Assembly: GCA_028875655.1 (NCBI GenBank)
Contig: JAPPCX010000036.1
Location: 1-43,036, forward strand
DNA length: 43,036 bases
Direction of reading: 5' to 3'
Source: Chloroflexota bacterium
GTDB taxonomy: Bacteria > Chloroflexota > Dehalococcoidia > Lucifugimonadales > UBA3495
Part shown: one piece after another, positions 1-43,036 of the stretch
Layout of the letters: each line of letters begins with the position of its first letter
Numbering within the stretch: the first letter of the stretch is position 1
Program-made: the position numbers and the translations under genes
The notes under the pieces: generated by a model
Told to the model about the DNA's origin: nothing
The model's input: only the letters and a program-made list of their open reading frames with translations
The model's database searches: none

Positions 1-10
1 CCATAGGCAT

Positions 11-2620
11 TCACCACTCCTTGCGGGTCGTACACGGGTTTTCTGGGACAGGCTCATTTCCAAAGTCACTTGCTAGATGACGAACGACTGTACCGCGTGA
101 GAAAGCCTCTCTGGACTCTCGATGACGAGCTTCTATCCAAAGGTTGCCATCGAAAACGTGGGGCTTGTAATCAGGGCGTGCTCGGTCGAGCAATCCAGTA
201 TCACCCTCCCAATAAAGCCATCGGGTATCAAATGGCCGATATGCGTAGCGAATAAAGCCCGATCCATCCGGGCCTCCCGTAGCGAGTCTCGCGTCGCGCA
301 CTTTGCGAGCATTGAAATGCGCGGATGTTTTCATCACGCTTGGGTATCTGTGTGCGATTTCTTCGTGTGATAAATCCAAGTTGTAGTAATCATCTATGCG
401 CGTTTGGAGACGGTTCAAGTCTATGTCAACCAAGAAAGCATCGCGGCCTGTGGTGGACCCGGGAAAGGACGTGGGGAACAAGTCGGGCAGCGAGGGCCAA
501 TGCTGCCAGCCGTCGCTGACTGCCAAATCGGCAAAGGGCAGGCCCAGGGGCAGCAAGGGCGAGACTTCATCGTACAGCGCGTCCGGCGCGGCCTCGGCGG
601 TTGCCGTCAGCTCGGCGTGCTTGGCCTGACCCCACAGGTGGCGAAAGCCGACGGATTGGGCCGGCGCGTGGTCGTCCTTGCGCACCAGCGTGGCAATGGC
701 GGTGCCCACCTGTATCCCCACCGGGTCGTCCGGCGTAGAGAAGATGCTGGGGTCGGGCGCGCCGTCGGGAGTGGTCTTGCCCGTCTTGTACTTGTCGCCG
801 TTGAGATTGTCGATGCGGATGGCGTCGAAGGCGTCCAGGAAGTGTTCGCGCATTCCGGTGAAGGAGAGGCCGTCCAGCCACGAGTAGTTGGAGACGTAGC
901 AAACGACGCCCCGGCCCGTCTTTTCGGCGATGCGGCGTTCCGCCATCCGAAAGAAGCGCACGTAGAGGTCGTTGAGGCCCTGCCCCTCGGGGCGGCGCAC
1001 CTGGCGGGTGGTACGGTAGGCTTGGGACAGTTCGCGCTCCTCATCCACGGCGACGCCGGCGAAACCGTTGTAGGGCGGGTTGCCGATGATGACCAGCACG
1101 GGGGTATCCTGCTTGACCCGTTCGGCGCGGTCGCGTTCCTCCTCCAGCTCCGGGAAGGGCAGCGGCTTCTGCACCGTCGGCTCCCATCCGGTCAGCGCGT
1201 TGGTGAGGAAGACGCCGGCCCGTTCGTCGCTGTTTTCAGATAACGGCGCACCCAACTCCTGCATGGCCAGGCCCACCTGCAAGTGGGCGACCACGTAGGG
1301 GGCGGGCATGATTTCAAAGCCGAAGGCGCGTTGCGTGGCGGCCTGCTTGACGCGGGCGCCGGCCAGCGCGCCCAAGCCCTTGCCGTCCAGATTGGCGGCG
1401 ATGCGGCGCAGGGTTTCGGCAAGATAGGCGCCGGTGCCGCAGCAGGGGTCCAGGACATAGACGTTATCGGCGGCGAGGCCGTCGGGGATGTCGAGGTCGT
1501 CTTTCAGGGCACGGTCAACGCGAGCGACCATGTACCGTACCACCTCGGCGGGGGTGTACCAGACGCCGAGCTGCTTGCGGAGTTCGGGGTCGAAAGCCTG
1601 CAAAAAGGGTTCGTAGAAGTAAGGCACGGCCTCGCCTTCGCGGAAGCGGGCGAAGAAGTCAGCGCGGTTGACCCGGTTGAGCGCGGCGGCGGCCCAGTCC
1701 AGCACTTCCACCAGGTCCAGGGGTTGCAGGCGTCCGGGGTCGGAAAGCTGCTGAAACAGGGCGCGGAGCACCGGGGCGCGCAGGTGCCAGACGGCAGTGC
1801 GCCAGTCGAACGGAGTGGCCGGCGCCGGCGTCTGCCGGGCCCACAATGCCCACGCCGAAAAGACGCCGTAGAACAGGGTTTGCACCAGGGTGGAACGGAA
1901 GAAAGCCGCGCCCCGGTCGCCCTCAAAGCGCACACCCAGGGATTCCTCCAGGGCGGCGCGGACGGCGGCCAGCGACGCGGGATCGCCGGCCCTTTCCACG
2001 CGGGCCAGGCCATCGCGGGCGTAGGAGGCCAGCAGCCAGGCCAGGTCTTTCGGTTCGGCCAGCGACGCGGCGTTGGACAGGGCGCGGCACAGGTATTCAC
2101 CCAGGCCGACGCCGACCTCGTTGGCGAAGGCGCGGGGATGCTCCAGCCGTTCCGCGAACTCCGATTCGGATTCGGCAAGGCGGAAAGTTTCCAGGAGAGC
2201 CGGCTGGCCGGCGGCGTCTTCCCCTACCAGCACAAAATCGCGGGTGTTGGTAACCAGCACCTGGCGGTAACGCTGCCAGTATCGACCGACTTGGGCGCTT
2301 TCGGCGGTGAGCAGAGCGTCGTCGGATACGGGCTTGACCTCGATGACGCCGCGCTCCGGCTGCTGTCCAGCGCGCGGCTGACCTTTCTGTACCTGCCGGG
2401 TGGTGTACAAGCCGAAGTCGGGATGCCCGGCGCCCTGGTCGGCCATTTCCTGCACGCAGAACACCTTGGGGCGCAGGCCGTCGCCCACGGTATTGAGCAA
2501 ATTGGCCAGGGGAAGGTAAAGGGACCGCTCGTCGGTCGCCCCGCCGGCGGCCCGCACGGATCGCAGCCCGCTGAAGTAATCTTCAACCGCCTGCCTCAAC
2601 TTTCCAGTCGCAGCTGCCAT
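11..2620 (-). CDS. Type ISP/IIG-like restriction-modification enzyme (nuclease plus N6-adenine methyltransferase)
   Basis: An 869-residue single-chain restriction-modification protein. The N-terminus carries a PD-(D/E)XK-like nuclease core: HPDFG near residue 67 followed by VIEVKP near residue 93. The central part is an N6-adenine methyltransferase: DPCCGTGAY near residue 390 is the SAM-binding motif I and NPPYNG near residue 513 is the catalytic NPPY motif. The C-terminal part (RPFDTRWLYWEGD, then HVFDGNLW) resembles the type ISP C-terminal target-recognition region. Type ISP family members usually run well beyond this point, so the stop at 11-13 may reflect a C-terminal truncation or frameshift; the window edge hides what follows. 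The gene is divergent from the nitroreductase. A possible minus-strand -10 (TACAAT) lies at 2665-2670. It would act in the cytoplasm against foreign DNA. No separate specificity subunit is visible. Confidence 0.85.
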   Translation of the reverse strand: MAAATGKLRQAVEDYFSGLRSVRAAGGATDERSLYLPLANLLNTVGDGLRPKVFCVQEMADQGAGHPDFGLYTTRQVQKGQPRAGQQPERGVIEVKPVSDDALLTAESAQVGRYWQRYRQVLVTNTRDFVLVGEDAAGQPALLETFRLAESESEFAERLEHPRAFANEVGVGLGEYLCRALSNAASLAEPKDLAWLLASYARDGLARVERAGDPASLAAVRAALEESLGVRFEGDRGAAFFRSTLVQTLFYGVFSAWALWARQTPAPATPFDWRTAVWHLRAPVLRALFQQLSDPGRLQPLDLVEVLDWAAAALNRVNRADFFARFREGEAVPYFYEPFLQAFDPELRKQLGVWYTPAEVVRYMVARVDRALKDDLDIPDGLAADNVYVLDPCCGTGAYLAETLRRIAANLDGKGLGALAGARVKQAATQRAFGFEIMPAPYVVAHLQVGLAMQELGAPLSENSDERAGVFLTNALTGWEPTVQKPLPFPELEEERDRAERVKQDTPVLVIIGNPPYNGFAGVAVDEERELSQAYRTTRQVRRPEGQGLNDLYVRFFRMAERRIAEKTGRGVVCYVSNYSWLDGLSFTGMREHFLDAFDAIRIDNLNGDKYKTGKTTPDGAPDPSIFSTPDDPVGIQVGTAIATLVRKDDHAPAQSVGFRHLWGQAKHAELTATAEAAPDALYDEVSPLLPLGLPFADLAVSDGWQHWPSLPDLFPTSFPGSTTGRDAFLVDIDLNRLQTRIDDYYNLDLSHEEIAHRYPSVMKTSAHFNARKVRDARLATGGPDGSGFIRYAYRPFDTRWLYWEGDTGLLDRARPDYKPHVFDGNLWIEARHRESREAFSRGTVVRHLASDFGNEPVPENPCTTRKEW

Positions 2621-2710
2621 ACTTCAGCCGATTCTCCCTCGCCCGGCGCTGAGCGCCCCGCTGCATTGTACCCGATGCCCCTCCGCGTCCATGCCAGGCG
2701 GGAATACAGT

Positions 2711-2750
2711 AAATCCCCAGATCCCGCAAGTCCTGATTTAGGCAATCCCC
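2711..2750. repeat. Dispersed intergenic repeat, copy 1
   Basis: The segment reads AAATCCCC, then ATCCCGCAAG, then TCCTGATTTAGGCAATC. A closely similar run (ATCCCG.AAA.TCCTGATTCAGACAATC) occurs at 36553-36582. Both copies lie just upstream of a plus-strand gene. Function unknown; it looks like a small dispersed intergenic element. Confidence 0.5.
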
Positions 2751-2810
2751 TAGCGCTTCACCGGCGGTGTTATGATTATCGCCATTCCTGGCACGAGGAG
2801 CCTGCTTGCC

Positions 2811-3467
2811 ATGCCCATCGTTCACAACCTTTCGCCGGACGAACTGCTCACCACCACCCGCGCCGTCCGCAAGCGCCTGGACTTCGACCGTCCGGTGCCC
2901 GACGACGTTATCCGCGAGTGCCTGGCAGTGGCGCAACAGGCCCCCACGGCCAGCAACCGCCAGAACTGGCACTTCATGGTGGTCACTGACGCGGAGAAAC
3001 GGATGGCGTTGGCCGAGTTGTATCGCAAGGGCTGGCAGCAGTACACCCAGTCGCCCACGGCCGCAACCAACCTGGAGTACGACGACCCGGTTCGCGCCGC
3101 CGTTCAGGAGCGCGTCGGCGATTCCGCGCAGTACCTGGCCGACAATATGCACCGGGCCCCGGTCCTGGTAATCCCCTGCATCGCCGGTCGTACCGACAAC
3201 GCGCCGGCATTGGTTCAAAGCGCCCAGTGGGGCACCATCATGCCCGCGGCCTGGAGCCTCATGCTGGCGGCCCGCGCCCGGGGCATCGGCTCCGTGTTCA
3301 CCTGCATCCATCTCATGCACGAAGAGTCGGCGGCGGAGGCGCTCGGTATCCCCTACCGCCGCGTGATGCAGGCCGGCCTGATACCCATGGCCTACACCAT
3401 CGGCGACCGGTTCCGACCGGCCCACCGGGAGTCGCTGGACGACATAACCCATTGGAACGCCTGGTAG
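2811..3467 (+). CDS. Nitroreductase family protein
   Basis: A 218-residue FMN-dependent nitroreductase-fold protein. The family reduces nitroaromatics, quinones or enones with NAD(P)H. The N-terminus has the family pattern: a Thr-Arg-Ala-Val-Arg-Lys-Arg segment equivalent to the FMN-phosphate-binding SxRRF region, then VPDDVI, then APTASNRQNWHF, which matches the conserved APSxxNxQPW stretch. The C-terminal half has the hydrophobic WSLMLAARARGIGS helix typical of the dimer core. I chose ATG 2811 over the in-frame ATG at 2772 because ACGAGGAG at 2793-2800 gives a good ribosome-binding site for 2811 and none precedes 2772. It is divergent from the restriction-modification gene and followed by an unrelated gene. 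The substrate cannot be told from sequence. Confidence 0.88.
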   Translation: MPIVHNLSPDELLTTTRAVRKRLDFDRPVPDDVIRECLAVAQQAPTASNRQNWHFMVVTDAEKRMALAELYRKGWQQYTQSPTAATNLEYDDPVRAAVQERVGDSAQYLADNMHRAPVLVIPCIAGRTDNAPALVQSAQWGTIMPAAWSLMLAARARGIGSVFTCIHLMHEESAAEALGIPYRRVMQAGLIPMAYTIGDRFRPAHRESLDDITHWNAW

Positions 3468-3544
3468 CCCGGCGATATGCTGGTAAAATACTTGGGCCTC
3501 ACGGAAGTGGCGTGGTCAGCGCGTTCCGCATGGCAGGAGGGGAC

Positions 3545-4240
3545 ATGATCAGCATCTTCAGGCGTCGCCGGAGAAATCCCGATGCCGATGGTACCTCTGC
3601 CAACCCCTCCGGGAGGAAACGCGCTCCTCAGAAATTCAGCCCTATCTCCTGCCTGGATGGTTTCGTCTGGATCGAAGACGGCTGCGTGCATAAGTCGGGC
3701 ATGGACACCCAGCAGTCCTTTCGCCTGCCGTTGAACGACGTGTCTGACATCATCGCCGACTGGGACTTTTATAAGGAGAACCCAACGCGCGCCGAAACCA
3801 AGGTCATGGTGCAGGGACCAATGGGGCTGATCCGCGCCAGTTTCGGCGCTTTGCAGTACACCGGCATGATCAACCTGATTGCACACTTGCACCACGTGTA
3901 CACCGAAGAAGAGACCTCCGAACTGGGTGAGACCACCGCGGAACTGCCCGAGATGGTTGGCCCATTCCAGTGCCGCCGGGGGATGATGTGGGCCGACCGT
4001 GATTTTGTCTATCTGGGCAAGTCCGTGTCCGCCGACTCGGCCCGCGTGCCAATGGATACCATCGACTCGGTCAAGGCGCACTGGGACCGCTCCATTATGA
4101 ACAATGGCCGGCGCATCCGGCTGGACGTATTCAGCCGCCTGGGCGGGTTAATGGGGTCCGACTTCTCGGTCAAGCAGGCGTCGGGCGTATTCGCCCTGGT
4201 CAACTACGTCAACCAACTCCGCACCGACCCCAATCGTTAA
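3545..4240 (+). CDS. Hypothetical protein with two PH-like domain repeats
   Basis: A 231-residue protein not matched to a named family. It starts at ATG 3545 after GGCAGGAGGGG; the frame is open further upstream, but that part reads as out-of-frame nitroreductase DNA. After a basic N-terminus (IFRRRRRNP) it seems to contain two copies of one domain. Copy 1 (residues about 26-117) has LDGFVWIEDG, RLPLNDVSDI and a terminal helix INLIAHLHHVY. Copy 2 (about 130-227) has RRGMMWADRDFVYLG, RVPMDTIDSV and a terminal helix VFALVNYVNQL. Each copy is a series of predicted beta strands closed by an amphipathic helix, the layout of PH-like/GRAM domains. No signal peptide or membrane helix. argG follows after 22 bases, so the two are probably co-transcribed. 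The PH-like assignment is inference. Confidence 0.7.
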   Translation: MISIFRRRRRNPDADGTSANPSGRKRAPQKFSPISCLDGFVWIEDGCVHKSGMDTQQSFRLPLNDVSDIIADWDFYKENPTRAETKVMVQGPMGLIRASFGALQYTGMINLIAHLHHVYTEEETSELGETTAELPEMVGPFQCRRGMMWADRDFVYLGKSVSADSARVPMDTIDSVKAHWDRSIMNNGRRIRLDVFSRLGGLMGSDFSVKQASGVFALVNYVNQLRTDPNR

Positions 4241-4262
4241 ACCGTCAGGAGCAGAAGAATTC

Positions 4263-5459
4263 ATGGCAACCCCTCGCAAGAAAATCGTCCTCGCCTACAG
4301 TGGCGGGCTGGACACGTCCGTGGCCGTACCCTGGCTCCAGGAAAACTACAACGCCGACGTGATCACCTGCACCATTGACTTGGGCATGGTCGATCTGGAA
4401 ACCATACGCCAGCGAGCGTATGCCGTCGGCGCCTCCGATGCGGTGACGGTGGACGGCAAGGAAACTCTGGTCAACGAATTTCTGTGGCCGGCCCTGCGCG
4501 CCGGCGCCATCTACGAGGGCCAATATCCCCTGGCGACTGCCCTGGGACGTCCCCTCATCGCCCGTTACCTGGCTGATGTCGCGCGCCAGCACGACGCCGA
4601 CGCCGTGGCCCACGGCTGCACCGGCAAGGGCAACGACCAGGTCCGCATTGAGGTCGGGGTTTCGGCGCTGGCTCCCGGCGTTGAACTCATCGCTCCCATC
4701 CGCGAATGGGGTATGAACCGAGAAGACGAAGTGCTGTACGCCCAGCAGCGCAACCTTCCCATCGCCCCGTCCAACAACAAGTACAGCACCGACGAAAACC
4801 TGTGGGGCCGCAGCGCCGAAGCCGGCGAACTGGAAGACCCATGGGTCGAGCCTCCCGAGGATGCCTATGAGTGGACGACCAGCCCGGCCGCCGCTCCCAA
4901 CGAACCCGCCTACGTGGAGATCCGGTTCGAGGAGGGAATACCCACCGCCGTCGATGGCGAAACCATGGCCGGCGTCGCCCTCATCAGCCACCTGAACGAG
5001 TTGGCCGGCGCCCACGGCATCGGGCGCATCGACCACGTTGAGAACCGCCTGGTGGGAATCAAGAGCCGCGAGGTCTATGAGTCGCCCGCCGCCGTCCTGC
5101 TCCACTCCGCTCACCGCGCCCTGGAGACCATGACCCTGTCCCGGGAGCAGAGCCGGTTCAAGGATCGCATCGCGCAGGAATACGCGGAACTGGTCTATAA
5201 CGGCCTGTGGTACACGGCGCACCGGAATGACCTGGACGCCTACGTGGACAGCACACAGCGCCACGTGTCGGGCGACGTCCGCGTGCGCTTGCACAAGGGT
5301 TCCTGCGTCGTGGTTGGCCGCACCGCAGACCGCCCGCTGTACGACTACGGCCTGGCCACCTACGACCGCGCCGACGAGTTCGACCACACCGCCGCCAAAG
5401 GGTTCATCGACATCTATGGCCTGCCGGCCCGCACCCAGCGCCGCCGACAGGGTGCCTGA
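4263..5459 (+). CDS. argG: Argininosuccinate synthase
   Basis: Catalyses the ATP-dependent condensation of citrulline and aspartate to argininosuccinate, the penultimate step of arginine synthesis, in the cytoplasm. The 398-residue length is normal. The N-terminus carries the PP-loop ATP pyrophosphatase motif LAYSGGLDTSVAV (SGGLDTS at residues 13-19). Other conserved stretches are HGCTGKGNDQVR and IAPIREW, and the C-terminus has LYDYGLATY. The ATG at 4263 is preceded by GTCAGGAGCAG, a good Shine-Dalgarno sequence. It lies 22 bases after the PH-like gene and converges with argD across a shared terminator, so two arginine-pathway genes meet tail to tail here. Confidence 0.97.
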   Translation: MATPRKKIVLAYSGGLDTSVAVPWLQENYNADVITCTIDLGMVDLETIRQRAYAVGASDAVTVDGKETLVNEFLWPALRAGAIYEGQYPLATALGRPLIARYLADVARQHDADAVAHGCTGKGNDQVRIEVGVSALAPGVELIAPIREWGMNREDEVLYAQQRNLPIAPSNNKYSTDENLWGRSAEAGELEDPWVEPPEDAYEWTTSPAAAPNEPAYVEIRFEEGIPTAVDGETMAGVALISHLNELAGAHGIGRIDHVENRLVGIKSREVYESPAAVLLHSAHRALETMTLSREQSRFKDRIAQEYAELVYNGLWYTAHRNDLDAYVDSTQRHVSGDVRVRLHKGSCVVVGRTADRPLYDYGLATYDRADEFDHTAAKGFIDIYGLPARTQRRRQGA

Positions 5460-5498
5460 AAACGGGTGTTACCCTTCCTGCTGATCCGTTAACTGGAA

Positions 5499-5524
5499 AG
5501 GGGGTGTCCGGTCGGACGCCCCCT
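5499..5524. terminator. Bidirectional intrinsic terminator between argG and argD
   Basis: An 11-base-pair stem, AGGGGGTGTCC (5499-5509) and GGACGCCCCCT (5514-5524), with one G-T wobble and a GGTC tetraloop. ATTATT follows on the plus strand. It sits between two convergent genes and could stop transcription from both sides. Confidence 0.8.
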
Positions 5525-5549
5525 ATTATTGCGACATTGGCGCTCGGAT

Positions 5550-6740
5550 TTACAAGTTCCCCAGCGCCGCGTCCAGCCGCCCGACGCCTTCGTCAATCTC
5601 CGCCTCGGTGATGTTCAGGGCGGGCATGATGCGCACCGCGTTGGGACGCACGCCGTTGAGCAGTACGCCCGCTGCCTCGGCGGCATCCATCACCTGCGGC
5701 ATGATGTCGCTGTCGAACTGCACGGCGGCCAGCAGGCCCTTGCACCGGATTTCATCGACGAAACCGTACTTGGCCTTCAGCCCGTTCAGCCGGTCGTTCA
5801 GCACGACCTCCATGCGCCTGACGTTGCCGAGGATGTCGTTGTCCAGCAGGTAGCGGGTCCCGGCGGCGGCGGCGGCCGTGGTCAGGGCGTTGCCGCCAAA
5901 GGTGCTGCCGTGATCGCCGTAGGTCAGGGCCATCGCGTTCTCTTTGGACAGGAACGCGCCGATGGGCACGCCGTAGCCGAGCCCCTTGGCCAGGATCATC
6001 ACGTCCGGCTCCACATCGTATTCCTGGTGGCCGAACAGGCTGCCCAGCCGCCCCATTCCCGTCTGCACCTCGTCCAGGATGAGCAGGATGTCGTTCTGGT
6101 CGCACCATGCGCGCAGACGCTGGAAATAGTCCTCGTCGGGTATGTTGACGCCGCCCTCGCCCTGCACCGGCTCCACCATTACCGCCACCGTATTCTCGGT
6201 GGTGGCGTTCATCACCGCTTCAACGTCGTTGAAGTCAACGTAGGTGAACCCCTCGGGGATGGGCTCAAAAAGCTCGTGGTAGTGGGGTTGGCCGGTGGCG
6301 GCCACGGCTTGCATCGTCCGCCCATGGAAGGAGTTGAAGGCGGTGATTACCTCGTAGGCGCCATTCTTGTGCAGCTTGCCGTACCGCCGCGCCAGTTTGA
6401 GCGCGCCTTCCACGGCCTCGGCGCCGCTGTTGCAGAAGAAAACCCGGTCCATGCAGGAGTTTTCAATCAGCATCTCGGCGATTTCCAACTGAGGCAGCGT
6501 GTAGAACTGGTTGGAGGTCTGTATCAACGTGGCGGCCTGCTTGGCTATCGCGTCCACCACGACGGGAGGACAGTGGCCCAGATTGTCCACGGCCCAGCCG
6601 GCCACGAAGTCGATGTACTCCTTGCCGTCGGCGTCCCAAACTCGTGAGCCTTCACCCCGCACGATGACCACGGGCCGGCGGCGCACGGTCTGGGCGTAGT
6701 ATTTCTGCTCGATGGCGATGTATTCAGCGTTGCTGGGCAT
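5550..6740 (-). CDS. argD: Acetylornithine/ornithine aminotransferase (class III)
   Basis: A 396-residue PLP-dependent class III aminotransferase. The family transfers the amino group between glutamate and N-acetylglutamate semialdehyde (ArgD) or related omega-amino substrates. Visible motifs are FFCNSGAEAVEGALKLAR (phosphate-binding region), NSFHGRT, ILDEVQTGMGR with the PLP-pyridine Asp, and ILAKGLGYGVPIG with the Schiff-base Lys, followed by HGSTFGGN. Start ATG 6740 is preceded on the minus strand by AGAGGGAG about 10 bases away. It converges with argG and is divergent from an LLM-family gene. The arginine context favours ArgD, but RocD (ornithine) or GabT-like activity cannot be excluded by sequence alone. 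Confidence 0.85.
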   Translation of the reverse strand: MPSNAEYIAIEQKYYAQTVRRRPVVIVRGEGSRVWDADGKEYIDFVAGWAVDNLGHCPPVVVDAIAKQAATLIQTSNQFYTLPQLEIAEMLIENSCMDRVFFCNSGAEAVEGALKLARRYGKLHKNGAYEVITAFNSFHGRTMQAVAATGQPHYHELFEPIPEGFTYVDFNDVEAVMNATTENTVAVMVEPVQGEGGVNIPDEDYFQRLRAWCDQNDILLILDEVQTGMGRLGSLFGHQEYDVEPDVMILAKGLGYGVPIGAFLSKENAMALTYGDHGSTFGGNALTTAAAAAGTRYLLDNDILGNVRRMEVVLNDRLNGLKAKYGFVDEIRCKGLLAAVQFDSDIMPQVMDAAEAAGVLLNGVRPNAVRIMPALNITEAEIDEGVGRLDAALGNL

Positions 6741-6883
6741 GTGTCGTCTGCTCCCTCTTGGCGTTTGATCCCTTTAGGTTTGTGCCAGCCGGGTTGGCGA
6801 CGTACCCCCGGCCCGTCGCCCATTATACGCCTTTATCGTGAGATGGGAGTGATGACGTTGCCGAACCCGCCAACCGCGCCAAC

Positions 6884-6912
6884 TTGACCCCCTTTTACCC
6901 CTGTGCTTTACT
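6884..6912 (+). promoter_or_regulatory. Predicted sigma70-type promoter of the LLM gene at 6975
   Basis: TTGACC (6884-6889), a 17-base spacer, then TTTACT (6907-6912). Transcription would start near 6919, about 55 bases before the coding region. Confidence 0.4.
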
Positions 6913-6974
6913 GGCCGAACGGAAAATCGTTCCTTTGCCGCAGCGAATCGACAACGTTTCAGGGAGCGTAAGTG

Positions 6975-8024
6975 ATGCATTTCGGTATGTTTATGCAGTT
7001 TGAGACCCGTCCGGGCGCGTCGCAGAACGGCGCTTTCGCCGAGGGGTTTGAACTGGTCGATACGGCGGAAGCGTGCGGGCTGGACGGCGCCTGGCTGGCG
7101 GAAATGCACTTCTCACCCGACCGTTCGGTGTTGTCGTCTCCCATCACCATTGCCAGCAGCATCGCCACGCGCACTCGCCGGCTCCGTATCGGCATGGCCG
7201 TGTACGTCCTTCCCTTGAACAACCCCCTCCGCATCGCTGAGGAGGTTGCCACGGTTGACCAGATCAGCGAGGGTCGCTTCGACTTCGGCATCGGCCGCAG
7301 CGGCTTCGCGCGCTCCTACGACATCTACGGCGTTCCCTACGCCGAGAGCCGCGAGCGCTTTCGAGAAGCCCTGGACATCATCATGCAGGCATGGCGGGGC
7401 GAGCCGTTCTCATACGAGGGCAAATACCACCAGGTGGCCAACGCCACCGTCGCGCCGCTGCCGTATCAGAAACCGCATCCGCCCTTCCGCATGGCGGCGA
7501 CGACTGCTGAAACCTTCCCCCGCGCCGGCGAGGACGGATACCCGATCTTCGTGGGCCTGCGCGGTATGGACATACCGGAACTTCGGGACAACCTGAAGCA
7601 ATACCGGAAGGCATGGCGTGAAGCCGGCCACGAGGGAGATGGCGACGTTTCGCTCCGGGTGCCGGTGTACCTCGGGCTGACGGAAAAAGCGGCGGTTGAA
7701 GAGCCCTTCGAGAGCATCCAGAACTACTTCGGACGCATGGGCCGTCTGTACGCCGCCGACTCCGGTTCGGCCGGCATCCAGGCGACGGAGTTGCGTGACC
7801 AGCGCGCCGCCCGCCTCTCTGCTCTCAGCTACGACGACATTCTGGAGACCAAAGTCGCCTTTGGAACCCCGGAGGGCCTGGTGGACCGATTTACCGAACT
7901 CCAGGAGGAACTGGGGCTGGATGGCGTCGTCGCCGAACTCAACGCCGGCGGCAAGATCCCACACGAAGCGGTGGTTCGCAATATAAGGCTGCTCTGCGAT
8001 AGAGTGTTGCCGTCCTTCAAGTAA
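6975..8024 (+). CDS. LLM-class flavin-dependent oxidoreductase (luciferase-like monooxygenase)
   Basis: A 349-residue bacterial-luciferase-fold (TIM-barrel) monooxygenase using FMN or F420. Recognisable features are GLDGAWLAEMHF near the N-terminus, RLRIGMAVYVLPLNNPLR, the flavin-region pattern DQISEGRFDFGIGRSG, and the SRERFREALDIIMQAW helix typical of the family. Residues PPFRMAATTAETF match the usual strand-plus-loop around the substrate pocket. Either GTG 6972 or ATG 6975 could initiate; ATG is preferred because AGGGAG at 6961-6966 is eight bases upstream. It is the first of three LLM-family genes in the window and lies upstream of several redox genes on the same strand. The substrate is unknown; relatives oxidise alkanals, alkanes, sulfonates or terpenes. 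Confidence 0.9.
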   Translation: MHFGMFMQFETRPGASQNGAFAEGFELVDTAEACGLDGAWLAEMHFSPDRSVLSSPITIASSIATRTRRLRIGMAVYVLPLNNPLRIAEEVATVDQISEGRFDFGIGRSGFARSYDIYGVPYAESRERFREALDIIMQAWRGEPFSYEGKYHQVANATVAPLPYQKPHPPFRMAATTAETFPRAGEDGYPIFVGLRGMDIPELRDNLKQYRKAWREAGHEGDGDVSLRVPVYLGLTEKAAVEEPFESIQNYFGRMGRLYAADSGSAGIQATELRDQRAARLSALSYDDILETKVAFGTPEGLVDRFTELQEELGLDGVVAELNAGGKIPHEAVVRNIRLLCDRVLPSFK

Positions 8025-8072
8025 CCGCTCCTCTCCCGTCAACCGCTCCTTCTCCGTCATTCCCTCCCTTTC

Positions 8073-8100
8073 CGTCATTCCCGCGAAAGCGGGAATCCAG
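8073..8100. repeat. Palindromic repeat, copy 1 (ATTCCCGC...GCGGGAAT type)
   Basis: A 28-base element with inverted arms ATTCCCGC and GCGGGAAT around GAAA. It is nearly identical, in the same orientation, to the copy at 9120-9147 (one A/G difference in the loop). Just before it (8025-8072) are short imperfect direct repeats of ACCGCTCCT and TCCGTCATTCCC. This resembles the REP-like elements found dispersed in many bacterial genomes. Confidence 0.85.
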
Positions 8101-8124
8101 CAACTCCCCGAGGTGAAAATCAAG

Positions 8125-9114
8125 ATGAAAGTTGCCGTTCTTGACGATTACCAGAGCGTAGCCGCCGACATGGCCGATTGGGATAGCCTGCCCTCGGGCA
8201 TCGACGTCACTTTCTTCAGTGATCACCTGGCGGACGAGGACCAACTCGCGGAGCGTCTGACGGACTTTGATGTCGTGATGGGCATGCGGGAGCGCACGCC
8301 GTTTCCGCGTTCCCTGCTGGAGCGGCTGCCCGCGTTGCGCTGCCTCATCACCACCGGAGCGCGCAACGCCTCTTTCGACATTGACGCTGCCACCGACCTG
8401 GGCATTACCGTATGCGGCACTCCGGGAGCGGGCGAAGGCCCCACTGAACTCACCTGGGGCCTGATCCTCGGCATCCTGCGCAAAATCCCCGAGGAGGACC
8501 GGGCCACGCGAGAGCAGGGCAAGTGGGGATTGCACGTCGGCGCTAGTCTCCAGGGCAAGACGCTGGCGCTCCTGGGTTTGGGCCATATCGGTTCGCTGGT
8601 GGCTCGGGTCGGCAATGCCTTCGATATGCGAGTAATCGCCTGGAGCCAGAACCTCACCGCCCAGCGGGCGGCGGAATGCGGCGCAACCCTGGTGGACAAG
8701 GATACCCTATTCTCTGAGGGTGACGTGGTTTCCGTCCACGTGCGACTCAGCGAGCGCACTCGTGGGTTGGTGGGCGCTCACGAAATCGGACTAATGAAAC
8801 CGTCAGCCATCCTGGTTAACATCTCCCGTGGGCCAATCGTTGACGAATCGGCGCTGATCGACGCCCTGCAACGCAGAGCCATCGGTGGGGCCGCCCTGGA
8901 CACCTTCGACGTGGAACCGCTGCCGGCCGGCCACCCGTTCCTTACGCTGGACAACACCCTGATCACCCCGCACGTGGGTTACGTCACCGACGACGGGTAC
9001 CGCGCCTTCTACTCCGGCGTGGTGGAAAACATACGCGCCTTCGCATCTGGAGAGCCGGTCCGGGTAATCAACCCCGAAGTCCTGGAAGCCGGCAACCTGC
9101 GCGGCCCGGTCTAA
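8125..9114 (+). CDS. D-2-hydroxyacid dehydrogenase family protein
   Basis: A 329-residue NAD(P)-dependent D-isomer-specific 2-hydroxyacid dehydrogenase, interconverting a D-2-hydroxyacid and its 2-keto acid. The Rossmann nucleotide-binding motif is LLGLGHIGSLVA (GxGxxG). The catalytic triad is visible as Arg in NISRGPIVDE, Glu in DTFDVEPLP and His in LITPHVGYV. The N-terminus (KVAVLDDYQ) starts the first flavodoxin-like strand. I place the start at ATG 8125, nine bases after AGGTGA; an upstream in-frame GTG at 8113 overlaps that ribosome-binding site. The gene is bracketed by two copies of a palindromic repeat. It is close to phosphoglycerate/glyoxylate dehydrogenases, but the substrate is undetermined. 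Confidence 0.9.
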   Translation: MKVAVLDDYQSVAADMADWDSLPSGIDVTFFSDHLADEDQLAERLTDFDVVMGMRERTPFPRSLLERLPALRCLITTGARNASFDIDAATDLGITVCGTPGAGEGPTELTWGLILGILRKIPEEDRATREQGKWGLHVGASLQGKTLALLGLGHIGSLVARVGNAFDMRVIAWSQNLTAQRAAECGATLVDKDTLFSEGDVVSVHVRLSERTRGLVGAHEIGLMKPSAILVNISRGPIVDESALIDALQRRAIGGAALDTFDVEPLPAGHPFLTLDNTLITPHVGYVTDDGYRAFYSGVVENIRAFASGEPVRVINPEVLEAGNLRGPV

Positions 9115-9119
9115 ATTTT

Positions 9120-9147
9120 CGTCATTCCCGCGAAGGCGGGAATCCAG
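9120..9147. repeat. Palindromic repeat, copy 2
   Basis: A second copy of the 28-base element at 8073-8100, differing at one loop position (GAAG instead of GAAA). It begins six bases after the dehydrogenase stop codon, so the stem ATTCCCGC/GCGGGAAT may also stabilise or terminate that transcript. Confidence 0.85.
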
Positions 9148-9193
9148 TAGCAGGAATCACAGGTGAAAGTTGCAACAACGGGAGAACTTTGCG

Positions 9194-10165
9194 ATGAAAG
9201 CCTTACGAATTGAGGAATACGGCAGCGTCGATGTCCTGCAATGGAAAGATGTAGCCGAGCCAACTCCCAGCCCACACCAGGTGTTGATCGAGGTGGATTC
9301 GGCCGGCGTGAACTACGCAGACATAATGCGGCGACAGGGCAACTACCCCGGCCCTGACCTGCCGGCCACCCTGGGCCTGGAAGCGGCCGGCACCATCACG
9401 GCGCTCGGTTCCGACGTTACCGACGGCCGTCTTGCCGTGGGGCAAAAAGTGATGGCCATGGGGCCGCAGGGGCAGGCGGAGTACGTGGCGGTCAACCACA
9501 ATTTCGTCTTTCCTTATCCCGACGACATCGACCCGGTCCAGGCCGGTGGAATGCCCATCACTTTCCTCACCTCGTACCATCTGCTGAAGTCGCGTGGCGC
9601 GATGCAGCCCGGCGACACCGTGCTGATCCAGGCCGGCGCCTCCGGCGTTGGAACGGTGGCGATACAGCTGGCCAAGGAATGGGGCGCGCGGGTCGTGGCC
9701 ACGGCCTCAACCGAGGACAAGCTTGAACTGTGCCGCTCTCTCGGAGCGGACATAACCATCAACTACACCGAAGTGGACTTCGAGGACGAGGTTAAGTCGC
9801 TTACCGACGGTCGGGGCGTCGCGCTGGTGCTGGAGTGCGTCGGCGGGCCGGTGCTGGAAAAGTCGGTGCGATGTGTGGCATCCTACGGGCGTTTAGTCAG
9901 CTACGGCAACGCCAGCGGGCAGCCGGCCAACCTGTCTGCCGCCGACATCACCACGCTGAACCGCACAGTCGTCGGTTTCAGCATGGGCCGGTCCCCCATC
10001 GGTTCACTGGACCACCAGGGCGCAATGAACGACCTGATCCCGATGATCACCGGCGGGAAGCTGAAACTCATCGTTGACCGCGTCATGCCCATGTCGCAGG
10101 CCGGCGGCGCTCACCAGCACCTAGCCTCCCGCGGCACCCGCGGCAAGGTCATCCTGACGCCATGA
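9194..10165 (+). CDS. NADPH:quinone oxidoreductase (zeta-crystallin-like MDR)
   Basis: A 323-residue medium-chain dehydrogenase/reductase without the zinc-binding cysteines, as in the quinone oxidoreductase branch. The N-terminal GroES-like domain has SAGVNYADIMRRQG and LGLEAAGTI. The Rossmann domain carries VLIQAGASGVGTVAIQLAK (AxxGVG NADP motif), then ATASTEDKLELCRSLGAD. The C-terminus ends in the family pattern ASRGTRGKVILTP. ATG 9194 has CGGGAG nine bases upstream; an in-frame TTG at 9170 is less likely. The gene overlaps the following methyltransferase by four bases (ATGA), so the two are translationally coupled. It likely reduces a quinone or an enone-type substrate. Confidence 0.9.
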   Translation: MKALRIEEYGSVDVLQWKDVAEPTPSPHQVLIEVDSAGVNYADIMRRQGNYPGPDLPATLGLEAAGTITALGSDVTDGRLAVGQKVMAMGPQGQAEYVAVNHNFVFPYPDDIDPVQAGGMPITFLTSYHLLKSRGAMQPGDTVLIQAGASGVGTVAIQLAKEWGARVVATASTEDKLELCRSLGADITINYTEVDFEDEVKSLTDGRGVALVLECVGGPVLEKSVRCVASYGRLVSYGNASGQPANLSAADITTLNRTVVGFSMGRSPIGSLDHQGAMNDLIPMITGGKLKLIVDRVMPMSQAGGAHQHLASRGTRGKVILTP

Positions 10166-11013
10166 CTACTGCCGCATCCAATTATGCCGGCGTGTACGAT
10201 GCTGCGCTGGCGGCGGACCGGTTCTCGGACCACCAGATGCCCGGGGACCACTGGGCGGACATGGCCGAGATGTTCCGGCTGGATCCCAGGCGGCCCAAAG
10301 ACGCCAACCTGTCGGTGTTGGCCTCCTATCTGGAGCCTTCGGACGTCCTGCTGGACGTCGGTGGTGGCGCGGGCCGCGTTTCCCTGGCGCTCGCCGACTG
10401 CGTGCAGGAAGTCGTGCTGATCGAACCCTCGGAGAGCATGCGGGAGCAGTTCGTCATTGCGCGGGAGCAGGCCGGCATCACCAATGCTCGCATCGCTGCC
10501 GACTGGTGGATGGATTCCGACGAAACCGGCGACGTGATACACCTCTCAGACGTCACCTATTTTGTGAGAGACATAGCCCCGTTCATCGCCAAACTCCATA
10601 ACTCGGCGGGCCGGCGCGTCATGATCGAGTTGTGGCGACCGACGCCCGGCGACATGGGTTCCGTGCTGGAGAGCGTAGTCCTTGGCGAAACGCCGCCCCG
10701 CTGGCCCGGGCTGCCGGAACTCGCTGCCGCGCTGTGGGAGATGGGACTGCTGCCTGAGATTCGCCCCTTGCCCGATGAACCCTGGTGGCTGACTGACGCT
10801 GAACGCGGGCTTTCGGATGCGGATGCAGTCGCACTGGCGATGCGATGGCTGGATGCCGAGGATGAAGAAACACGCGCCGCCGTGTCCAATAAGCTGGACC
10901 AGGTTTTTGACCGCACGCCCAATGGGTTAACGCCGCGCTGGTTGAGCAGCCCGAGGGCGGTTCTGCTCACTTGGGAGACCGATGGGATACCATTGGGTAA
11001 ATCGGGAGGGTGA
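10162..11013 (+). CDS. SAM-dependent methyltransferase (class I)
   Basis: A 283-residue class I methyltransferase. The SAM-binding motif is LLDVGGGAGRVSLAL near residues 57-71, followed by the acidic end of strand 2 in VVLIEPSESM. The rest (VIHLSDVTYFVRDIAPFIAKL, then RRVMIELWRP) fits the family's strands 4-5. Its ATG overlaps the stop of the quinone oxidoreductase, and the next gene starts two bases after its own stop, so it sits in the middle of a compact three-gene unit with two redox enzymes. The substrate is unknown; a small molecule handled by the flanking oxidoreductases is a reasonable guess. No membrane segments. Confidence 0.85.
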   Translation: MTTAASNYAGVYDAALAADRFSDHQMPGDHWADMAEMFRLDPRRPKDANLSVLASYLEPSDVLLDVGGGAGRVSLALADCVQEVVLIEPSESMREQFVIAREQAGITNARIAADWWMDSDETGDVIHLSDVTYFVRDIAPFIAKLHNSAGRRVMIELWRPTPGDMGSVLESVVLGETPPRWPGLPELAAALWEMGLLPEIRPLPDEPWWLTDAERGLSDADAVALAMRWLDAEDEETRAAVSNKLDQVFDRTPNGLTPRWLSSPRAVLLTWETDGIPLGKSGG

Positions 11014-11014
11014 T

Positions 11015-12007
11015 ATGGAGCGCATCGGGGTAGCGTTCACGGGCGGAGGCATGTCGCCCCCGGATGTGGTGCGCTGCGTACAACTCGCCGAGGATCTGGG
11101 CTACGAATCCGCGTGGGTGGCGGAGGGCCACGGCGGCGACCAGTTTTCCATCCTCACCGCCTGCGGGTTGGCGACGTCCCGAATCAAGCTGGGCACCAGC
11201 ATCAGCAGCGTATTTGTCCGCAGCGCGCCGACCATCGCCATGGCGGCGGCCTGCGTCGATCATTACTCGCAAGGCCGGTTCATCCTCGGCCTGGGCAGCA
11301 GCCACAAGGTCCAGGTGGAACCGGAGCACGGCCTGGAGTTCTCGGCGCCGATTCCGCGAGTCCGCGACACCGTTGACGTGGTGCGCCGGCTGCTGAGGGA
11401 CGGAAATCTGGTGGACTATCATGGCGAGGTCACCAACATCCAGTCCTTCGACCTGCATTTCCCGGTATTTCGGCCGGATCTGCCCATCTACCTGGCGGCG
11501 GTATTTCCCAGGATGCTGGAAATCGCCGGCGAGATCAGCCAGGGGATCCTGCTTACCTGGTGCACGCCCGAACATGCCCGAACCGCCGCCCGGCACGTCG
11601 CGGCCGGCGCCGGCCGGGCAGGTGTCGATCCGGCATCCGTAGAACTGGCGACGCTGCTGTCGGTGGCCGCAAACGGCGCCGGAGATGGCGGGATGCGTCG
11701 CGTCGCCGCAACCTACGCCGGCCGATTCCCGCGCTATCGGCGGTTGATGGCCGAGGCCGGCTTTGCCGACGAGGTGGAGCTGGTGCGGCGCGCGTGGCGA
11801 GCGGGTAACGTCGCAGACGCTGAACGGCTGGTGCCCCAGGGTCTGATTGACCGTATGTCGCTGCCCGGCGATCCGGTTGCCCGGAAAGAAAGAATGGCTG
11901 AATACCGGGGCGCCGGCATCACGCTGCCGATTATCGCCCCCAGGGTGTCGGGCGAAAATGCCGCCGCGTCAGCGCAGGCAATCATCCGCGCCAATGCGCC
12001 GGCGTAG
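11015..12007 (+). CDS. LLM-class flavin/F420-dependent oxidoreductase
   Basis: A 330-residue luciferase-like TIM-barrel oxidoreductase. The N-terminus has VAFTGGGMSPPDVVRC and LAEDLGYESAWVAEGH; then IKLGTSISSVFVRSAP, and HYSQGRFILGLGSSHKVQ, the flavin-binding strand region. The C-terminal half is alanine-rich helix. The overall pattern is nearer to the F420-dependent (methylene-H4MPT-reductase-like) branch than to the first LLM gene, but the cofactor is not decided by sequence. ATG 11015 is chosen over in-frame ATG 10982 because GGGAGGG at 11004-11010 precedes it and the upstream alternative overlaps the methyltransferase. It ends the quinone oxidoreductase-methyltransferase-LLM unit. Confidence 0.88.
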   Translation: MERIGVAFTGGGMSPPDVVRCVQLAEDLGYESAWVAEGHGGDQFSILTACGLATSRIKLGTSISSVFVRSAPTIAMAAACVDHYSQGRFILGLGSSHKVQVEPEHGLEFSAPIPRVRDTVDVVRRLLRDGNLVDYHGEVTNIQSFDLHFPVFRPDLPIYLAAVFPRMLEIAGEISQGILLTWCTPEHARTAARHVAAGAGRAGVDPASVELATLLSVAANGAGDGGMRRVAATYAGRFPRYRRLMAEAGFADEVELVRRAWRAGNVADAERLVPQGLIDRMSLPGDPVARKERMAEYRGAGITLPIIAPRVSGENAAASAQAIIRANAPA

Positions 12008-12021
12008 CGCCCCCTACCCGC

Positions 12022-12060
12022 TCATCCTGAGCTTGTCGTCATCCTGAGCTTGTCGAAGGA
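12022..12060. repeat. Tandem copies of TCATCCTGAGCTTGTCG repeat
   Basis: Two adjacent copies of a 17-base unit (12022-12038 and 12039-12055); the second extends into AAGGA. The motif CTGAGCTTGTCGAAGGA is a common dispersed intergenic repeat in bacterial genomes. A diverged single copy is at 36388-36409. It lies between the convergent LLM and cupin genes. Confidence 0.75.
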
Positions 12061-12090
12061 CGCCCTAAAACATGCTCATTCAGTCTTCCT

Positions 12091-12459
12091 TTACTCTTCC
12101 GCGGCCGGCAGCCACGGCGACCAGAGGGTGATGGGGATGGTTACCGACACCCGGGGTTGATCGCCGACTACTGCGGTGGTGTGGCCCTGCCCGGTCAGGT
12201 CGTCCGCCATCAGCACGTCGCCGGCCCCGAATCGGCGCTTGGTGCCGTCGCCGATGCCGATCTCCATTTCTCCCGAAAGAGTGATGACGTATTGCCGGCG
12301 CGGCGCGGTGTGCCAGTCGGAGAAGTAGCCGGGTTCAAAGCGTCGGAAGTTCACTCCCGGCGTGACCTGCATACCGCTGTGTATGGCACGGTTGGCGGGA
12401 AGGTCCAGATCTTCAAAGTGGGTCTGGCCGTCATCTCCGGTGTATATGCGCACGAACAT
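12091..12459 (-). CDS. Cupin-domain protein
   Basis: A 122-residue single-domain cupin. The conserved barrel motifs are visible: FSDWHTAPRRQYVITLSGEMEIGIGDG corresponds to cupin motif 1 (quoted in part: WHTAPRRQYVITLSGEME), and RRFGAGDVLMADDLTGQGHTT to motif 2, with His residues suited to metal binding. I start it at ATG 12459, which has AGGAGG about 12 bases upstream on the minus strand; the frame is open further but without a ribosome-binding site. It converges on the LLM gene and lies upstream of tRNA-Thr on the opposite strand. Small cupins of this sort are often metal-dependent dioxygenases, isomerases or sensors; no function can be fixed here. Confidence 0.82.
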   Translation of the reverse strand: MFVRIYTGDDGQTHFEDLDLPANRAIHSGMQVTPGVNFRRFEPGYFSDWHTAPRRQYVITLSGEMEIGIGDGTKRRFGAGDVLMADDLTGQGHTTAVVGDQPRVSVTIPITLWSPWLPAAEE

Positions 12460-12577
12460 GGTTTGAGTGCCTCCTGTTATCCGGTTTGCTGTTGGGCACG
12501 GCCCGCATACGCCGGCCGGCGTAAGGTGCGTAGATCGCCGGCGGTATTTTAGCGCATTGCGTATCGATGCGGGGAAG

Positions 12578-12607
12578 TTGAGAAACCGAAAGCAGCCGTC
12601 GTACAAT
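12578..12607 (+). promoter_or_regulatory. Predicted promoter of tRNA-Thr
   Basis: TTGAGA (12578-12583), an 18-base spacer and TACAAT (12602-12607). The tRNA begins ten bases after the -10 box, as expected for a short-leader tRNA transcript. Confidence 0.6.
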
Positions 12608-12616
12608 GTCACCGGC

Positions 12617-12692
12617 GCCGATGTAGCTCAGCCGGAAGAGCAGCGGTTTCGTAAACCGCAGGTCAAGGGTTCGAGTCCCTTCATCGGCTCCA
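12617..12692 (+). tRNA. tRNA-Thr (anticodon CGT)
   Basis: Full cloverleaf. The acceptor arms are GCCGATG and CATCGGC, and the D-arm is GCTC...GAGC. The anticodon stem GCGGT/ACCGC encloses the loop TTCGTAA, giving anticodon CGT (reads ACG, Thr). The T-arm is AAGGG-TTCGAGT-CCCTT. The discriminator is T and the CCA end is encoded (12690-12692). Confidence 0.95.
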
Positions 12693-13213
12693 TTCTCTTG
12701 GGGCGGGGCGGTTTCCTACTCAATTGACGTCGAATCGCGGGCAAAATCTTCTCCCCAGGCCGTTTTTGCTGGACAAATTGTCAATGCTGGACCGCAGTTG
12801 ACCTCTTTAACCCGCTAAAGCTGGCTCACTTCCAACCCGTCATTGACAGGCGCAGCGCGGCTGCTCGGTGAACCACCTGCTTGGGGTCTGCGCCGTAGGC
12901 GGCGAAGTTATGTCGCCGCCTACCGCGGGGCAATGACCGGAGGCAGGATCGAGGAACCTCGGGCGCCGCAGGGACCGTTATCCCGGCCATTCCACAGCGC
13001 CGTCATCTCATTGATACGCCGCCTCCGCCCGGCCGGATTGAGCGCCGGGGACTACCGCCCTGGGCCTGGGCTGGGGATGATCGGGCCGGTCCATGGATCC
13101 GGCCCGGCGCTGCGTCCACGCTCCGGCCAAATGTCCCTGTGGCCGAAATCGCAGAGCCGGGGACCGGCGGACACATTCCCGGTTCCGGCGCGCCGGTGTG
13201 TTGGCGAATTCCC
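12693..13213. other. Intergenic region without a supported gene
   Basis: About 520 bases between tRNA-Thr and the 3' end of the kinase. Open frames here are low-complexity Arg/Pro/Gly-rich and lack family features. It holds a perfect 11-base-pair hairpin (12895-12923), a 7-base-pair one (GGGCCGG/CCGGCCC, 13083-13105), and a short direct repeat of GCTGGAC near 12770 and 12786. Confidence 0.6.
12895..12923. repeat. Perfect 11-bp inverted repeat (hairpin)
   Basis: Arms GTAGGCGGCGA (12895-12905) and TCGCCGCCTAC (12913-12923) around the loop AGTTATG. There is no T-run after it, so it is not a classical terminator; it could be a mobile-element end or an RNA-stabilising structure. Confidence 0.6.
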
Positions 13214-14812
13214 TCACTCCGGCTTCGCCTCACGGCCTCTGGGCATGAGGTAGCCGACGCGGAGCTCGGTGAAGATGTAGGTGGGATGGTCGGCGTTGTC
13301 GCCCAGCTTGCGGCGCAGCTGGGCCACGATGGTGCGCATGGGACGCAGGTCCCCCTTGCTACGCTTCCCCCAGACCCGCTCCAGCAAATGATCGTAGGTA
13401 ACCACCCGACCGGCGTTGGCCGCAAGCTCGGCCAACAGCCGGTACTCCATCGCCAACAGCGACAGCGGTTGGCCCGCCAGCGTTACCCGGCGCGCCGCGA
13501 AATCAACCGTGAGTTCGCCCAGCGCGTAGGGTTCCGTGGGCTGGGGCGTCTCCCGCCGGCGCAGGGCCGCCCGGATCCGGGCCGCCAGTTCCGTCTGGGA
13601 GAAGGGCTTGACCACGTAATCGACGGCTCCCATGTCCATGGCCCGGGCGATGAGGTCCTCCCGCCCATAGGCGGAGATGAAGATCACCGGCACGTCCGCC
13701 ACCGCCCGGATGGCCTGCATCAGCTCGACGCCGTCGGCGCCGGGCAGCATGAAGTCCAGCAGCGCCAGCTGCGGGTTTTCCTCCGGCATGAGGCGGATAG
13801 CCTCCTCCGGGTCTCCGGTAACCACCGGCGCGTAGCCGGACATGGCCAGGGCATCTCGAATGTAGCGCAGCGCCTGGGGGTCGTCGTCCACCGCCAGGAC
13901 GGGCACCCGCTCTTCGCCATCGCCGTGCCCGTCGAGAGCGCGGCGCCCCGACGCTGGAGCGCGCTGGGTCGCTGCGCTCGCGGAGGGTTCGCCCACCGTG
14001 GGCAGGGTGAAGGTGAAACGCGCCCCTCTACCCAGGCCCTCGCTTTCCGCCCAGATGCGGCCCCCGTGGGCCTCCACGATCCCCTTGCAGATGGCCAGCC
14101 CCAACCCGGTGTCTCCGCCCGGATCCTCGGCCTGGGCCTGGGAGAACTTGCGAAACAGCAGCGGCAGGCTTTCCGCCGGGATGCCCCGGCCCTCGTCGCT
14201 CACCGATATGGCAACGTGAACGTCCTCCGACACCGCCGACACCCGGATGACCGACGCCTCCTCGGACTGTCGGGCTGCGTTGGACAGCAGGTTGACCAGC
14301 ACCTGCACCAGGCGCCGGCGGTCTGCCAAAACCAACGGCAGATCCGGCGCGATGTCGATGGCCAGGTTGTTGCGGCCTCCCGCGCTGATGAAGGCGCTGC
14401 GGGCCCGGTCCACCAGCGCGGTCACCTCCGCCGGTTCGGGACTCACCGGCAGCGTGCCCGTCTCGATGCGGGCCACGTCCAGCAGGTCGCCCACCAGGCG
14501 GTTCATGTGGTCGGCCTGTTCATCCATAATGCGGAAGATCTGGCGCACCACCGCCGGGTCGAGTTCCGTGGCCGAACCCAGCACGGTGGCGGCGGAGCCC
14601 TTGATGGTCATCAGGGGCGCTCGCAGCTCGTGGCTGACCATGCCCAGGAACTCGGCCCGCAGCCGCTCCAGCTCCTCCACCGCCGCCAGGTCCTGCAGGG
14701 TCACCACCATGGACTCCACCACTCCCGCATCAGAAACGATGGGCGTGGCGTTGAGCAGGACCGTAACGCTCCGGCCATCGGGAACGCTGATGACGATCGT
14801 TGCGGTGTTCAT
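13214..14812 (-). CDS. One-chain two-component system: (PAS)-HisKA-HATPase-REC-winged helix, 5' end missing
   Basis: 532 residues combining a sensor kinase and an OmpR-type regulator. From the N-terminus: the C-terminal part of a PAS domain (VPDGRSVTVLLNATPI), HisKA with phospho-acceptor His in FLGMVSHELRAPL, and HATPase_c with N-box LVNLLSNAARQ, G1 DEGRGIP and G2 GDTGLGLAI. A receiver domain follows (acidic VDDD, phospho-acceptor Asp in LLDFMLPGADG, VISAYG-like FISAYG, and VKPF). Last is a winged-helix Trans_Reg_C domain (LLAMEYRLLAELAANAGRVV, VAQLRRKLGD). The open frame begins inside the PAS fold exactly where a truncated RND gene begins on the other strand, with no intergenic space. The real N-terminus (rest of PAS and any sensor or membrane part) is therefore missing. 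ATG 14812 is only the first available start and need not be used. Confidence 0.85.
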   Translation of the reverse strand: MNTATIVISVPDGRSVTVLLNATPIVSDAGVVESMVVTLQDLAAVEELERLRAEFLGMVSHELRAPLMTIKGSAATVLGSATELDPAVVRQIFRIMDEQADHMNRLVGDLLDVARIETGTLPVSPEPAEVTALVDRARSAFISAGGRNNLAIDIAPDLPLVLADRRRLVQVLVNLLSNAARQSEEASVIRVSAVSEDVHVAISVSDEGRGIPAESLPLLFRKFSQAQAEDPGGDTGLGLAICKGIVEAHGGRIWAESEGLGRGARFTFTLPTVGEPSASAATQRAPASGRRALDGHGDGEERVPVLAVDDDPQALRYIRDALAMSGYAPVVTGDPEEAIRLMPEENPQLALLDFMLPGADGVELMQAIRAVADVPVIFISAYGREDLIARAMDMGAVDYVVKPFSQTELAARIRAALRRRETPQPTEPYALGELTVDFAARRVTLAGQPLSLLAMEYRLLAELAANAGRVVTYDHLLERVWGKRSKGDLRPMRTIVAQLRRKLGDNADHPTYIFTELRVGYLMPRGREAKPE

Positions 14813-16568
14813 CCCGTTGGGTTTCCTGCCCGGCGTGGTGGGCCAGTTCTTCCTGCCCTTCGCTCAGACCGTTTGCGTGTCGCTGGTGGCGTCCACTCTG
14901 GTGGCGCTGACCGCAGTGCCAGCTTTGGCGTCCTGGTTCCTGCGCCAGGGCGACATTTCGACCGATACGGCCCCACGGCAGCAGGACACGCTGCTTCAGA
15001 AGCTATACACGCCAGTGTTGCGGACCGCTTTGCGTTTCCGCCTGTTAACCGCCGCCGCGAGCGTGGCGGTGGTGCTGGCCAGCCTGGCGTTGATTCGCGT
15101 GCTGCCCATCGAACTCTTTTCGCAGGGACCTACGGAAGGCATCCGCATCAATCTCAGCCTGGTCAGCAACCCGTCCGCCGGGAAGTTGTTCCACGAGGTA
15201 CGCGAGGTCGAGCGCTTGCTGGACGGTTTCGTGGTGGAGGGCGTGGTGGAGAGCTACCAGGTGACGCTGGGCGCCAGCAGCCCCGGCCTCGGGAGCGACA
15301 CGTCGTTCGACCGGGCCTGGTTCACCGTGGCGCTATCGGAGGATCCGCCCGCCGACCTGGACGAGCGCATCCGCGAGGCGCTGCCCGACAGCGAGGACTT
15401 GACGGTGCGTGTGTTCGCCGATTCCGGTGGACCGGGCCAAAGCAGCAGCTTTCGGCTCACCGTTACCGGGGCCAATTACGAGGAGGTGCGGGCCGCCACG
15501 TACATGCTCCAGGCCGCCGTCGAGAACGACCCCGGGGTGCGCAACGTGACAACCAACATAACGGACGGATCTGAAGAGTTCACCATCACCATAGATCCCA
15601 ACGAGGCAGGACGGTTCGGGCTGACGACAACCAACGTTGCTAACCAGATGCGCGTCTGGCTGCAGGGCAGCGAGGTGACGGAGTTCGATCTGGGCGGGGA
15701 AACGCTCGACGTTGTTGTTCGGGGCGCGCCTGAGGCGGTGGACGACGCCGACGACATACCCCTGCTGCCGATCTCAGTGGGCGGCGGAGTGATCCCCCTG
15801 GGGGCTATTTCGGATTCCGGCTACACCGTCGGGCCCAGCGCGGTCACCCATTACGATGGGCATCGTTCGGCCACCGTTTCCGGTAGCCTGGTCGGCCGCG
15901 ATGCCGGCGCCACTGGAGAGCGCATCGACGCCATCGTCGCGTCCACGCCGTTGCCGCCGGGGATCAGCGTACGCTCGGGCGGGACGTTCAGCTACATCCA
16001 GGAGGAGTTCAAAAACATTTACGTGGCGATGGCCATCGGCGTTTCCCTGGTGTACCTGGTGATGGTGGCGACCCTGGGTTCGCTGAAAATCCCGTTCATC
16101 ATCGTGTTGAGCATGCCGCTGGCGGTGGTGGGCGCGCTAATCGCGCTGGTTATCACCGACCGCTCGCTGAGCCTGCCGGCGTTGATGGGATTCCTGCTGC
16201 TGGTGGGCATCGTGGTAACCAACGCCATCGTGCTGCTGAGCTTTGTGCAGCAGTTGCGCCAGCGCGGCGAGTCCCCGTATGAAGCGGTCATGCAGGCGGG
16301 GCGAACGCGCCTGCGTCCCATCCTGATGACCGCCTTCACCACCATCCTGGCGCTGATCCCGCTATCGCTGAGCGACTCCGCCGGCCTGGTGGGAGCAGAG
16401 CTGGCCACGGTGGTCATCGGCGGCCTGATCAGTTCCACGTTCCTGACCTTGGTAGCCGTGCCGGTGGTGTACCTGCTTTTTGAGGAATCCATCCCTAACC
16501 TGTGTGCCCAAATCGCGCGGATGATTGGATACCAATTTCGCCGGCGGCCGGCGGATGATCGCGAGTAG
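14784..16568 (+). pseudogene. RND efflux transporter permease, N-terminal ~440 residues missing
   Basis: Encodes roughly 594 residues matching the second part of an AcrB/HAE1-type RND permease, normally about 1030-1070 residues. Homology begins at TIVAVFIPLGFLPGVVGQFF (transmembrane helices 5-6 of the first half). It continues through the central TM7 region (LLTAAASVAVVLASLALI), the second periplasmic loop and the C-terminal bundle, with the hallmark VGIVVTNAIVLLSFV and RLRPILMTAFTTILALIPL. The frame is open further upstream to 14247, but that part is antisense to the kinase and unlike RND proteins. No ribosome-binding site or promoter is present at the breakpoint. It therefore looks like a 5'-truncated gene created by a rearrangement, or by a mis-join in the assembly. 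A 7-bp hairpin overlaps its stop codon. Confidence 0.85.
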
Positions 16569-16577
16569 TAACTCGCG
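16560..16577. terminator. Small hairpin at the RND stop codon
   Basis: CGCGAGT (16560-16566) and ACTCGCG (16571-16577) form a 7-bp stem with loop AGTA spanning the TAG stop. No T-run follows, so a terminator role is weakly supported. Confidence 0.3.
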
Positions 16578-17386
16578 GGGCCATCCACAGATACGTCGGC
16601 CACGGAAGCCGACGGCGTTCCTTCGTCCGATGGTTGGGAATGGGAGATCTACGACCTCAGCATAACGGCACAGGAATTCACCCAGAAGCAGGTGGACCGG
16701 CTGGTTCTGGATTCCCAGGAGGAAGGGAGCCCCGCGATTTTCGCCGGGGGACTGTACCACTGGCTCGCCAGGGACCTGTGGTGGTGCCCCATCCCCCGCC
16801 AGTCTGCGGGCGTTGGGCAGCGCGCCACAGCGGGGTGCGCTGCCACGGGGCCCTTCGGAGGTGATGAAACCCCATGACGACAACCCATCATTCCCCCCGA
16901 CCGCGTAACGCCCGCCTGCTGCCCACATCGCCGTGATTGAGCATTTCGGCTCCTGTAGTTGCATTCGCCACAGGCAGCCTTCTTTGACGAAAGGCCGGGG
17001 CATGGGTTCACAAAGGTGCCCTGATGCTTCCTGGCGGTGGTCGGCGGCGGTGCCAGCGAGTCGGCGAAACGGGTTGATTAAAGACAACGGGTCCTCCCGG
17101 CCTGCTCACCGGTAGTCCGTCAGCGGCGAAAGTGTGTGGATAATGGGTGCCCTTGCCAGCGTCATGCTGGAGCGCATCAGGTAACTGTGCCGCCGATTCA
17201 AACAGCTGGCCATGGGTGCCCACAGGTCCTCGCCAGCCCGTTCCCTGACCCTTCATCCCTCGTCCGACTACCGCCGACGTTTCCCTGCGGTGGATTCGAA
17301 CTTGGGCGCGAGTGTTTTTCAGCAGGACCGTGGACCCGGCAAATTCGCCTCATCAACTCTGAACAGTTACCTGTTTCGGCTTTTTG
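16578..17386. other. Gene-poor region, possible coding relics
   Basis: About 800 bases between the RND remnant and the DUF1800 promoter. One plus-strand frame is open from about 16590 to 16877 and includes a protein-like stretch (WEWEIYDLSITAQEF, then TQKQVDRLVLDSQEEGS). It follows two stops, lacks a convincing start and turns low-complexity, so it may be a decayed gene. The minus-strand frame around 17008-17256 is also open but matches no family I recognise. No insertion-sequence ends were identified. Confidence 0.45.
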
Positions 17387-17415
17387 TTGACATTCGACTT
17401 GGCCAATCCTAATAT
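17387..17415 (+). promoter_or_regulatory. Near-consensus sigma70 promoter of the DUF1800 operon
   Basis: TTGACA (17387-17392), exactly 17 bases, then TAATAT (17410-17415). Transcription would start near 17422, giving a leader of about 49 bases. It is the best promoter match in the window and suggests strong constitutive expression. Confidence 0.8.
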
Positions 17416-17470
17416 GCTGCGTATCTGCGCTTGGCTGAGTGTACTGGGCTCGATAAACGGAGAGGTGGTA

Positions 17471-18886
17471 ATGTCCCACCAAGAAGACATTCGATTGATG
17501 GCCCATTTGATGAGACGGGCAGGCTTCGGTGATACCCGTGAGGAACTGGAGGAGCGTGTCTCCAAAGGCTACGAAGCCGTGGTCGAGGAGCTTCTGTATC
17601 CAGAGCGGCAGCCGGCCATAGACGACGAACTGCTGTACCGGATCTTCCCGGGTTATGAGGGGGCTGGGGCGCTGCCAATAAATCAGGCCAATTGGGTGTT
17701 CCGGATGATCAACACCCAACGTCCTCTGGAAGAGAAGATGGCCCTCTTCTGGCATCAGTTGTTCGCCACCGCCAACTCCAAGGTGGACAATCCACTGGAG
17801 CTGACTCGCCAGATTGCCATCTTCCGTGAATACGGATTGGGTACTTACCGCGACCTCCTGGTAGAGGTCTCAAAGTCGCCAGCCATGATCTTCTGGTTGG
17901 ACAACCAGGGAAATCGTGACGGCGCCATAAATGAAAACTGGGGGCGGGAGCTGTTGGAGCTTTTCTCCCTCGGAGTCGGAAACTACTCAGAGGATGATAT
18001 CAGGGAAGCAGCCAGGGCCTTTACCGGATGGACGATTGCCCCAAAGATTCCCCGTAATCCTTACGGTCGTTTCCATTGGCTATTCGACTACAAACCTGAA
18101 GACCACGATGATCGGGAGAAGACCTTCCTGGGCCATACCGGGAACTTCAATGGCGAAGACATCGTGGACATTATTGCGGATCAACCGGCTACGGCCCGGT
18201 TCCTGGCCCGTCACCTCTACAGATTCTTCGTCGCCGACGAGCCACATGTCGCCAGTTGGAACGTTACACCACCAGTTGACCCTGAAGCCATCGAGTTGTT
18301 GGCGGATGCCTACAATGAATCCCGTGGCGACATCCGGTCTATTTTACGAGTGTTGTTCAACTCAGAGTTCTTCAAGAATGCCCGCTTCGCCCGTGTGAAA
18401 AGCCCGGCTGAATTGATCGTTGGCACTGTGCGTATGGCGGGCGACTATCAAGGCTTCAAGCCAGGACTCAACAACCTGGCGTTGGAGTGCGGTTGGCAGG
18501 GACAGGCGCTGCTCAATCCTCCCAGCGTGGAGGGTTGGCACACCGGCTCAGAATGGATCGACCCCGGCGTTTTGATGCGCCGGGTGAACTTTGCCGCGAG
18601 GATATTTGGAGACATCTCACTACCCGGCGTGCAATCTATCGTCAAACGGGTGTTGGTGAACGTGCATGTGCATGGGGATCATTCCCCCGAGGCGATAGTG
18701 GAAGCTTGTCTCGATGCGATGGGACCGTTGGAAGTCAGTAGGGCCACCCACTCTGAATTGATTGCCCATGCCGAAAAATGTGGCGATCTGGCCTGGAGCA
18801 CCCACGAAGAATTCAGGGCTACAATGCGCAATGTGAGCAGGATCTTGACCTTGATTGCCGCCTCGCGAGAATATCAGTTTGCCTAG
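17471..18886 (+). CDS. DUF1800 domain-containing protein
   Basis: A 471-residue DUF1800 protein. Typical features are the N-terminal LMRRAGFGDTREELE, then FWHQLFATANSKVDN, the family core NWGRELLELFSLGVGNYSED followed by ARAFTGW, and the C-terminal region with LLNPPSVEGWHTG and WIDPGVLMRR. The biochemical role of DUF1800 is not established; it is very often encoded next to DUF1501, as here. ATG 17471 is chosen because AGAGGTGG directly precedes it and the in-frame upstream codons overlap the promoter. I see no signal peptide, whereas many relatives are exported. It is the first gene of a three-gene operon. Confidence 0.92.
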   Translation: MSHQEDIRLMAHLMRRAGFGDTREELEERVSKGYEAVVEELLYPERQPAIDDELLYRIFPGYEGAGALPINQANWVFRMINTQRPLEEKMALFWHQLFATANSKVDNPLELTRQIAIFREYGLGTYRDLLVEVSKSPAMIFWLDNQGNRDGAINENWGRELLELFSLGVGNYSEDDIREAARAFTGWTIAPKIPRNPYGRFHWLFDYKPEDHDDREKTFLGHTGNFNGEDIVDIIADQPATARFLARHLYRFFVADEPHVASWNVTPPVDPEAIELLADAYNESRGDIRSILRVLFNSEFFKNARFARVKSPAELIVGTVRMAGDYQGFKPGLNNLALECGWQGQALLNPPSVEGWHTGSEWIDPGVLMRRVNFAARIFGDISLPGVQSIVKRVLVNVHVHGDHSPEAIVEACLDAMGPLEVSRATHSELIAHAEKCGDLAWSTHEEFRATMRNVSRILTLIAASREYQFA

Positions 18887-18921
18887 GCAAGCGCATACAA
18901 CTGATGTAGAAGGAAATTAAA

Positions 18922-20058
18922 ATGGCATCAACCCATAAAGACCCCGTGCTGGTCGTGCTGGAGCTGACTGGGGCCAACGACTACCTCAATACGATTGTTC
19001 CTTATAGCAATCCTCTGTATTGGGATAACCGGCCCAAGGTCCACATCCCTGAAGACCAATTGCTGCCCATAAATGACCAACTGGCATTCCGGGGCGGTAT
19101 GGAGCCGTTGAAAGAAATCTACGACCAGGGCAACATGGCAATCATTCACGGGATCGGATTTGAAAATTCACCCCGTTCGCACTTTCGCGCCATGGACATC
19201 TGGCATACCTGCGAGCCGGATTCCATCGGGATTGACGGCTGGCTCGCCAAGGTCATCCGGGACTTGGATCCTGGCGGCGAGAACGTGCTGAAGGGAGTTA
19301 ACTTGGGCCAGGGCCTGCCTCGGGCAATGGCCATGAAGGGGGTTCCTGTTACTTCTGTCAACCACCTTCCTTCCTACGGCGTACTCTCATCAAATCCGGG
19401 AATCGCCTCCGAGCAAGAGCGGAACCAGTTGTTGGAGACCTTTGCCCGCATGTACGCTCCCACCATCGGCGCCGGACCGACCATGGAGTATCTGGGACAG
19501 GCAGGACGGGATGCATTGCGAGGAGCCGACATCATTCGGGTTGCTCCCGAAACCTATTCTTCAAGCGTAGAGTACGCTAATAATGCCATCGCCAGGCGCT
19601 TCAGAGACGTGGCCCAAGTGCATCTGGCCGGCCTGGGCGCCCAGGTCTTTTACACCTCCCACGGGCCCTTCGACACCCACTATGACCAGCTGGGACCACA
19701 TGAAAAACTTTGGACGGAAATTTCCGTCGCCATACGCGATTTCTTCGACGACCTGCGTGAGCACGACGCCTCAAACGAGGTGGTTGTTATGTTGTTCAGC
19801 GAGTTTGGGCGCCGCGTCCGCGATAATGGCACCGGCACCGACCACGGAGCGGCTGGGGTAGCGTTCGTCATTGGCGACCGGGTGTATGGTGGAATGTACG
19901 GGACCTATCCCTCGCTGAAACCGGGGGATCTCACTCAAGGAGACCTGGCGCCCAACTATGATTTCCGCGGCTTCTACTCCACGTTGGCGGAAAAGTGGCT
20001 GGGACTCGACCCGGTCCCTATCGTCGGTGGACACTTCGAGCAAATGTCCTTCGTGTAG
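18922..20058 (+). CDS. DUF1501 domain-containing protein
   Basis: A 378-residue DUF1501 protein, a family related to the alkaline-phosphatase/sulfatase fold. Visible signatures are VLVVLELTGANDYLNTIVPY at the N-terminus, PRSHFRAMDIWHT in the middle, HGPFDTHYDQ and the C-terminal VVVMLFSEFGRRVRDNG followed by TDHG; the conserved Asp/His residues are candidate metal ligands. ATG 18922 follows AGAAGGAAAT. Most DUF1501 proteins start with a Tat signal (twin arginine); this one does not, so it may be cytoplasmic or exported together with a partner. It is the second gene of the operon, 35 bases after DUF1800. Function not established. Confidence 0.92.
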   Translation: MASTHKDPVLVVLELTGANDYLNTIVPYSNPLYWDNRPKVHIPEDQLLPINDQLAFRGGMEPLKEIYDQGNMAIIHGIGFENSPRSHFRAMDIWHTCEPDSIGIDGWLAKVIRDLDPGGENVLKGVNLGQGLPRAMAMKGVPVTSVNHLPSYGVLSSNPGIASEQERNQLLETFARMYAPTIGAGPTMEYLGQAGRDALRGADIIRVAPETYSSSVEYANNAIARRFRDVAQVHLAGLGAQVFYTSHGPFDTHYDQLGPHEKLWTEISVAIRDFFDDLREHDASNEVVVMLFSEFGRRVRDNGTGTDHGAAGVAFVIGDRVYGGMYGTYPSLKPGDLTQGDLAPNYDFRGFYSTLAEKWLGLDPVPIVGGHFEQMSFV

Positions 20059-20093
20059 CTTCAGGACCCAAAATAGTTCGCAGGAGAGGGGAT

Positions 20094-21092
20094 ATGCTGA
20101 CCACCGTCGCCGCCGGCCGGGTGTATGACTACAGCTACTGCATAGGCATGTACAGTCAGGACGGCAGGGGATTTTGGGCTCCCCAAGATTTCGTCCTGGG
20201 ACCCAACGGTCGAATTTATGTGTTGAGCCGCGGTGTGGAACAATTGGGTCAGCGTGTCACCAAGATCAACTTTGATCACGATTTTCAAGGACAGTTCGGC
20301 TCCGTCGGCGAGGGCGACGGGGGCTTCGTTTGGCCCCGGTCAATTGATTTGGACCGCCACGGCCGAGTGTTCCTTTCGGACGAGTATCTCAACCGGGTAA
20401 CCATTTACAGTGAAGAAGGTAGTTATCGGTATCACTGGGGCAGGCCCGGCAGCGAAGACGGGGAGCTAAACGGACCGTCGGGAATTGCTTTCGACTCCCA
20501 GGGAACCGTTTGGGTGGTGGACAGCTTGAATCACCGGGTGCAGAGTTTCAGCCAGATCGGTGAGTTTCAGTCCAAATTCGGGCAGCAAGGTGACGGTGAC
20601 GGAGATCTGGAGATGCCATGGGGCATCTGCATCGACCGTCAGGACAACATCTACGTCGCGGATTGGGGAAATAACCGGGTGCAAAAATTCGCCCCTACTG
20701 GAGAGTTGCTCGTTAAGTTCGAAGGCTCCAGCGCCGGGGTGGGTTCGCTCAAAGGGCCATCCGGTGTAGCTGTGGACTCAGATGGAGATGTATATGTAAC
20801 CGACTGGGGGAACCACCGAGTCCAGATCTACGCCCCCGACGGCCAATATATTACGGCGCTGGTCGGTGACGCTCAAGAGCCTTCGCCATGGGCCCAGACC
20901 TACATCGATGCCAATCCGGATATCATCAAAGCCAGGCGGCGGACAGATCTGGAGCCTGAATGGCGGTTCCGGCGGCCAGTGGCTGTCAACGTTGACGCAG
21001 ACGACCGGATCGTAGTTTTGGAGTCCTACCATCACCGGCTTCAAATCTACAACAAGCTGAAGGATTACGAGGAACCCTCAATAAACTTGTAG
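20094..21092 (+). CDS. NHL-repeat beta-propeller protein
   Basis: A 332-residue protein of tandem NHL repeats forming a predicted six-bladed beta-propeller. At least five repeats are readable: WPRSIDLDRHGRVFLSDE with NRVTIY; GPSGIAFDSQGTVWVVDS with HRVQSF; MPWGICIDRQDNIYVADWG with NRVQKF; GPSGVAVDSDGDVYVTDWG with HRVQIY; RPVAVNVDADDRIVVLES with HRLQIY. Such propellers mostly bind proteins, peptides or carbohydrates. The start at ATG 20094 follows CAGGAGAGGGG; the frame is open upstream only as DUF1501 shadow. There is no signal peptide. It ends the DUF1800-DUF1501-NHL operon (gap of 35 bases), so it probably works with those two proteins. Confidence 0.92.
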   Translation: MLTTVAAGRVYDYSYCIGMYSQDGRGFWAPQDFVLGPNGRIYVLSRGVEQLGQRVTKINFDHDFQGQFGSVGEGDGGFVWPRSIDLDRHGRVFLSDEYLNRVTIYSEEGSYRYHWGRPGSEDGELNGPSGIAFDSQGTVWVVDSLNHRVQSFSQIGEFQSKFGQQGDGDGDLEMPWGICIDRQDNIYVADWGNNRVQKFAPTGELLVKFEGSSAGVGSLKGPSGVAVDSDGDVYVTDWGNHRVQIYAPDGQYITALVGDAQEPSPWAQTYIDANPDIIKARRRTDLEPEWRFRRPVAVNVDADDRIVVLESYHHRLQIYNKLKDYEEPSINL

Positions 21093-21261
21093 ACGCCTGC
21101 CCGTCTCCAAATATTTGCGCGTCGCCGGTCACTTTCCCAGGCCGGTCCACCTAAAGGGGAATCGAACGAGCCTCGGGCGGGGCCACTTGCAAAGAGCAGA
21201 GAGAAGGGCCCCGTTGAGAAAGTCTGGACACTTGCGGCGGATCGACCGTAGTGCTTGGCGG

Positions 21262-21678
21262 CTACACCCTTCCTTGAATTGCCGCTCGTAAGTCGGGGTT
21301 CAGCGATTCGCGAGTTACGCCGTCAGCGTCCGATGCTGCGAGCACCGCCACCAGGCGCCGCGCGGCATCGGTCATGTTGCTTGCCAATTCGTTGCACAGG
21401 TGGCTGTCCCGTTGTGCCGGAGTAGGTGGTGGTTCAGGGGCCGGCTGGCGGCGGGCCGTTGCACTGGCGCCGTTCTCCCGCACTCTCTGGTAGCGGGACG
21501 GCATCTGTGCGGGTGTTTCCGAGGGGGTAAGGGCGTCCGGCTCCGCTTCCCTGCTTGCCGATACAGCGGCAGCGGCCGATAATTCTTGCGCGCCGCCCAC
21601 TCCGGCGATGCGCCGCAGGGCGGCGGTGGACCCCTCCGGGTCTCCCTCAATGCTGATGGTTACTGAAATAGACGGCAT
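21262..21678 (-). CDS. Hypothetical protein
   Basis: 138 residues, not recognised. It starts with a short beta-like segment (MPSISVTISIEGDPEG), has an Ala-rich and then Pro-rich middle with low complexity, and ends with a compact helical stretch (MTDAARRLVAVLAASDADGV, then TRESL) that resembles a small winged-helix-like module. ATG 21678 has GGAG about seven bases upstream on the minus strand; the frame continues further upstream without a better start. It lies between the NHL operon and the integrase relic and may belong to the same mobile segment. Its reality as a gene is moderately supported. Confidence 0.5.
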   Translation of the reverse strand: MPSISVTISIEGDPEGSTAALRRIAGVGGAQELSAAAAVSASREAEPDALTPSETPAQMPSRYQRVRENGASATARRQPAPEPPPTPAQRDSHLCNELASNMTDAARRLVAVLAASDADGVTRESLNPDLRAAIQGRV

Positions 21679-21885
21679 ACCAGGCTCCGACGATTGGTGG
21701 GTGAAGCCTACCTGCGCCTGGCGGAAATTGAGCTGCTGATTGCCGAAAAGCTCGCGGCCCGATAAAACCGAGGTCGCGGGCACGGCATCGCCTACGACGC
21801 CGTGGTGCGCGCGGAAACCGAAGTCGGAACCTACACGAAACCGAACCCCGGCCCGTCAGTTGACGACAAATTTGACCGCAGGTAA

Positions 21886-22297
21886 ACGCTGGCTAATCAT
21901 CGGCTCGCGGCCACGGAATGCCCTCTGGGGCGAGACGCTGCCGGGAAGCGAATTCGGAAGACGGAGACGGTTCGGGGCAAGGAAGCCGAAGCCGACCGTC
22001 GGCTCCGTCAAATACTCTCAGACTTGAATCGAGGTGTGTCCCCGCCCAAGACCAAATACAAGGTCGGCGAGTGGCTGGACAAGCTGGCTCCGCTTCAAAT
22101 CCAGGAACTGTACGCGGAACTGCTGGAAGGCGGCATGGCGCCCACGGGAGTGCAGGCAGTCCACAACATGCTCAGTGGGGCAATCAAGCACGCTGCTGGC
22201 GCAGGCGGAAGCCGAGGAGCACTGGCTGTGGGCGTTGCTCCACCTGATTGTTTACACCGGGAAGCGGCGCGGAGAGGCGCTGGCCCTATTTTTGCCG
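21886..22297 (+). pseudogene. Decayed tyrosine recombinase/phage integrase
   Basis: Remains of a site-specific integrase. In one frame, PLGRDAAGKRIRKTETVRGK (AP2-like arm-binding region) is followed by EADRRLRQILSDLNRG, then KVGEWLDKL and LQIQELYAELLEGG (core-binding SAM-like domain) to GAIKHA. After about 22195 the homology continues in the next frame with EEHWLWALLHLIVYTGKRRG and EALAL, the box I region with its catalytic Arg. The linker between the two domains, the rest of the catalytic domain and the real N-terminus are gone. It ends right beside the 3' end of the Rieske gene, so decay and truncation happened at the boundary of the sterol-like cassette. Confidence 0.75.
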
Positions 22298-22312
22298 TTA
22301 CTGCAATCCCAA

Positions 22313-23353
22313 TTATCGAGCCTGATCATCGGGATAGAATTGCGCGCAGTATGCGCGGTAGGCCATGATGTCCACGTCGGCGGCGCAGAGGCGTGGGCGT
22401 GGCGAGTACTTTTTCCGGCTCCAGATCACCATATCCTGCTCAACGTCCCGCCTTTGCTGCAGCGCCATGAATCTGTTCAGTATGGGCGCGCGCAGCCGGG
22501 TCGGAAGAAATCGCAGCCCGGCAATTGGCCGCTTCGGTTTCCGTATCTCCCGCGTCTGTCCGACGAGGGACAGGTCGATGAGCGTGCCGTCAACCGGCGT
22601 CGCCAGCACCCACAGGCGCATGTCCGTGCCTATGGACCTTTCACGAATCTCCACGAATGAATAGCCCAGCCCGAAGACCTGCGTTCTGGCGGACACGTCG
22701 AACGTGAGGGTGACCATTCCGGCAATCTTCCGCGTTCTTTTGAAGTCGAAACAGTTCTCGAGAAAGTGACCCTCCACCGACAGCTCATCAACGCGGCTGA
22801 CGTTGTCGTAGCCGTGAACGTATTGCAGATGGGCCAGATCCACCGAGTTCTCGGCGACCTCCTGGGGATGGCCGGGGAAGCGCAGTGTCTGGACGTGCAA
22901 GTCGCACCAGCCGGCCTGGTCCAGGTTGTCGGCGGGCAGATTCCATCGCGGCGCCCGCCCGTCAATGCCCCACCAGGCGAAGATCAGCCCCAGGATCTCC
23001 TGTGTCTCGAATACCTGCAGCCTCGCCGTCCTCGGCGCGGGCGCAAAGGGAGTGGCCACGCACCGCCCGCTGACATCGTACTCGAACCCATGGAAGGGGC
23101 AGATCAGGCGACCCCCGCAGACTCGTCCCCCGGCATCCCGTCCCAGGTCGGCGCCCAGGTGCGGGCAAGAAGCTCTGGCGACGCAGATGCGTTCGTTCTC
23201 ATCACACCAGGCGATGATTTGTTCGCCCATCCACGTCTTTTGCATCAGCTCGGCTTTCAGAACAGCCTGACGGCTGGCAACGAAATACCAACCTTCGGGG
23301 AACGGAGAACTCAGCTCCAGGTATGTGGGTTGACTGCTTCGGGTGGACATCAT
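22313..23353 (-). CDS. Rieske [2Fe-2S] non-heme iron oxygenase
   Basis: A 346-residue Rieske oxygenase alpha-subunit-like enzyme, predicted to activate O2 for hydroxylation, demethylation or desaturation. The Rieske cluster ligands are Cys63-x-His65 (ASCPHLGADL) and Cys85-x2-His88 (LICPFHGFEY). The mononuclear iron site is ENSVDLAHLQYVHG, with Asp172, His175 and His180 in the D-x2-H-x4-H pattern. Its size and single-subunit look resemble the steroid-acting group (KshA, cholesterol 7-desaturase, SdmA-like C-4 demethylase) more than aromatic-ring dioxygenases; this is inference. It lies 70 bases downstream of the sterol methyltransferase homologue on the same strand, so they are probably co-transcribed. 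ATG 23353 or 23350 may start it. The reductase partner is not in the window. Confidence 0.9.
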   Translation of the reverse strand: MMSTRSSQPTYLELSSPFPEGWYFVASRQAVLKAELMQKTWMGEQIIAWCDENERICVARASCPHLGADLGRDAGGRVCGGRLICPFHGFEYDVSGRCVATPFAPAPRTARLQVFETQEILGLIFAWWGIDGRAPRWNLPADNLDQAGWCDLHVQTLRFPGHPQEVAENSVDLAHLQYVHGYDNVSRVDELSVEGHFLENCFDFKRTRKIAGMVTLTFDVSARTQVFGLGYSFVEIRERSIGTDMRLWVLATPVDGTLIDLSLVGQTREIRKPKRPIAGLRFLPTRLRAPILNRFMALQQRRDVEQDMVIWSRKKYSPRPRLCAADVDIMAYRAYCAQFYPDDQAR

Positions 23354-23423
23354 TCAGTACCGATCAACGTGGGCAACGGTGTGGCGACCTACACGGTGGC
23401 ACAAGGCCCGATGTGGGCGCGGA

Positions 23424-24470
23424 CTATCGACCTGTGGACGGCTTGCGAACCAGGAAACAGTACAACGGCGTGAATATCCCGGCCTTGCCGCCGGCGACAT
23501 AAGCGTTGGCGGTTTCGTTAAGCAGTCGAACGACTTCCGCAGAGCCTTTCGGGAACAGCCCCAGCGTTCCGGCCAGCCGGGACGCCCCGATGAATGCCTT
23601 TCGCCCCAGCGGAGTCCGGTAAAAGGCGTTGACGACGGTCCTGCCCCGGGTTTCCATGGGCTGATACCAGGGCGTCGTGCCGTCGTCCGACGCCACGCCC
23701 AGGTCCGCCCCTTCGACGACCTGAAACCCCACTGCTTCCAGCGTCCGGTTGACCTCCGCAGTGGTTGCAATATCCTTCAGCACTATGCCCTGCATCAGGT
23801 CTCGCTTGATGGCCTGATGACGGCTGTCATCGGTGTCAAACTTCTCCGTCATGCACATTTCCTGGCCCCAAAAGAGAGATCCGGGTTTCAGCACGCGGTA
23901 AATCTCGGCGAATGCGCCCGCCTTGTCCGGCGCGTGGCACGTTGATTCGATGGCGTATCCGCGGTCAAAGGTGTCGTCAGCGATGGCGCCCATGTCCATG
24001 AAGCTGCACGCCAGGTAATCAACCATGTGATCCAGTCCCGCCTCGGCGTTCAGCGCTTTCGCCTTGTCCAACTGCATTTCATTGTTGTTGACGCCCACGA
24101 CCCTGACCCCGGCCTCCCGGACGACACGGCGCATCGGGCCGCCGATCCCGCACCCGACGTCAATCACAGTCATGCCCTGCCGCAACTCCAGCTTGGCCAT
24201 CATCAGCCGCTGGTGGCGAATCTTGGACTCCTCCAGGCTCTCCTGGGGTGATAGCGGCGCGAAGTGCAAAGACTCGCCCCAACTGAACACCATGAATTCG
24301 CCGCAAAGGTCGTAGTATTCCCTGACGGTTTCAGAGTGGTTGTAACCCGCCCCGTCAGCATTCGGCCCGGATATTCGGTCGCTCCATCCGTTGAACCGTT
24401 GCACTCGGTGGGCGACGTCCCGCCCGCGATACGCGGCCTTCAGCCCGTTTGAAAGTTTGCGGAGTTGCAC
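23424..24470 (-). CDS. Sterol C-24 methyltransferase-like protein (SMT/ERG6 family)
   Basis: 348 residues strongly resembling sterol 24-C-methyltransferases, which methylate the sterol side chain with SAM. Conserved SMT regions in order: SWGESLHFAP (residues 63-72, replacing the usual YxYGWGxSFHF), SAM motif VIDVGCGIGGPMRR (102-115) with VVGVNNNEMQ, YAIESTCHAP (172-181), and EMCMTEKFD (204-212). The C-terminal sterol-MT domain has the diagnostic TPWYQPM, FYRTPLGRKAF, then LGLFPKGSAEV, VAGGKAGIFTP and a final VRKP. Length matches ERG6-type enzymes. It starts at GTG 24470 with AGAGGGA just upstream, and has its own promoter at 24511-24540. Bacterial SMTs are rare. It could methylate sterols made elsewhere in the genome or taken up. 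No cyclase is nearby. Confidence 0.9.
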   Translation of the reverse strand: MQLRKLSNGLKAAYRGRDVAHRVQRFNGWSDRISGPNADGAGYNHSETVREYYDLCGEFMVFSWGESLHFAPLSPQESLEESKIRHQRLMMAKLELRQGMTVIDVGCGIGGPMRRVVREAGVRVVGVNNNEMQLDKAKALNAEAGLDHMVDYLACSFMDMGAIADDTFDRGYAIESTCHAPDKAGAFAEIYRVLKPGSLFWGQEMCMTEKFDTDDSRHQAIKRDLMQGIVLKDIATTAEVNRTLEAVGFQVVEGADLGVASDDGTTPWYQPMETRGRTVVNAFYRTPLGRKAFIGASRLAGTLGLFPKGSAEVVRLLNETANAYVAGGKAGIFTPLYCFLVRKPSTGR

Positions 24471-24510
24471 GATTCCCTCTCGATACGGGAATTACAAGCC
24501 TGTTCCCACG

Positions 24511-24540
24511 ACTCTAGCAATTGCTCAGTAACCCCGTCAA
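24511..24540 (-). promoter_or_regulatory. Predicted promoter of the SMT-Rieske operon
   Basis: On the minus strand: TTGACG (24540-24535), an 18-base spacer and TAGAGT (24516-24511). Transcription would start near 24504, about 34 bases before GTG 24470. Confidence 0.5.
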
Positions 24541-24591
24541 CCAAACGGCGATACCGGTCGGCTATTTCGATTGTTCCCGCCGGCCCTTTTC

Positions 24592-24621
24592 TTGACACTC
24601 CAATCCGCCCCTGCCTAAACT
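24592..24621 (+). promoter_or_regulatory. Predicted promoter of the GPP34-P450 gene
   Basis: TTGACA (24592-24597), an 18-base spacer and TAAACT (24616-24621). It is divergent from the SMT promoter, with the two -35 boxes about 51 bases apart, so one regulator could control both directions. Confidence 0.6.
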
Positions 24622-24687
24622 GGTTGTTATAGAAAAGCTACGACTTTGGTTGTCCGGCGGCCACTTCGATGGCCAGGAGAAATGCCG

Positions 24688-26721
24688 ATGGTTGCGTCTG
24701 CGGGCGATTCGGCTACGCTTTCGCTAAGCTTGCCCGAAGAACTGCTCCTAATGTTGCTCAACGAAGAGACGGGCTACTTCCATCAGGTGCCCGGGTGGGC
24801 CTTGAACTGCGCAGTCATCGGCGCCGTGCTGGCGGAGCTCTCGCTGCTGTCCCGCATCGACACCGACCTCGAATTCCTGTTCGTGGTGGACGCTACCCCT
24901 ACCGGCGACCCCATCCTCGACCATGTCCTGCAGGAAATCGCTGACGAAACGGAGGGGCGCAACGCCCAGTACTGGGTCGAACGGCTGGCGCCCAACGCCG
25001 AGGACATCATCGACTCCATTCTCGAACGCCTGGTTGATGGGAAAGTCCTGGTGCGCCACGATGGCGACTACTGGACATTGTCCCCCACGGCTTGGCGGGC
25101 GGGCGTTCTGGGCGGCCCTGCCGATGGCTACGCCCATCAGTTCGTGAAAACCCGCATCAGTGATTTTATCTTCAACAACATCATCCCCGAGCCGCGGGAC
25201 ATCATCATTATCTCGCTGGTCAACTGCTGCGATGTGCTGCGCTTCATGTACCTGCTCGACGACGACGCGACCACGCGCATCCGCTTCATCTGCAACATGG
25301 ACTTGATTGGCCGCTCCATCGCCGACGCGGTCACCGACAGCATCGTCTCCCCCGGGCTCCGCCGTTCCGCCCTGGTTCGGGAAATACCTACCGTATCGCT
25401 GCGCCGTCTTGCGCTCAATCGCCACCTGCGCAACGGCAACCTGCCGGCGTTATTCGCCGACCTGGCCAAAGAGTACGGTCCGGTCTTCCAAGTTCGCCCA
25501 CCCTTTGCCAAACGGCTGGTTTTCCTGGCTGGGCCGGAGACCAACCGCTGGGCCCATCGCAACGGGCGGATGTACCTGCGCGCCCGCGATTACTTTGAAG
25601 GCTTTGAGAAACTCTACGGCGCCTCCGGCGTTTTGCCTTCACTGGACGGCGGCGACCACTTCCGCCTGCGCAAGTCCCTTCAGCCGGCCTATTCTCGCGA
25701 GCGGCTGTCTGAGCAGTTGGACCAACTCTATTCTTACGTCCGCACCCACATGGCCAACTGGGCCGTCGGAGACACTTTCACCGCAACCGATATGTCTCGG
25801 TACCTGGTCAACGCTCAACTCTCGCCCCTATTCATCAGCATTGAATCGCAGGACATCCTCGGCGACCTGATGAAATACAAGGAGCGCGCCCTCAGCACTC
25901 ACGTCGCCCGGGTGATGCCCAGGTTCATGCTCAATACCCCGTCGATGCGACGCCGTACGAAGGGAGTGGACGTTCTGATGGACCGGGTCCGACGCAGTCA
26001 TACGCCTGCTCAGCGCGCCGGACGCCCACGGGACCTGGCCGACGACCTGCTGAGCCTGAACGTCAGCGACCCCCAGCTGGTTCCGGAGTCCAATCTGCGC
26101 TTCGCCTTTTCCGCCGCCCTCATCGCCAGCGTGTACCTGGGCGACGCTCTCAGCTTTGCGGTGTACGCCATGGCTTCACAGCCCGAACTCTACGAGCAAA
26201 TCCGCAGCGAAGCCGACGCGCTCTTTGACGGCGGCGACCCGAATGGCGAGGACTTCAACCCTTCCACAATCGACGTTACTCATCGCTTCCTCATGGAATG
26301 TCTGCGAATGCACCCCATTGTTCCCATGTCCCTCCGGAACGTGATGAACTCCTGCGAAGTTGAGGGCCATTTTCTTCCGGTGGGGGAACGGATTACCATT
26401 GCCCAGACCGCCGCCCACTACATGGATGACGTGTTTCCCGACCCCTTCAAGTTTGACATTGACCGCTACCGGCCGCCGCGCAATGAGCACCTCAGCCCCG
26501 GCTACGCCCCTTACGGAGTAGGCACGCACATCTGCCTCGGCCAGCGCTGGATGGAGTTGCAACTGGCCATCAACGTGCTGATGATTGCCCACCACTTCAC
26601 CCTTGAAGTGCATCCCACCAAGTACCGCGAAAAGATTAAATACAGCCCCTTGCCGTCGATGAAGCCCAGCAAGAAGGTAAAGTTCCGCATCACCGAGCAG
26701 AGGCGCGAAATACCAGCCTGA
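24688..26721 (+). CDS. GPP34 (GOLPH3-like)-cytochrome P450 fusion protein
   Basis: 677 residues joining two families. Residues about 10-215 are a GPP34/GOLPH3-like domain: LSLPEELLLMLLNEETGYF, ALNCAVIGAVLAELSLLSRI, DATPTGDPILDHVLQEIA, AQYWVERLAP and PEPRDIIIISLVNCCDVLRF. From about residue 245 a cytochrome P450 follows: a Glu-x2-Arg motif at 537-540 (ECLRMHP) and the heme loop YGVGTHICLGQRW with axial Cys616 (first aromatic Tyr instead of Phe). In the I-helix (ALIASVYLGDALSF, about 477-490) the usual acid-Thr pair is missing, so O2 activation may differ. GPP34 domains bind membrane phosphoinositides in eukaryotes, so this one may dock the P450 at a membrane holding a lipid substrate. ATG 24688 has AGGAG eight bases upstream. 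It is divergent from the SMT gene and convergent with the MMPL transporter (6-base gap). Confidence 0.9.
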   Translation: MVASAGDSATLSLSLPEELLLMLLNEETGYFHQVPGWALNCAVIGAVLAELSLLSRIDTDLEFLFVVDATPTGDPILDHVLQEIADETEGRNAQYWVERLAPNAEDIIDSILERLVDGKVLVRHDGDYWTLSPTAWRAGVLGGPADGYAHQFVKTRISDFIFNNIIPEPRDIIIISLVNCCDVLRFMYLLDDDATTRIRFICNMDLIGRSIADAVTDSIVSPGLRRSALVREIPTVSLRRLALNRHLRNGNLPALFADLAKEYGPVFQVRPPFAKRLVFLAGPETNRWAHRNGRMYLRARDYFEGFEKLYGASGVLPSLDGGDHFRLRKSLQPAYSRERLSEQLDQLYSYVRTHMANWAVGDTFTATDMSRYLVNAQLSPLFISIESQDILGDLMKYKERALSTHVARVMPRFMLNTPSMRRRTKGVDVLMDRVRRSHTPAQRAGRPRDLADDLLSLNVSDPQLVPESNLRFAFSAALIASVYLGDALSFAVYAMASQPELYEQIRSEADALFDGGDPNGEDFNPSTIDVTHRFLMECLRMHPIVPMSLRNVMNSCEVEGHFLPVGERITIAQTAAHYMDDVFPDPFKFDIDRYRPPRNEHLSPGYAPYGVGTHICLGQRWMELQLAINVLMIAHHFTLEVHPTKYREKIKYSPLPSMKPSKKVKFRITEQRREIPA

Positions 26722-26727
26722 CCCTCA

Positions 26728-29202
26728 TTATCCTTGCCGCTCGTCGCGCCGCTGAATGTCGTCAATCGCCACGTCCAGCTCGCTCCACATTCGCTCTACC
26801 ATGGAACGCAACCGCACGTTCTGGTATGCGCCCCACACCACCATCGCCGGCAGTACCACCAGCACCGACACTACCAACGAATAGACGATGGTAATGGTCG
26901 CCGTAATTCCGAACTGCTGAGACGCTAGCAGGGGCGAGGCGATTAACACTCCGAATCCGAACGCCGTCGTCAGCGCGGAGCCCAACAGGGCCGAACCGGT
27001 GGTGGTCAGGGTCTGAATCGCCGCTTGCTCCGGGTTGCGCGTGCGGGTGTACTCCTCCCGGTAGCGATGAATCACGTGGATGGTGTAGTCAACCCCGATG
27101 CCAATGGACAGCGCGGTAATGATTGATGTGATCAGCGAGTAGGGGATGCCCAGCAGCGCCATGGTGCCCAGCACCCAGATGAGGACGAGCACGATTGGAC
27201 CCACCGCAATCAACCCAAACGCCGGCTGGCGCAGCGTCATCCAGAAAAAGATGCTCAAAATGCCCAGGGCTATGGCGACGGTGGCGCTGATTGCCTCAGT
27301 CTGCCGGTCCGTGATGGCGTCCGTGACGGTAACGGCGATGATTGACTCCGAAGTCGCCGTGATGTCCTCGTCATCGCCAAACCAGAGGGCTTCGATGTCC
27401 CCCTGTATCTCCTTCGCCAGCGCGGCGTCGCCCGAATAAGCCGGGAACTGGATCAGCATCGTATCAAGGCCCGATGGGTCGTTAACCAGGAGACGCGCGG
27501 CCTCGGGGTCTTCCGCCTCAATCCGATCCACCAGCTCCTGCATCAGCGCCGGGTCAAGCTCCACCCCTGCCGAGGCTTCCCGGAGCAGCGCGGCGAGTTC
27601 GGGGTCGTATTTGTCGCCGGGCCTTCCGCTGTCGTTGGTCCAATCGTGGACCAGCAAGTCGTACGACGCCAGGATCGGCCCCGACGCCGCGCCTGGGCGG
27701 CGCTCTTCGTCCTGGAAGGCGGCGGTGAGGTCCCGAAGGTTGAGCAGCGTGCGGGTCTCTGTTACCTCGGCCTTCACCAATACGCTGGCCATCTCCGTCG
27801 AACCGCCCACGGCCGCGTCGAGGGTGTTCATATCTGCAATCACGCTCCCGCCCCTGGGGAGGATGTCGCGGATGCTGAATTCGGACTTCAGGCCGGTGGC
27901 GGCGTATCCCAGGCCAATGGTTATCAGCAGCACTGCGACCAGGCAGGGCGCCGGCCAACGGGTAACCCACCTGCCAAGCAGCTCCGCCACTCGGGGAATG
28001 CCGGGCAGTGCGTTGGCGATTGGGCGGGCGGGCCGCAGAGTCCCCCGGGACTCTCGCCGTCGGTCGATAACCGTGCGCCCGGCCGGAATCAGAGTCAGCA
28101 TTACTATCAGGCTCATGCCCACTCCGAGCCCGGCAACAACTCCGAAGTCGCCAATCACCCCGATGGGCGAGAATAAGCCCGCCAGCAGGCTGACAATCGT
28201 CGTGACGGCGGCCAGGGTCACGGGAATGGAGACTTCGCGAAAGCCGACGCGGACGGCCCGTAACACCGACTCCCCGAGGACGCGCTGCTCGCGGTAGTGA
28301 GAGATCGCCTGGATTGCGTAGTCCACGGTCAGGCTGATAATGATGACGGGCACCATGGTAGTGAGCGAACTGGGCGGCCCGATGAGGCCCAGCGCGTTCG
28401 GCCCAAGCCAGCCCTCTGCTCCCACAACCCAGACTATCGCAAAGATAAGTCCCAACAGCGTCAGCAACATGTCCGAGATGGCGCGCGTGAAGAGCAGGAG
28501 CAAACCTGCGATCAGCAGCAGCGCCAACCCCAGTAGCGGGCCTAACCCCGACTCCGTAGCCTGCTTGTACTCGTCCTCAATGACCACCGGCGACAGGCTG
28601 CTCACGCCCAGTGACCCGTCTTGCCCCGTTGCCAGCTCGTTGATCCTGCGCTCGGCGTCCGCAATCTGTTCGTCACCCGTGTCGCGCAGGCGGATGACGG
28701 CGATTGCCACCGGCGCGCCATCCACGTCCGTTCCGGTCATCGCCGCCAGCGCCGCCTTGATTTCCGGAGGGCTGGGCGCGGCCTCGATTTGCTCCGGGGT
28801 GACGGACTCGAAGCTATCCACCTGGAGCAGGGCTTTGGCCAGCAGGGAGGGAGCGGCGACGGGATTGGTAGGGGCCAGCAGGCCACTCACGGCAGGATCA
28901 GCGGTAACGCTATTGACCAGGCTGTCCATTTGGGAGAGGCCGTCCGGCGTGAGCGCCTCCCCACGGAAGACGAGCGTTACCACGCGAACTTCGCCCGAGT
29001 CTCCGAACAGCTCATCAATCTCTTGGGTCACGTTGGCGATGGGGTGTCCGGGCGGAAGAAACGCCACGTCGGCCCCTTCGGTTGGCGGCGCCCGCAGCGT
29101 CGCCCCGTAACCCAGCAAAACGGTTACAACGAATAGAGCGATGAGCGTGATATACGGGCGGGCCGTGATTAGCCGGCTCATCGTGTCGAGTATCTTGGTC
29201 AT
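26728..29202 (-). CDS. MMPL/RND-superfamily transporter (HpnN/NPC1-like architecture)
   Basis: About 824 residues with two similar halves. Each half has one membrane helix (YITLIALFVVTVLLGYGAT; APCLVAVLLITIGLGYAAT), a large extracytoplasmic loop and a five-helix MMPL bundle. The first bundle has MVPVIIISLTVDYAIQAISH and the second IITALSIGIGVDYTIHVIHR; the GxxxDY pattern is the proton-relay region of the RND/MMPL superfamily. This is the layout of hopanoid transporter HpnN, mycobacterial MmpL and eukaryotic NPC1/Patched, whose five-helix units are sterol-sensing domains. Start ATG 29202 (or 29181) has no clear ribosome-binding site; the frame runs further upstream across tRNA-Leu, which cannot be coding. 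Its position beside the SMT, Rieske and P450 genes suggests lipid or sterol transport across the envelope; the cargo is inferred. Confidence 0.9.
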   Translation of the reverse strand: MTKILDTMSRLITARPYITLIALFVVTVLLGYGATLRAPPTEGADVAFLPPGHPIANVTQEIDELFGDSGEVRVVTLVFRGEALTPDGLSQMDSLVNSVTADPAVSGLLAPTNPVAAPSLLAKALLQVDSFESVTPEQIEAAPSPPEIKAALAAMTGTDVDGAPVAIAVIRLRDTGDEQIADAERRINELATGQDGSLGVSSLSPVVIEDEYKQATESGLGPLLGLALLLIAGLLLLFTRAISDMLLTLLGLIFAIVWVVGAEGWLGPNALGLIGPPSSLTTMVPVIIISLTVDYAIQAISHYREQRVLGESVLRAVRVGFREVSIPVTLAAVTTIVSLLAGLFSPIGVIGDFGVVAGLGVGMSLIVMLTLIPAGRTVIDRRRESRGTLRPARPIANALPGIPRVAELLGRWVTRWPAPCLVAVLLITIGLGYAATGLKSEFSIRDILPRGGSVIADMNTLDAAVGGSTEMASVLVKAEVTETRTLLNLRDLTAAFQDEERRPGAASGPILASYDLLVHDWTNDSGRPGDKYDPELAALLREASAGVELDPALMQELVDRIEAEDPEAARLLVNDPSGLDTMLIQFPAYSGDAALAKEIQGDIEALWFGDDEDITATSESIIAVTVTDAITDRQTEAISATVAIALGILSIFFWMTLRQPAFGLIAVGPIVLVLIWVLGTMALLGIPYSLITSIITALSIGIGVDYTIHVIHRYREEYTRTRNPEQAAIQTLTTTGSALLGSALTTAFGFGVLIASPLLASQQFGITATITIVYSLVVSVLVVLPAMVVWGAYQNVRLRSMVERMWSELDVAIDDIQRRDERQG

Positions 29203-29263
29203 GGAGATACAAAGAACCGGTGTAGCTGCTCGTTCCCAACGCGGCGGCAGCGCGTCGAGAGGT

Positions 29264-29350
29264 TGGTGCCGAAGGTCAGACTCGAACTGACACGGGATAT
29301 TATCCCACCGGTTTTTGAGACCGGCGCGTCTACCATTCCGCCACTTCGGC
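29264..29350 (-). tRNA. tRNA-Leu (anticodon CAA)
   Basis: Minus-strand class II tRNA. The acceptor arms are GCCGAAG and CTTCGGC. The anticodon stem CCGGT/ACCGG encloses the loop CTCAAAA, anticodon CAA (reads TTG, Leu). The long variable arm (TGGGATAATATCCC) is typical of Leu. The T-loop is TTCGAGT and CCA is encoded (29264-29266). A TATACT -10-like box lies at 29366-29361. Its 3' end faces the MMPL gene, a usual attachment position for integrative elements. Confidence 0.95.
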
Positions 29351-29462
29351 TTCCGAACCAAGTATAGCACGCTTGCGCGGGCGGGCAGCCCCGTGTAGCA
29401 TTGATGTACGAAGCTAGCGACGCTTGTGTGAAAGCACTGATGCACTTCCCGGATGGCATGAT

Positions 29463-29918
29463 ATGGCAAGCATTAAGGACCGGCTGGAAGAGGATATCCG
29501 CAATACCATGCGCGCGCGAAATCGGGAGCGCCTGGATACCCTGCGTTTTCTGAAGAGCCAGATTCAGTTGGCGGAGAAGAACGCCTTGGCCGAGCTGGAC
29601 GATACCGGCGTCACCGACGTAATCGCCAAGCAGGCGAAGGACCGCCGAGAGAGCATCGAGATGTTCGGGCAGGGTGGTCGTTCGGACTTGGTCGAGAAGG
29701 AACAGGCCGCGCTCGCCGTGCTGCAGGAATACATGCCGGAGCAGATGGACGCCGTAGCCATTGAGGAACTGGCCCGCCAGGTCATCGCCGACGTGGGCGC
29801 CACCGGGCCGGGTGATCGCGGCAAGGTGATGGGCCGCATCATGCCCCAGGTGCGGGGCAAGGCCGATGGCAGCGAGGTTAACGCTACGGTATCCCGGCTG
29901 TTGGAATCCCTGGGTTAG
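29463..29918 (+). CDS. GatB/YqeY domain-containing protein
   Basis: A 151-residue YqeY-type protein, the free-standing version of the helical C-terminal tail of amidotransferase subunit GatB. Conserved stretches are IKDRLEEDIRNTMRARNRER, TLRFLKSQIQLAEKNA, the central AKQAKDRRESIEMF and LQEYMPEQMD, and the C-terminal GKVMGRIMPQVRGKADGSEV with NATVSRLLESL. In GatB this tail contacts tRNA; the separate protein is proposed to bind tRNA or support amidotransferases, without a proven reaction. ATG 29463 is chosen as the first codon of the conserved block; no strong ribosome-binding site is seen. Eight bases separate it from purQ, so they are likely in one operon with purQ, the EamA transporter and purL. 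Confidence 0.9.
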   Translation: MASIKDRLEEDIRNTMRARNRERLDTLRFLKSQIQLAEKNALAELDDTGVTDVIAKQAKDRRESIEMFGQGGRSDLVEKEQAALAVLQEYMPEQMDAVAIEELARQVIADVGATGPGDRGKVMGRIMPQVRGKADGSEVNATVSRLLESLG

Positions 29919-29926
29919 ACGGCGTT

Positions 29927-30655
29927 ATGCGCTTTGGCATCCTGGTTTTTCCCGGCACTTGGAGCGATACCGATTGCCATCACGCCGTCTGCGGAGTACT
30001 CGGGCAGCGCGCCGGTTATGTCTGGCACAAGGACAGCGACCTGGCGGGTTACGACGCGATCATCGTCCCCGGCGGCTTCTCCTATGGGGATTACCTCCGC
30101 GCCGGGGCAATTGCAAAGTTCTCTCCCGTGATGAGCGCGGTTCGCGATTTTGCGCAATCCGGCGGCCCGGTTATCGGAATTTGCAACGGCTTTCAAATTC
30201 TCTGCGAAGCCGGTCTGCTTCCGGGCGCTCTACGACGCAACGGGCACCTGGAATATCGCTGCCAGTGGACCCACCTGCGCGCCGAGCGTGCCGACACGAT
30301 CTTTACCAGCCGGTGCGACCAGCGCCGACCGCTGGCAATCCCGGTGTCCCATGGTGAGGGGAGCTACTTTGCCCACCCCGTCACCATCGCCGAACTCGAA
30401 GCCGAAGGTAGGGTCCTGTTCCGGTATTGCGAACCCGATGGGCGCGTCACCGACGCCGCCAACCCCAACGGCTCCGTGGCGAATATCGCCGGCATCATCA
30501 ACGAATCGGGCAATGTTCTGGGCATGATGCCGCACCCGGAACGCAGTTGTGAGTTGCTGTTGGGGTCCGATGACGGGAACCTCATTTTCGGTTCCATGGC
30601 GGACGCCGTGGCCGCGGCGACGGCCGGCGATCTTCAGGCCGACCCCGTTAGGTAA
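29927..30655 (+). CDS. purQ: Phosphoribosylformylglycinamidine synthase subunit PurQ
   Basis: The glutaminase subunit of FGAM synthase, which hydrolyses glutamine to supply ammonia to PurL in the fourth step of purine synthesis. It is a class I glutamine amidotransferase of 242 residues. Diagnostic motifs: FGILVFPGTWSDTD at the N-terminus, VPGGFSYGDYLRAGA (oxyanion region), the nucleophilic Cys in PVIGICNGFQILCEAGLLPG, the SHGEGSYF stretch and the catalytic His/Glu in MMPHPERSCE. It is separated by only two bases from the EamA transporter and is followed by purL, so the purine genes form one operon. PurS, the third subunit used with small-type PurL, is not in the window. Confidence 0.95.
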   Translation: MRFGILVFPGTWSDTDCHHAVCGVLGQRAGYVWHKDSDLAGYDAIIVPGGFSYGDYLRAGAIAKFSPVMSAVRDFAQSGGPVIGICNGFQILCEAGLLPGALRRNGHLEYRCQWTHLRAERADTIFTSRCDQRRPLAIPVSHGEGSYFAHPVTIAELEAEGRVLFRYCEPDGRVTDAANPNGSVANIAGIINESGNVLGMMPHPERSCELLLGSDDGNLIFGSMADAVAAATAGDLQADPVR

Positions 30656-30657
30656 CG

Positions 30658-31581
30658 ATGCTGCTTTCCATCGGCCTCGCGTGCATTGCGGTGTTGGGGT
30701 TTGGGAGTTCCGCCGTTTTGGCGCGGTTGGGCATGACTGGGCAGGGCGGGATGCGCCCCATGCCCGGCGCTCTGGTCTCCCTGGTGGCTTCCACGTTGCT
30801 CGCCGGCGCGCTGGCGTTGATCTTTGAATTTCGCGCGGTGGTCACTCTCCCTGCCATTGCCATGATCTGGTTGCTGGCGAACGGTATCCTCACTTATCTT
30901 GGCGGCCGATCCCAGCAGTACATTGCGATCAACCTGATCGGGGCCTCCAGGGTTACCCCAATCGTGGGCAGCGCGGCGCTGTTTTCCGCGTTGTACGCCG
31001 TCACCCTTACCCGTCTGGGCGTCTCGGGGTTCAATGAGCAGTTGAACCCGCTGCTGGGGTTGGGAACCGTTATAGTGGTGGTCGGCCTGGCGTTGACGGG
31101 AGGCAATTTCCTCAGGCAGAGTTGGGGTAGCGACTGGGAATCCGTAGCGGGTTACGGCCTGGCGATATTGGCGGCGGCTTGCTACGGCGCGGCCACTCTC
31201 AGCGGCCGGGTACTGAGCATCCAGTTCGGCTCTCCATTAATCATGGCGGCGGGCAGCATGTTTTTCGCAACGCTGTTATTATCTCCTTTGTTTGGGCGGG
31301 AGGCGGTTCAGAAATCCGCGAGTACCGGTTGGGCGCCTTTCTTCATCTTTCTGGCCGGATTCGCGGCCGCCTGCGCTGTCATGTCGCTCTATTTTGCGGT
31401 TACCCGCGACGGTTCCAACATTTTAGTCATCGCGCCCATCGTGTCGTGCAACCCGCTGGTTACCCTTTTCCTGGCGCGCGTATTCCTGCGCCACAGCGAG
31501 TCCGTTACCAAAGAATTGGTGATGGGAACACTGATGGCGGTGGGCGGCGTGGCGCTGGTAGTTGTGGGCGGCCTGATCTGA
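30658..31581 (+). CDS. EamA/DMT-family membrane transporter
   Basis: A 307-residue integral membrane protein of the drug/metabolite transporter superfamily with about ten predicted helices in two EamA halves. The first half runs from LLSIGLACIAVLGFGSSAVL to GLGTVIVVVGLALTGGNF, and the second from GYGLAILAAACYGAATLSGR to the terminal MGTLMAVGGVALVVVGGLI. DMT proteins export or import amino acids, nucleosides, nucleotide sugars or other metabolites. ATG 30658 lies two bases after the purQ stop, with GTTAGGTAA overlapping the end of purQ as a weak ribosome-binding site. Its placement between purQ and purL raises the possibility of a purine-related solute, but no substrate can be read from the sequence. 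Confidence 0.88.
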   Translation: MLLSIGLACIAVLGFGSSAVLARLGMTGQGGMRPMPGALVSLVASTLLAGALALIFEFRAVVTLPAIAMIWLLANGILTYLGGRSQQYIAINLIGASRVTPIVGSAALFSALYAVTLTRLGVSGFNEQLNPLLGLGTVIVVVGLALTGGNFLRQSWGSDWESVAGYGLAILAAACYGAATLSGRVLSIQFGSPLIMAAGSMFFATLLLSPLFGREAVQKSASTGWAPFFIFLAGFAAACAVMSLYFAVTRDGSNILVIAPIVSCNPLVTLFLARVFLRHSESVTKELVMGTLMAVGGVALVVVGGLI

Positions 31582-31602
31582 CGTAAAGAAGAGTGCGAAG
31601 CC

Positions 31603-33861
31603 ATGCCCGTAAGCAAGGAAATCCTGGACGAAATCGCCCTGTCGCCCGCCGAGTATCAGATGATCGTGGATCGGCTGGATCGTGAGCCGAATCCGGTGGA
31701 ACTTGGCATGTTCGGCGCGCTGTGGAGCGAGCACTGCGGCTACAAACACTCACGTCCCTTGCTGGGAATGTTGCCGTCCACCTCGGCCCGAACGCTGTCG
31801 CAGGCCGGCGCCGAGAACGCCGGCGCGATAGACATCGGCGACGGTCTCGCGGTGGTCTTCAAGGTGGAATCCCACAACCACCCGTCCGCGGTGGAACCGT
31901 TGCAGGGCGCGGCCACCGGTGTGGGCGGTATCGTGCGGGACATCCTGGCCATGGGCGCCCGGCCCATTGCGCTGCTCAACTCCCTGCGCTTCGGGCCGCC
32001 CTATCAGGCGGCCAATCGCAGGTTGCTGCGTGGCGTGGTGGACGGGATCGGCTGGTACGGAAACTGCATCGGGGTGCCCGACGTAGCCGGCGAAATCTTT
32101 TTTGACGAATCCTACTCACAGAATCCGCTGGTCAACGCCATGTGCGTGGGCATCGCGCCGATCAAGGATCTGGCCAGCGCCGCCGCAAACACCCCCGGGG
32201 ACGTTTTGCTGCTCGTCGGGGCCGGCACCGGGCGGGATGGCATTCACGGGGCGTCGGGTCTGGCATCCCGGACTTTTGAAGAGGAACAAGAGCTACGCCC
32301 CACGGTGCAGGTGGCTAACCCGTTCCTGGAGAAGGTGCTGATCGAGGCGTGCCTGGAGGCGTTGGGTACCGGCAAAGTGCGCGCCCTGCAGGACCTGGGC
32401 GCAGCCGGCCTGACCAGCGCCGCCGTCGAGTCGGTGGCCAGAGGCGAGCGAGGATTCGCGCTGGACATAAGCCTGGTGCATCGTCGGGAAGAAGGCATGA
32501 CCGGCTACGAAGTCATGCTGTCCGAATCCCAGGAGCGTATGCTGCTGGTTGCCGCGCCTGAACATGTCCGGGACGTGAGCGCGGTATTTGAAAAGTGGGA
32601 CGTGCCCTGCCGCGCCGTGGGAGTGGTCACGGAGGAACGGGTGGCGCGGGTAACCGAGGGTTCCGATCCCCTGGCCGCCGCGCCGGTGCCTCATCTGGCG
32701 GACGCGCCACGGTATCGGCTCATGGGTAGTCCATCCCCGGACCATGTAGCGCGGCAGCATCTGCAATTGTCTGACGTCCCGCTGCCGCCCGACGTTGGGT
32801 TGGGAAACGCCGGGGAAGTCTTGCTGCGACTGCTGGCCTCGCCGAACATTGCCAGCAAACGACACGTTTACCGTCAGTACGATCACCAGGTGCAGACCAA
32901 CACGGTGGTGGCGCCGGGGGCCGGCGATGCCGCGGTCTTGCGGGTCAAGGGAACCGGCAAGGCCATCGCGGTCGCCATCGACGGGAACGGTCGTCAGTGT
33001 TTCCTGGATCCTTACCAGGGAGCCCAGCGTGTGGTCGCCGAAGTGACTCGGAACCTCTCTTGCGTAGGGGCGGAACCGCTGGCCTTGACCGACTGCCTGA
33101 ATTTCGGAAATCCCGAGCGCCCCGACATTTACTACCAACTCGAGGGGTGCATCAGCGGCATGGCCGACGCCTGCCGTGAACTTGGCGTACCCGTGGTCAG
33201 CGGCAACGTGAGCCTGTACAACGAAAGCCAGGGCGCGGCCATCTTCCCCACGCCAATCGTTGGTGGCCTGGGTCTTGTTGAGGATGCCCGGAAACACTGT
33301 GGAGCAGGTTTCCCGGCCGGCGGATTGGCCGTTGTATTGGTTGGCGCCGGGAAATTGTCGGCCGGCCCTCACGATTTGGCCGGTAGTGAGTACCTGTCCG
33401 TCGTTCACGGCTTGATCCGCGGCCGTCCCCAGATTGACCTGGCGCTTGAGCAGCGAGTACAGGAACTGTGCCGGCGGCTGATCGCTGACGGAGTCGCGCT
33501 CTCGGCGCATGACTGCTCGGACGGCGGGTTTGCAGTCGCCCTGGCCGAGTCGTGCATTTTGGGCGACACGCGGGTGGGAGGCGCCGGCCCGGTGGGTTTC
33601 ACCGCATCTGCGGAGTTCGCTGATTCCATCCCGGGACGATGGGACGCCGCTTTATTTGGCGAGGCCGCTTCCAGAATCCTGGTGTCGGTTGACCCTTCCA
33701 ACCTGGCTGCCATGCTGTCGGCAGCGCAAGAAGCGAGGATTCCCGCGTGCGCCGTCGGCGAAACGGGCGGCGACCTTCTGATCGTTGGGTCGCTGTTGGG
33801 TGTGGCTGTCGCTGACCTCGCGGACTCCTGGTACCGCGGCCTCAGCGACGCTTGGATCTAG
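31603..33861 (+). CDS. purL: Phosphoribosylformylglycinamidine synthase subunit PurL
   Basis: 752 residues, the small-type PurL that forms a complex with PurQ and PurS and makes FGAM from FGAR, ATP and PurQ-derived ammonia. Conserved motifs: MFGALWSEHCGYKHSRP (residues about 35-51), VVFKVESHNHPSAVEPLQGA (ATP/Mg site), GVGGIVRDILAMGARPIA, KVRALQDLGAAGLTSAAVES and, in the second AIR-synthase-like half, LTDCLNFGNPERPDIYYQL and ALSAHDCSDGGFAVALAE. The length and order match Bacillus-type PurL rather than the 1300-residue form. ATG 31603 is preceded by GAAGAG at about 11 bases. It ends the GatB/YqeY-purQ-EamA-purL operon and converges with the NYN gene. Confidence 0.96.
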   Translation: MPVSKEILDEIALSPAEYQMIVDRLDREPNPVELGMFGALWSEHCGYKHSRPLLGMLPSTSARTLSQAGAENAGAIDIGDGLAVVFKVESHNHPSAVEPLQGAATGVGGIVRDILAMGARPIALLNSLRFGPPYQAANRRLLRGVVDGIGWYGNCIGVPDVAGEIFFDESYSQNPLVNAMCVGIAPIKDLASAAANTPGDVLLLVGAGTGRDGIHGASGLASRTFEEEQELRPTVQVANPFLEKVLIEACLEALGTGKVRALQDLGAAGLTSAAVESVARGERGFALDISLVHRREEGMTGYEVMLSESQERMLLVAAPEHVRDVSAVFEKWDVPCRAVGVVTEERVARVTEGSDPLAAAPVPHLADAPRYRLMGSPSPDHVARQHLQLSDVPLPPDVGLGNAGEVLLRLLASPNIASKRHVYRQYDHQVQTNTVVAPGAGDAAVLRVKGTGKAIAVAIDGNGRQCFLDPYQGAQRVVAEVTRNLSCVGAEPLALTDCLNFGNPERPDIYYQLEGCISGMADACRELGVPVVSGNVSLYNESQGAAIFPTPIVGGLGLVEDARKHCGAGFPAGGLAVVLVGAGKLSAGPHDLAGSEYLSVVHGLIRGRPQIDLALEQRVQELCRRLIADGVALSAHDCSDGGFAVALAESCILGDTRVGGAGPVGFTASAEFADSIPGRWDAALFGEAASRILVSVDPSNLAAMLSAAQEARIPACAVGETGGDLLIVGSLLGVAVADLADSWYRGLSDAWI

Positions 33862-33918
33862 CAGGAATTCGGCAGCAGGATTCCCGCTTTAGCGACAATG
33901 AAGGTATGTGAACATGCC

Positions 33919-35577
33919 TCACGATAAGGCGACTGCCGGTTCCGTATCCTCCGCCATCTCGGCATTCGCGGCCTCTGCGGAACCATGCTCGTCCAGCGCC
34001 GGCGTGGCGAGAGCGTCGTTAACGCCGATGCCATTCTGCGCCGGAGGGTCATAGGGCAGTCCCAGGCGGGCGGCCAGCGCGATTCCAATGAGCGGATGCT
34101 CACGGTTCAGCCCGAATACCCGACGCCGGCGCATCCGGTTGGTCTCCGGGTCGCGCACGCTGACGTTGCGATACTTGAACACCTCGTTTGATGCCAGGCT
34201 CCGTATCAGCCGTATGACGTAAGCGCGCGAACTGTCGTCGCCCCAATGGGACACGATGACCGGGTCCTGGGCTTCAATGCCGGCGGCCAACGCTTCACTG
34301 ATCTCGCCGCAAAGCGCGTTGAACATGACGTGGTCGGAACCGTCGCGCTCTTCCAGGGTATGGCCCATGGCGATCAGGTCGGCGATTCGGTTGGTGTCGC
34401 CAGCGGCATCTCCCGACTTGGCCAGGTCCAGGCTCGCCACCGCCTCGTCCAGAGCGCCATCGTAGCGGGCCGGGTCGGGATGGCTGGCAGTTCGCTGTGC
34501 CGGCTCCGGAGTTGCGGGAGTCTCCTCAACCTCAGCGTCGCTTTCCGGTTCAGGTTCTTCGGCCGCAACATCGCGCGCGGCAGGCCCGGGTTGGTGATCG
34601 TAGTCGCTGCTGACATCAGCGATGGGCTCGGTCTGACCGTCGCCGTTGAAATCCTCCTCCGGCTCGTCGTCTTGGTCCCTGATTTGCGGGACCGGGTCCG
34701 GCTCGTCGGCCATCAGTATCCAGTCCACCAGGTCAACGCTGCGGATTTTGATGTTGCCCTCTTCGGCGACGCGAAGCATCAGCTTCTTGAACCCCGAGAA
34801 CCCGAGCTTGCGCTCGTCGAATCCGGCGATGCGGCGGACCAGCCGCTGCTTGAGCGACGTCAGCAGCAGCGTATGGCCGGCAGCTCTTTCGGCGCGTATG
34901 ACGTCCTCAATCGCGCGAATCACCTCAGGCAACTGATGGCGACCCGGATTGCTCAGTTGCGCCGGCGCGGGCTGCCGATTCCGCTGGAACGGGCCTCGAT
35001 GCGGGGTCGGCTCCGTCTCTATGGGGTCAACGTCGGAATCATAGAAAATGAGGCCGTCAACGTGGTCGGCCATGCGGCGGGACGTAGCCCACGAAACACC
35101 GACCACCAGGACCCGTTTGCCCACGGCGCGGAGCGAGTTGATGACGTGGATGAAGTCGGAGTCGCCGGATACCAGCACGAAGGTGTTGATGTTGGGGAAA
35201 TTGTGGGCGGTGTCTATGCAGTCCGCAGTCATCTTCACGTCAACGCTGTTTTTCACGGCGATGGTCCTGCCGGACCCGTATGACCCACCGGGCGGCAATC
35301 GGGTGGGAACGTACACCGGCTCGATGCCGGCTGCGTAGAGCGAAGGGGGATCCTGAATGAACTGGCTGGCGCCTTTGAGCTCGGGCGCGCGTGTTACCCA
35401 GTCGGCGTAGGCTTTTCCAACCACTACCCGGCCATGATTGGAGACTTCTTCCTTCAGAGCGGACACGTTGGGCGTTCTGCCACGCACCGCCAGACTTATC
35501 TTGAAGTTCTCCCAATCTATGAATAATGCTACGTCTTCACTGAATGCCGGGCTGCCATTGGCCTGTTGAATAGCGAT
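33919..35577 (-). CDS. NYN (PIN-like) nuclease domain protein with LOTUS/OST-HTH domain; non-canonical start
   Basis: About 552 residues. The NYN/LabA-type PIN-like ribonuclease domain covers the first 190 residues: ALFIDWENFKISL with the first catalytic Asp, KAYADW, KNSVDVKMTADCID and VLVSGDSDFIHVINSLR, then the final acidic region. A LOTUS/OST-HTH module follows (LLLTSLKQRLVRRI, LGFSGFKKLMLRVAEEG), then an acidic Pro/Glu-rich linker and a C-terminal winged-helix-like region. The conserved start of the NYN fold lies upstream of the first ATG/GTG/TTG in frame (GTG 35487). The frame is open to 35586 but contains only ATC, ATT and similar codons. ATC 35577, seven bases after TTGAGG and about 38 bases after a predicted transcription start, is my best guess. 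A frameshift is the alternative. LOTUS domains bind RNA, so RNA turnover is likely. Confidence 0.8.
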   Translation of the reverse strand: MAIQQANGSPAFSEDVALFIDWENFKISLAVRGRTPNVSALKEEVSNHGRVVVGKAYADWVTRAPELKGASQFIQDPPSLYAAGIEPVYVPTRLPPGGSYGSGRTIAVKNSVDVKMTADCIDTAHNFPNINTFVLVSGDSDFIHVINSLRAVGKRVLVVGVSWATSRRMADHVDGLIFYDSDVDPIETEPTPHRGPFQRNRQPAPAQLSNPGRHQLPEVIRAIEDVIRAERAAGHTLLLTSLKQRLVRRIAGFDERKLGFSGFKKLMLRVAEEGNIKIRSVDLVDWILMADEPDPVPQIRDQDDEPEEDFNGDGQTEPIADVSSDYDHQPGPAARDVAAEEPEPESDAEVEETPATPEPAQRTASHPDPARYDGALDEAVASLDLAKSGDAAGDTNRIADLIAMGHTLEERDGSDHVMFNALCGEISEALAAGIEAQDPVIVSHWGDDSSRAYVIRLIRSLASNEVFKYRNVSVRDPETNRMRRRRVFGLNREHPLIGIALAARLGLPYDPPAQNGIGVNDALATPALDEHGSAEAANAEMAEDTEPAVALS

Positions 35578-35621
35578 GATGGAACCTCAACTTGCTCACG
35601 GTTGGAGCGTGTGTGTCGTAA

Positions 35622-35650
35622 AGTTTATTCTGGGCCGCCAGTAGCGTCAA
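35622..35650 (-). promoter_or_regulatory. Predicted promoter of the NYN gene
   Basis: On the minus strand: TTGACG (35650-35645), 17 bases, TAAACT (35627-35622). Transcription would begin near 35615, leaving no room for an upstream ATG in the NYN frame. Confidence 0.6.
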
Positions 35651-35662
35651 GTTGGCGCATGC

Positions 35663-36214
35663 TTACCGGCTGGGCGCCGCAGCGCTCAGCTCGCGGATGG
35701 CGGCTACCGTTTCCGCGCTGGCCGGCGTGCCCATTTCGACGCCCTTGACTGCTTCCCAGGAGCGAAGCACGTCCGCCATTACGTCTTCGTCGGGCTGGTC
35801 AATGTCAATCGGGATGCCTACCTGCGCCCATGAAGTATGGCCGGTCAGCCAGAACACTTCCGTAGGGTTGTTCTCCGGATCTCGGAAGTAACAACCGATC
35901 GCGCTGGCGTGGGAGACGATGCGGTCCAGCTGGTAGCCTTGCGCCAGGATGCGCCGTTTGAAATCCCGGAGATCGTCGAGGGAATCAACACGCATTGAAA
36001 TCTGCTGGATCCATTGTGGGTCTTCCAGCGATGACCGGCCGTTGATTAGGGCGATCTCGTGATCGCAACTCTCAGGGTCTGCGCTGAAAAAAGCGCCAAG
36101 GGGGCCGACCTTGGTCAATTGCATGCCCATGAAATTCCCATAGAAGTCCATCATGAGTTCGAGGTCGTTAACGTAGAACCCAATGTGACCGAGTCCGGTG
36201 ACTTTTGCTGGCAT
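35663..36214 (-). CDS. VOC-superfamily (glyoxalase/extradiol dioxygenase-like) protein
   Basis: 183 residues with a vicinal-oxygen-chelate fold. The N-terminal beta-alpha-beta unit begins VTGLGHIGFYVNDLELMMDF with candidate metal ligand His10; CDHEIALINGR gives a second His, and YFRDPENNPTEVFWLTGH ends the second module with the usual metal-ligand Glu. The family includes glyoxalase I, extradiol dioxygenases and fosfomycin-resistance enzymes; the PTEVFW ending resembles catechol-type dioxygenase relatives. ATG 36214 has GGAGGA eight bases upstream. It lies just upstream of the NYN gene on the same strand, but that gene appears to have its own promoter in the gap. Substrate undetermined. Confidence 0.85.
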   Translation of the reverse strand: MPAKVTGLGHIGFYVNDLELMMDFYGNFMGMQLTKVGPLGAFFSADPESCDHEIALINGRSSLEDPQWIQQISMRVDSLDDLRDFKRRILAQGYQLDRIVSHASAIGCYFRDPENNPTEVFWLTGHTSWAQVGIPIDIDQPDEDVMADVLRSWEAVKGVEMGTPASAETVAAIRELSAAAPSR

Positions 36215-36387
36215 TTTCTTTCCTCCGACTTCTTTCCGGTTGTCTCATTATGCCTTGTTCCCGGCTGGCCTGTCGAGTGAGGCCATGACAGGTGACACTT
36301 CCCCATTGCCCTAACTCTCCACCCCTCCGTACTATTTAACTAAACCATCCAATCCCACAACTCCCGCTAATGCAGCCCGCAGCCCGC

Positions 36388-36409
36388 TCATGGTGAGCCT
36401 GTCGAACCA
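36388..36409. repeat. Diverged copy of the CTGAGCTTGTCGAAGGA-type repeat
   Basis: The segment TCATGGTGAGCCTGTCGAAC is related to the tandem unit at 12022-12060 (TCATCCTGAGCTTGTCGAAG). It is a single copy in an intergenic region. Confidence 0.6.
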
Positions 36410-36536
36410 CCAACCCCAAAATCCTCCCAAATGCCCGCCAAAACCTTCATTCTCGCCCCCAAAACCCGCCCAATCCGCTCCCACCATCCGCTCTACGCCC
36501 TACTCAAATGAACCGAAATGAGCGGAAATGAGCGGG

Positions 36537-36588
36537 AAATCCTGAAAATCCCATAATCCCGAAAATCCTGATTCAGACAATCAACCCC
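36537..36588. repeat. Dispersed intergenic repeat, copy 2
   Basis: AAATCCTGAAAATCCCATAA, then TCCCGAAAATCCTGATTCAG and ACAATC. It matches 2711-2750 over the ATCCCG...CCTGATT.AG.CAATC part and ends a few bases before the ribosome-binding site of the following gene. Confidence 0.5.
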
Positions 36589-36599
36589 GAGGTAATCCC

Positions 36600-36932
36600 A
36601 TGACCATCTCCGAACTCCGCCGCCGCGTCAACGCCCTCAACCGCCGGTTCGCCCCCGAACTCGCCATCATCAAGATGCGCCGCCTCGCCCAAGCCGTCAG
36701 CAACGACTGGGATCCCGACCAACCCCCGGAACCCCACGACGTCATCCAGCGCGTCGTCAAGGCCGGCTTCCGCCTCTCCACCTTCATGCGCCTCCGCCGC
36801 TACCTTGACGACACCATACGTCAGGGCGACGCCCCCGAGCCTGAGCGCATCGTCCTCGACCTCCTGCCCTGGGCCGGCAAAAACCGCTACCGCGCTTTCT
36901 TCCGCTGGGACCTGCCCGCCCCGGCGCGTTAA
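36600..36932 (+). CDS. Hypothetical small protein with C-biased codons
   Basis: 110 residues, not recognised as a named family. It is predicted mostly helical and basic at the start (MTISELRRRVNALNRRFAPE, KMRRLAQAVS), has a Pro-rich turn (WDPDQPPEPHD), then helices VIQRVVKAGFRLSTFMRLRR, and ends with PWAGKNRYRAFFRWDLP. No signal peptide or membrane segment. ATG 36600 follows CGAGGTAATCCC, a reasonable ribosome-binding site. The great majority of codons end in C, far more than in neighbouring genes, and the upstream DNA has the same C-over-G skew. That suggests an acquired or repeated unit together with the repeat before it. Function unknown. Confidence 0.65.
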   Translation: MTISELRRRVNALNRRFAPELAIIKMRRLAQAVSNDWDPDQPPEPHDVIQRVVKAGFRLSTFMRLRRYLDDTIRQGDAPEPERIVLDLLPWAGKNRYRAFFRWDLPAPAR

Positions 36933-37066
36933 CCATGCCTCAGGCCCGGTTCAGGCCGCTGATCGAAAGTCCCTGCCGGAGAGTACGCAGGACTTGCGGC
37001 GACCCGAGCGACGACATATCCTTTGCCGGAATATCGGCCTGCTGATTTGGCCTTTGGAAGGTTGGG

Positions 37067-37849
37067 ATGAGACTTGACGGTAAAGTAGCGATTGTAACCG
37101 GAGGCAGCCGGGGGATTGGGCGCGCCATTTGCCTGGGGCTGGGCGATGCCGGCGCAAGGGTAGTCGTAGCGTCTCGCACCGAGCAAGACCGTTCAGCCGG
37201 CGCCGAGTACGCCCGCTACGGGTCGGGCGACATACGGGATACTGCAGCGCAAATCTCCGCCCGGGGCGGCGCTGCGCTGCCGGTTCGCTGCGACGTGGCG
37301 CTGGTCAAGGACATTCAGGATCTGGTGGCCGCCACGCTGGACCATTTCGGACGGATCGACGTTCTGGTTTGCAACGCGGGCATGGACTGTGAGTCGCCGG
37401 TGGTGGACCTGGACCTTGACCTATTGGACCAGTGCCTGGCGGTCAACGTGCGCGGCCCTCTGTTGCTTTGCAAGTACGCGCTGCCGTCCATGATCTCCCA
37501 GGGCGATGGAGGCTCAATATACTGCGTTACTTCCGGGGCGGCCCGGAACTACCGCGAGGGCCGGGTTGGTTATTCGATGAGCAAGGCGGCCCTGGAGAGG
37601 ATGTTTCTCAGCCTGGCGGAGGAAGTCAGGCCCCACAACATCGCGGTCAACGTATTTGAACCCGGCCGGGTGGACACCTGGATGAACCGGCGCGGTGACT
37701 GGCCGGGCACCGCGCACATTCCCATGGTCCAGCCGGAAGCCCTGTCGGCTCCGGGCGTGTGGCTCGCGGGCCAGACTGCCGAAACCTTGACGGGCACGTT
37801 GGTGTCGCGGGCCGAATTCGGAGAGACCTGGGGTCCAAAGCAAGCGTAG
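37067..37849 (+). CDS. Short-chain dehydrogenase/reductase (SDR)
   Basis: A 260-residue classical SDR, an NAD(P)-dependent oxidoreductase of alcohols, ketones or related groups. The Rossmann motif is VTGGSRGIG (residues 10-18), then DVLVCNAG (98-105), the catalytic Ser156 region YCVTSGAAR and the active-site Tyr169-x3-Lys173 (GYSMSKAAL). The C-terminus (FEPGRVDTWM) matches the family's substrate loop. ATG 37067 has GGAAGG upstream. Its stop overlaps the GTG start of the following secreted-protein gene (TAGTG), so they may be co-translated, though the functional link is unclear. Substrate unknown. Confidence 0.9.
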   Translation: MRLDGKVAIVTGGSRGIGRAICLGLGDAGARVVVASRTEQDRSAGAEYARYGSGDIRDTAAQISARGGAALPVRCDVALVKDIQDLVAATLDHFGRIDVLVCNAGMDCESPVVDLDLDLLDQCLAVNVRGPLLLCKYALPSMISQGDGGSIYCVTSGAARNYREGRVGYSMSKAALERMFLSLAEEVRPHNIAVNVFEPGRVDTWMNRRGDWPGTAHIPMVQPEALSAPGVWLAGQTAETLTGTLVSRAEFGETWGPKQA

Positions 37850-38406
37850 TGATTCGATCCCTTTTGAAGTCGTCCGGGTCAATCCTGTTGGTCGTAATGG
37901 CCGTCCTGGCGTTGCATGCGTCGATGGCACTCCTTTCGCGGGGGGACGCTCATGCCAACGGCGCTTCTACGATCATCATGGATCGTGTCCAGGGGCCGTA
38001 CCGCATGGTGGTGGGTATTATCCCGGCACGCCCGGTGATTCCCCAGACCCACCTGGCAATCCAGGTCTTCGACGCTGCGGACAAGCGCCTGCTCAGGGAC
38101 ACGGACGTCCGGTTGCAAGTTATGGCCACCGGGCCGGCGGGTGCTTCGGGGTTCGGTCCGGAACCGGTGCTCAACGAGCAGACCCTGCGCTATTTCGAAG
38201 TTGACGTTCCCTTTGGCGTCATCGGTTCGTGGGACGTGTCGGTGTCGGTTTCCTCCGACTTGGGCGAAGAGGAATTCGTGCTGAACCTGGAAGTTGAAGA
38301 ACCGCGCGCGGGGATTCAATGGGTCTGGATTACCGCGCTGCTGGTGGCGATCTTCGCCGTGGGCGTCTGGACCTGGCTGACCCTGCGCCGGCGCAGCGTT
38401 CCATGA
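37849..38406 (+). CDS. Secreted, C-terminally anchored domain protein (FixH/YtkA-like look)
   Basis: 185 residues starting at GTG 37849, which overlaps the SDR stop codon. An N-terminal signal (ILLVVMAVLALHASMALL) is followed by an extracytoplasmic beta-rich domain of about 110 residues (YRMVVGIIPARPVIPQTHLA, RLLRDTDVRLQVMATGP, FEVDVPFGVIGSWDVSVSVS). A single C-terminal membrane helix (WVWITALLVAIFAVGVWTWL) and a basic tail end the protein. The domain looks like Ig-like FixH/YtkA modules, some of which act in metal handling or oxidase assembly; this is inference. Its stop overlaps the start of a polytopic membrane protein (ATGA), which implies a two-protein membrane unit. Confidence 0.7.
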   Translation: MIRSLLKSSGSILLVVMAVLALHASMALLSRGDAHANGASTIIMDRVQGPYRMVVGIIPARPVIPQTHLAIQVFDAADKRLLRDTDVRLQVMATGPAGASGFGPEPVLNEQTLRYFEVDVPFGVIGSWDVSVSVSSDLGEEEFVLNLEVEEPRAGIQWVWITALLVAIFAVGVWTWLTLRRRSVP

Positions 38407-39968
38407 CCGCGCGTAGAATCGCTTTGGCCGCGTCGGGCGCGGTTCTGCTGATGGTTGCCGCATCGTTTGCGTTCGTCCCGGCCGCCGAAGCCCACGGCTT
38501 TGGTGAACGCTATGACCTCCCCTTGCCATTGTCGCTATTCGTAATCGCCGGAGCCGTTGCGGTGGCCCTGTCCTTCCTGGTTGTTGCCGTTTTCCTGCGC
38601 GGCGACGCGACGCACCGGGCATATCCCCGCTACAACCTGCTGCGAGCGCCGATTATCGGTTGGCTTTGTTCAACTCCCTGGGTTATAGGTCCGCTGAAAT
38701 TTCTGTCTGTGTTACTGACGGCATACGTTGTTCTGGGAGGGCTTTTCGGAACCGAGCGGGCCGCGTTGAATCCCGCTCCGGCGGCAATATACGTGGCGTT
38801 CTGGGTGGGCCTGAGCTTTTTCACCGCCCTGTTCGGCAATCTTTGGGCGCTGCTGAATCCGTGGAAAGTCGCCTGGGGTTTTGCCGAGTCGGTCACCGCT
38901 GCCTTGGCGCCCGGCCGGACCTTGAGCCGCAATTTGCCGTATCCCCTGCGTTGGGGCCCGTGGCCGGCGGTGCTGGTTTTCGCCGCATTCGCCGTTTTGG
39001 AGACCGTGGTCGCCGGAGCCGCCGGCCCCCGCGCTCTGGGCTGGATCCTGGTGGGCTACACCGCATACAACTTTGCCGGCATGTACCTGTTTGGGCGCGA
39101 CCCATGGCTCAGGAATGCCGAGGGTTTCACCGTGGTGTACGGGTTCATGGCGCGGTTTTCCATAACGGAAGTACGCGCTCCGGTGTCAAACTGCTCTGTT
39201 TGTTCCAGCGGCGGTCGCTGTTCGACCCGCGAGCCCGACTGCGTGGATTGCTATGAATGCTACGGCGCCGCGCGTCCGGAGGAACGCGAATTCAACCTGC
39301 GCCCATTCTGCGTGGGCCTGAACCGTTTGGGCGTGGTGACGGCGACCGTGGTGTGCCACGTGATTCTGCTGTTGTCCACCGTCTCCTTTGACGGGTTGTC
39401 GGCGACGCCGGAGTGGGTGATATTCAGCACCCAGTTCCTGTTGCAGTTCCCCAAGTACGGAGGCTATCTGGCGAACCTGATCGGAGTCATGGGGTTGCCG
39501 ATTCTGTTCGGTGTGCTGTACGTCGCAACCTGCCGCGCGATGCAGGCTCTTGCGGGCTTGCCCGACTCCGAATCGCCGGACGTTGGGAGCCTGGCCGGAG
39601 CGTTTGCGTTTTCCCTGCTGCCCATTGCGCTGGCCTACCACTACGCCCATTTCCTTGGATTCCTGCTGATCAACGGACAGCGGTTCATCGTGCTGGCGTC
39701 TGACCCATTCGGGTGGGGGTGGGACCTGTTCGGCACAGCCAACGCTATTATCAACATTGGCATCCTGTCCCCGGTGTTCATCTGGTACTTTTCGATTTCC
39801 GCCATCGTGGTGGGTCATATCGCCGGCGTTTACCTGGCGCACGTTCAGGCCGTGCGTTTGTATCCAGACCGGCGGGCTGCCCTGATGAGCCAGATCCCGA
39901 TGCTCGTTCTGATGGTGTGCTACACTTGCGTCAGTTTGTGGATAATTTCACGACCCATCGCCGAGTGA
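38403..39968 (+). CDS. Polytopic membrane protein with a seven-cysteine loop
   Basis: 521 residues with about ten to twelve predicted membrane helices. The N-terminus has a signal-like helix and the sequence AEAHGFGERYDLPLPLSLFV. Several long helices follow (for example FLSVLLTAYVVLGGLF, FFTALFGNLWALLNPW). Between helices near residues 260-285 lies a loop with seven Cys: NCSVCSSGGRCSTREPDC then VDCYECY, a CxxC...C...CxxCxxC arrangement suited to metal or Fe-S binding. The C-terminal half has His-rich helix ends (LAYHYAHFLGFLLINGQRF). I do not recognise a characterised family. ATG 38403 overlaps the stop of the upstream anchored protein. Metal transport, or redox chemistry in the membrane, is possible but unproven. 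Confidence 0.75.
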   Translation: MTARRIALAASGAVLLMVAASFAFVPAAEAHGFGERYDLPLPLSLFVIAGAVAVALSFLVVAVFLRGDATHRAYPRYNLLRAPIIGWLCSTPWVIGPLKFLSVLLTAYVVLGGLFGTERAALNPAPAAIYVAFWVGLSFFTALFGNLWALLNPWKVAWGFAESVTAALAPGRTLSRNLPYPLRWGPWPAVLVFAAFAVLETVVAGAAGPRALGWILVGYTAYNFAGMYLFGRDPWLRNAEGFTVVYGFMARFSITEVRAPVSNCSVCSSGGRCSTREPDCVDCYECYGAARPEEREFNLRPFCVGLNRLGVVTATVVCHVILLLSTVSFDGLSATPEWVIFSTQFLLQFPKYGGYLANLIGVMGLPILFGVLYVATCRAMQALAGLPDSESPDVGSLAGAFAFSLLPIALAYHYAHFLGFLLINGQRFIVLASDPFGWGWDLFGTANAIINIGILSPVFIWYFSISAIVVGHIAGVYLAHVQAVRLYPDRRAALMSQIPMLVLMVCYTCVSLWIISRPIAE

Positions 39969-40012
39969 TTGAGCTCGGATTTGATTGAGCATCGATTCCG
40001 GAGGATTGAGCC

Positions 40013-40828
40013 GTGCCCGAACGCAGCCCGAGACTGGAAGGAAAAGTAGCCATCGTGACCGGCGCCGGCGCCAGCGGCCCGGGAGTAGGCAACGGGAGAG
40101 CCGCCGCCACGCTGTTCGCGAGGGAAGGAGCGAAAGTCCTGCTATCCGACCTCGCCGAGGATCGCGCCAAAGAGACTCTGGAACTGATCGAGGCCGAGGG
40201 TGGGGTCGCGTCAACGATTCAGGCCGACGTTACCAACGCCGAGGACTGTGAGCGCATGGTTGCCTCCTGCATCGAGCGGTACGGTCGCCTGGACATACTG
40301 GACAACAACGTCGGCATTTCGCACCGGGGCACGGTGGTGGAAATCGCCGAAGAGGCCTGGGACCGGGTCATGGCCATCAACGTAAAGAGCATCGTGCTGG
40401 CCAGCAAGTTTGCCATCCCGCGCATGATCGAGTCCGGCGGCGGATCTATTATCAATATCTCATCCATCGCCGGCTTGCGCGCTCACAGCAGCACGCCCTA
40501 TACGGCGTCCAAGGCAGCGGTCATCGGGTTGACCATCTCAATGGCCGCGGATCACGGGCCGGACGGTATTCGCACCAACTGCATCGCCCCGGGCCTGGTG
40601 TACACTCCGATGGTCGCTCCCCGTATGGACGACGACCTCCGACAGGTTCGCAGCAACGCCGCGCCGCTGCGGACGGAGGGTACAGCGTGGGACATTGGGA
40701 ACGCTGCCCTGTTCTTGGCCAGCGACGAAGCTCGCTGGATCAACGGGGTTGTCCTGCCTGTGGACGCGGGGCTGGTCGCGACCTCCCCGGTGACCTACCA
40801 GACCCTGGCCCAGCAGGTGAGACTGTAG
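40013..40828 (+). CDS. Short-chain dehydrogenase/reductase (SDR)
   Basis: A 271-residue classical SDR. Nucleotide motif VTGAGASGPGVGNGRA (residues 15-30) has an insertion compared with the standard TGxxxGxG. ILDNNVG (95-101) replaces the usual NNAG. The active site is Ser150/151 in INISSIAG with Tyr163-x3-Lys167 (PYTASKAAV). The C-terminus WINGVVLPVDAG matches the family. It starts at GTG 40013, preceded by CGGAGGATTGAG, a strong ribosome-binding site. It stands alone between the seven-cysteine membrane protein and a convergent FKBP gene. Closest in pattern to 3-oxoacyl-ACP reductase/glucose-dehydrogenase-like SDRs; substrate unknown. Confidence 0.9.
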   Translation: MPERSPRLEGKVAIVTGAGASGPGVGNGRAAATLFAREGAKVLLSDLAEDRAKETLELIEAEGGVASTIQADVTNAEDCERMVASCIERYGRLDILDNNVGISHRGTVVEIAEEAWDRVMAINVKSIVLASKFAIPRMIESGGGSIINISSIAGLRAHSSTPYTASKAAVIGLTISMAADHGPDGIRTNCIAPGLVYTPMVAPRMDDDLRQVRSNAAPLRTEGTAWDIGNAALFLASDEARWINGVVLPVDAGLVATSPVTYQTLAQQVRL

Positions 40829-40868
40829 AGCAACACGGCTGCCGGAAATTTTCCGGCTGATACCTCGC

Positions 40869-41300
40869 TTATTCTTCTATCGACACCAGGGTAAGGTCGA
40901 AGGTGAGATCTTTCCCGGCCAGCGGGTGGTTGGCGTCGAGCGTTACCGATTCGTCGCTCACGGCCATGATGGTGAAGGTTACGGTTTGGCCGCTCTGCTG
41001 CTGGCCCTGAACCGACGTGCCGACTTCCAGCGGCATGTCGGGAGGAAATTCGGCCCGGGGCACCTGCAAGACGCCGTCAGACCTGCGCTCCCCGTAGGCG
41101 TCGGAACACGGGATGTGGACTGTCTTGGTGTCCCCGGCAGCCATGCCGATGACGCCGTTTTCAAACCCGGGTATTACCTGGCCGCTGCCGATGGTGAAGG
41201 AAAGGGGCGTGCCGCCCTGGGACGAATCGAATACCTCGCCGTCGTCCAGCCGGCCAGTGTAGTGAACTCGAACCCGGTTGCCGTTTTGTGCTGTAGCCAA
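40869..41300 (-). CDS. FKBP-type peptidyl-prolyl cis-trans isomerase (SlyD-like)
   Basis: 143 residues. The FKBP core is evident: VRVHYTGRLDDGEVFDSS, PLSFTIGSGQVIPGFENGV, and MAAGDTKTVHIPCSDAYGER. An inserted flap-like region (about residues 75-125) matches the IF chaperone insert of SlyD proteins, and the chain closes with LAGKDLTFDLTLVSIEE. It speeds proline isomerisation and assists folding in the cytoplasm. The C-terminal metal-binding His/Cys tail of E. coli SlyD is absent. TTG starts are used: TTG 41300 fits best, with AAAGGG about six bases upstream; TTG 41306 is the alternative. It converges on the SDR gene and is divergent from the third LLM gene across a palindrome. Confidence 0.9.
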   Translation of the reverse strand: MATAQNGNRVRVHYTGRLDDGEVFDSSQGGTPLSFTIGSGQVIPGFENGVIGMAAGDTKTVHIPCSDAYGERRSDGVLQVPRAEFPPDMPLEVGTSVQGQQQSGQTVTFTIMAVSDESVTLDANHPLAGKDLTFDLTLVSIEE

Positions 41301-41354
41301 TTTCAACCCTTTGCCGTAATGGATGGGCCACTATAACACGGCACGCAAGACGCC

Positions 41355-41384
41355 CGGATTTATGGTAAGGTACGCCATAATCCG
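41355..41384. promoter_or_regulatory. Imperfect palindrome, candidate operator
   Basis: Arms CGGATTTATGG (41355-41365) and CCATAATCCG (41375-41384) are inverted repeats apart from one extra T, around a nine-base spacer. It lies between divergent FKBP and LLM genes. The symmetry and location suit a dimeric repressor site. Confidence 0.4.
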
Positions 41385-41446
41385 AGTCGGGCCATAGCCG
41401 TCCGGGATATAGTCGGCCCGGACTACGGGCGCTTGTGGGAGGACCC

Positions 41447-42538
41447 ATGAAGTACGGACTTTTTATGATGCCGTCCCATCCGCCGGAACGGAATATCTAC
41501 GATGCCCACCAGTGGGATCTGAAATACCTCACCCTGTGCGACGAGCTCGGTTTCGACGAAGCCTGGATTGGAGAACACTTCACCTCGCCGTGGGAGCCGA
41601 TACCTGCCCCGGACCTGCTGATTGCCCAGGCTTTGATGCAGACCAAACGCATCAAGTTGGGCTCGGGAGCGCACCTGCTGCCCTTCCACCACCCTGCCGA
41701 GCTGGCGCATCGGGTTGCCTACCTCGATCACATTTCTCAGGGACGGTTCCTCTTCGGGGTAGGCGCCAGCGGCCTGCCCAGCGACTGGGCCCTGTTTGAC
41801 GTTGACGGCAACAACGGCGAACACCGGGACATGACCCGCGAATCGCTGGACATAATCCTGAAGATATGGGCGAATGACGGACCTTTCGAGTACAAGGGCA
41901 AGTATTGGAACGTCAGCATACCTGAGCCCATGTATGGCACCCTGGAGTTTTTCCTGCGACCCTACCAGCAGCCGCATCCGCCCATCGGCGTCGCGTCCGT
42001 CAGTTACAAGTCGCCCACCTTGATGATTGCCGGCGAGCGTGGCTTTATCCCAATGAGCCTGGCCCTCAACGCCGACTATTGCCGCAGCCACTGGGAGGCC
42101 ATCGAAGAGGGAGCGCAGCGCACGGGTAAAACGCCGTCGCGCGCCGACTGGCGACTGGTCAGGGATGTTTACGTGGCAGACACCGACGAAGAAGCTCGCG
42201 ACCTGGCGCTTAACGGGATGCTGGGCCGCGTGTGGCACGATTATTTGCTGCCTCTGTTCCGTGAATTTGACCTGATGAAAGTGTTCAAGCACGATGATGA
42301 GGTGCCCGACGACGCGGTGAACATCGAGTACATGGCCGACCACCTGTGGTTGATCGGTTCGCCCGATACCGTGACCGAGAAGATCAGGCACTTGTACCAG
42401 GACGTGGGCGGCTTCGGCGGCCTGTTGATGCTGGTGTACGACCAGTCGGAAAACAATGAAGCGTGGGAACATTCCACTCGCCTGCTCGCCGAGAACGTGA
42501 TGCCCAAGGTATCGGACTTGACCGGGGCCGCCGCGTGA
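41447..42538 (+). CDS. LLM-class flavin-dependent monooxygenase (limonene-hydroxylase-like branch)
   Basis: A 363-residue luciferase-fold flavin monooxygenase. Features: MKYGLFMMPSHPPER and LGFDEAWIGEHFTSPWEPI at the N-terminus, then IKLGSGAHLLPFHHPAELAH, DHISQGRFLFGVGASGLPSD and the FEYKGKYWNV strand before a YQQPHPPIGVAS loop. The C-terminus has WLIGSPDTVTEKIRHLYQDV. The HHPAELAHR-type active-site His pair and length recall limonene monooxygenase/alkanal monooxygenase relatives that use FMNH2 from a separate reductase. ATG 41447 has GGGAGGA just upstream. It is the third LLM gene of the window, divergent from FKBP and downstream of a possible operator. Substrate unknown. Confidence 0.9.
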   Translation: MKYGLFMMPSHPPERNIYDAHQWDLKYLTLCDELGFDEAWIGEHFTSPWEPIPAPDLLIAQALMQTKRIKLGSGAHLLPFHHPAELAHRVAYLDHISQGRFLFGVGASGLPSDWALFDVDGNNGEHRDMTRESLDIILKIWANDGPFEYKGKYWNVSIPEPMYGTLEFFLRPYQQPHPPIGVASVSYKSPTLMIAGERGFIPMSLALNADYCRSHWEAIEEGAQRTGKTPSRADWRLVRDVYVADTDEEARDLALNGMLGRVWHDYLLPLFREFDLMKVFKHDDEVPDDAVNIEYMADHLWLIGSPDTVTEKIRHLYQDVGGFGGLLMLVYDQSENNEAWEHSTRLLAENVMPKVSDLTGAAA

Positions 42539-42744
42539 TGACGCGGCGGCCGATCGAATCGGGATAGGGTTTCATCGGGAGATGCGCGGCAATTTTGGGA
42601 TATTTCAAAAAATTGCGATAGACTGCGCGTCAATCGCGTATGCGGTCATCGCCTGTTAATGTAAGATAGAGCCAGCCAAAAGCATCGGTAGTGTACCTAA
42701 TTTGTGCAGCCACCACCGGGCGTAATACGAAAAGCAGGGGGAGT

Positions 42745-42981
42745 ATGGCGACGCAGCGAATCAGAAAGACCAAGTTAATGCGTAGTGTGGAAGAAAAGCA
42801 CGGCCAGCCTTTGGAGACTTTGGTGCCGCACTTGGTCAACGACGTCGGGATGAGTCGAGCGGCCACGCAACTGGGCGTGAGCCCGGCCACCCTGGGTTAC
42901 TGGATGCTGAAAATGGGCATCCAATACCGTCGCGTAGCTCTCGCCGACGGCGAAACGATTGAGGTTCGACGCCCCGGCTGA
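42745..42981 (+). CDS. Small helix-turn-helix protein
   Basis: 78 residues. The central helix-turn-helix reads MSRAATQLGVSPATLGYWML, the pattern of homeodomain-like/Fis-type or transposase-associated HTH units. A basic N-terminus (MATQRIRKTKLMRSVEEKHG) and a short C-terminal strand (YRRVALADGETIEVRR) flank it. ATG 42745 follows GGGGGAG. The frame is open further upstream but without a ribosome-binding site. It is likely a DNA-binding regulator; too short to hold a ligand domain. No partner gene is visible before the window ends. Confidence 0.7.
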   Translation: MATQRIRKTKLMRSVEEKHGQPLETLVPHLVNDVGMSRAATQLGVSPATLGYWMLKMGIQYRRVALADGETIEVRRPG

Positions 42982-43036
42982 CTTTGGGAATTATAGCGAA
43001 TTTTATCCAAACCCCGTCCGTCAGCCAGTTCGGGCG

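Follow-up and report, generated by a model that had tools for sequence, protein, structure and literature searches.

Question and layout of the locus

Do four neighbouring genes of a Chloroflexota bacterium, very probably a marine-sponge dweller, form a system that acts on sterols, and if so, whose sterols are these? Such a cassette matters because sponge-type sterols are used as fossil markers of the first animals: no chemical trace of animals is held to be older than 24-isopropyl and 26-methyl sterols, and the 24-isopropyl chain is known to be a possible product of some symbiont sterol methyltransferases (SMTs). A preliminary description had read the genes as a candidate cassette for the uptake and modification of sterols or other polycyclic lipids. 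The window (the whole 43,036-nucleotide stretch of DNA analysed) holds the following features:

22313..23353, minus strand: Rieske non-heme iron oxygenase, KshA_C type, 346 aa (PF00355; PF19298 KshA_C, 5e-24)
23424..24470, minus strand: SMT homologue of a divergent clade that we name SMT-A, 348 aa (PF08498 Sterol_MT_C, 2.9e-16)
24646..26721, plus strand: fusion of a GPP34 (GOLPH3-like) domain and a CYP51/CYP46-like cytochrome P450 (PF05719, 2.7e-28; PF00067, 4.7e-35)
26728..29202, minus strand: MMPL/RND (HAE3-like) transporter, 824 aa (PF03176, 1.9e-46; Sterol-sensing PF12349, 8.4e-11)
29264..29350, minus strand: tRNA-Leu(CAA), cassette boundary
12617..12692, plus strand: tRNA-Thr(CGT), the other cassette boundary in the nearest carrier genome, G007

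All four reading frames are intact, with the domains that the description had given them; they are backed by GC-periodicity gene calling and are under purifying selection (NG86 omega 0.11-0.21 against G007). The likelier start of the GPP34-P450 is the ATG at 24682. The MMPL gene had been ended at 29202, and this is indeed the ATG of its real start: an alternative longer ORF extends to 29469 only by running through the tRNA-Leu. Matches to MMPL at L216, L217, L219, L220 and L221 were discarded as artefacts of the ORF that crosses this tRNA. A FAD amine-oxidase-like gene is also among the neighbours.

The cassette is inserted at a tRNA site, and in G007 the Rieske-SMT pair directly adjoins the tRNA-Thr(CGT). 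Because the SMT is present in only 3/14 genomes of the genus, and the tRNA-Leu(CAA) site is empty of the cassette in non-carrier congeners, the cassette looks to have been gained within the genus.

Recurrence of the genes

Conservation of the neighbourhood in relatives had been named as a check on the pathway idea, which passes it: among 57 SMT loci flanked on each side by 6 kb or more, a Rieske orthologue lies near the SMT in 43, a P450 orthologue in 42, both in 40 and either in 45, across phyla. This recurrence rules out a chance neighbourhood. The arrangement is found again in sponge-symbiont genomes from many phyla; the SMT has neither gene nearby at 12 of the 57 loci (in Acidimicrobiia, some Chloroflexota and others). 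Of 24 loci with a Chloroflexota MMPL orthologue, 23 have it immediately upstream of the SMT and in the same orientation, and the MMPL orthologue is confined to Chloroflexota among the loci compared.

Across 294 genomes of the class, pairwise Fisher tests (p about 1e-33 to 1e-39) place the SMT, the GPP34-P450, the Rieske protein and an ERG4/ERG24-type sterol reductase almost exclusively together. The SMT coincides with the GPP34-P450 in 31 genomes (of 32 and 32 carriers; p 1.3e-39), with ERG24 in 29 (of 32 and 32; p 2.3e-33) and with the Rieske protein in 28 (of 32 and 29; p 9e-34). The reductase gene, which lies within 10 kb of cassette genes in several loci, was not known to the earlier reader, and its near-perfect co-occurrence favours that reading. 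Cyclase-bearing genomes of the class carry the GPP34-P450 in 17/17 cases and the SMT in 16/17, and a further 12 genomes of the class hold all four genes and no cyclase.

The four proteins

A place for the SMT in a non-sterol methyltransferase clade would have counted against the cassette. Instead, the tree sets it within a 95-row SMT group, and very long branches (SH-aLRT 100) divide this group from the generic methyltransferases of the genus; yeast Erg6 and the SMT-B rows were included in this tree. Sterol_MT_C (PF08498) scores above its cut-off at residues 283-344, behind the SAM methyltransferase domain, and the signature regions VGCGIGGP and IESTCHAP (GCGxGGP and E(A/S)TCHAP) are near-invariant in 80 members. 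Tree and motifs together rule out a generic CMAS/UbiE-type enzyme; paralogues of that type in the window's own genome match only over the SAM domain, at 22-24% identity. Profile-profile comparison links SMT-A with the SMT-B group, which is found in cyclase clusters, at 3e-94. As far as sequence can tell, SMT-A is a distinct clade with a changed active-site region: unlike in tested SMTs, the region I aromatic motif FYExGWGxSFHF is not met, xMVFGWGESLHF standing in its place throughout the clade, and YEWxMTD has become GQEMCMTD. Because of these alterations, the substrate of SMT-A, or the position at which it acts, may differ from those of tested enzymes.

In the Rieske protein, both the Rieske motif (CPH..CPFH) and the mononuclear iron motif (ENSVDxxHLxYVH) are complete, and they hardly vary among 42 orthologues; the protein has the CxH..CxxH, NxxDxxHxxxxH and KshA_C features of the KshA-type superfamily. 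It shares this Rieske plus KshA_C fold family and all catalytic ligands with KshA, DAF-36/Neverland and SdmA. Its closest solved relatives, the KshA 3-ketosteroid 9alpha-hydroxylases, are nonetheless distant (2.6e-21, about 80 bits); 3-ketosteroid 9alpha-hydroxylation is undemonstrated and would rest on sequence likeness only. The score against the 4beta-methylsterol monooxygenase model falls far under the cut-off.

For the P450 domain, CYP51 and CYP46A1 are the nearest solved relatives by both sequence and fold. Like CYP51 it keeps the P450 fold (by model and fold search), ExxR and the heme-Cys motif; it differs in its GPP34 fusion and in its I-helix, where AS(V/x)YLGD replaces AGx(D/E)T, with loss of the acid/alcohol pair. 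The CYP51 I-helix AGxxTS is not met either, ASxYLGD being present in nearly all close members, with the outlier L103 (AGHYTAS) as sole exception. By its sequence, the enzyme lacks the usual oxygen-activation pair though its heme site is intact. A canonical paralogue of this P450 occurs at L222. The fold search separates CYP46A1, CYP51, CYP184A1 and CYP170A1 by no more than 1 Z, so the reaction cannot be named from it.

The transporter has two five-helix MMPL/SSD-type bundles with an Asp-Tyr pair in each (TVDY and GVDY); by sequence, Patched, HpnN and NPC1-like proteins are among its matches. Bundles of this sterol-sensing type with proton-relay Asp-Tyr pairs are shared with the RND/MMPL transporters HpnN, BstA, MmpL, Patched and NPC1, but scores fall far beneath the curated NCBIfam cut-offs (97 against 752 bits for HpnN; 26 against 1400 bits for BstA), and cargo and direction are undetermined. 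The 'uptake' of the preliminary description remains a weak inference, with no direction assigned and an orthologue restricted to one phylum.

Apparent absence of sterol ring-forming enzymes

The description had found no oxidosqualene cyclase or squalene epoxidase in the window. This holds for the whole draft genome, in which we found no oxidosqualene cyclase, only a squalene-hopene-type cyclase with a DIDDTA motif, and no squalene epoxidase (PF08491). A cyclase could still have been missed, since the draft is 97% complete with 4.4% contamination. The candidate L008 was rejected as an oxidosqualene cyclase by its DIDDTA motif and a score of only about 240 bits to TIGR03463. An ERG24-like reductase is encoded outside the cassette, at C6. 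The apparent lack of cyclase and epoxidase fits the use of external sterols; because the enzymes for making sterols are lacking, the cell probably remodels those of its host or neighbours.

A proposed cassette for remodelling external sterols

We propose, with a probability of about 0.72, that the locus is a horizontally acquired sterol-remodelling cassette of sponge symbionts, acting on sterols that the cell does not make; acquisition and spread among sponge-symbiotic bacteria is the best reading of its distribution. The earlier interpretation of the four genes as a sterol cassette is supported, with no biochemical test. The cell, predicted to make hopanoid-type triterpenes and to lack sterol ring-forming enzymes, would receive sterols that originate in the sponge, in its diet or in co-symbionts able to make them. 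An unsaturated side chain could then gain one or more SAM-derived methyl groups through the SMT, and at the membrane, oxidation or desaturation of the nucleus or side chain could fall to the Rieske oxygenase and the GPP34-anchored P450. The ERG24-like reductase could reduce one double bond, and the MMPL pump might shift the sterol from one side of the membrane to the other or within it. A sterol as substrate is a strong inference and its origin outside the cell a moderate one, a bacterial source being as possible as the sponge; reaction order, positions and transport direction are only weakly supported.

Could the genes instead be the remnant of a de novo pathway, a full cluster that lost its cyclase and epoxidase and is now decaying or reused? 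Close orthologues do lie in complete sterol clusters: in Nitrospirota (L077, L078 and L074), the SMT and adjoining P450 are clustered with a 3beta-HSD-like gene, a VanA-type Rieske gene, ERG24, a P450 and a squalene epoxidase-oxidosqualene cyclase fusion, and 10 SMT-A genomes of the window's class have a cyclase. However, none of the four genes is damaged and their omega values are low, their patchy presence in the genus and the empty tRNA-Leu site suggest gain, and the cassette recurs without a cyclase in many genera, so we consider a remnant quite unlikely. We give similarly little credence to another polycyclic lipid as substrate, such as a hopanoid or sponge-specific triterpenoid. The squalene-hopene-type cyclase, the weak HpnN likeness of the transporter and the altered SMT-A active-site region would suit it, but the co-occurring sterol reductase would not, nor would the association with cyclase clusters of the oxidosqualene, not the hopene, kind; moreover, in Dadabacteria carrying SMT and Rieske genes no cyclase of either kind was found.

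The KshA kinship of the Rieske protein might also suggest steroid catabolism, in which Rieske and P450 would initiate breakdown of host sterol for carbon. This we regard as very unlikely: methyltransferase and double-bond reductase are biosynthetic steps, a Rieske orthologue is present in 15/17 of the cyclase-bearing, sterol-making genomes of the class, and ring-degradation genes were not recognised among the window genes scanned (the window only). Within the external-sterol reading, SMT-A might be a methyltransferase of new regiochemistry, e.g. the missing C-26 (or second-round C-24) enzyme for the side chains of aplysterol, 26-methylstigmastane and similar sponge-type sterols. Host sterol would then be turned into sponge biomarker sterols by symbionts that have no sterol synthesis, and their P450 would work without the usual acid/alcohol pair; this is speculative and quite unlikely.

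Relation to published systems

These findings suggest a wide occurrence of sterol side-chain remodelling among sponge bacteria, many of them unable to make sterols. They name a conserved enzyme set open to expression and testing, with the altered SMT clade and unusual GPP34-P450 as candidates for side-chain or ring reactions without known enzymes.

Earlier papers already report the alkylation of sterols by bacteria and sterol gene clusters in sponge symbionts. Brown et al. (2023, PMC10070321) described SMTs, of the same family as ours, that alkylate sterol side chains and come from uncultured bacteria, sponge symbionts among them; as far as the main text of that paper goes, some of these SMTs lie in clusters with OSC, sdmA and sdmB, those of Chlamydiae are proposed to use host sterol, and one A. 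aerophoba contig holds two SMTs. That main text mentions neither a Rieske/GPP34-P450/MMPL cassette nor Chloroflexi. Kelly et al. (2022, PMC9531527) reported steroid-gene clusters for de novo synthesis in Ircinia symbionts, with a core of ERG24, CYP51 and lanosterol synthase; like our cassette these span many phyla, show horizontal transfer and include ERG24, often with an SMT at the cluster edge, whereas the window's genome has a different four-gene set and no detected cyclase or epoxidase. We found neither the cassette nor its presence in cyclase-free genomes described in the literature (the supplement of Brown et al. being outside the comparison). The squalene epoxidase-cyclase fusion of the Nitrospirota loci is not new, as a fused SMO/OSC is already mentioned by Brown et al.

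Association of the cassette with sterol metabolism

All four genes from which a cassette for sterol uptake and modification had been proposed in the preliminary description are present and intact in the window:

22313-23353, minus strand: Rieske oxygenase
23424-24470, minus strand: sterol methyltransferase (SMT) homologue
24646-26721, plus strand: GPP34-P450 fusion
26728-29202, minus strand: MMPL transporter (start at 29202; a longer reading frame extends into tRNA-Leu, 29264-29350)

Omega against G007, the nearest genome carrying the cassette, is low for each (SMT 0.205; Rieske 0.114; GPP34-P450 0.114; MMPL 0.117), and is 0.103 for the housekeeping gene purL in the same comparison.

Among 294 genomes of the class, SMT, GPP34-P450 and an ERG4/ERG24-type reductase are each carried by 32, the Rieske gene by 29 and oxidosqualene cyclase by 17, all 17 of which have GPP34-P450. 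SMT occurs together with GPP34-P450 in 31 genomes (p 1.3e-39), with ERG24 in 29 (p 2.3e-33) and with Rieske in 28 (p 9e-34); these p-values treat genomes that are not independent of one another, and the pattern also holds at genus level (by hand count, SMT in 10/184 genera, ERG24 in 11/184, both in 9/184). This co-occurring set, which lies outside the original finding, ties the cassette to sterol metabolism.

In a Nitrospira bin (bin75, from A. aerophoba; L077), one contiguous cluster holds genes for a 3beta-HSD-like protein, a VanA-type Rieske protein, ERG24, a P450 and a 1220-aa squalene epoxidase-oxidosqualene cyclase fusion, with a second SMT (SMT-B, the group found in cyclase clusters), GPP34-P450 and an orthologue from SMT-A, the divergent clade of the window SMT. 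SMT-A adjoins the same fusion in L078 and L074; thus in some phyla SMT-A and GPP34-P450 lie beside a full sterol pathway. Fusion ORFs, of ~1115-1220 aa and hosted by Nitrospirales, Acidimicrobiia and one Gammaproteobacterium, are at:

L077:4360-8019
L078:2181-5618
L074:2973-6575
L200:9203-12547
L201:5566-8922

Such fusions were already mentioned by Brown et al. 2023 (PMC10070321). Between the two SMT genes of L077 is a shortened cassette Rieske copy (9570-9905; 112 aa), probably a pseudogene.

The window was noted to hold no oxidosqualene cyclase or squalene epoxidase, and search of its whole genome (G000) likewise found neither; the genome's only cyclase is squalene-hopene-type (DIDDTA motif), and an ERG4/ERG24-type gene is present on contig C6. 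The cell is therefore equipped to modify sterols but, judging by the draft, not to build them. Genes can be missed in one draft genome, but a general miss is unlikely because, of the 27 genomes in the class with SMT, GPP34-P450, Rieske and ERG4/ERG24, 15 have a cyclase and 12, including G000, do not. Modification of sterols by the cassette in this cell is an inference from its genes; substrate, position, sterol source and transport direction are not shown.

Brown et al. 2023 showed symbiont SMTs to be active in vitro, three making a 24-isopropyl side chain, and proposed for one Chlamydiae MAG that it uses host sterol. In Ircinia symbionts belonging to 11 classes, Kelly et al. 2022 (PMC9531527) reported ERG24-CYP51-LSS clusters that include SMT, whereas G000 has no such cyclase. 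Neither main text mentions Rieske with the GPP34-P450 fusion and transporter, or a sterol set that lacks a cyclase and is distributed across Chloroflexota; a literature search on bacterial GPP34 combined with P450 turned up no relevant work.

Spread and conserved neighbourhood

Scanning 84,980 species genomes gave 181 SMT relatives; the best 80 are 66-86% identical to the window SMT, with MAG titles naming Chloroflexota/SAR202, Dadabacteria, Nitrospirales, Nitrospinota, Gemmatimonadota, Acidobacteria, Acidimicrobiia, Alpha- and Gammaproteobacteria, Truepera and Bacteroidota. Carriers include A. aerophoba bins of a known sponge MAG set (PMC5649159, matched by search) and, judging by bin codes, MAGs from R. 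odorabile, C. matthewsi, I. ramosa and A. aerophoba in PMC8163846; we infer a sponge origin for the window genome and several other MAG sets.

The neighbourhood proved to be conserved: where SMT is flanked by 6 kb or more in both directions (57 loci), a Rieske and/or P450 orthologue is nearby in 45 (Rieske 43, P450 42, both 40), and SMT and P450 lie within 500 bp in 36 loci. Orthologues of MMPL (65-75% identity) were found, among loci examined, only in Chloroflexota, directly upstream of SMT on the same strand in 23/24 (spacing from an overlap of 69 to a gap of 221 bases). Dadabacteria, Proteobacteria and others have a different MMPL near SMT; Gemmatimonadota and others, an AcrB-type pump. ERG4/ERG24 is a neighbour in 9 SMT loci. 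A flavin amine-oxidase-like protein (PF01593; L047:2571-3956 and orthologues) is near the cassette in 27 loci and adjoins a full sterol cluster at L201:14007-15386; it is possibly a sterol oxidoreductase, of unknown role. In four Acidimicrobiia loci (L088, L094, L102, L057) SMT-A has no Rieske or GPP34-P450 nearby and adjoins other conserved genes (OsmC-like and FAD monooxygenase-like, by eye only).

Divergence of SMT-A and GPP34-P450

The window SMT falls within the 80-sequence SMT-A (SH-aLRT 86), and phylogeny supports its assignment as a sterol methyltransferase homologue: SMT-A is sister to SMT-B plus yeast Erg6 (sequence without a database source; ~34% identity). Profiles of SMT-A and SMT-B align over 340 columns (3e-94), and VGCGxGGP and ESTCHAP are kept. 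Throughout SMT-A, region I FYExGWGxSFHF becomes xMVFGWGESLHF and YEWxMTDxYD becomes GQEMCMTDxFD; from these motifs, it is plausible that substrate or methylation position may differ from that of other SMTs.

The cassette P450 domain is nearest to CYP51 (for M. capsulatus CYP51, profile E 5.6e-38). In fold comparison of its structure model (pLDDT 82.5), CYP46A1, CYP51, CYP184A1 and CYP170A1 are tied at Z 34-35. Heme Cys and ExxR are retained, and in nearly all close members the I-helix reads ASxYLGD, without the acid/alcohol pair. Only the cassette form has lost the pair, since a second, 33% identical fusion in G000 (contig 91; L222:304-2319) keeps the canonical AGADTAS; GPP34-P450 fusions therefore make up a wider family, and the cassette version is a deviant member of it. 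The GPP34 domain matches GOLPH3 weakly, and we infer that it anchors the P450 to the membrane.

Mobility and insertion site

SMT is present in 3/14 genomes of the window's genus. In G007, Rieske lies beside tRNA-Thr (contig L029) and MMPL beside tRNA-Leu (contig L218). The interval between these tRNAs thus seems to be taken up by the four genes, with the contig ends falling between SMT and P450. Four non-carriers (G003, G009, G011, G012) have tRNA-Leu-YqeY-PurQ-EamA-PurL without the cassette, and the SMT of G002 is on a contig away from the tRNA-Leu site. Phyla are intermixed in the SMT-A tree (18 label changes, minimum 9), though bins are possibly contaminated or mislabelled. Between tRNA-Thr and Rieske the window has ~9.6 kb (12700-22300) absent in G007. 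Its genes encode an RND pump without the N-terminal part, DUF1800, DUF1501 and NHL-repeat proteins, and GC dips to 0.56.

Follow-up and report, generated by a model that had tools for sequence, protein, structure and literature searches.

What would a sterol methyltransferase (SMT) do in a bacterium that appears unable to make sterols? This question is raised by a gene in the window, the whole stretch of 43,036 nucleotides of Chloroflexota DNA analysed here. As working bacterial SMTs have already been published (PMC10070321; PMC9531527), an SMT in a bacterium is not new as a headline. What looks new is the cassette in which this gene lies, and its occurrence in genomes that lack a sterol pathway: in the open-licence literature searched, no description was found of the combination of this SMT type (SMT-A), a GPP34-P450 fusion, a Rieske oxygenase and an MMPL transporter, or of how often it occurs in genomes that have no oxidosqualene cyclase (OSC). 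The four genes are arranged as follows.

22313-23353, minus strand: Rieske [2Fe-2S] oxygenase with KshA_C (3-ketosteroid 9alpha-hydroxylase-type), 346 aa (Pfam KshA_C 5e-24)
23424-24470, minus strand: SMT-A, sterol 24-C-methyltransferase-like, 348 aa, class I SAM methyltransferase with Sterol_MT_C (Pfam, motif table, tree, AlphaFold)
24646-26721, plus strand: GPP34 domain fused to cytochrome P450, 691 aa (Pfam GPP34 2.7e-28, p450 4.7e-35)
26728-29469, minus strand: MMPL/RND transporter with sterol-sensing domain (Pfam MMPL 1.9e-46, Sterol-sensing 8.4e-11)

The SMT-A frame runs on the minus strand from a GTG start at 24470 to a stop at 23424, and translation of the plus strand over the same interval is interrupted by stops. 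Pfam matches CMAS (1.4e-18) and Methyltransf_11 (1.1e-16) in the protein and Sterol_MT_C (PF08498) at its C terminus (2.9e-16; 59.7 bits against a cutoff of 21.7), in agreement with the first-pass annotation, which had claimed a SAM domain plus a sterol-specific C-terminal domain and cited the motifs SWGESLHF, TPWYQPM, RTPLGRKAF and VAGGKAGIFTP, all of them found in the protein. A domain search of the whole window genome gave this gene as the sole Sterol_MT_C match, and the same search gave none in 14 control genomes. The dN/dS values of SMT-A against four relatives are 0.14-0.21, indicating purifying selection. In the AlphaFold model (pLDDT 86.8, pTM 0.88), the predicted fold resembles those of class I SAM methyltransferases, including the alkene C-methyltransferases geranyl diphosphate methyltransferase and CmaA1; no solved SMT structure with the sterol C-terminal domain was present among the sequence or fold search matches. 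A generic methyltransferase was also considered and rejected: methyltransferases from the same genome align with SMT-A over the SAM domain only, at about 25-33% identity, and lie outside the group in the tree.

A profile search of species genomes yielded 299 relatives, and the best 80 of these 299, which are 65-86% identical to the window protein, were counted as SMT-A loci. They are labelled as Chloroflexota, Dadabacteria, Acidimicrobiia, Alpha- and Gammaproteobacteria, Nitrospirota, Nitrospinota, Gemmatimonadota, Acidobacteriota and Truepera, spanning about nine phyla, with some bins possibly carrying wrong labels. Many of the records are tied by their names to sponge metagenomes. MPMZ (bin75), MPMM, MPNN, MPND and MPMJ are symbiont genomes of Aplysina aerophoba (PMC5649159), and the record names COS, RHO, IRC and APA fit, as judged by matching labels, the sponges Coscinoderma, Rhopaloeides, Ircinia and Aplysina of PMC8163846. 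The relatives thus suggest that the window genome also comes from a sponge.

In a quick tree, SMT-A forms one group (SH-aLRT 92), and a second group contains the canonical bacterial SMTs (SMT-B) together with yeast ERG6 and Arabidopsis SMT1 and SMT2. Both groups together are set apart from generic methyltransferases with an SH-aLRT of 93, on long branches that make deep placements in the tree unsure. The first-pass annotation had assigned the gene to the SMT family rather than to tocopherol or other small-molecule methyltransferases and had proposed a phylogeny against bacterial and eukaryotic SMTs; the assignment is backed by the C-terminal domain, by signature regions I-IV, the first of them in altered form, and by this tree, from which tocopherol methyltransferases were absent. 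Identities are about 35% to yeast ERG6, 39% to Arabidopsis SMT1 and 33% to SMT2. SMT-A is, as judged by sequence, a clade of its own, only about 35-39% identical to its nearest characterised relatives among those compared, and the window gene is a real SMT-family gene of this distinct clade. The first-pass annotation had overlooked this separate clade, the cassette shared among sponge symbionts and the lack of sterol-making enzymes in the genome. With support 88, the window protein and two Chloroflexota relatives are placed beside Dadabacteria sequences and apart from the sequences of the same-class genomes G218 and G388, pointing to transfer between phyla.

The eukaryotic enzymes and SMT-A have in common their length, Sterol_MT_C, regions II and III, and most of region IV. 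Region II (consensus LDVGCGVGGP) reads VIDVGCGIGGP at residues 102-112 of SMT-A, and regions III and IV (consensus YAIEATCHAP and KPGxxFxxYEWxMTD) are present as YAIESTCHAPDK and LKPGSLFWGQEMCMTE, with YEW of region IV replaced by QEM throughout the clade in the motif table. Region I differs more, reading YEYGWGSSFHF in Erg6 and MVFGWGESLHF in SMT-A: clade-wide, Tyr81, Glu82 and Phe89 of Erg6 are replaced by Met, Val and Leu, and Tyr83 by Phe, while the core W-G-x-S-x-H-F is retained. This region, Tyr81-Phe91 of Erg6, is rich in aromatic residues and is considered to guide the cation steps and the product range (PMC5711494); positions 81 and 91 of the ERG6 sequence used are Tyr and Phe, matching the literature numbering. 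Altered products would therefore be expected of SMT-A, and the low identity to yeast ERG6 and Arabidopsis SMT1, together with the loss of Tyr81 across the clade, suggests that its product or even its substrate may differ. The first-pass annotation was right that the first signature is altered, but the Ser of SWGESLHF on which it relied is nearly private to the window gene. Residue 63 is Ser in only 5 of the 87 clade members having a residue there, and Gly in 80; the change that holds clade-wide is Met-Val-Phe...Leu.

The Rieske gene adjoins SMT-A on the same strand, and the solved structures that best match its product are KshA oxygenases (2.6e-21). An identity as SdmA (4beta-methylsterol monooxygenase) was rejected for this gene at 28.4 bits against the NF052579 cutoff of 600. 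The GPP34-P450 gene is divergent from SMT-A, and its P450 domain best matches CYP51 among solved structures (3e-21); KshA and CYP51 are thus the closest solved structures by sequence to these two partners, in matches that are part-length or weak. Unlike CYP51, the window P450 is fused to GPP34 and lacks A/G-x-x-T, the usual motif of the P450 I helix (IASVYLGDALS at this site); its haem Cys is kept (YGVGTHICLGQ). GPP34 in eukaryotes is a Golgi phosphoinositide-binding protein. A second GPP34-P450 fusion, 33% identical to the first, is encoded elsewhere in the window genome (G000:C91:289-2307, L188) beside an acyltransferase-like membrane protein. Translation of the MMPL transporter probably begins at an internal Met around residue 90, the homologues being about 823 aa long.

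Locus L085, labelled Dehalococcoidia, has ArgG, luciferase-like, Rieske and SMT genes in common with the window genome at 84-99% identity, in keeping with a very probable place of this Chloroflexota genome in Dehalococcoidia, a class that includes compact single-contig genomes of 1.4-1.9 Mb. In the window, a luciferase-like gene and the Rieske gene stand about 10 kb apart, with RND transporter, DUF1800, DUF1501 and NHL genes between them (12007-22313), and in L085 the distance is about 0.7 kb, pointing to an insertion or deletion beside the window cassette. At 29927-33861 of the window, purQ and purL have an EamA-type transporter gene between them.

In the available flanks of the 80 SMT-A loci, the GPP34-P450 fusion was found in 54, the Rieske gene in 46 and the MMPL gene in 28, the last in Chloroflexota only (28 of the 39 Chloroflexota loci). 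Thirteen of 16 Chloroflexota SMT-A loci have both the fusion and the transporter within the 20 kb covered, and 12 of these 13 have the Rieske gene too. Other recurrent neighbours over the 80 loci are an amine-oxidase-type FAD protein (29), another sterol-sensing-domain MMPL protein (12) and ERG4/ERG24 reductases (11); the cassette partners were not found beside SMT-A at the Acidimicrobiia loci. Among 400 sampled Chloroflexota genomes, all 23 with SMT-A also carry the fusion, 4 carry the fusion without SMT-A and 373 carry neither, a co-occurrence whose Fisher value ignores relatedness. In genomes G042, G218 and G388, the fusion and SMT-A lie on separate contigs, so the co-occurrence is not mere linkage. 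Moreover, two Nitrospira loci (L134 and L136) have SMT-A, SMT-B, the Rieske gene, the GPP34-P450 fusion, an ERG4/24 reductase and a fusion of squalene epoxidase (SE) to OSC as neighbours, and this adjacency of close relatives to the SE-OSC fusion ties the SMT-A family to sterols. These patterns suggest that a conserved sterol-type cassette with SMT-A is common to symbionts of many phyla.

We consider it reasonably probable that SMT-A is an SMT-family C-methyltransferase acting on the sterol side chain, and that the cassette remodels sterols acquired from the host or from neighbours. The sterol substrate, C-24 as its site, the external source and the roles of the partner genes are what we infer for this route. 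SMT-A would use SAM to methylate the side chain at its C-24 double bond, and the MMPL protein with its sterol-sensing domain would serve in sterol uptake or movement. The CYP51-like P450 fused to GPP34 and the KshA-type Rieske oxygenase would oxidise the sterol, which may then be reduced by an ERG4/ERG24-type enzyme encoded elsewhere. A homologue of this reductase type, which adjoins SMT-A in other symbionts, is present in the window genome (G000:C6; L187:9147-10361, minus strand).

The same oxygenases could instead belong to sterol breakdown, in which the KshA-type Rieske protein, the P450 and luciferase-like monooxygenases would open host sterols for carbon and the methyltransferase would have a side role. 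In its favour, the Rieske protein is closest to the steroid-ring-opening oxygenase KshA, and two luciferase-like monooxygenase genes are present within 17 kb in the window. We nevertheless judge this explanation unlikely, since neither luciferase-like gene is a conserved neighbour (one recurs at 2 of the 80 loci, once at 26% identity, and the other at 1 of 80) and no typical steroid-catabolism gene family was recognised among the recurrent neighbours of SMT-A. Side-chain alkylation, moreover, makes sterols harder to degrade.

The cyclase content of the genomes bears on the substrate. The window genome (G000; 3.45 Mb in 123 contigs, 97% complete) has one cyclase and no second, a squalene-hopene cyclase (SHC) with the SHC motif DIDDTAE, which rules out its reading as an OSC; the gene adjoins two genes of squalene-synthase type and one for an HpnE-like amine oxidase. 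Such neighbours would suit an enzyme whose substrate is squalene, a hopanoid or some other polyprenoid of the cell's own making, as would the altered region I and the likeness of the predicted structure to alkene C-methyltransferases generally, cyclopropane enzymes among them. A non-sterol substrate is still quite improbable in our estimation, given that 27 of 49 further SMT-A genomes have no cyclase whatever, that the partner genes are steroid-type, and that SMT-A adjoins OSC, ERG4/24 and canonical SMT genes where a sterol pathway exists. The other genomes of the 49 comprise 9 with OSC (702-738 bits, all DCTAE) and 13 with an SHC-like cyclase only (225-291 bits).

Squalene epoxidase was not found in the window genome; of 22 Chloroflexota genomes encoding an SMT homologue, only G218 and G388 have it, fused to OSC, and the other 20 lack it. 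SE-OSC (DCTAE) fusions in one frame of about 1116-1158 aa occur at L074 and L073 (the Dehalococcoidia G218 and G388), L168-L176 and L134:2973-6578, with the labels Chloroflexota, Nitrospirota, Acidimicrobiia and Gammaproteobacteria; the frame of L175 is broken by one stop. A literature search found no earlier report of such a fusion. That the cells make their own sterol, with OSC and squalene epoxidase merely missing from the assembly, is highly improbable. In its favour, SE-OSC fusions accompany SMT-A in 9 of the 49 genomes and in G218 and G388, steroid gene clusters have been reported from Dehalococcoidia of Ircinia (Kelly et al., PMC9531527), and a missing OSC in any single MAG is weak evidence because MAGs are incomplete. 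Against it, OSC was not found in 40 of the 49, and a repeated gap at the same genes is unlikely in genomes mostly more than 90% complete.

Acquisition of sterols from outside, followed by their remodelling, is the explanation we retain. SMT-A appears from its gene context to belong to sterol metabolism, yet to be kept mostly by cells apparently unable to make sterols. As the window genome has no detected squalene epoxidase and its only cyclase is an SHC, the sponge host or neighbours that make sterols would most likely be the source, and such uptake is the simplest account.

Brown et al. (2023) reported that bacterial SMTs, including those of symbionts, methylate sterols in vitro, with three of them making 24-isopropyl side chains, and that 2 of 10 tested sponge-symbiont SMTs were inactive on desmosterol and 24-methylenecholesterol (PMC10070321). 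A chlamydial SMT from a genome without other sterol genes was also active in vitro in that study, a precedent for an SMT in such a setting. Like SMT-A, those SMTs belong to the same family and derive from sponge metagenomes, and some are clustered with sdmA-type Rieske genes; two bacterial clades are described there. In contrast, P450 and Rieske genes are not so named in the main text, and a GPP34-P450/MMPL cassette is not mentioned in it. Kelly et al. (2022) described steroid gene clusters (CSGs) and found SMT1/ERG6 to be enriched in Ircinia symbionts of ten phyla, from which horizontal transfer was inferred (PMC9531527). SMT-A resembles this system in its spread among sponge symbionts of many phyla and in the horizontal transfer inferred. 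The CSG core, however, is ERG24-CYP51-ERG7, for de novo synthesis, whereas the window genome has no ERG7 and its cassette core consists of SMT-A, the GPP34-P450 fusion, the Rieske gene and the MMPL gene.

More broadly, we tentatively propose that a horizontally shared sterol-editing cassette, carrying an SMT clade whose active site has been remodelled, may allow sponge symbionts of many phyla, most of them without sterol synthesis, to take up, alkylate and oxidise host sterols, and that host and bacteria may together produce part of the unusual sterol diversity of sponges. Steranes alkylated at C-24 are taken as evidence of eukaryotes, and 24-isopropylcholestane as evidence of early sponges. 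The point made in the first-pass annotation, that bacterial sources matter because C-24 alkylated sterols serve as eukaryote biomarkers, is an argument already in the literature (PMC10070321). The cassette names partner enzymes that can be tested jointly, namely the GPP34-P450, the KshA-like Rieske oxygenase and the sterol-sensing transporter. Should a large proportion of sponge symbionts prove to have a dedicated sterol-editing cassette without sterol synthesis, sponge sterol profiles would be products of the holobiont, and counting SMT copies in sponge genomes or seeking OSC in bacteria would both miss a source.

Follow-up and report, generated by a model that had tools for sequence, protein, structure and literature searches.

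The GPP34-P450 locus

The window analysed here, the whole stretch of 43,036 nucleotides, holds an unbroken reading frame in which a GPP34/GOLPH3 domain is joined to a cytochrome P450 (Table 1); a TTG codon at 24646 offers an alternative start. This architecture had been proposed in an initial annotation of the same DNA, and both parts are recognised by Pfam above the gathering cut-offs of 29.1 bits for GPP34 and 22.8 bits for p450. The GPP34 match (99.9 bits, E 2.5e-28) covers profile positions 1-199 of 201 and agrees with the earlier assignment of this domain to the first 215 residues, while the P450 match reaches 121.8 bits (E 4e-35) and contains the ExxR motif and heme-cysteine loop that had been claimed for it. 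Profile comparison with solved structures pairs the GPP34 domain with human GOLPH3 (3kn1, E 1.6e-16) as well as with 2zii, and identifies CYP51 chains as the closest solved relatives of the P450 domain (E 2.9e-21).

Three further genes adjoin the fusion. The sterol methyltransferase homologue (SMT) combines methyltransferase and Sterol_MT_C domains, retains the motifs GCGxGGP and WGxSxHF and is the sole Sterol_MT_C match in its genome; to judge from its family, its substrate is presumably a sterol. The Rieske oxygenase, likewise without a second KshA_C match in the genome, has intact ligands for both its cluster and its mononuclear metal, and KshA is the nearest among solved chains; as a candidate SdmA it scored 28.4 bits, below the NF052579 cut-off of 600. 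The third gene encodes an MMPL/HAE3-type RND transporter with homology to sterol-sensing domains. Elsewhere in the window (17384-21092, + strand), a DUF1800-DUF1501 pair precedes an NHL-repeat protein that somewhat resembles ScyF.

Table 1. Coordinates of the fusion, its motifs and the adjoining genes in the window.
Feature	Position	Strand	Details
GPP34-P450 fusion protein	24688..26721	+	one open frame, 677 aa
GPP34/GOLPH3 domain	24730..25335	+	residues 15-216; Pfam PF05719; profile match to human GOLPH3 3kn1
Cytochrome P450 domain	25432..26682	+	residues 249-665; Pfam p450
I-helix without acid-alcohol pair	26101..26157	+	FAFSAALIASVYLGDALSF; 38-row alignment
ExxR motif E537-R540	26296..26307	+	R540 invariant, E537 in at least 90% of rows
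Heme-cysteine loop YGVGTHICLG	26512..26541	+	residues 609-618; C616 in at least 90% of rows
Sterol methyltransferase homologue (SMT)	23424..24470	-	Pfam Sterol_MT_C 59.7 bits (cut-off 21.7)
Rieske non-heme oxygenase, KshA-type C-terminal domain	22313..23353	-	Pfam KshA_C (PF19298) 86 bits, Rieske 54.8 bits
MMPL/HAE3-type RND transporter, sterol-sensing-domain homology	26728..29469	-	Pfam MMPL 159 bits, Sterol-sensing 42 bits

Distribution and conservation of the fusion

The same architecture occurs elsewhere: a scan of named genomes by short peptide patterns, which covers close relatives only and does not imply confinement to sponges, returned 42 related loci with the joined frame. Independent assemblies of these relatives retain the frame at 53-91% identity (one stands at 43%), and a sequencing or assembly error was rejected as its origin. 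Within the window's own order the identity is 63-91%, and by their record titles the loci represent nine phyla: Chloroflexota, Nitrospirota, Gemmatimonadota, Latescibacterota, Verrucomicrobiota, Actinomycetota, Binatota, Bdellovibrionota and Pseudomonadota. The fusion gene is under strong purifying selection, dN/dS between near pairs being 0.07-0.20. Its tree requires 16 changes of phylum label against a minimum of 10 and contains strongly supported mixed-phylum groups, which fits spread by horizontal transfer; part of this pattern could stem from misbinned metagenome contigs.

Wherever a source could be traced, the loci derive from sponge-symbiont genomes; six of the 42 have no traced source. 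Four loci bear SB names, which we take to denote, probably, Ircinia ramosa. Twelve belong, by their isolate names (jk18x/p16x), to the Ircinia genomes of Kelly 2022, whose text names one of them, that of locus L068, as jk18x7bins.13 (PMC9531527). Three come from the Aplysina bins of Slaby 2017, and 17 carry RHO, COS, IRC or APA names compatible with the sponge species in Robbins 2021, codes which its text does not print.

A second GPP34-P450 family shares the architecture at 32-35% identity to the window fusion. One member lies in the window's genome (C91:292-2307, locus L086; 33% identical) and has a canonical I-helix (AGADTAS); a relative of it, in L095, is adjoined by an SMT-like gene. The Binatia locus L066 encodes two fusions (5261-7282 and 9905-12025), of which the first is 27% identical to that of the window.

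Gene context and the source of the substrate

By tblastn, an SMT and/or a Rieske gene lies beside 37 of the 42 relatives (Rieske at 31 loci, SMT at 24), and two of the five exceptions are cut by contig ends. With the window included, 31 of 43 loci carry one of three RND/MMPL transporter families, namely an AcrB-type RND pump (14 loci), one MMPL family (nine) or a second (eight, the window among them), and two types were never seen at one locus. In seven further Chloroflexota loci, an orthologue of the window's MMPL gene lies close to the fusion. At L051:4076-6562 and similar proteobacterial loci, the MMPL gene is accompanied by a LolA-like gene and a cluster-10 gene; the latter has no Pfam match and possibly encodes an outer-membrane barrel, and together they hint at transport toward the outer membrane. 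A flavin amine-oxidase-like gene (cluster 3) occurs near the fusion at 19 of 43 loci (for example L034:12033-13427, + strand); none was detected in the window's genome.

At L035, L039 and L068 the fusion is found with squalene epoxidase-oxidosqualene cyclase, CYP51-like (cluster 16), ERG24 and SdmA-like genes. The epoxidase and cyclase form a single frame (L035:15051-18713, - strand, 1220 aa; also L039, L068 and L074). Three of these four copies adjoin CYP51-like and ERG24 genes, and the fused length agrees with the 3765 bases of the LSS alignment in Kelly 2022 (PMC9531527). The three transporter families are absent from these four loci, as far as contig ends allow them to be viewed.

The window's genome differs from those with the full set: neither an oxidosqualene cyclase nor a squalene epoxidase was found in this draft, and de novo sterol synthesis was rejected for it on that basis. 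Its one squalene-type cyclase has the DIDD motif of the hopene type and lies within an hpn-like hopanoid cluster. Among 14 other fusion-bearing genomes, seven showed no cyclase, two only a hopene-sized cyclase and five the long epoxidase-cyclase frame; all are drafts in which genes can be missed, and each absence is provisional. A sterol substrate of the window's cassette would consequently come from outside, and most fusion-bearing bacteria would have to take up their substrate, should it be a sterol.

The hopene-type cyclase and its hpn-like neighbours, together with some similarity of the window transporter to HpnN, would also suit a cassette whose substrate is the bacterium's own hopanoid or some other isoprenoid lipid that it makes. 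We regard this as unlikely, since half of the 14 genomes show no squalene or oxidosqualene cyclase, the adjacent methyltransferase carries a Sterol_MT_C domain, and the fusion is paired with true sterol genes at several loci. A catabolic role, in which host steroids are oxidised by the KshA-like Rieske oxygenase and the P450 and toxic ones ejected by the pump, is decidedly improbable. The nearest solved chain to the Rieske gene and the usual presence of an RND/MMPL transporter are compatible with such breakdown or detoxification; however, a side-chain methyltransferase adds carbon, which argues for the making of a product, and ring-cleavage genes were not recognised among the annotated recurrent neighbours.

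P450 motifs and chemistry

P450s usually carry the I-helix motif [AG]Gx[DEH]T, and seven of the eight other P450 frames in the window's genome keep a canonical motif (three P450 genes stand in tandem at C101:28445-32747). In the fusion's own clade (clade A, 38 aligned rows) the helix reads [AT][SA]xY[LVMF]GD in 36 rows, with Y483 and G485 each conserved in 37 and D486 in 36. In a register set by sequence alone, neither an acid nor a Ser/Thr occupies the canonical catalytic pair in this clade, with or without a one-residue gap. The fusion thus represents a P450 family that has dispensed with the oxygen-activation motif and retained its heme ligands. As the acid-alcohol pair is lost and the heme ligand kept, the fusion P450 probably departs from the ordinary monooxygenases and from standard O2/NADPH hydroxylation; a redox partner for it was not identified. 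In other P450s that do without the pair, the CYP74 and CYP152 families among them, peroxides are used or the substrate is rearranged, which favours a non-standard reaction here; candidates are a peroxide-dependent or substrate-assisted reaction, an isomerisation and a desaturation.

Absence of the pair throughout clade A would equally be expected if the P450 part were catalytically dead and served as a sterol-binding scaffold. We consider this very unlikely given the strong purifying selection on the gene and the retention of ExxR and the heme cysteine; P450-derived scaffolds such as EryCII have lost the cysteine, whereas the fusion keeps C616. Least probable of all is that the fusion is the CYP51-like sterol 14-alpha-demethylase of a de novo pathway with GPP34 as its membrane anchor: CYP51 chains are its best solved relatives and a full sterol gene set exists at some loci, but those loci (L035, L039, L068) already possess a separate CYP51-like P450, the CYP51 I-helix motif is absent from the fusion, and most of the fusion genomes tested show no oxidosqualene cyclase, so that CYP51 identity was rejected.

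Ligand residues of the GPP34 domain

We take the PI4P-contact residues of GOLPH3 to be W81, R90, R171 and R174, presumably at chain positions 32, 41, 122 and 125 of 3kn1 (one constant offset). An alignment guided by 3kn1 places P35, I44, E105 and I108 of the fusion at these sites, with a conserved W37 near P35. The pairing of R90 with I44 bears out the earlier remark that the arginine of the GLRG segment is replaced in AVIG, and the replacement extends to the whole of clade A: the R90 site is V, I or A in all 38 rows, the R171 site E or D in 35, the R174 site aliphatic in most, and none of the three has a basic residue in this alignment. With all three contact arginines replaced, phosphoinositide binding by the fusion is unlikely, and docking through PI4P is disfavoured. 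R156 and R170, both invariant in clade A, could be candidate sites for some other contact. The suggestion that GPP34 brings the P450 to a membrane containing a lipid substrate is therefore retained in part: the neighbouring SMT, Rieske and MMPL genes supply a lipid context, but GOLPH3-like phosphoinositide docking is not favoured by the residues.

Short stand-alone GPP34 genes are present in 36 of 39 fusion-bearing Dehalococcoidia genomes and often accompany the fusion in genomes of Acidimicrobiia. Their neighbourhoods are not conserved and the window's genome has none, and they were rejected as fixed partners of the fusion.

A proposed membrane-tethered enzyme for acquired sterols

Relative to the initial annotation, the reading offered here is narrower on two points, the replaced PI4P-contact arginines and the missing acid-alcohol pair of the I-helix. 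That annotation did not remark on the sterol genes nearby, the occurrence among sponge symbionts in many phyla or the lost I-helix motif. We propose, with a probability of roughly 0.6, that the fusion is a heme enzyme docked at the membrane, part of a cassette for sterol remodelling and export that is shared horizontally and acts on externally acquired sterol. The protein would be a peripheral membrane heme-thiolate enzyme whose GPP34 domain holds a soluble, bacterial-type P450 at the inner membrane face, via contacts with lipids other than PI4P or with proteins. Sterol would be taken from the sponge host or from neighbouring symbionts and modified by the P450 at the membrane; the adjacent SMT would act on the side chain of the same sterol, the adjacent Rieske oxygenase would work on it too, and the MMPL/RND transporter would move the product out. 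A tethered P450, a shared sterol and an exporter would together explain the fusion, its neighbours and the missing cyclase. Alternatively, GPP34 may dock to the cytosolic part of the transporter; GOLPH3 itself binds enzyme tails. Attachment to the membrane by either route is suggested by analogy. Its sterol and lipid-export neighbours, and close copies in nine phyla mostly traceable to marine sponges, make it probable that the fusion helps these symbionts to remodel sterols.

More tentatively, clade A may constitute a new class of membrane-tethered heme-thiolate enzymes that forgo the usual P450 oxygen activation and serve some step in making or exporting sponge-type sterols, shared by horizontal transfer among sponge bacterial phyla and acting on sterols which most of them cannot make; we hold this possible, with the odds against it. 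Whether host or symbiont makes the unusual sponge sterols is an open question with a bearing on the oldest animal biomarkers (Brown 2023, PMC10070321). The cassette points to sterol remodelling and export in many symbionts that have no sterol synthesis of their own, and identifies candidate genes for both. It also offers a lead to the role of GOLPH3-type domains in bacteria.

Comparison with known systems

Like GOLPH3 and Vps74 (PF05719), the fusion has a full-length domain whose profile matches 3kn1 and 2zii; it differs in being bacterial, joined to a P450 and devoid of R90, R171 and R174. The bacterial GOLPH3-like protein SCO4440 is a bacterial GPP34 protein as well, described next to a D-Ala-D-Ala carboxypeptidase gene rather than P450 or sterol genes (PMC12402492). 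With CYP51 and bacterial sterol P450s the fusion shares closest solved sequence and sterol gene context, but it lacks the acid or His plus Thr of their I-helix and, at L035, L039 and L068, sits beside a separate CYP51-like gene. The window transporter shares the RND/MMPL type and the lipid gene context of the lipid transporters BstA and HpnN; its scores of 25.6 and 97.1 bits, respectively, are far under their NCBIfam cut-offs of 1400 and 751.85.

Neither a GPP34-P450 fusion nor GOLPH3 in sponge symbionts turned up in the openly accessible literature searched; as most subscription journals lie outside that scope, this is weak evidence of novelty. The main text of Kelly 2022 does not mention Golgi-type genes (PMC9531527), nor does that of Brown 2023 mention a P450 or Rieske protein (PMC10070321). 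The steroid gene clusters of Ircinia symbionts have an ERG24-CYP51-LSS core that is absent from the window and present in L035, L039 and L068; these clusters and the fusion loci are alike in occurring in sponge symbionts of many phyla, in horizontal transfer, in purifying selection and in having an SMT nearby (Kelly 2022, PMC9531527). Sponge-symbiont SMTs from sterol clusters are active on desmosterol, and the window SMT resembles them as a symbiont SMT in a sterol context, a likeness at family level in which the tested subfamilies may differ (Brown 2023, PMC10070321).
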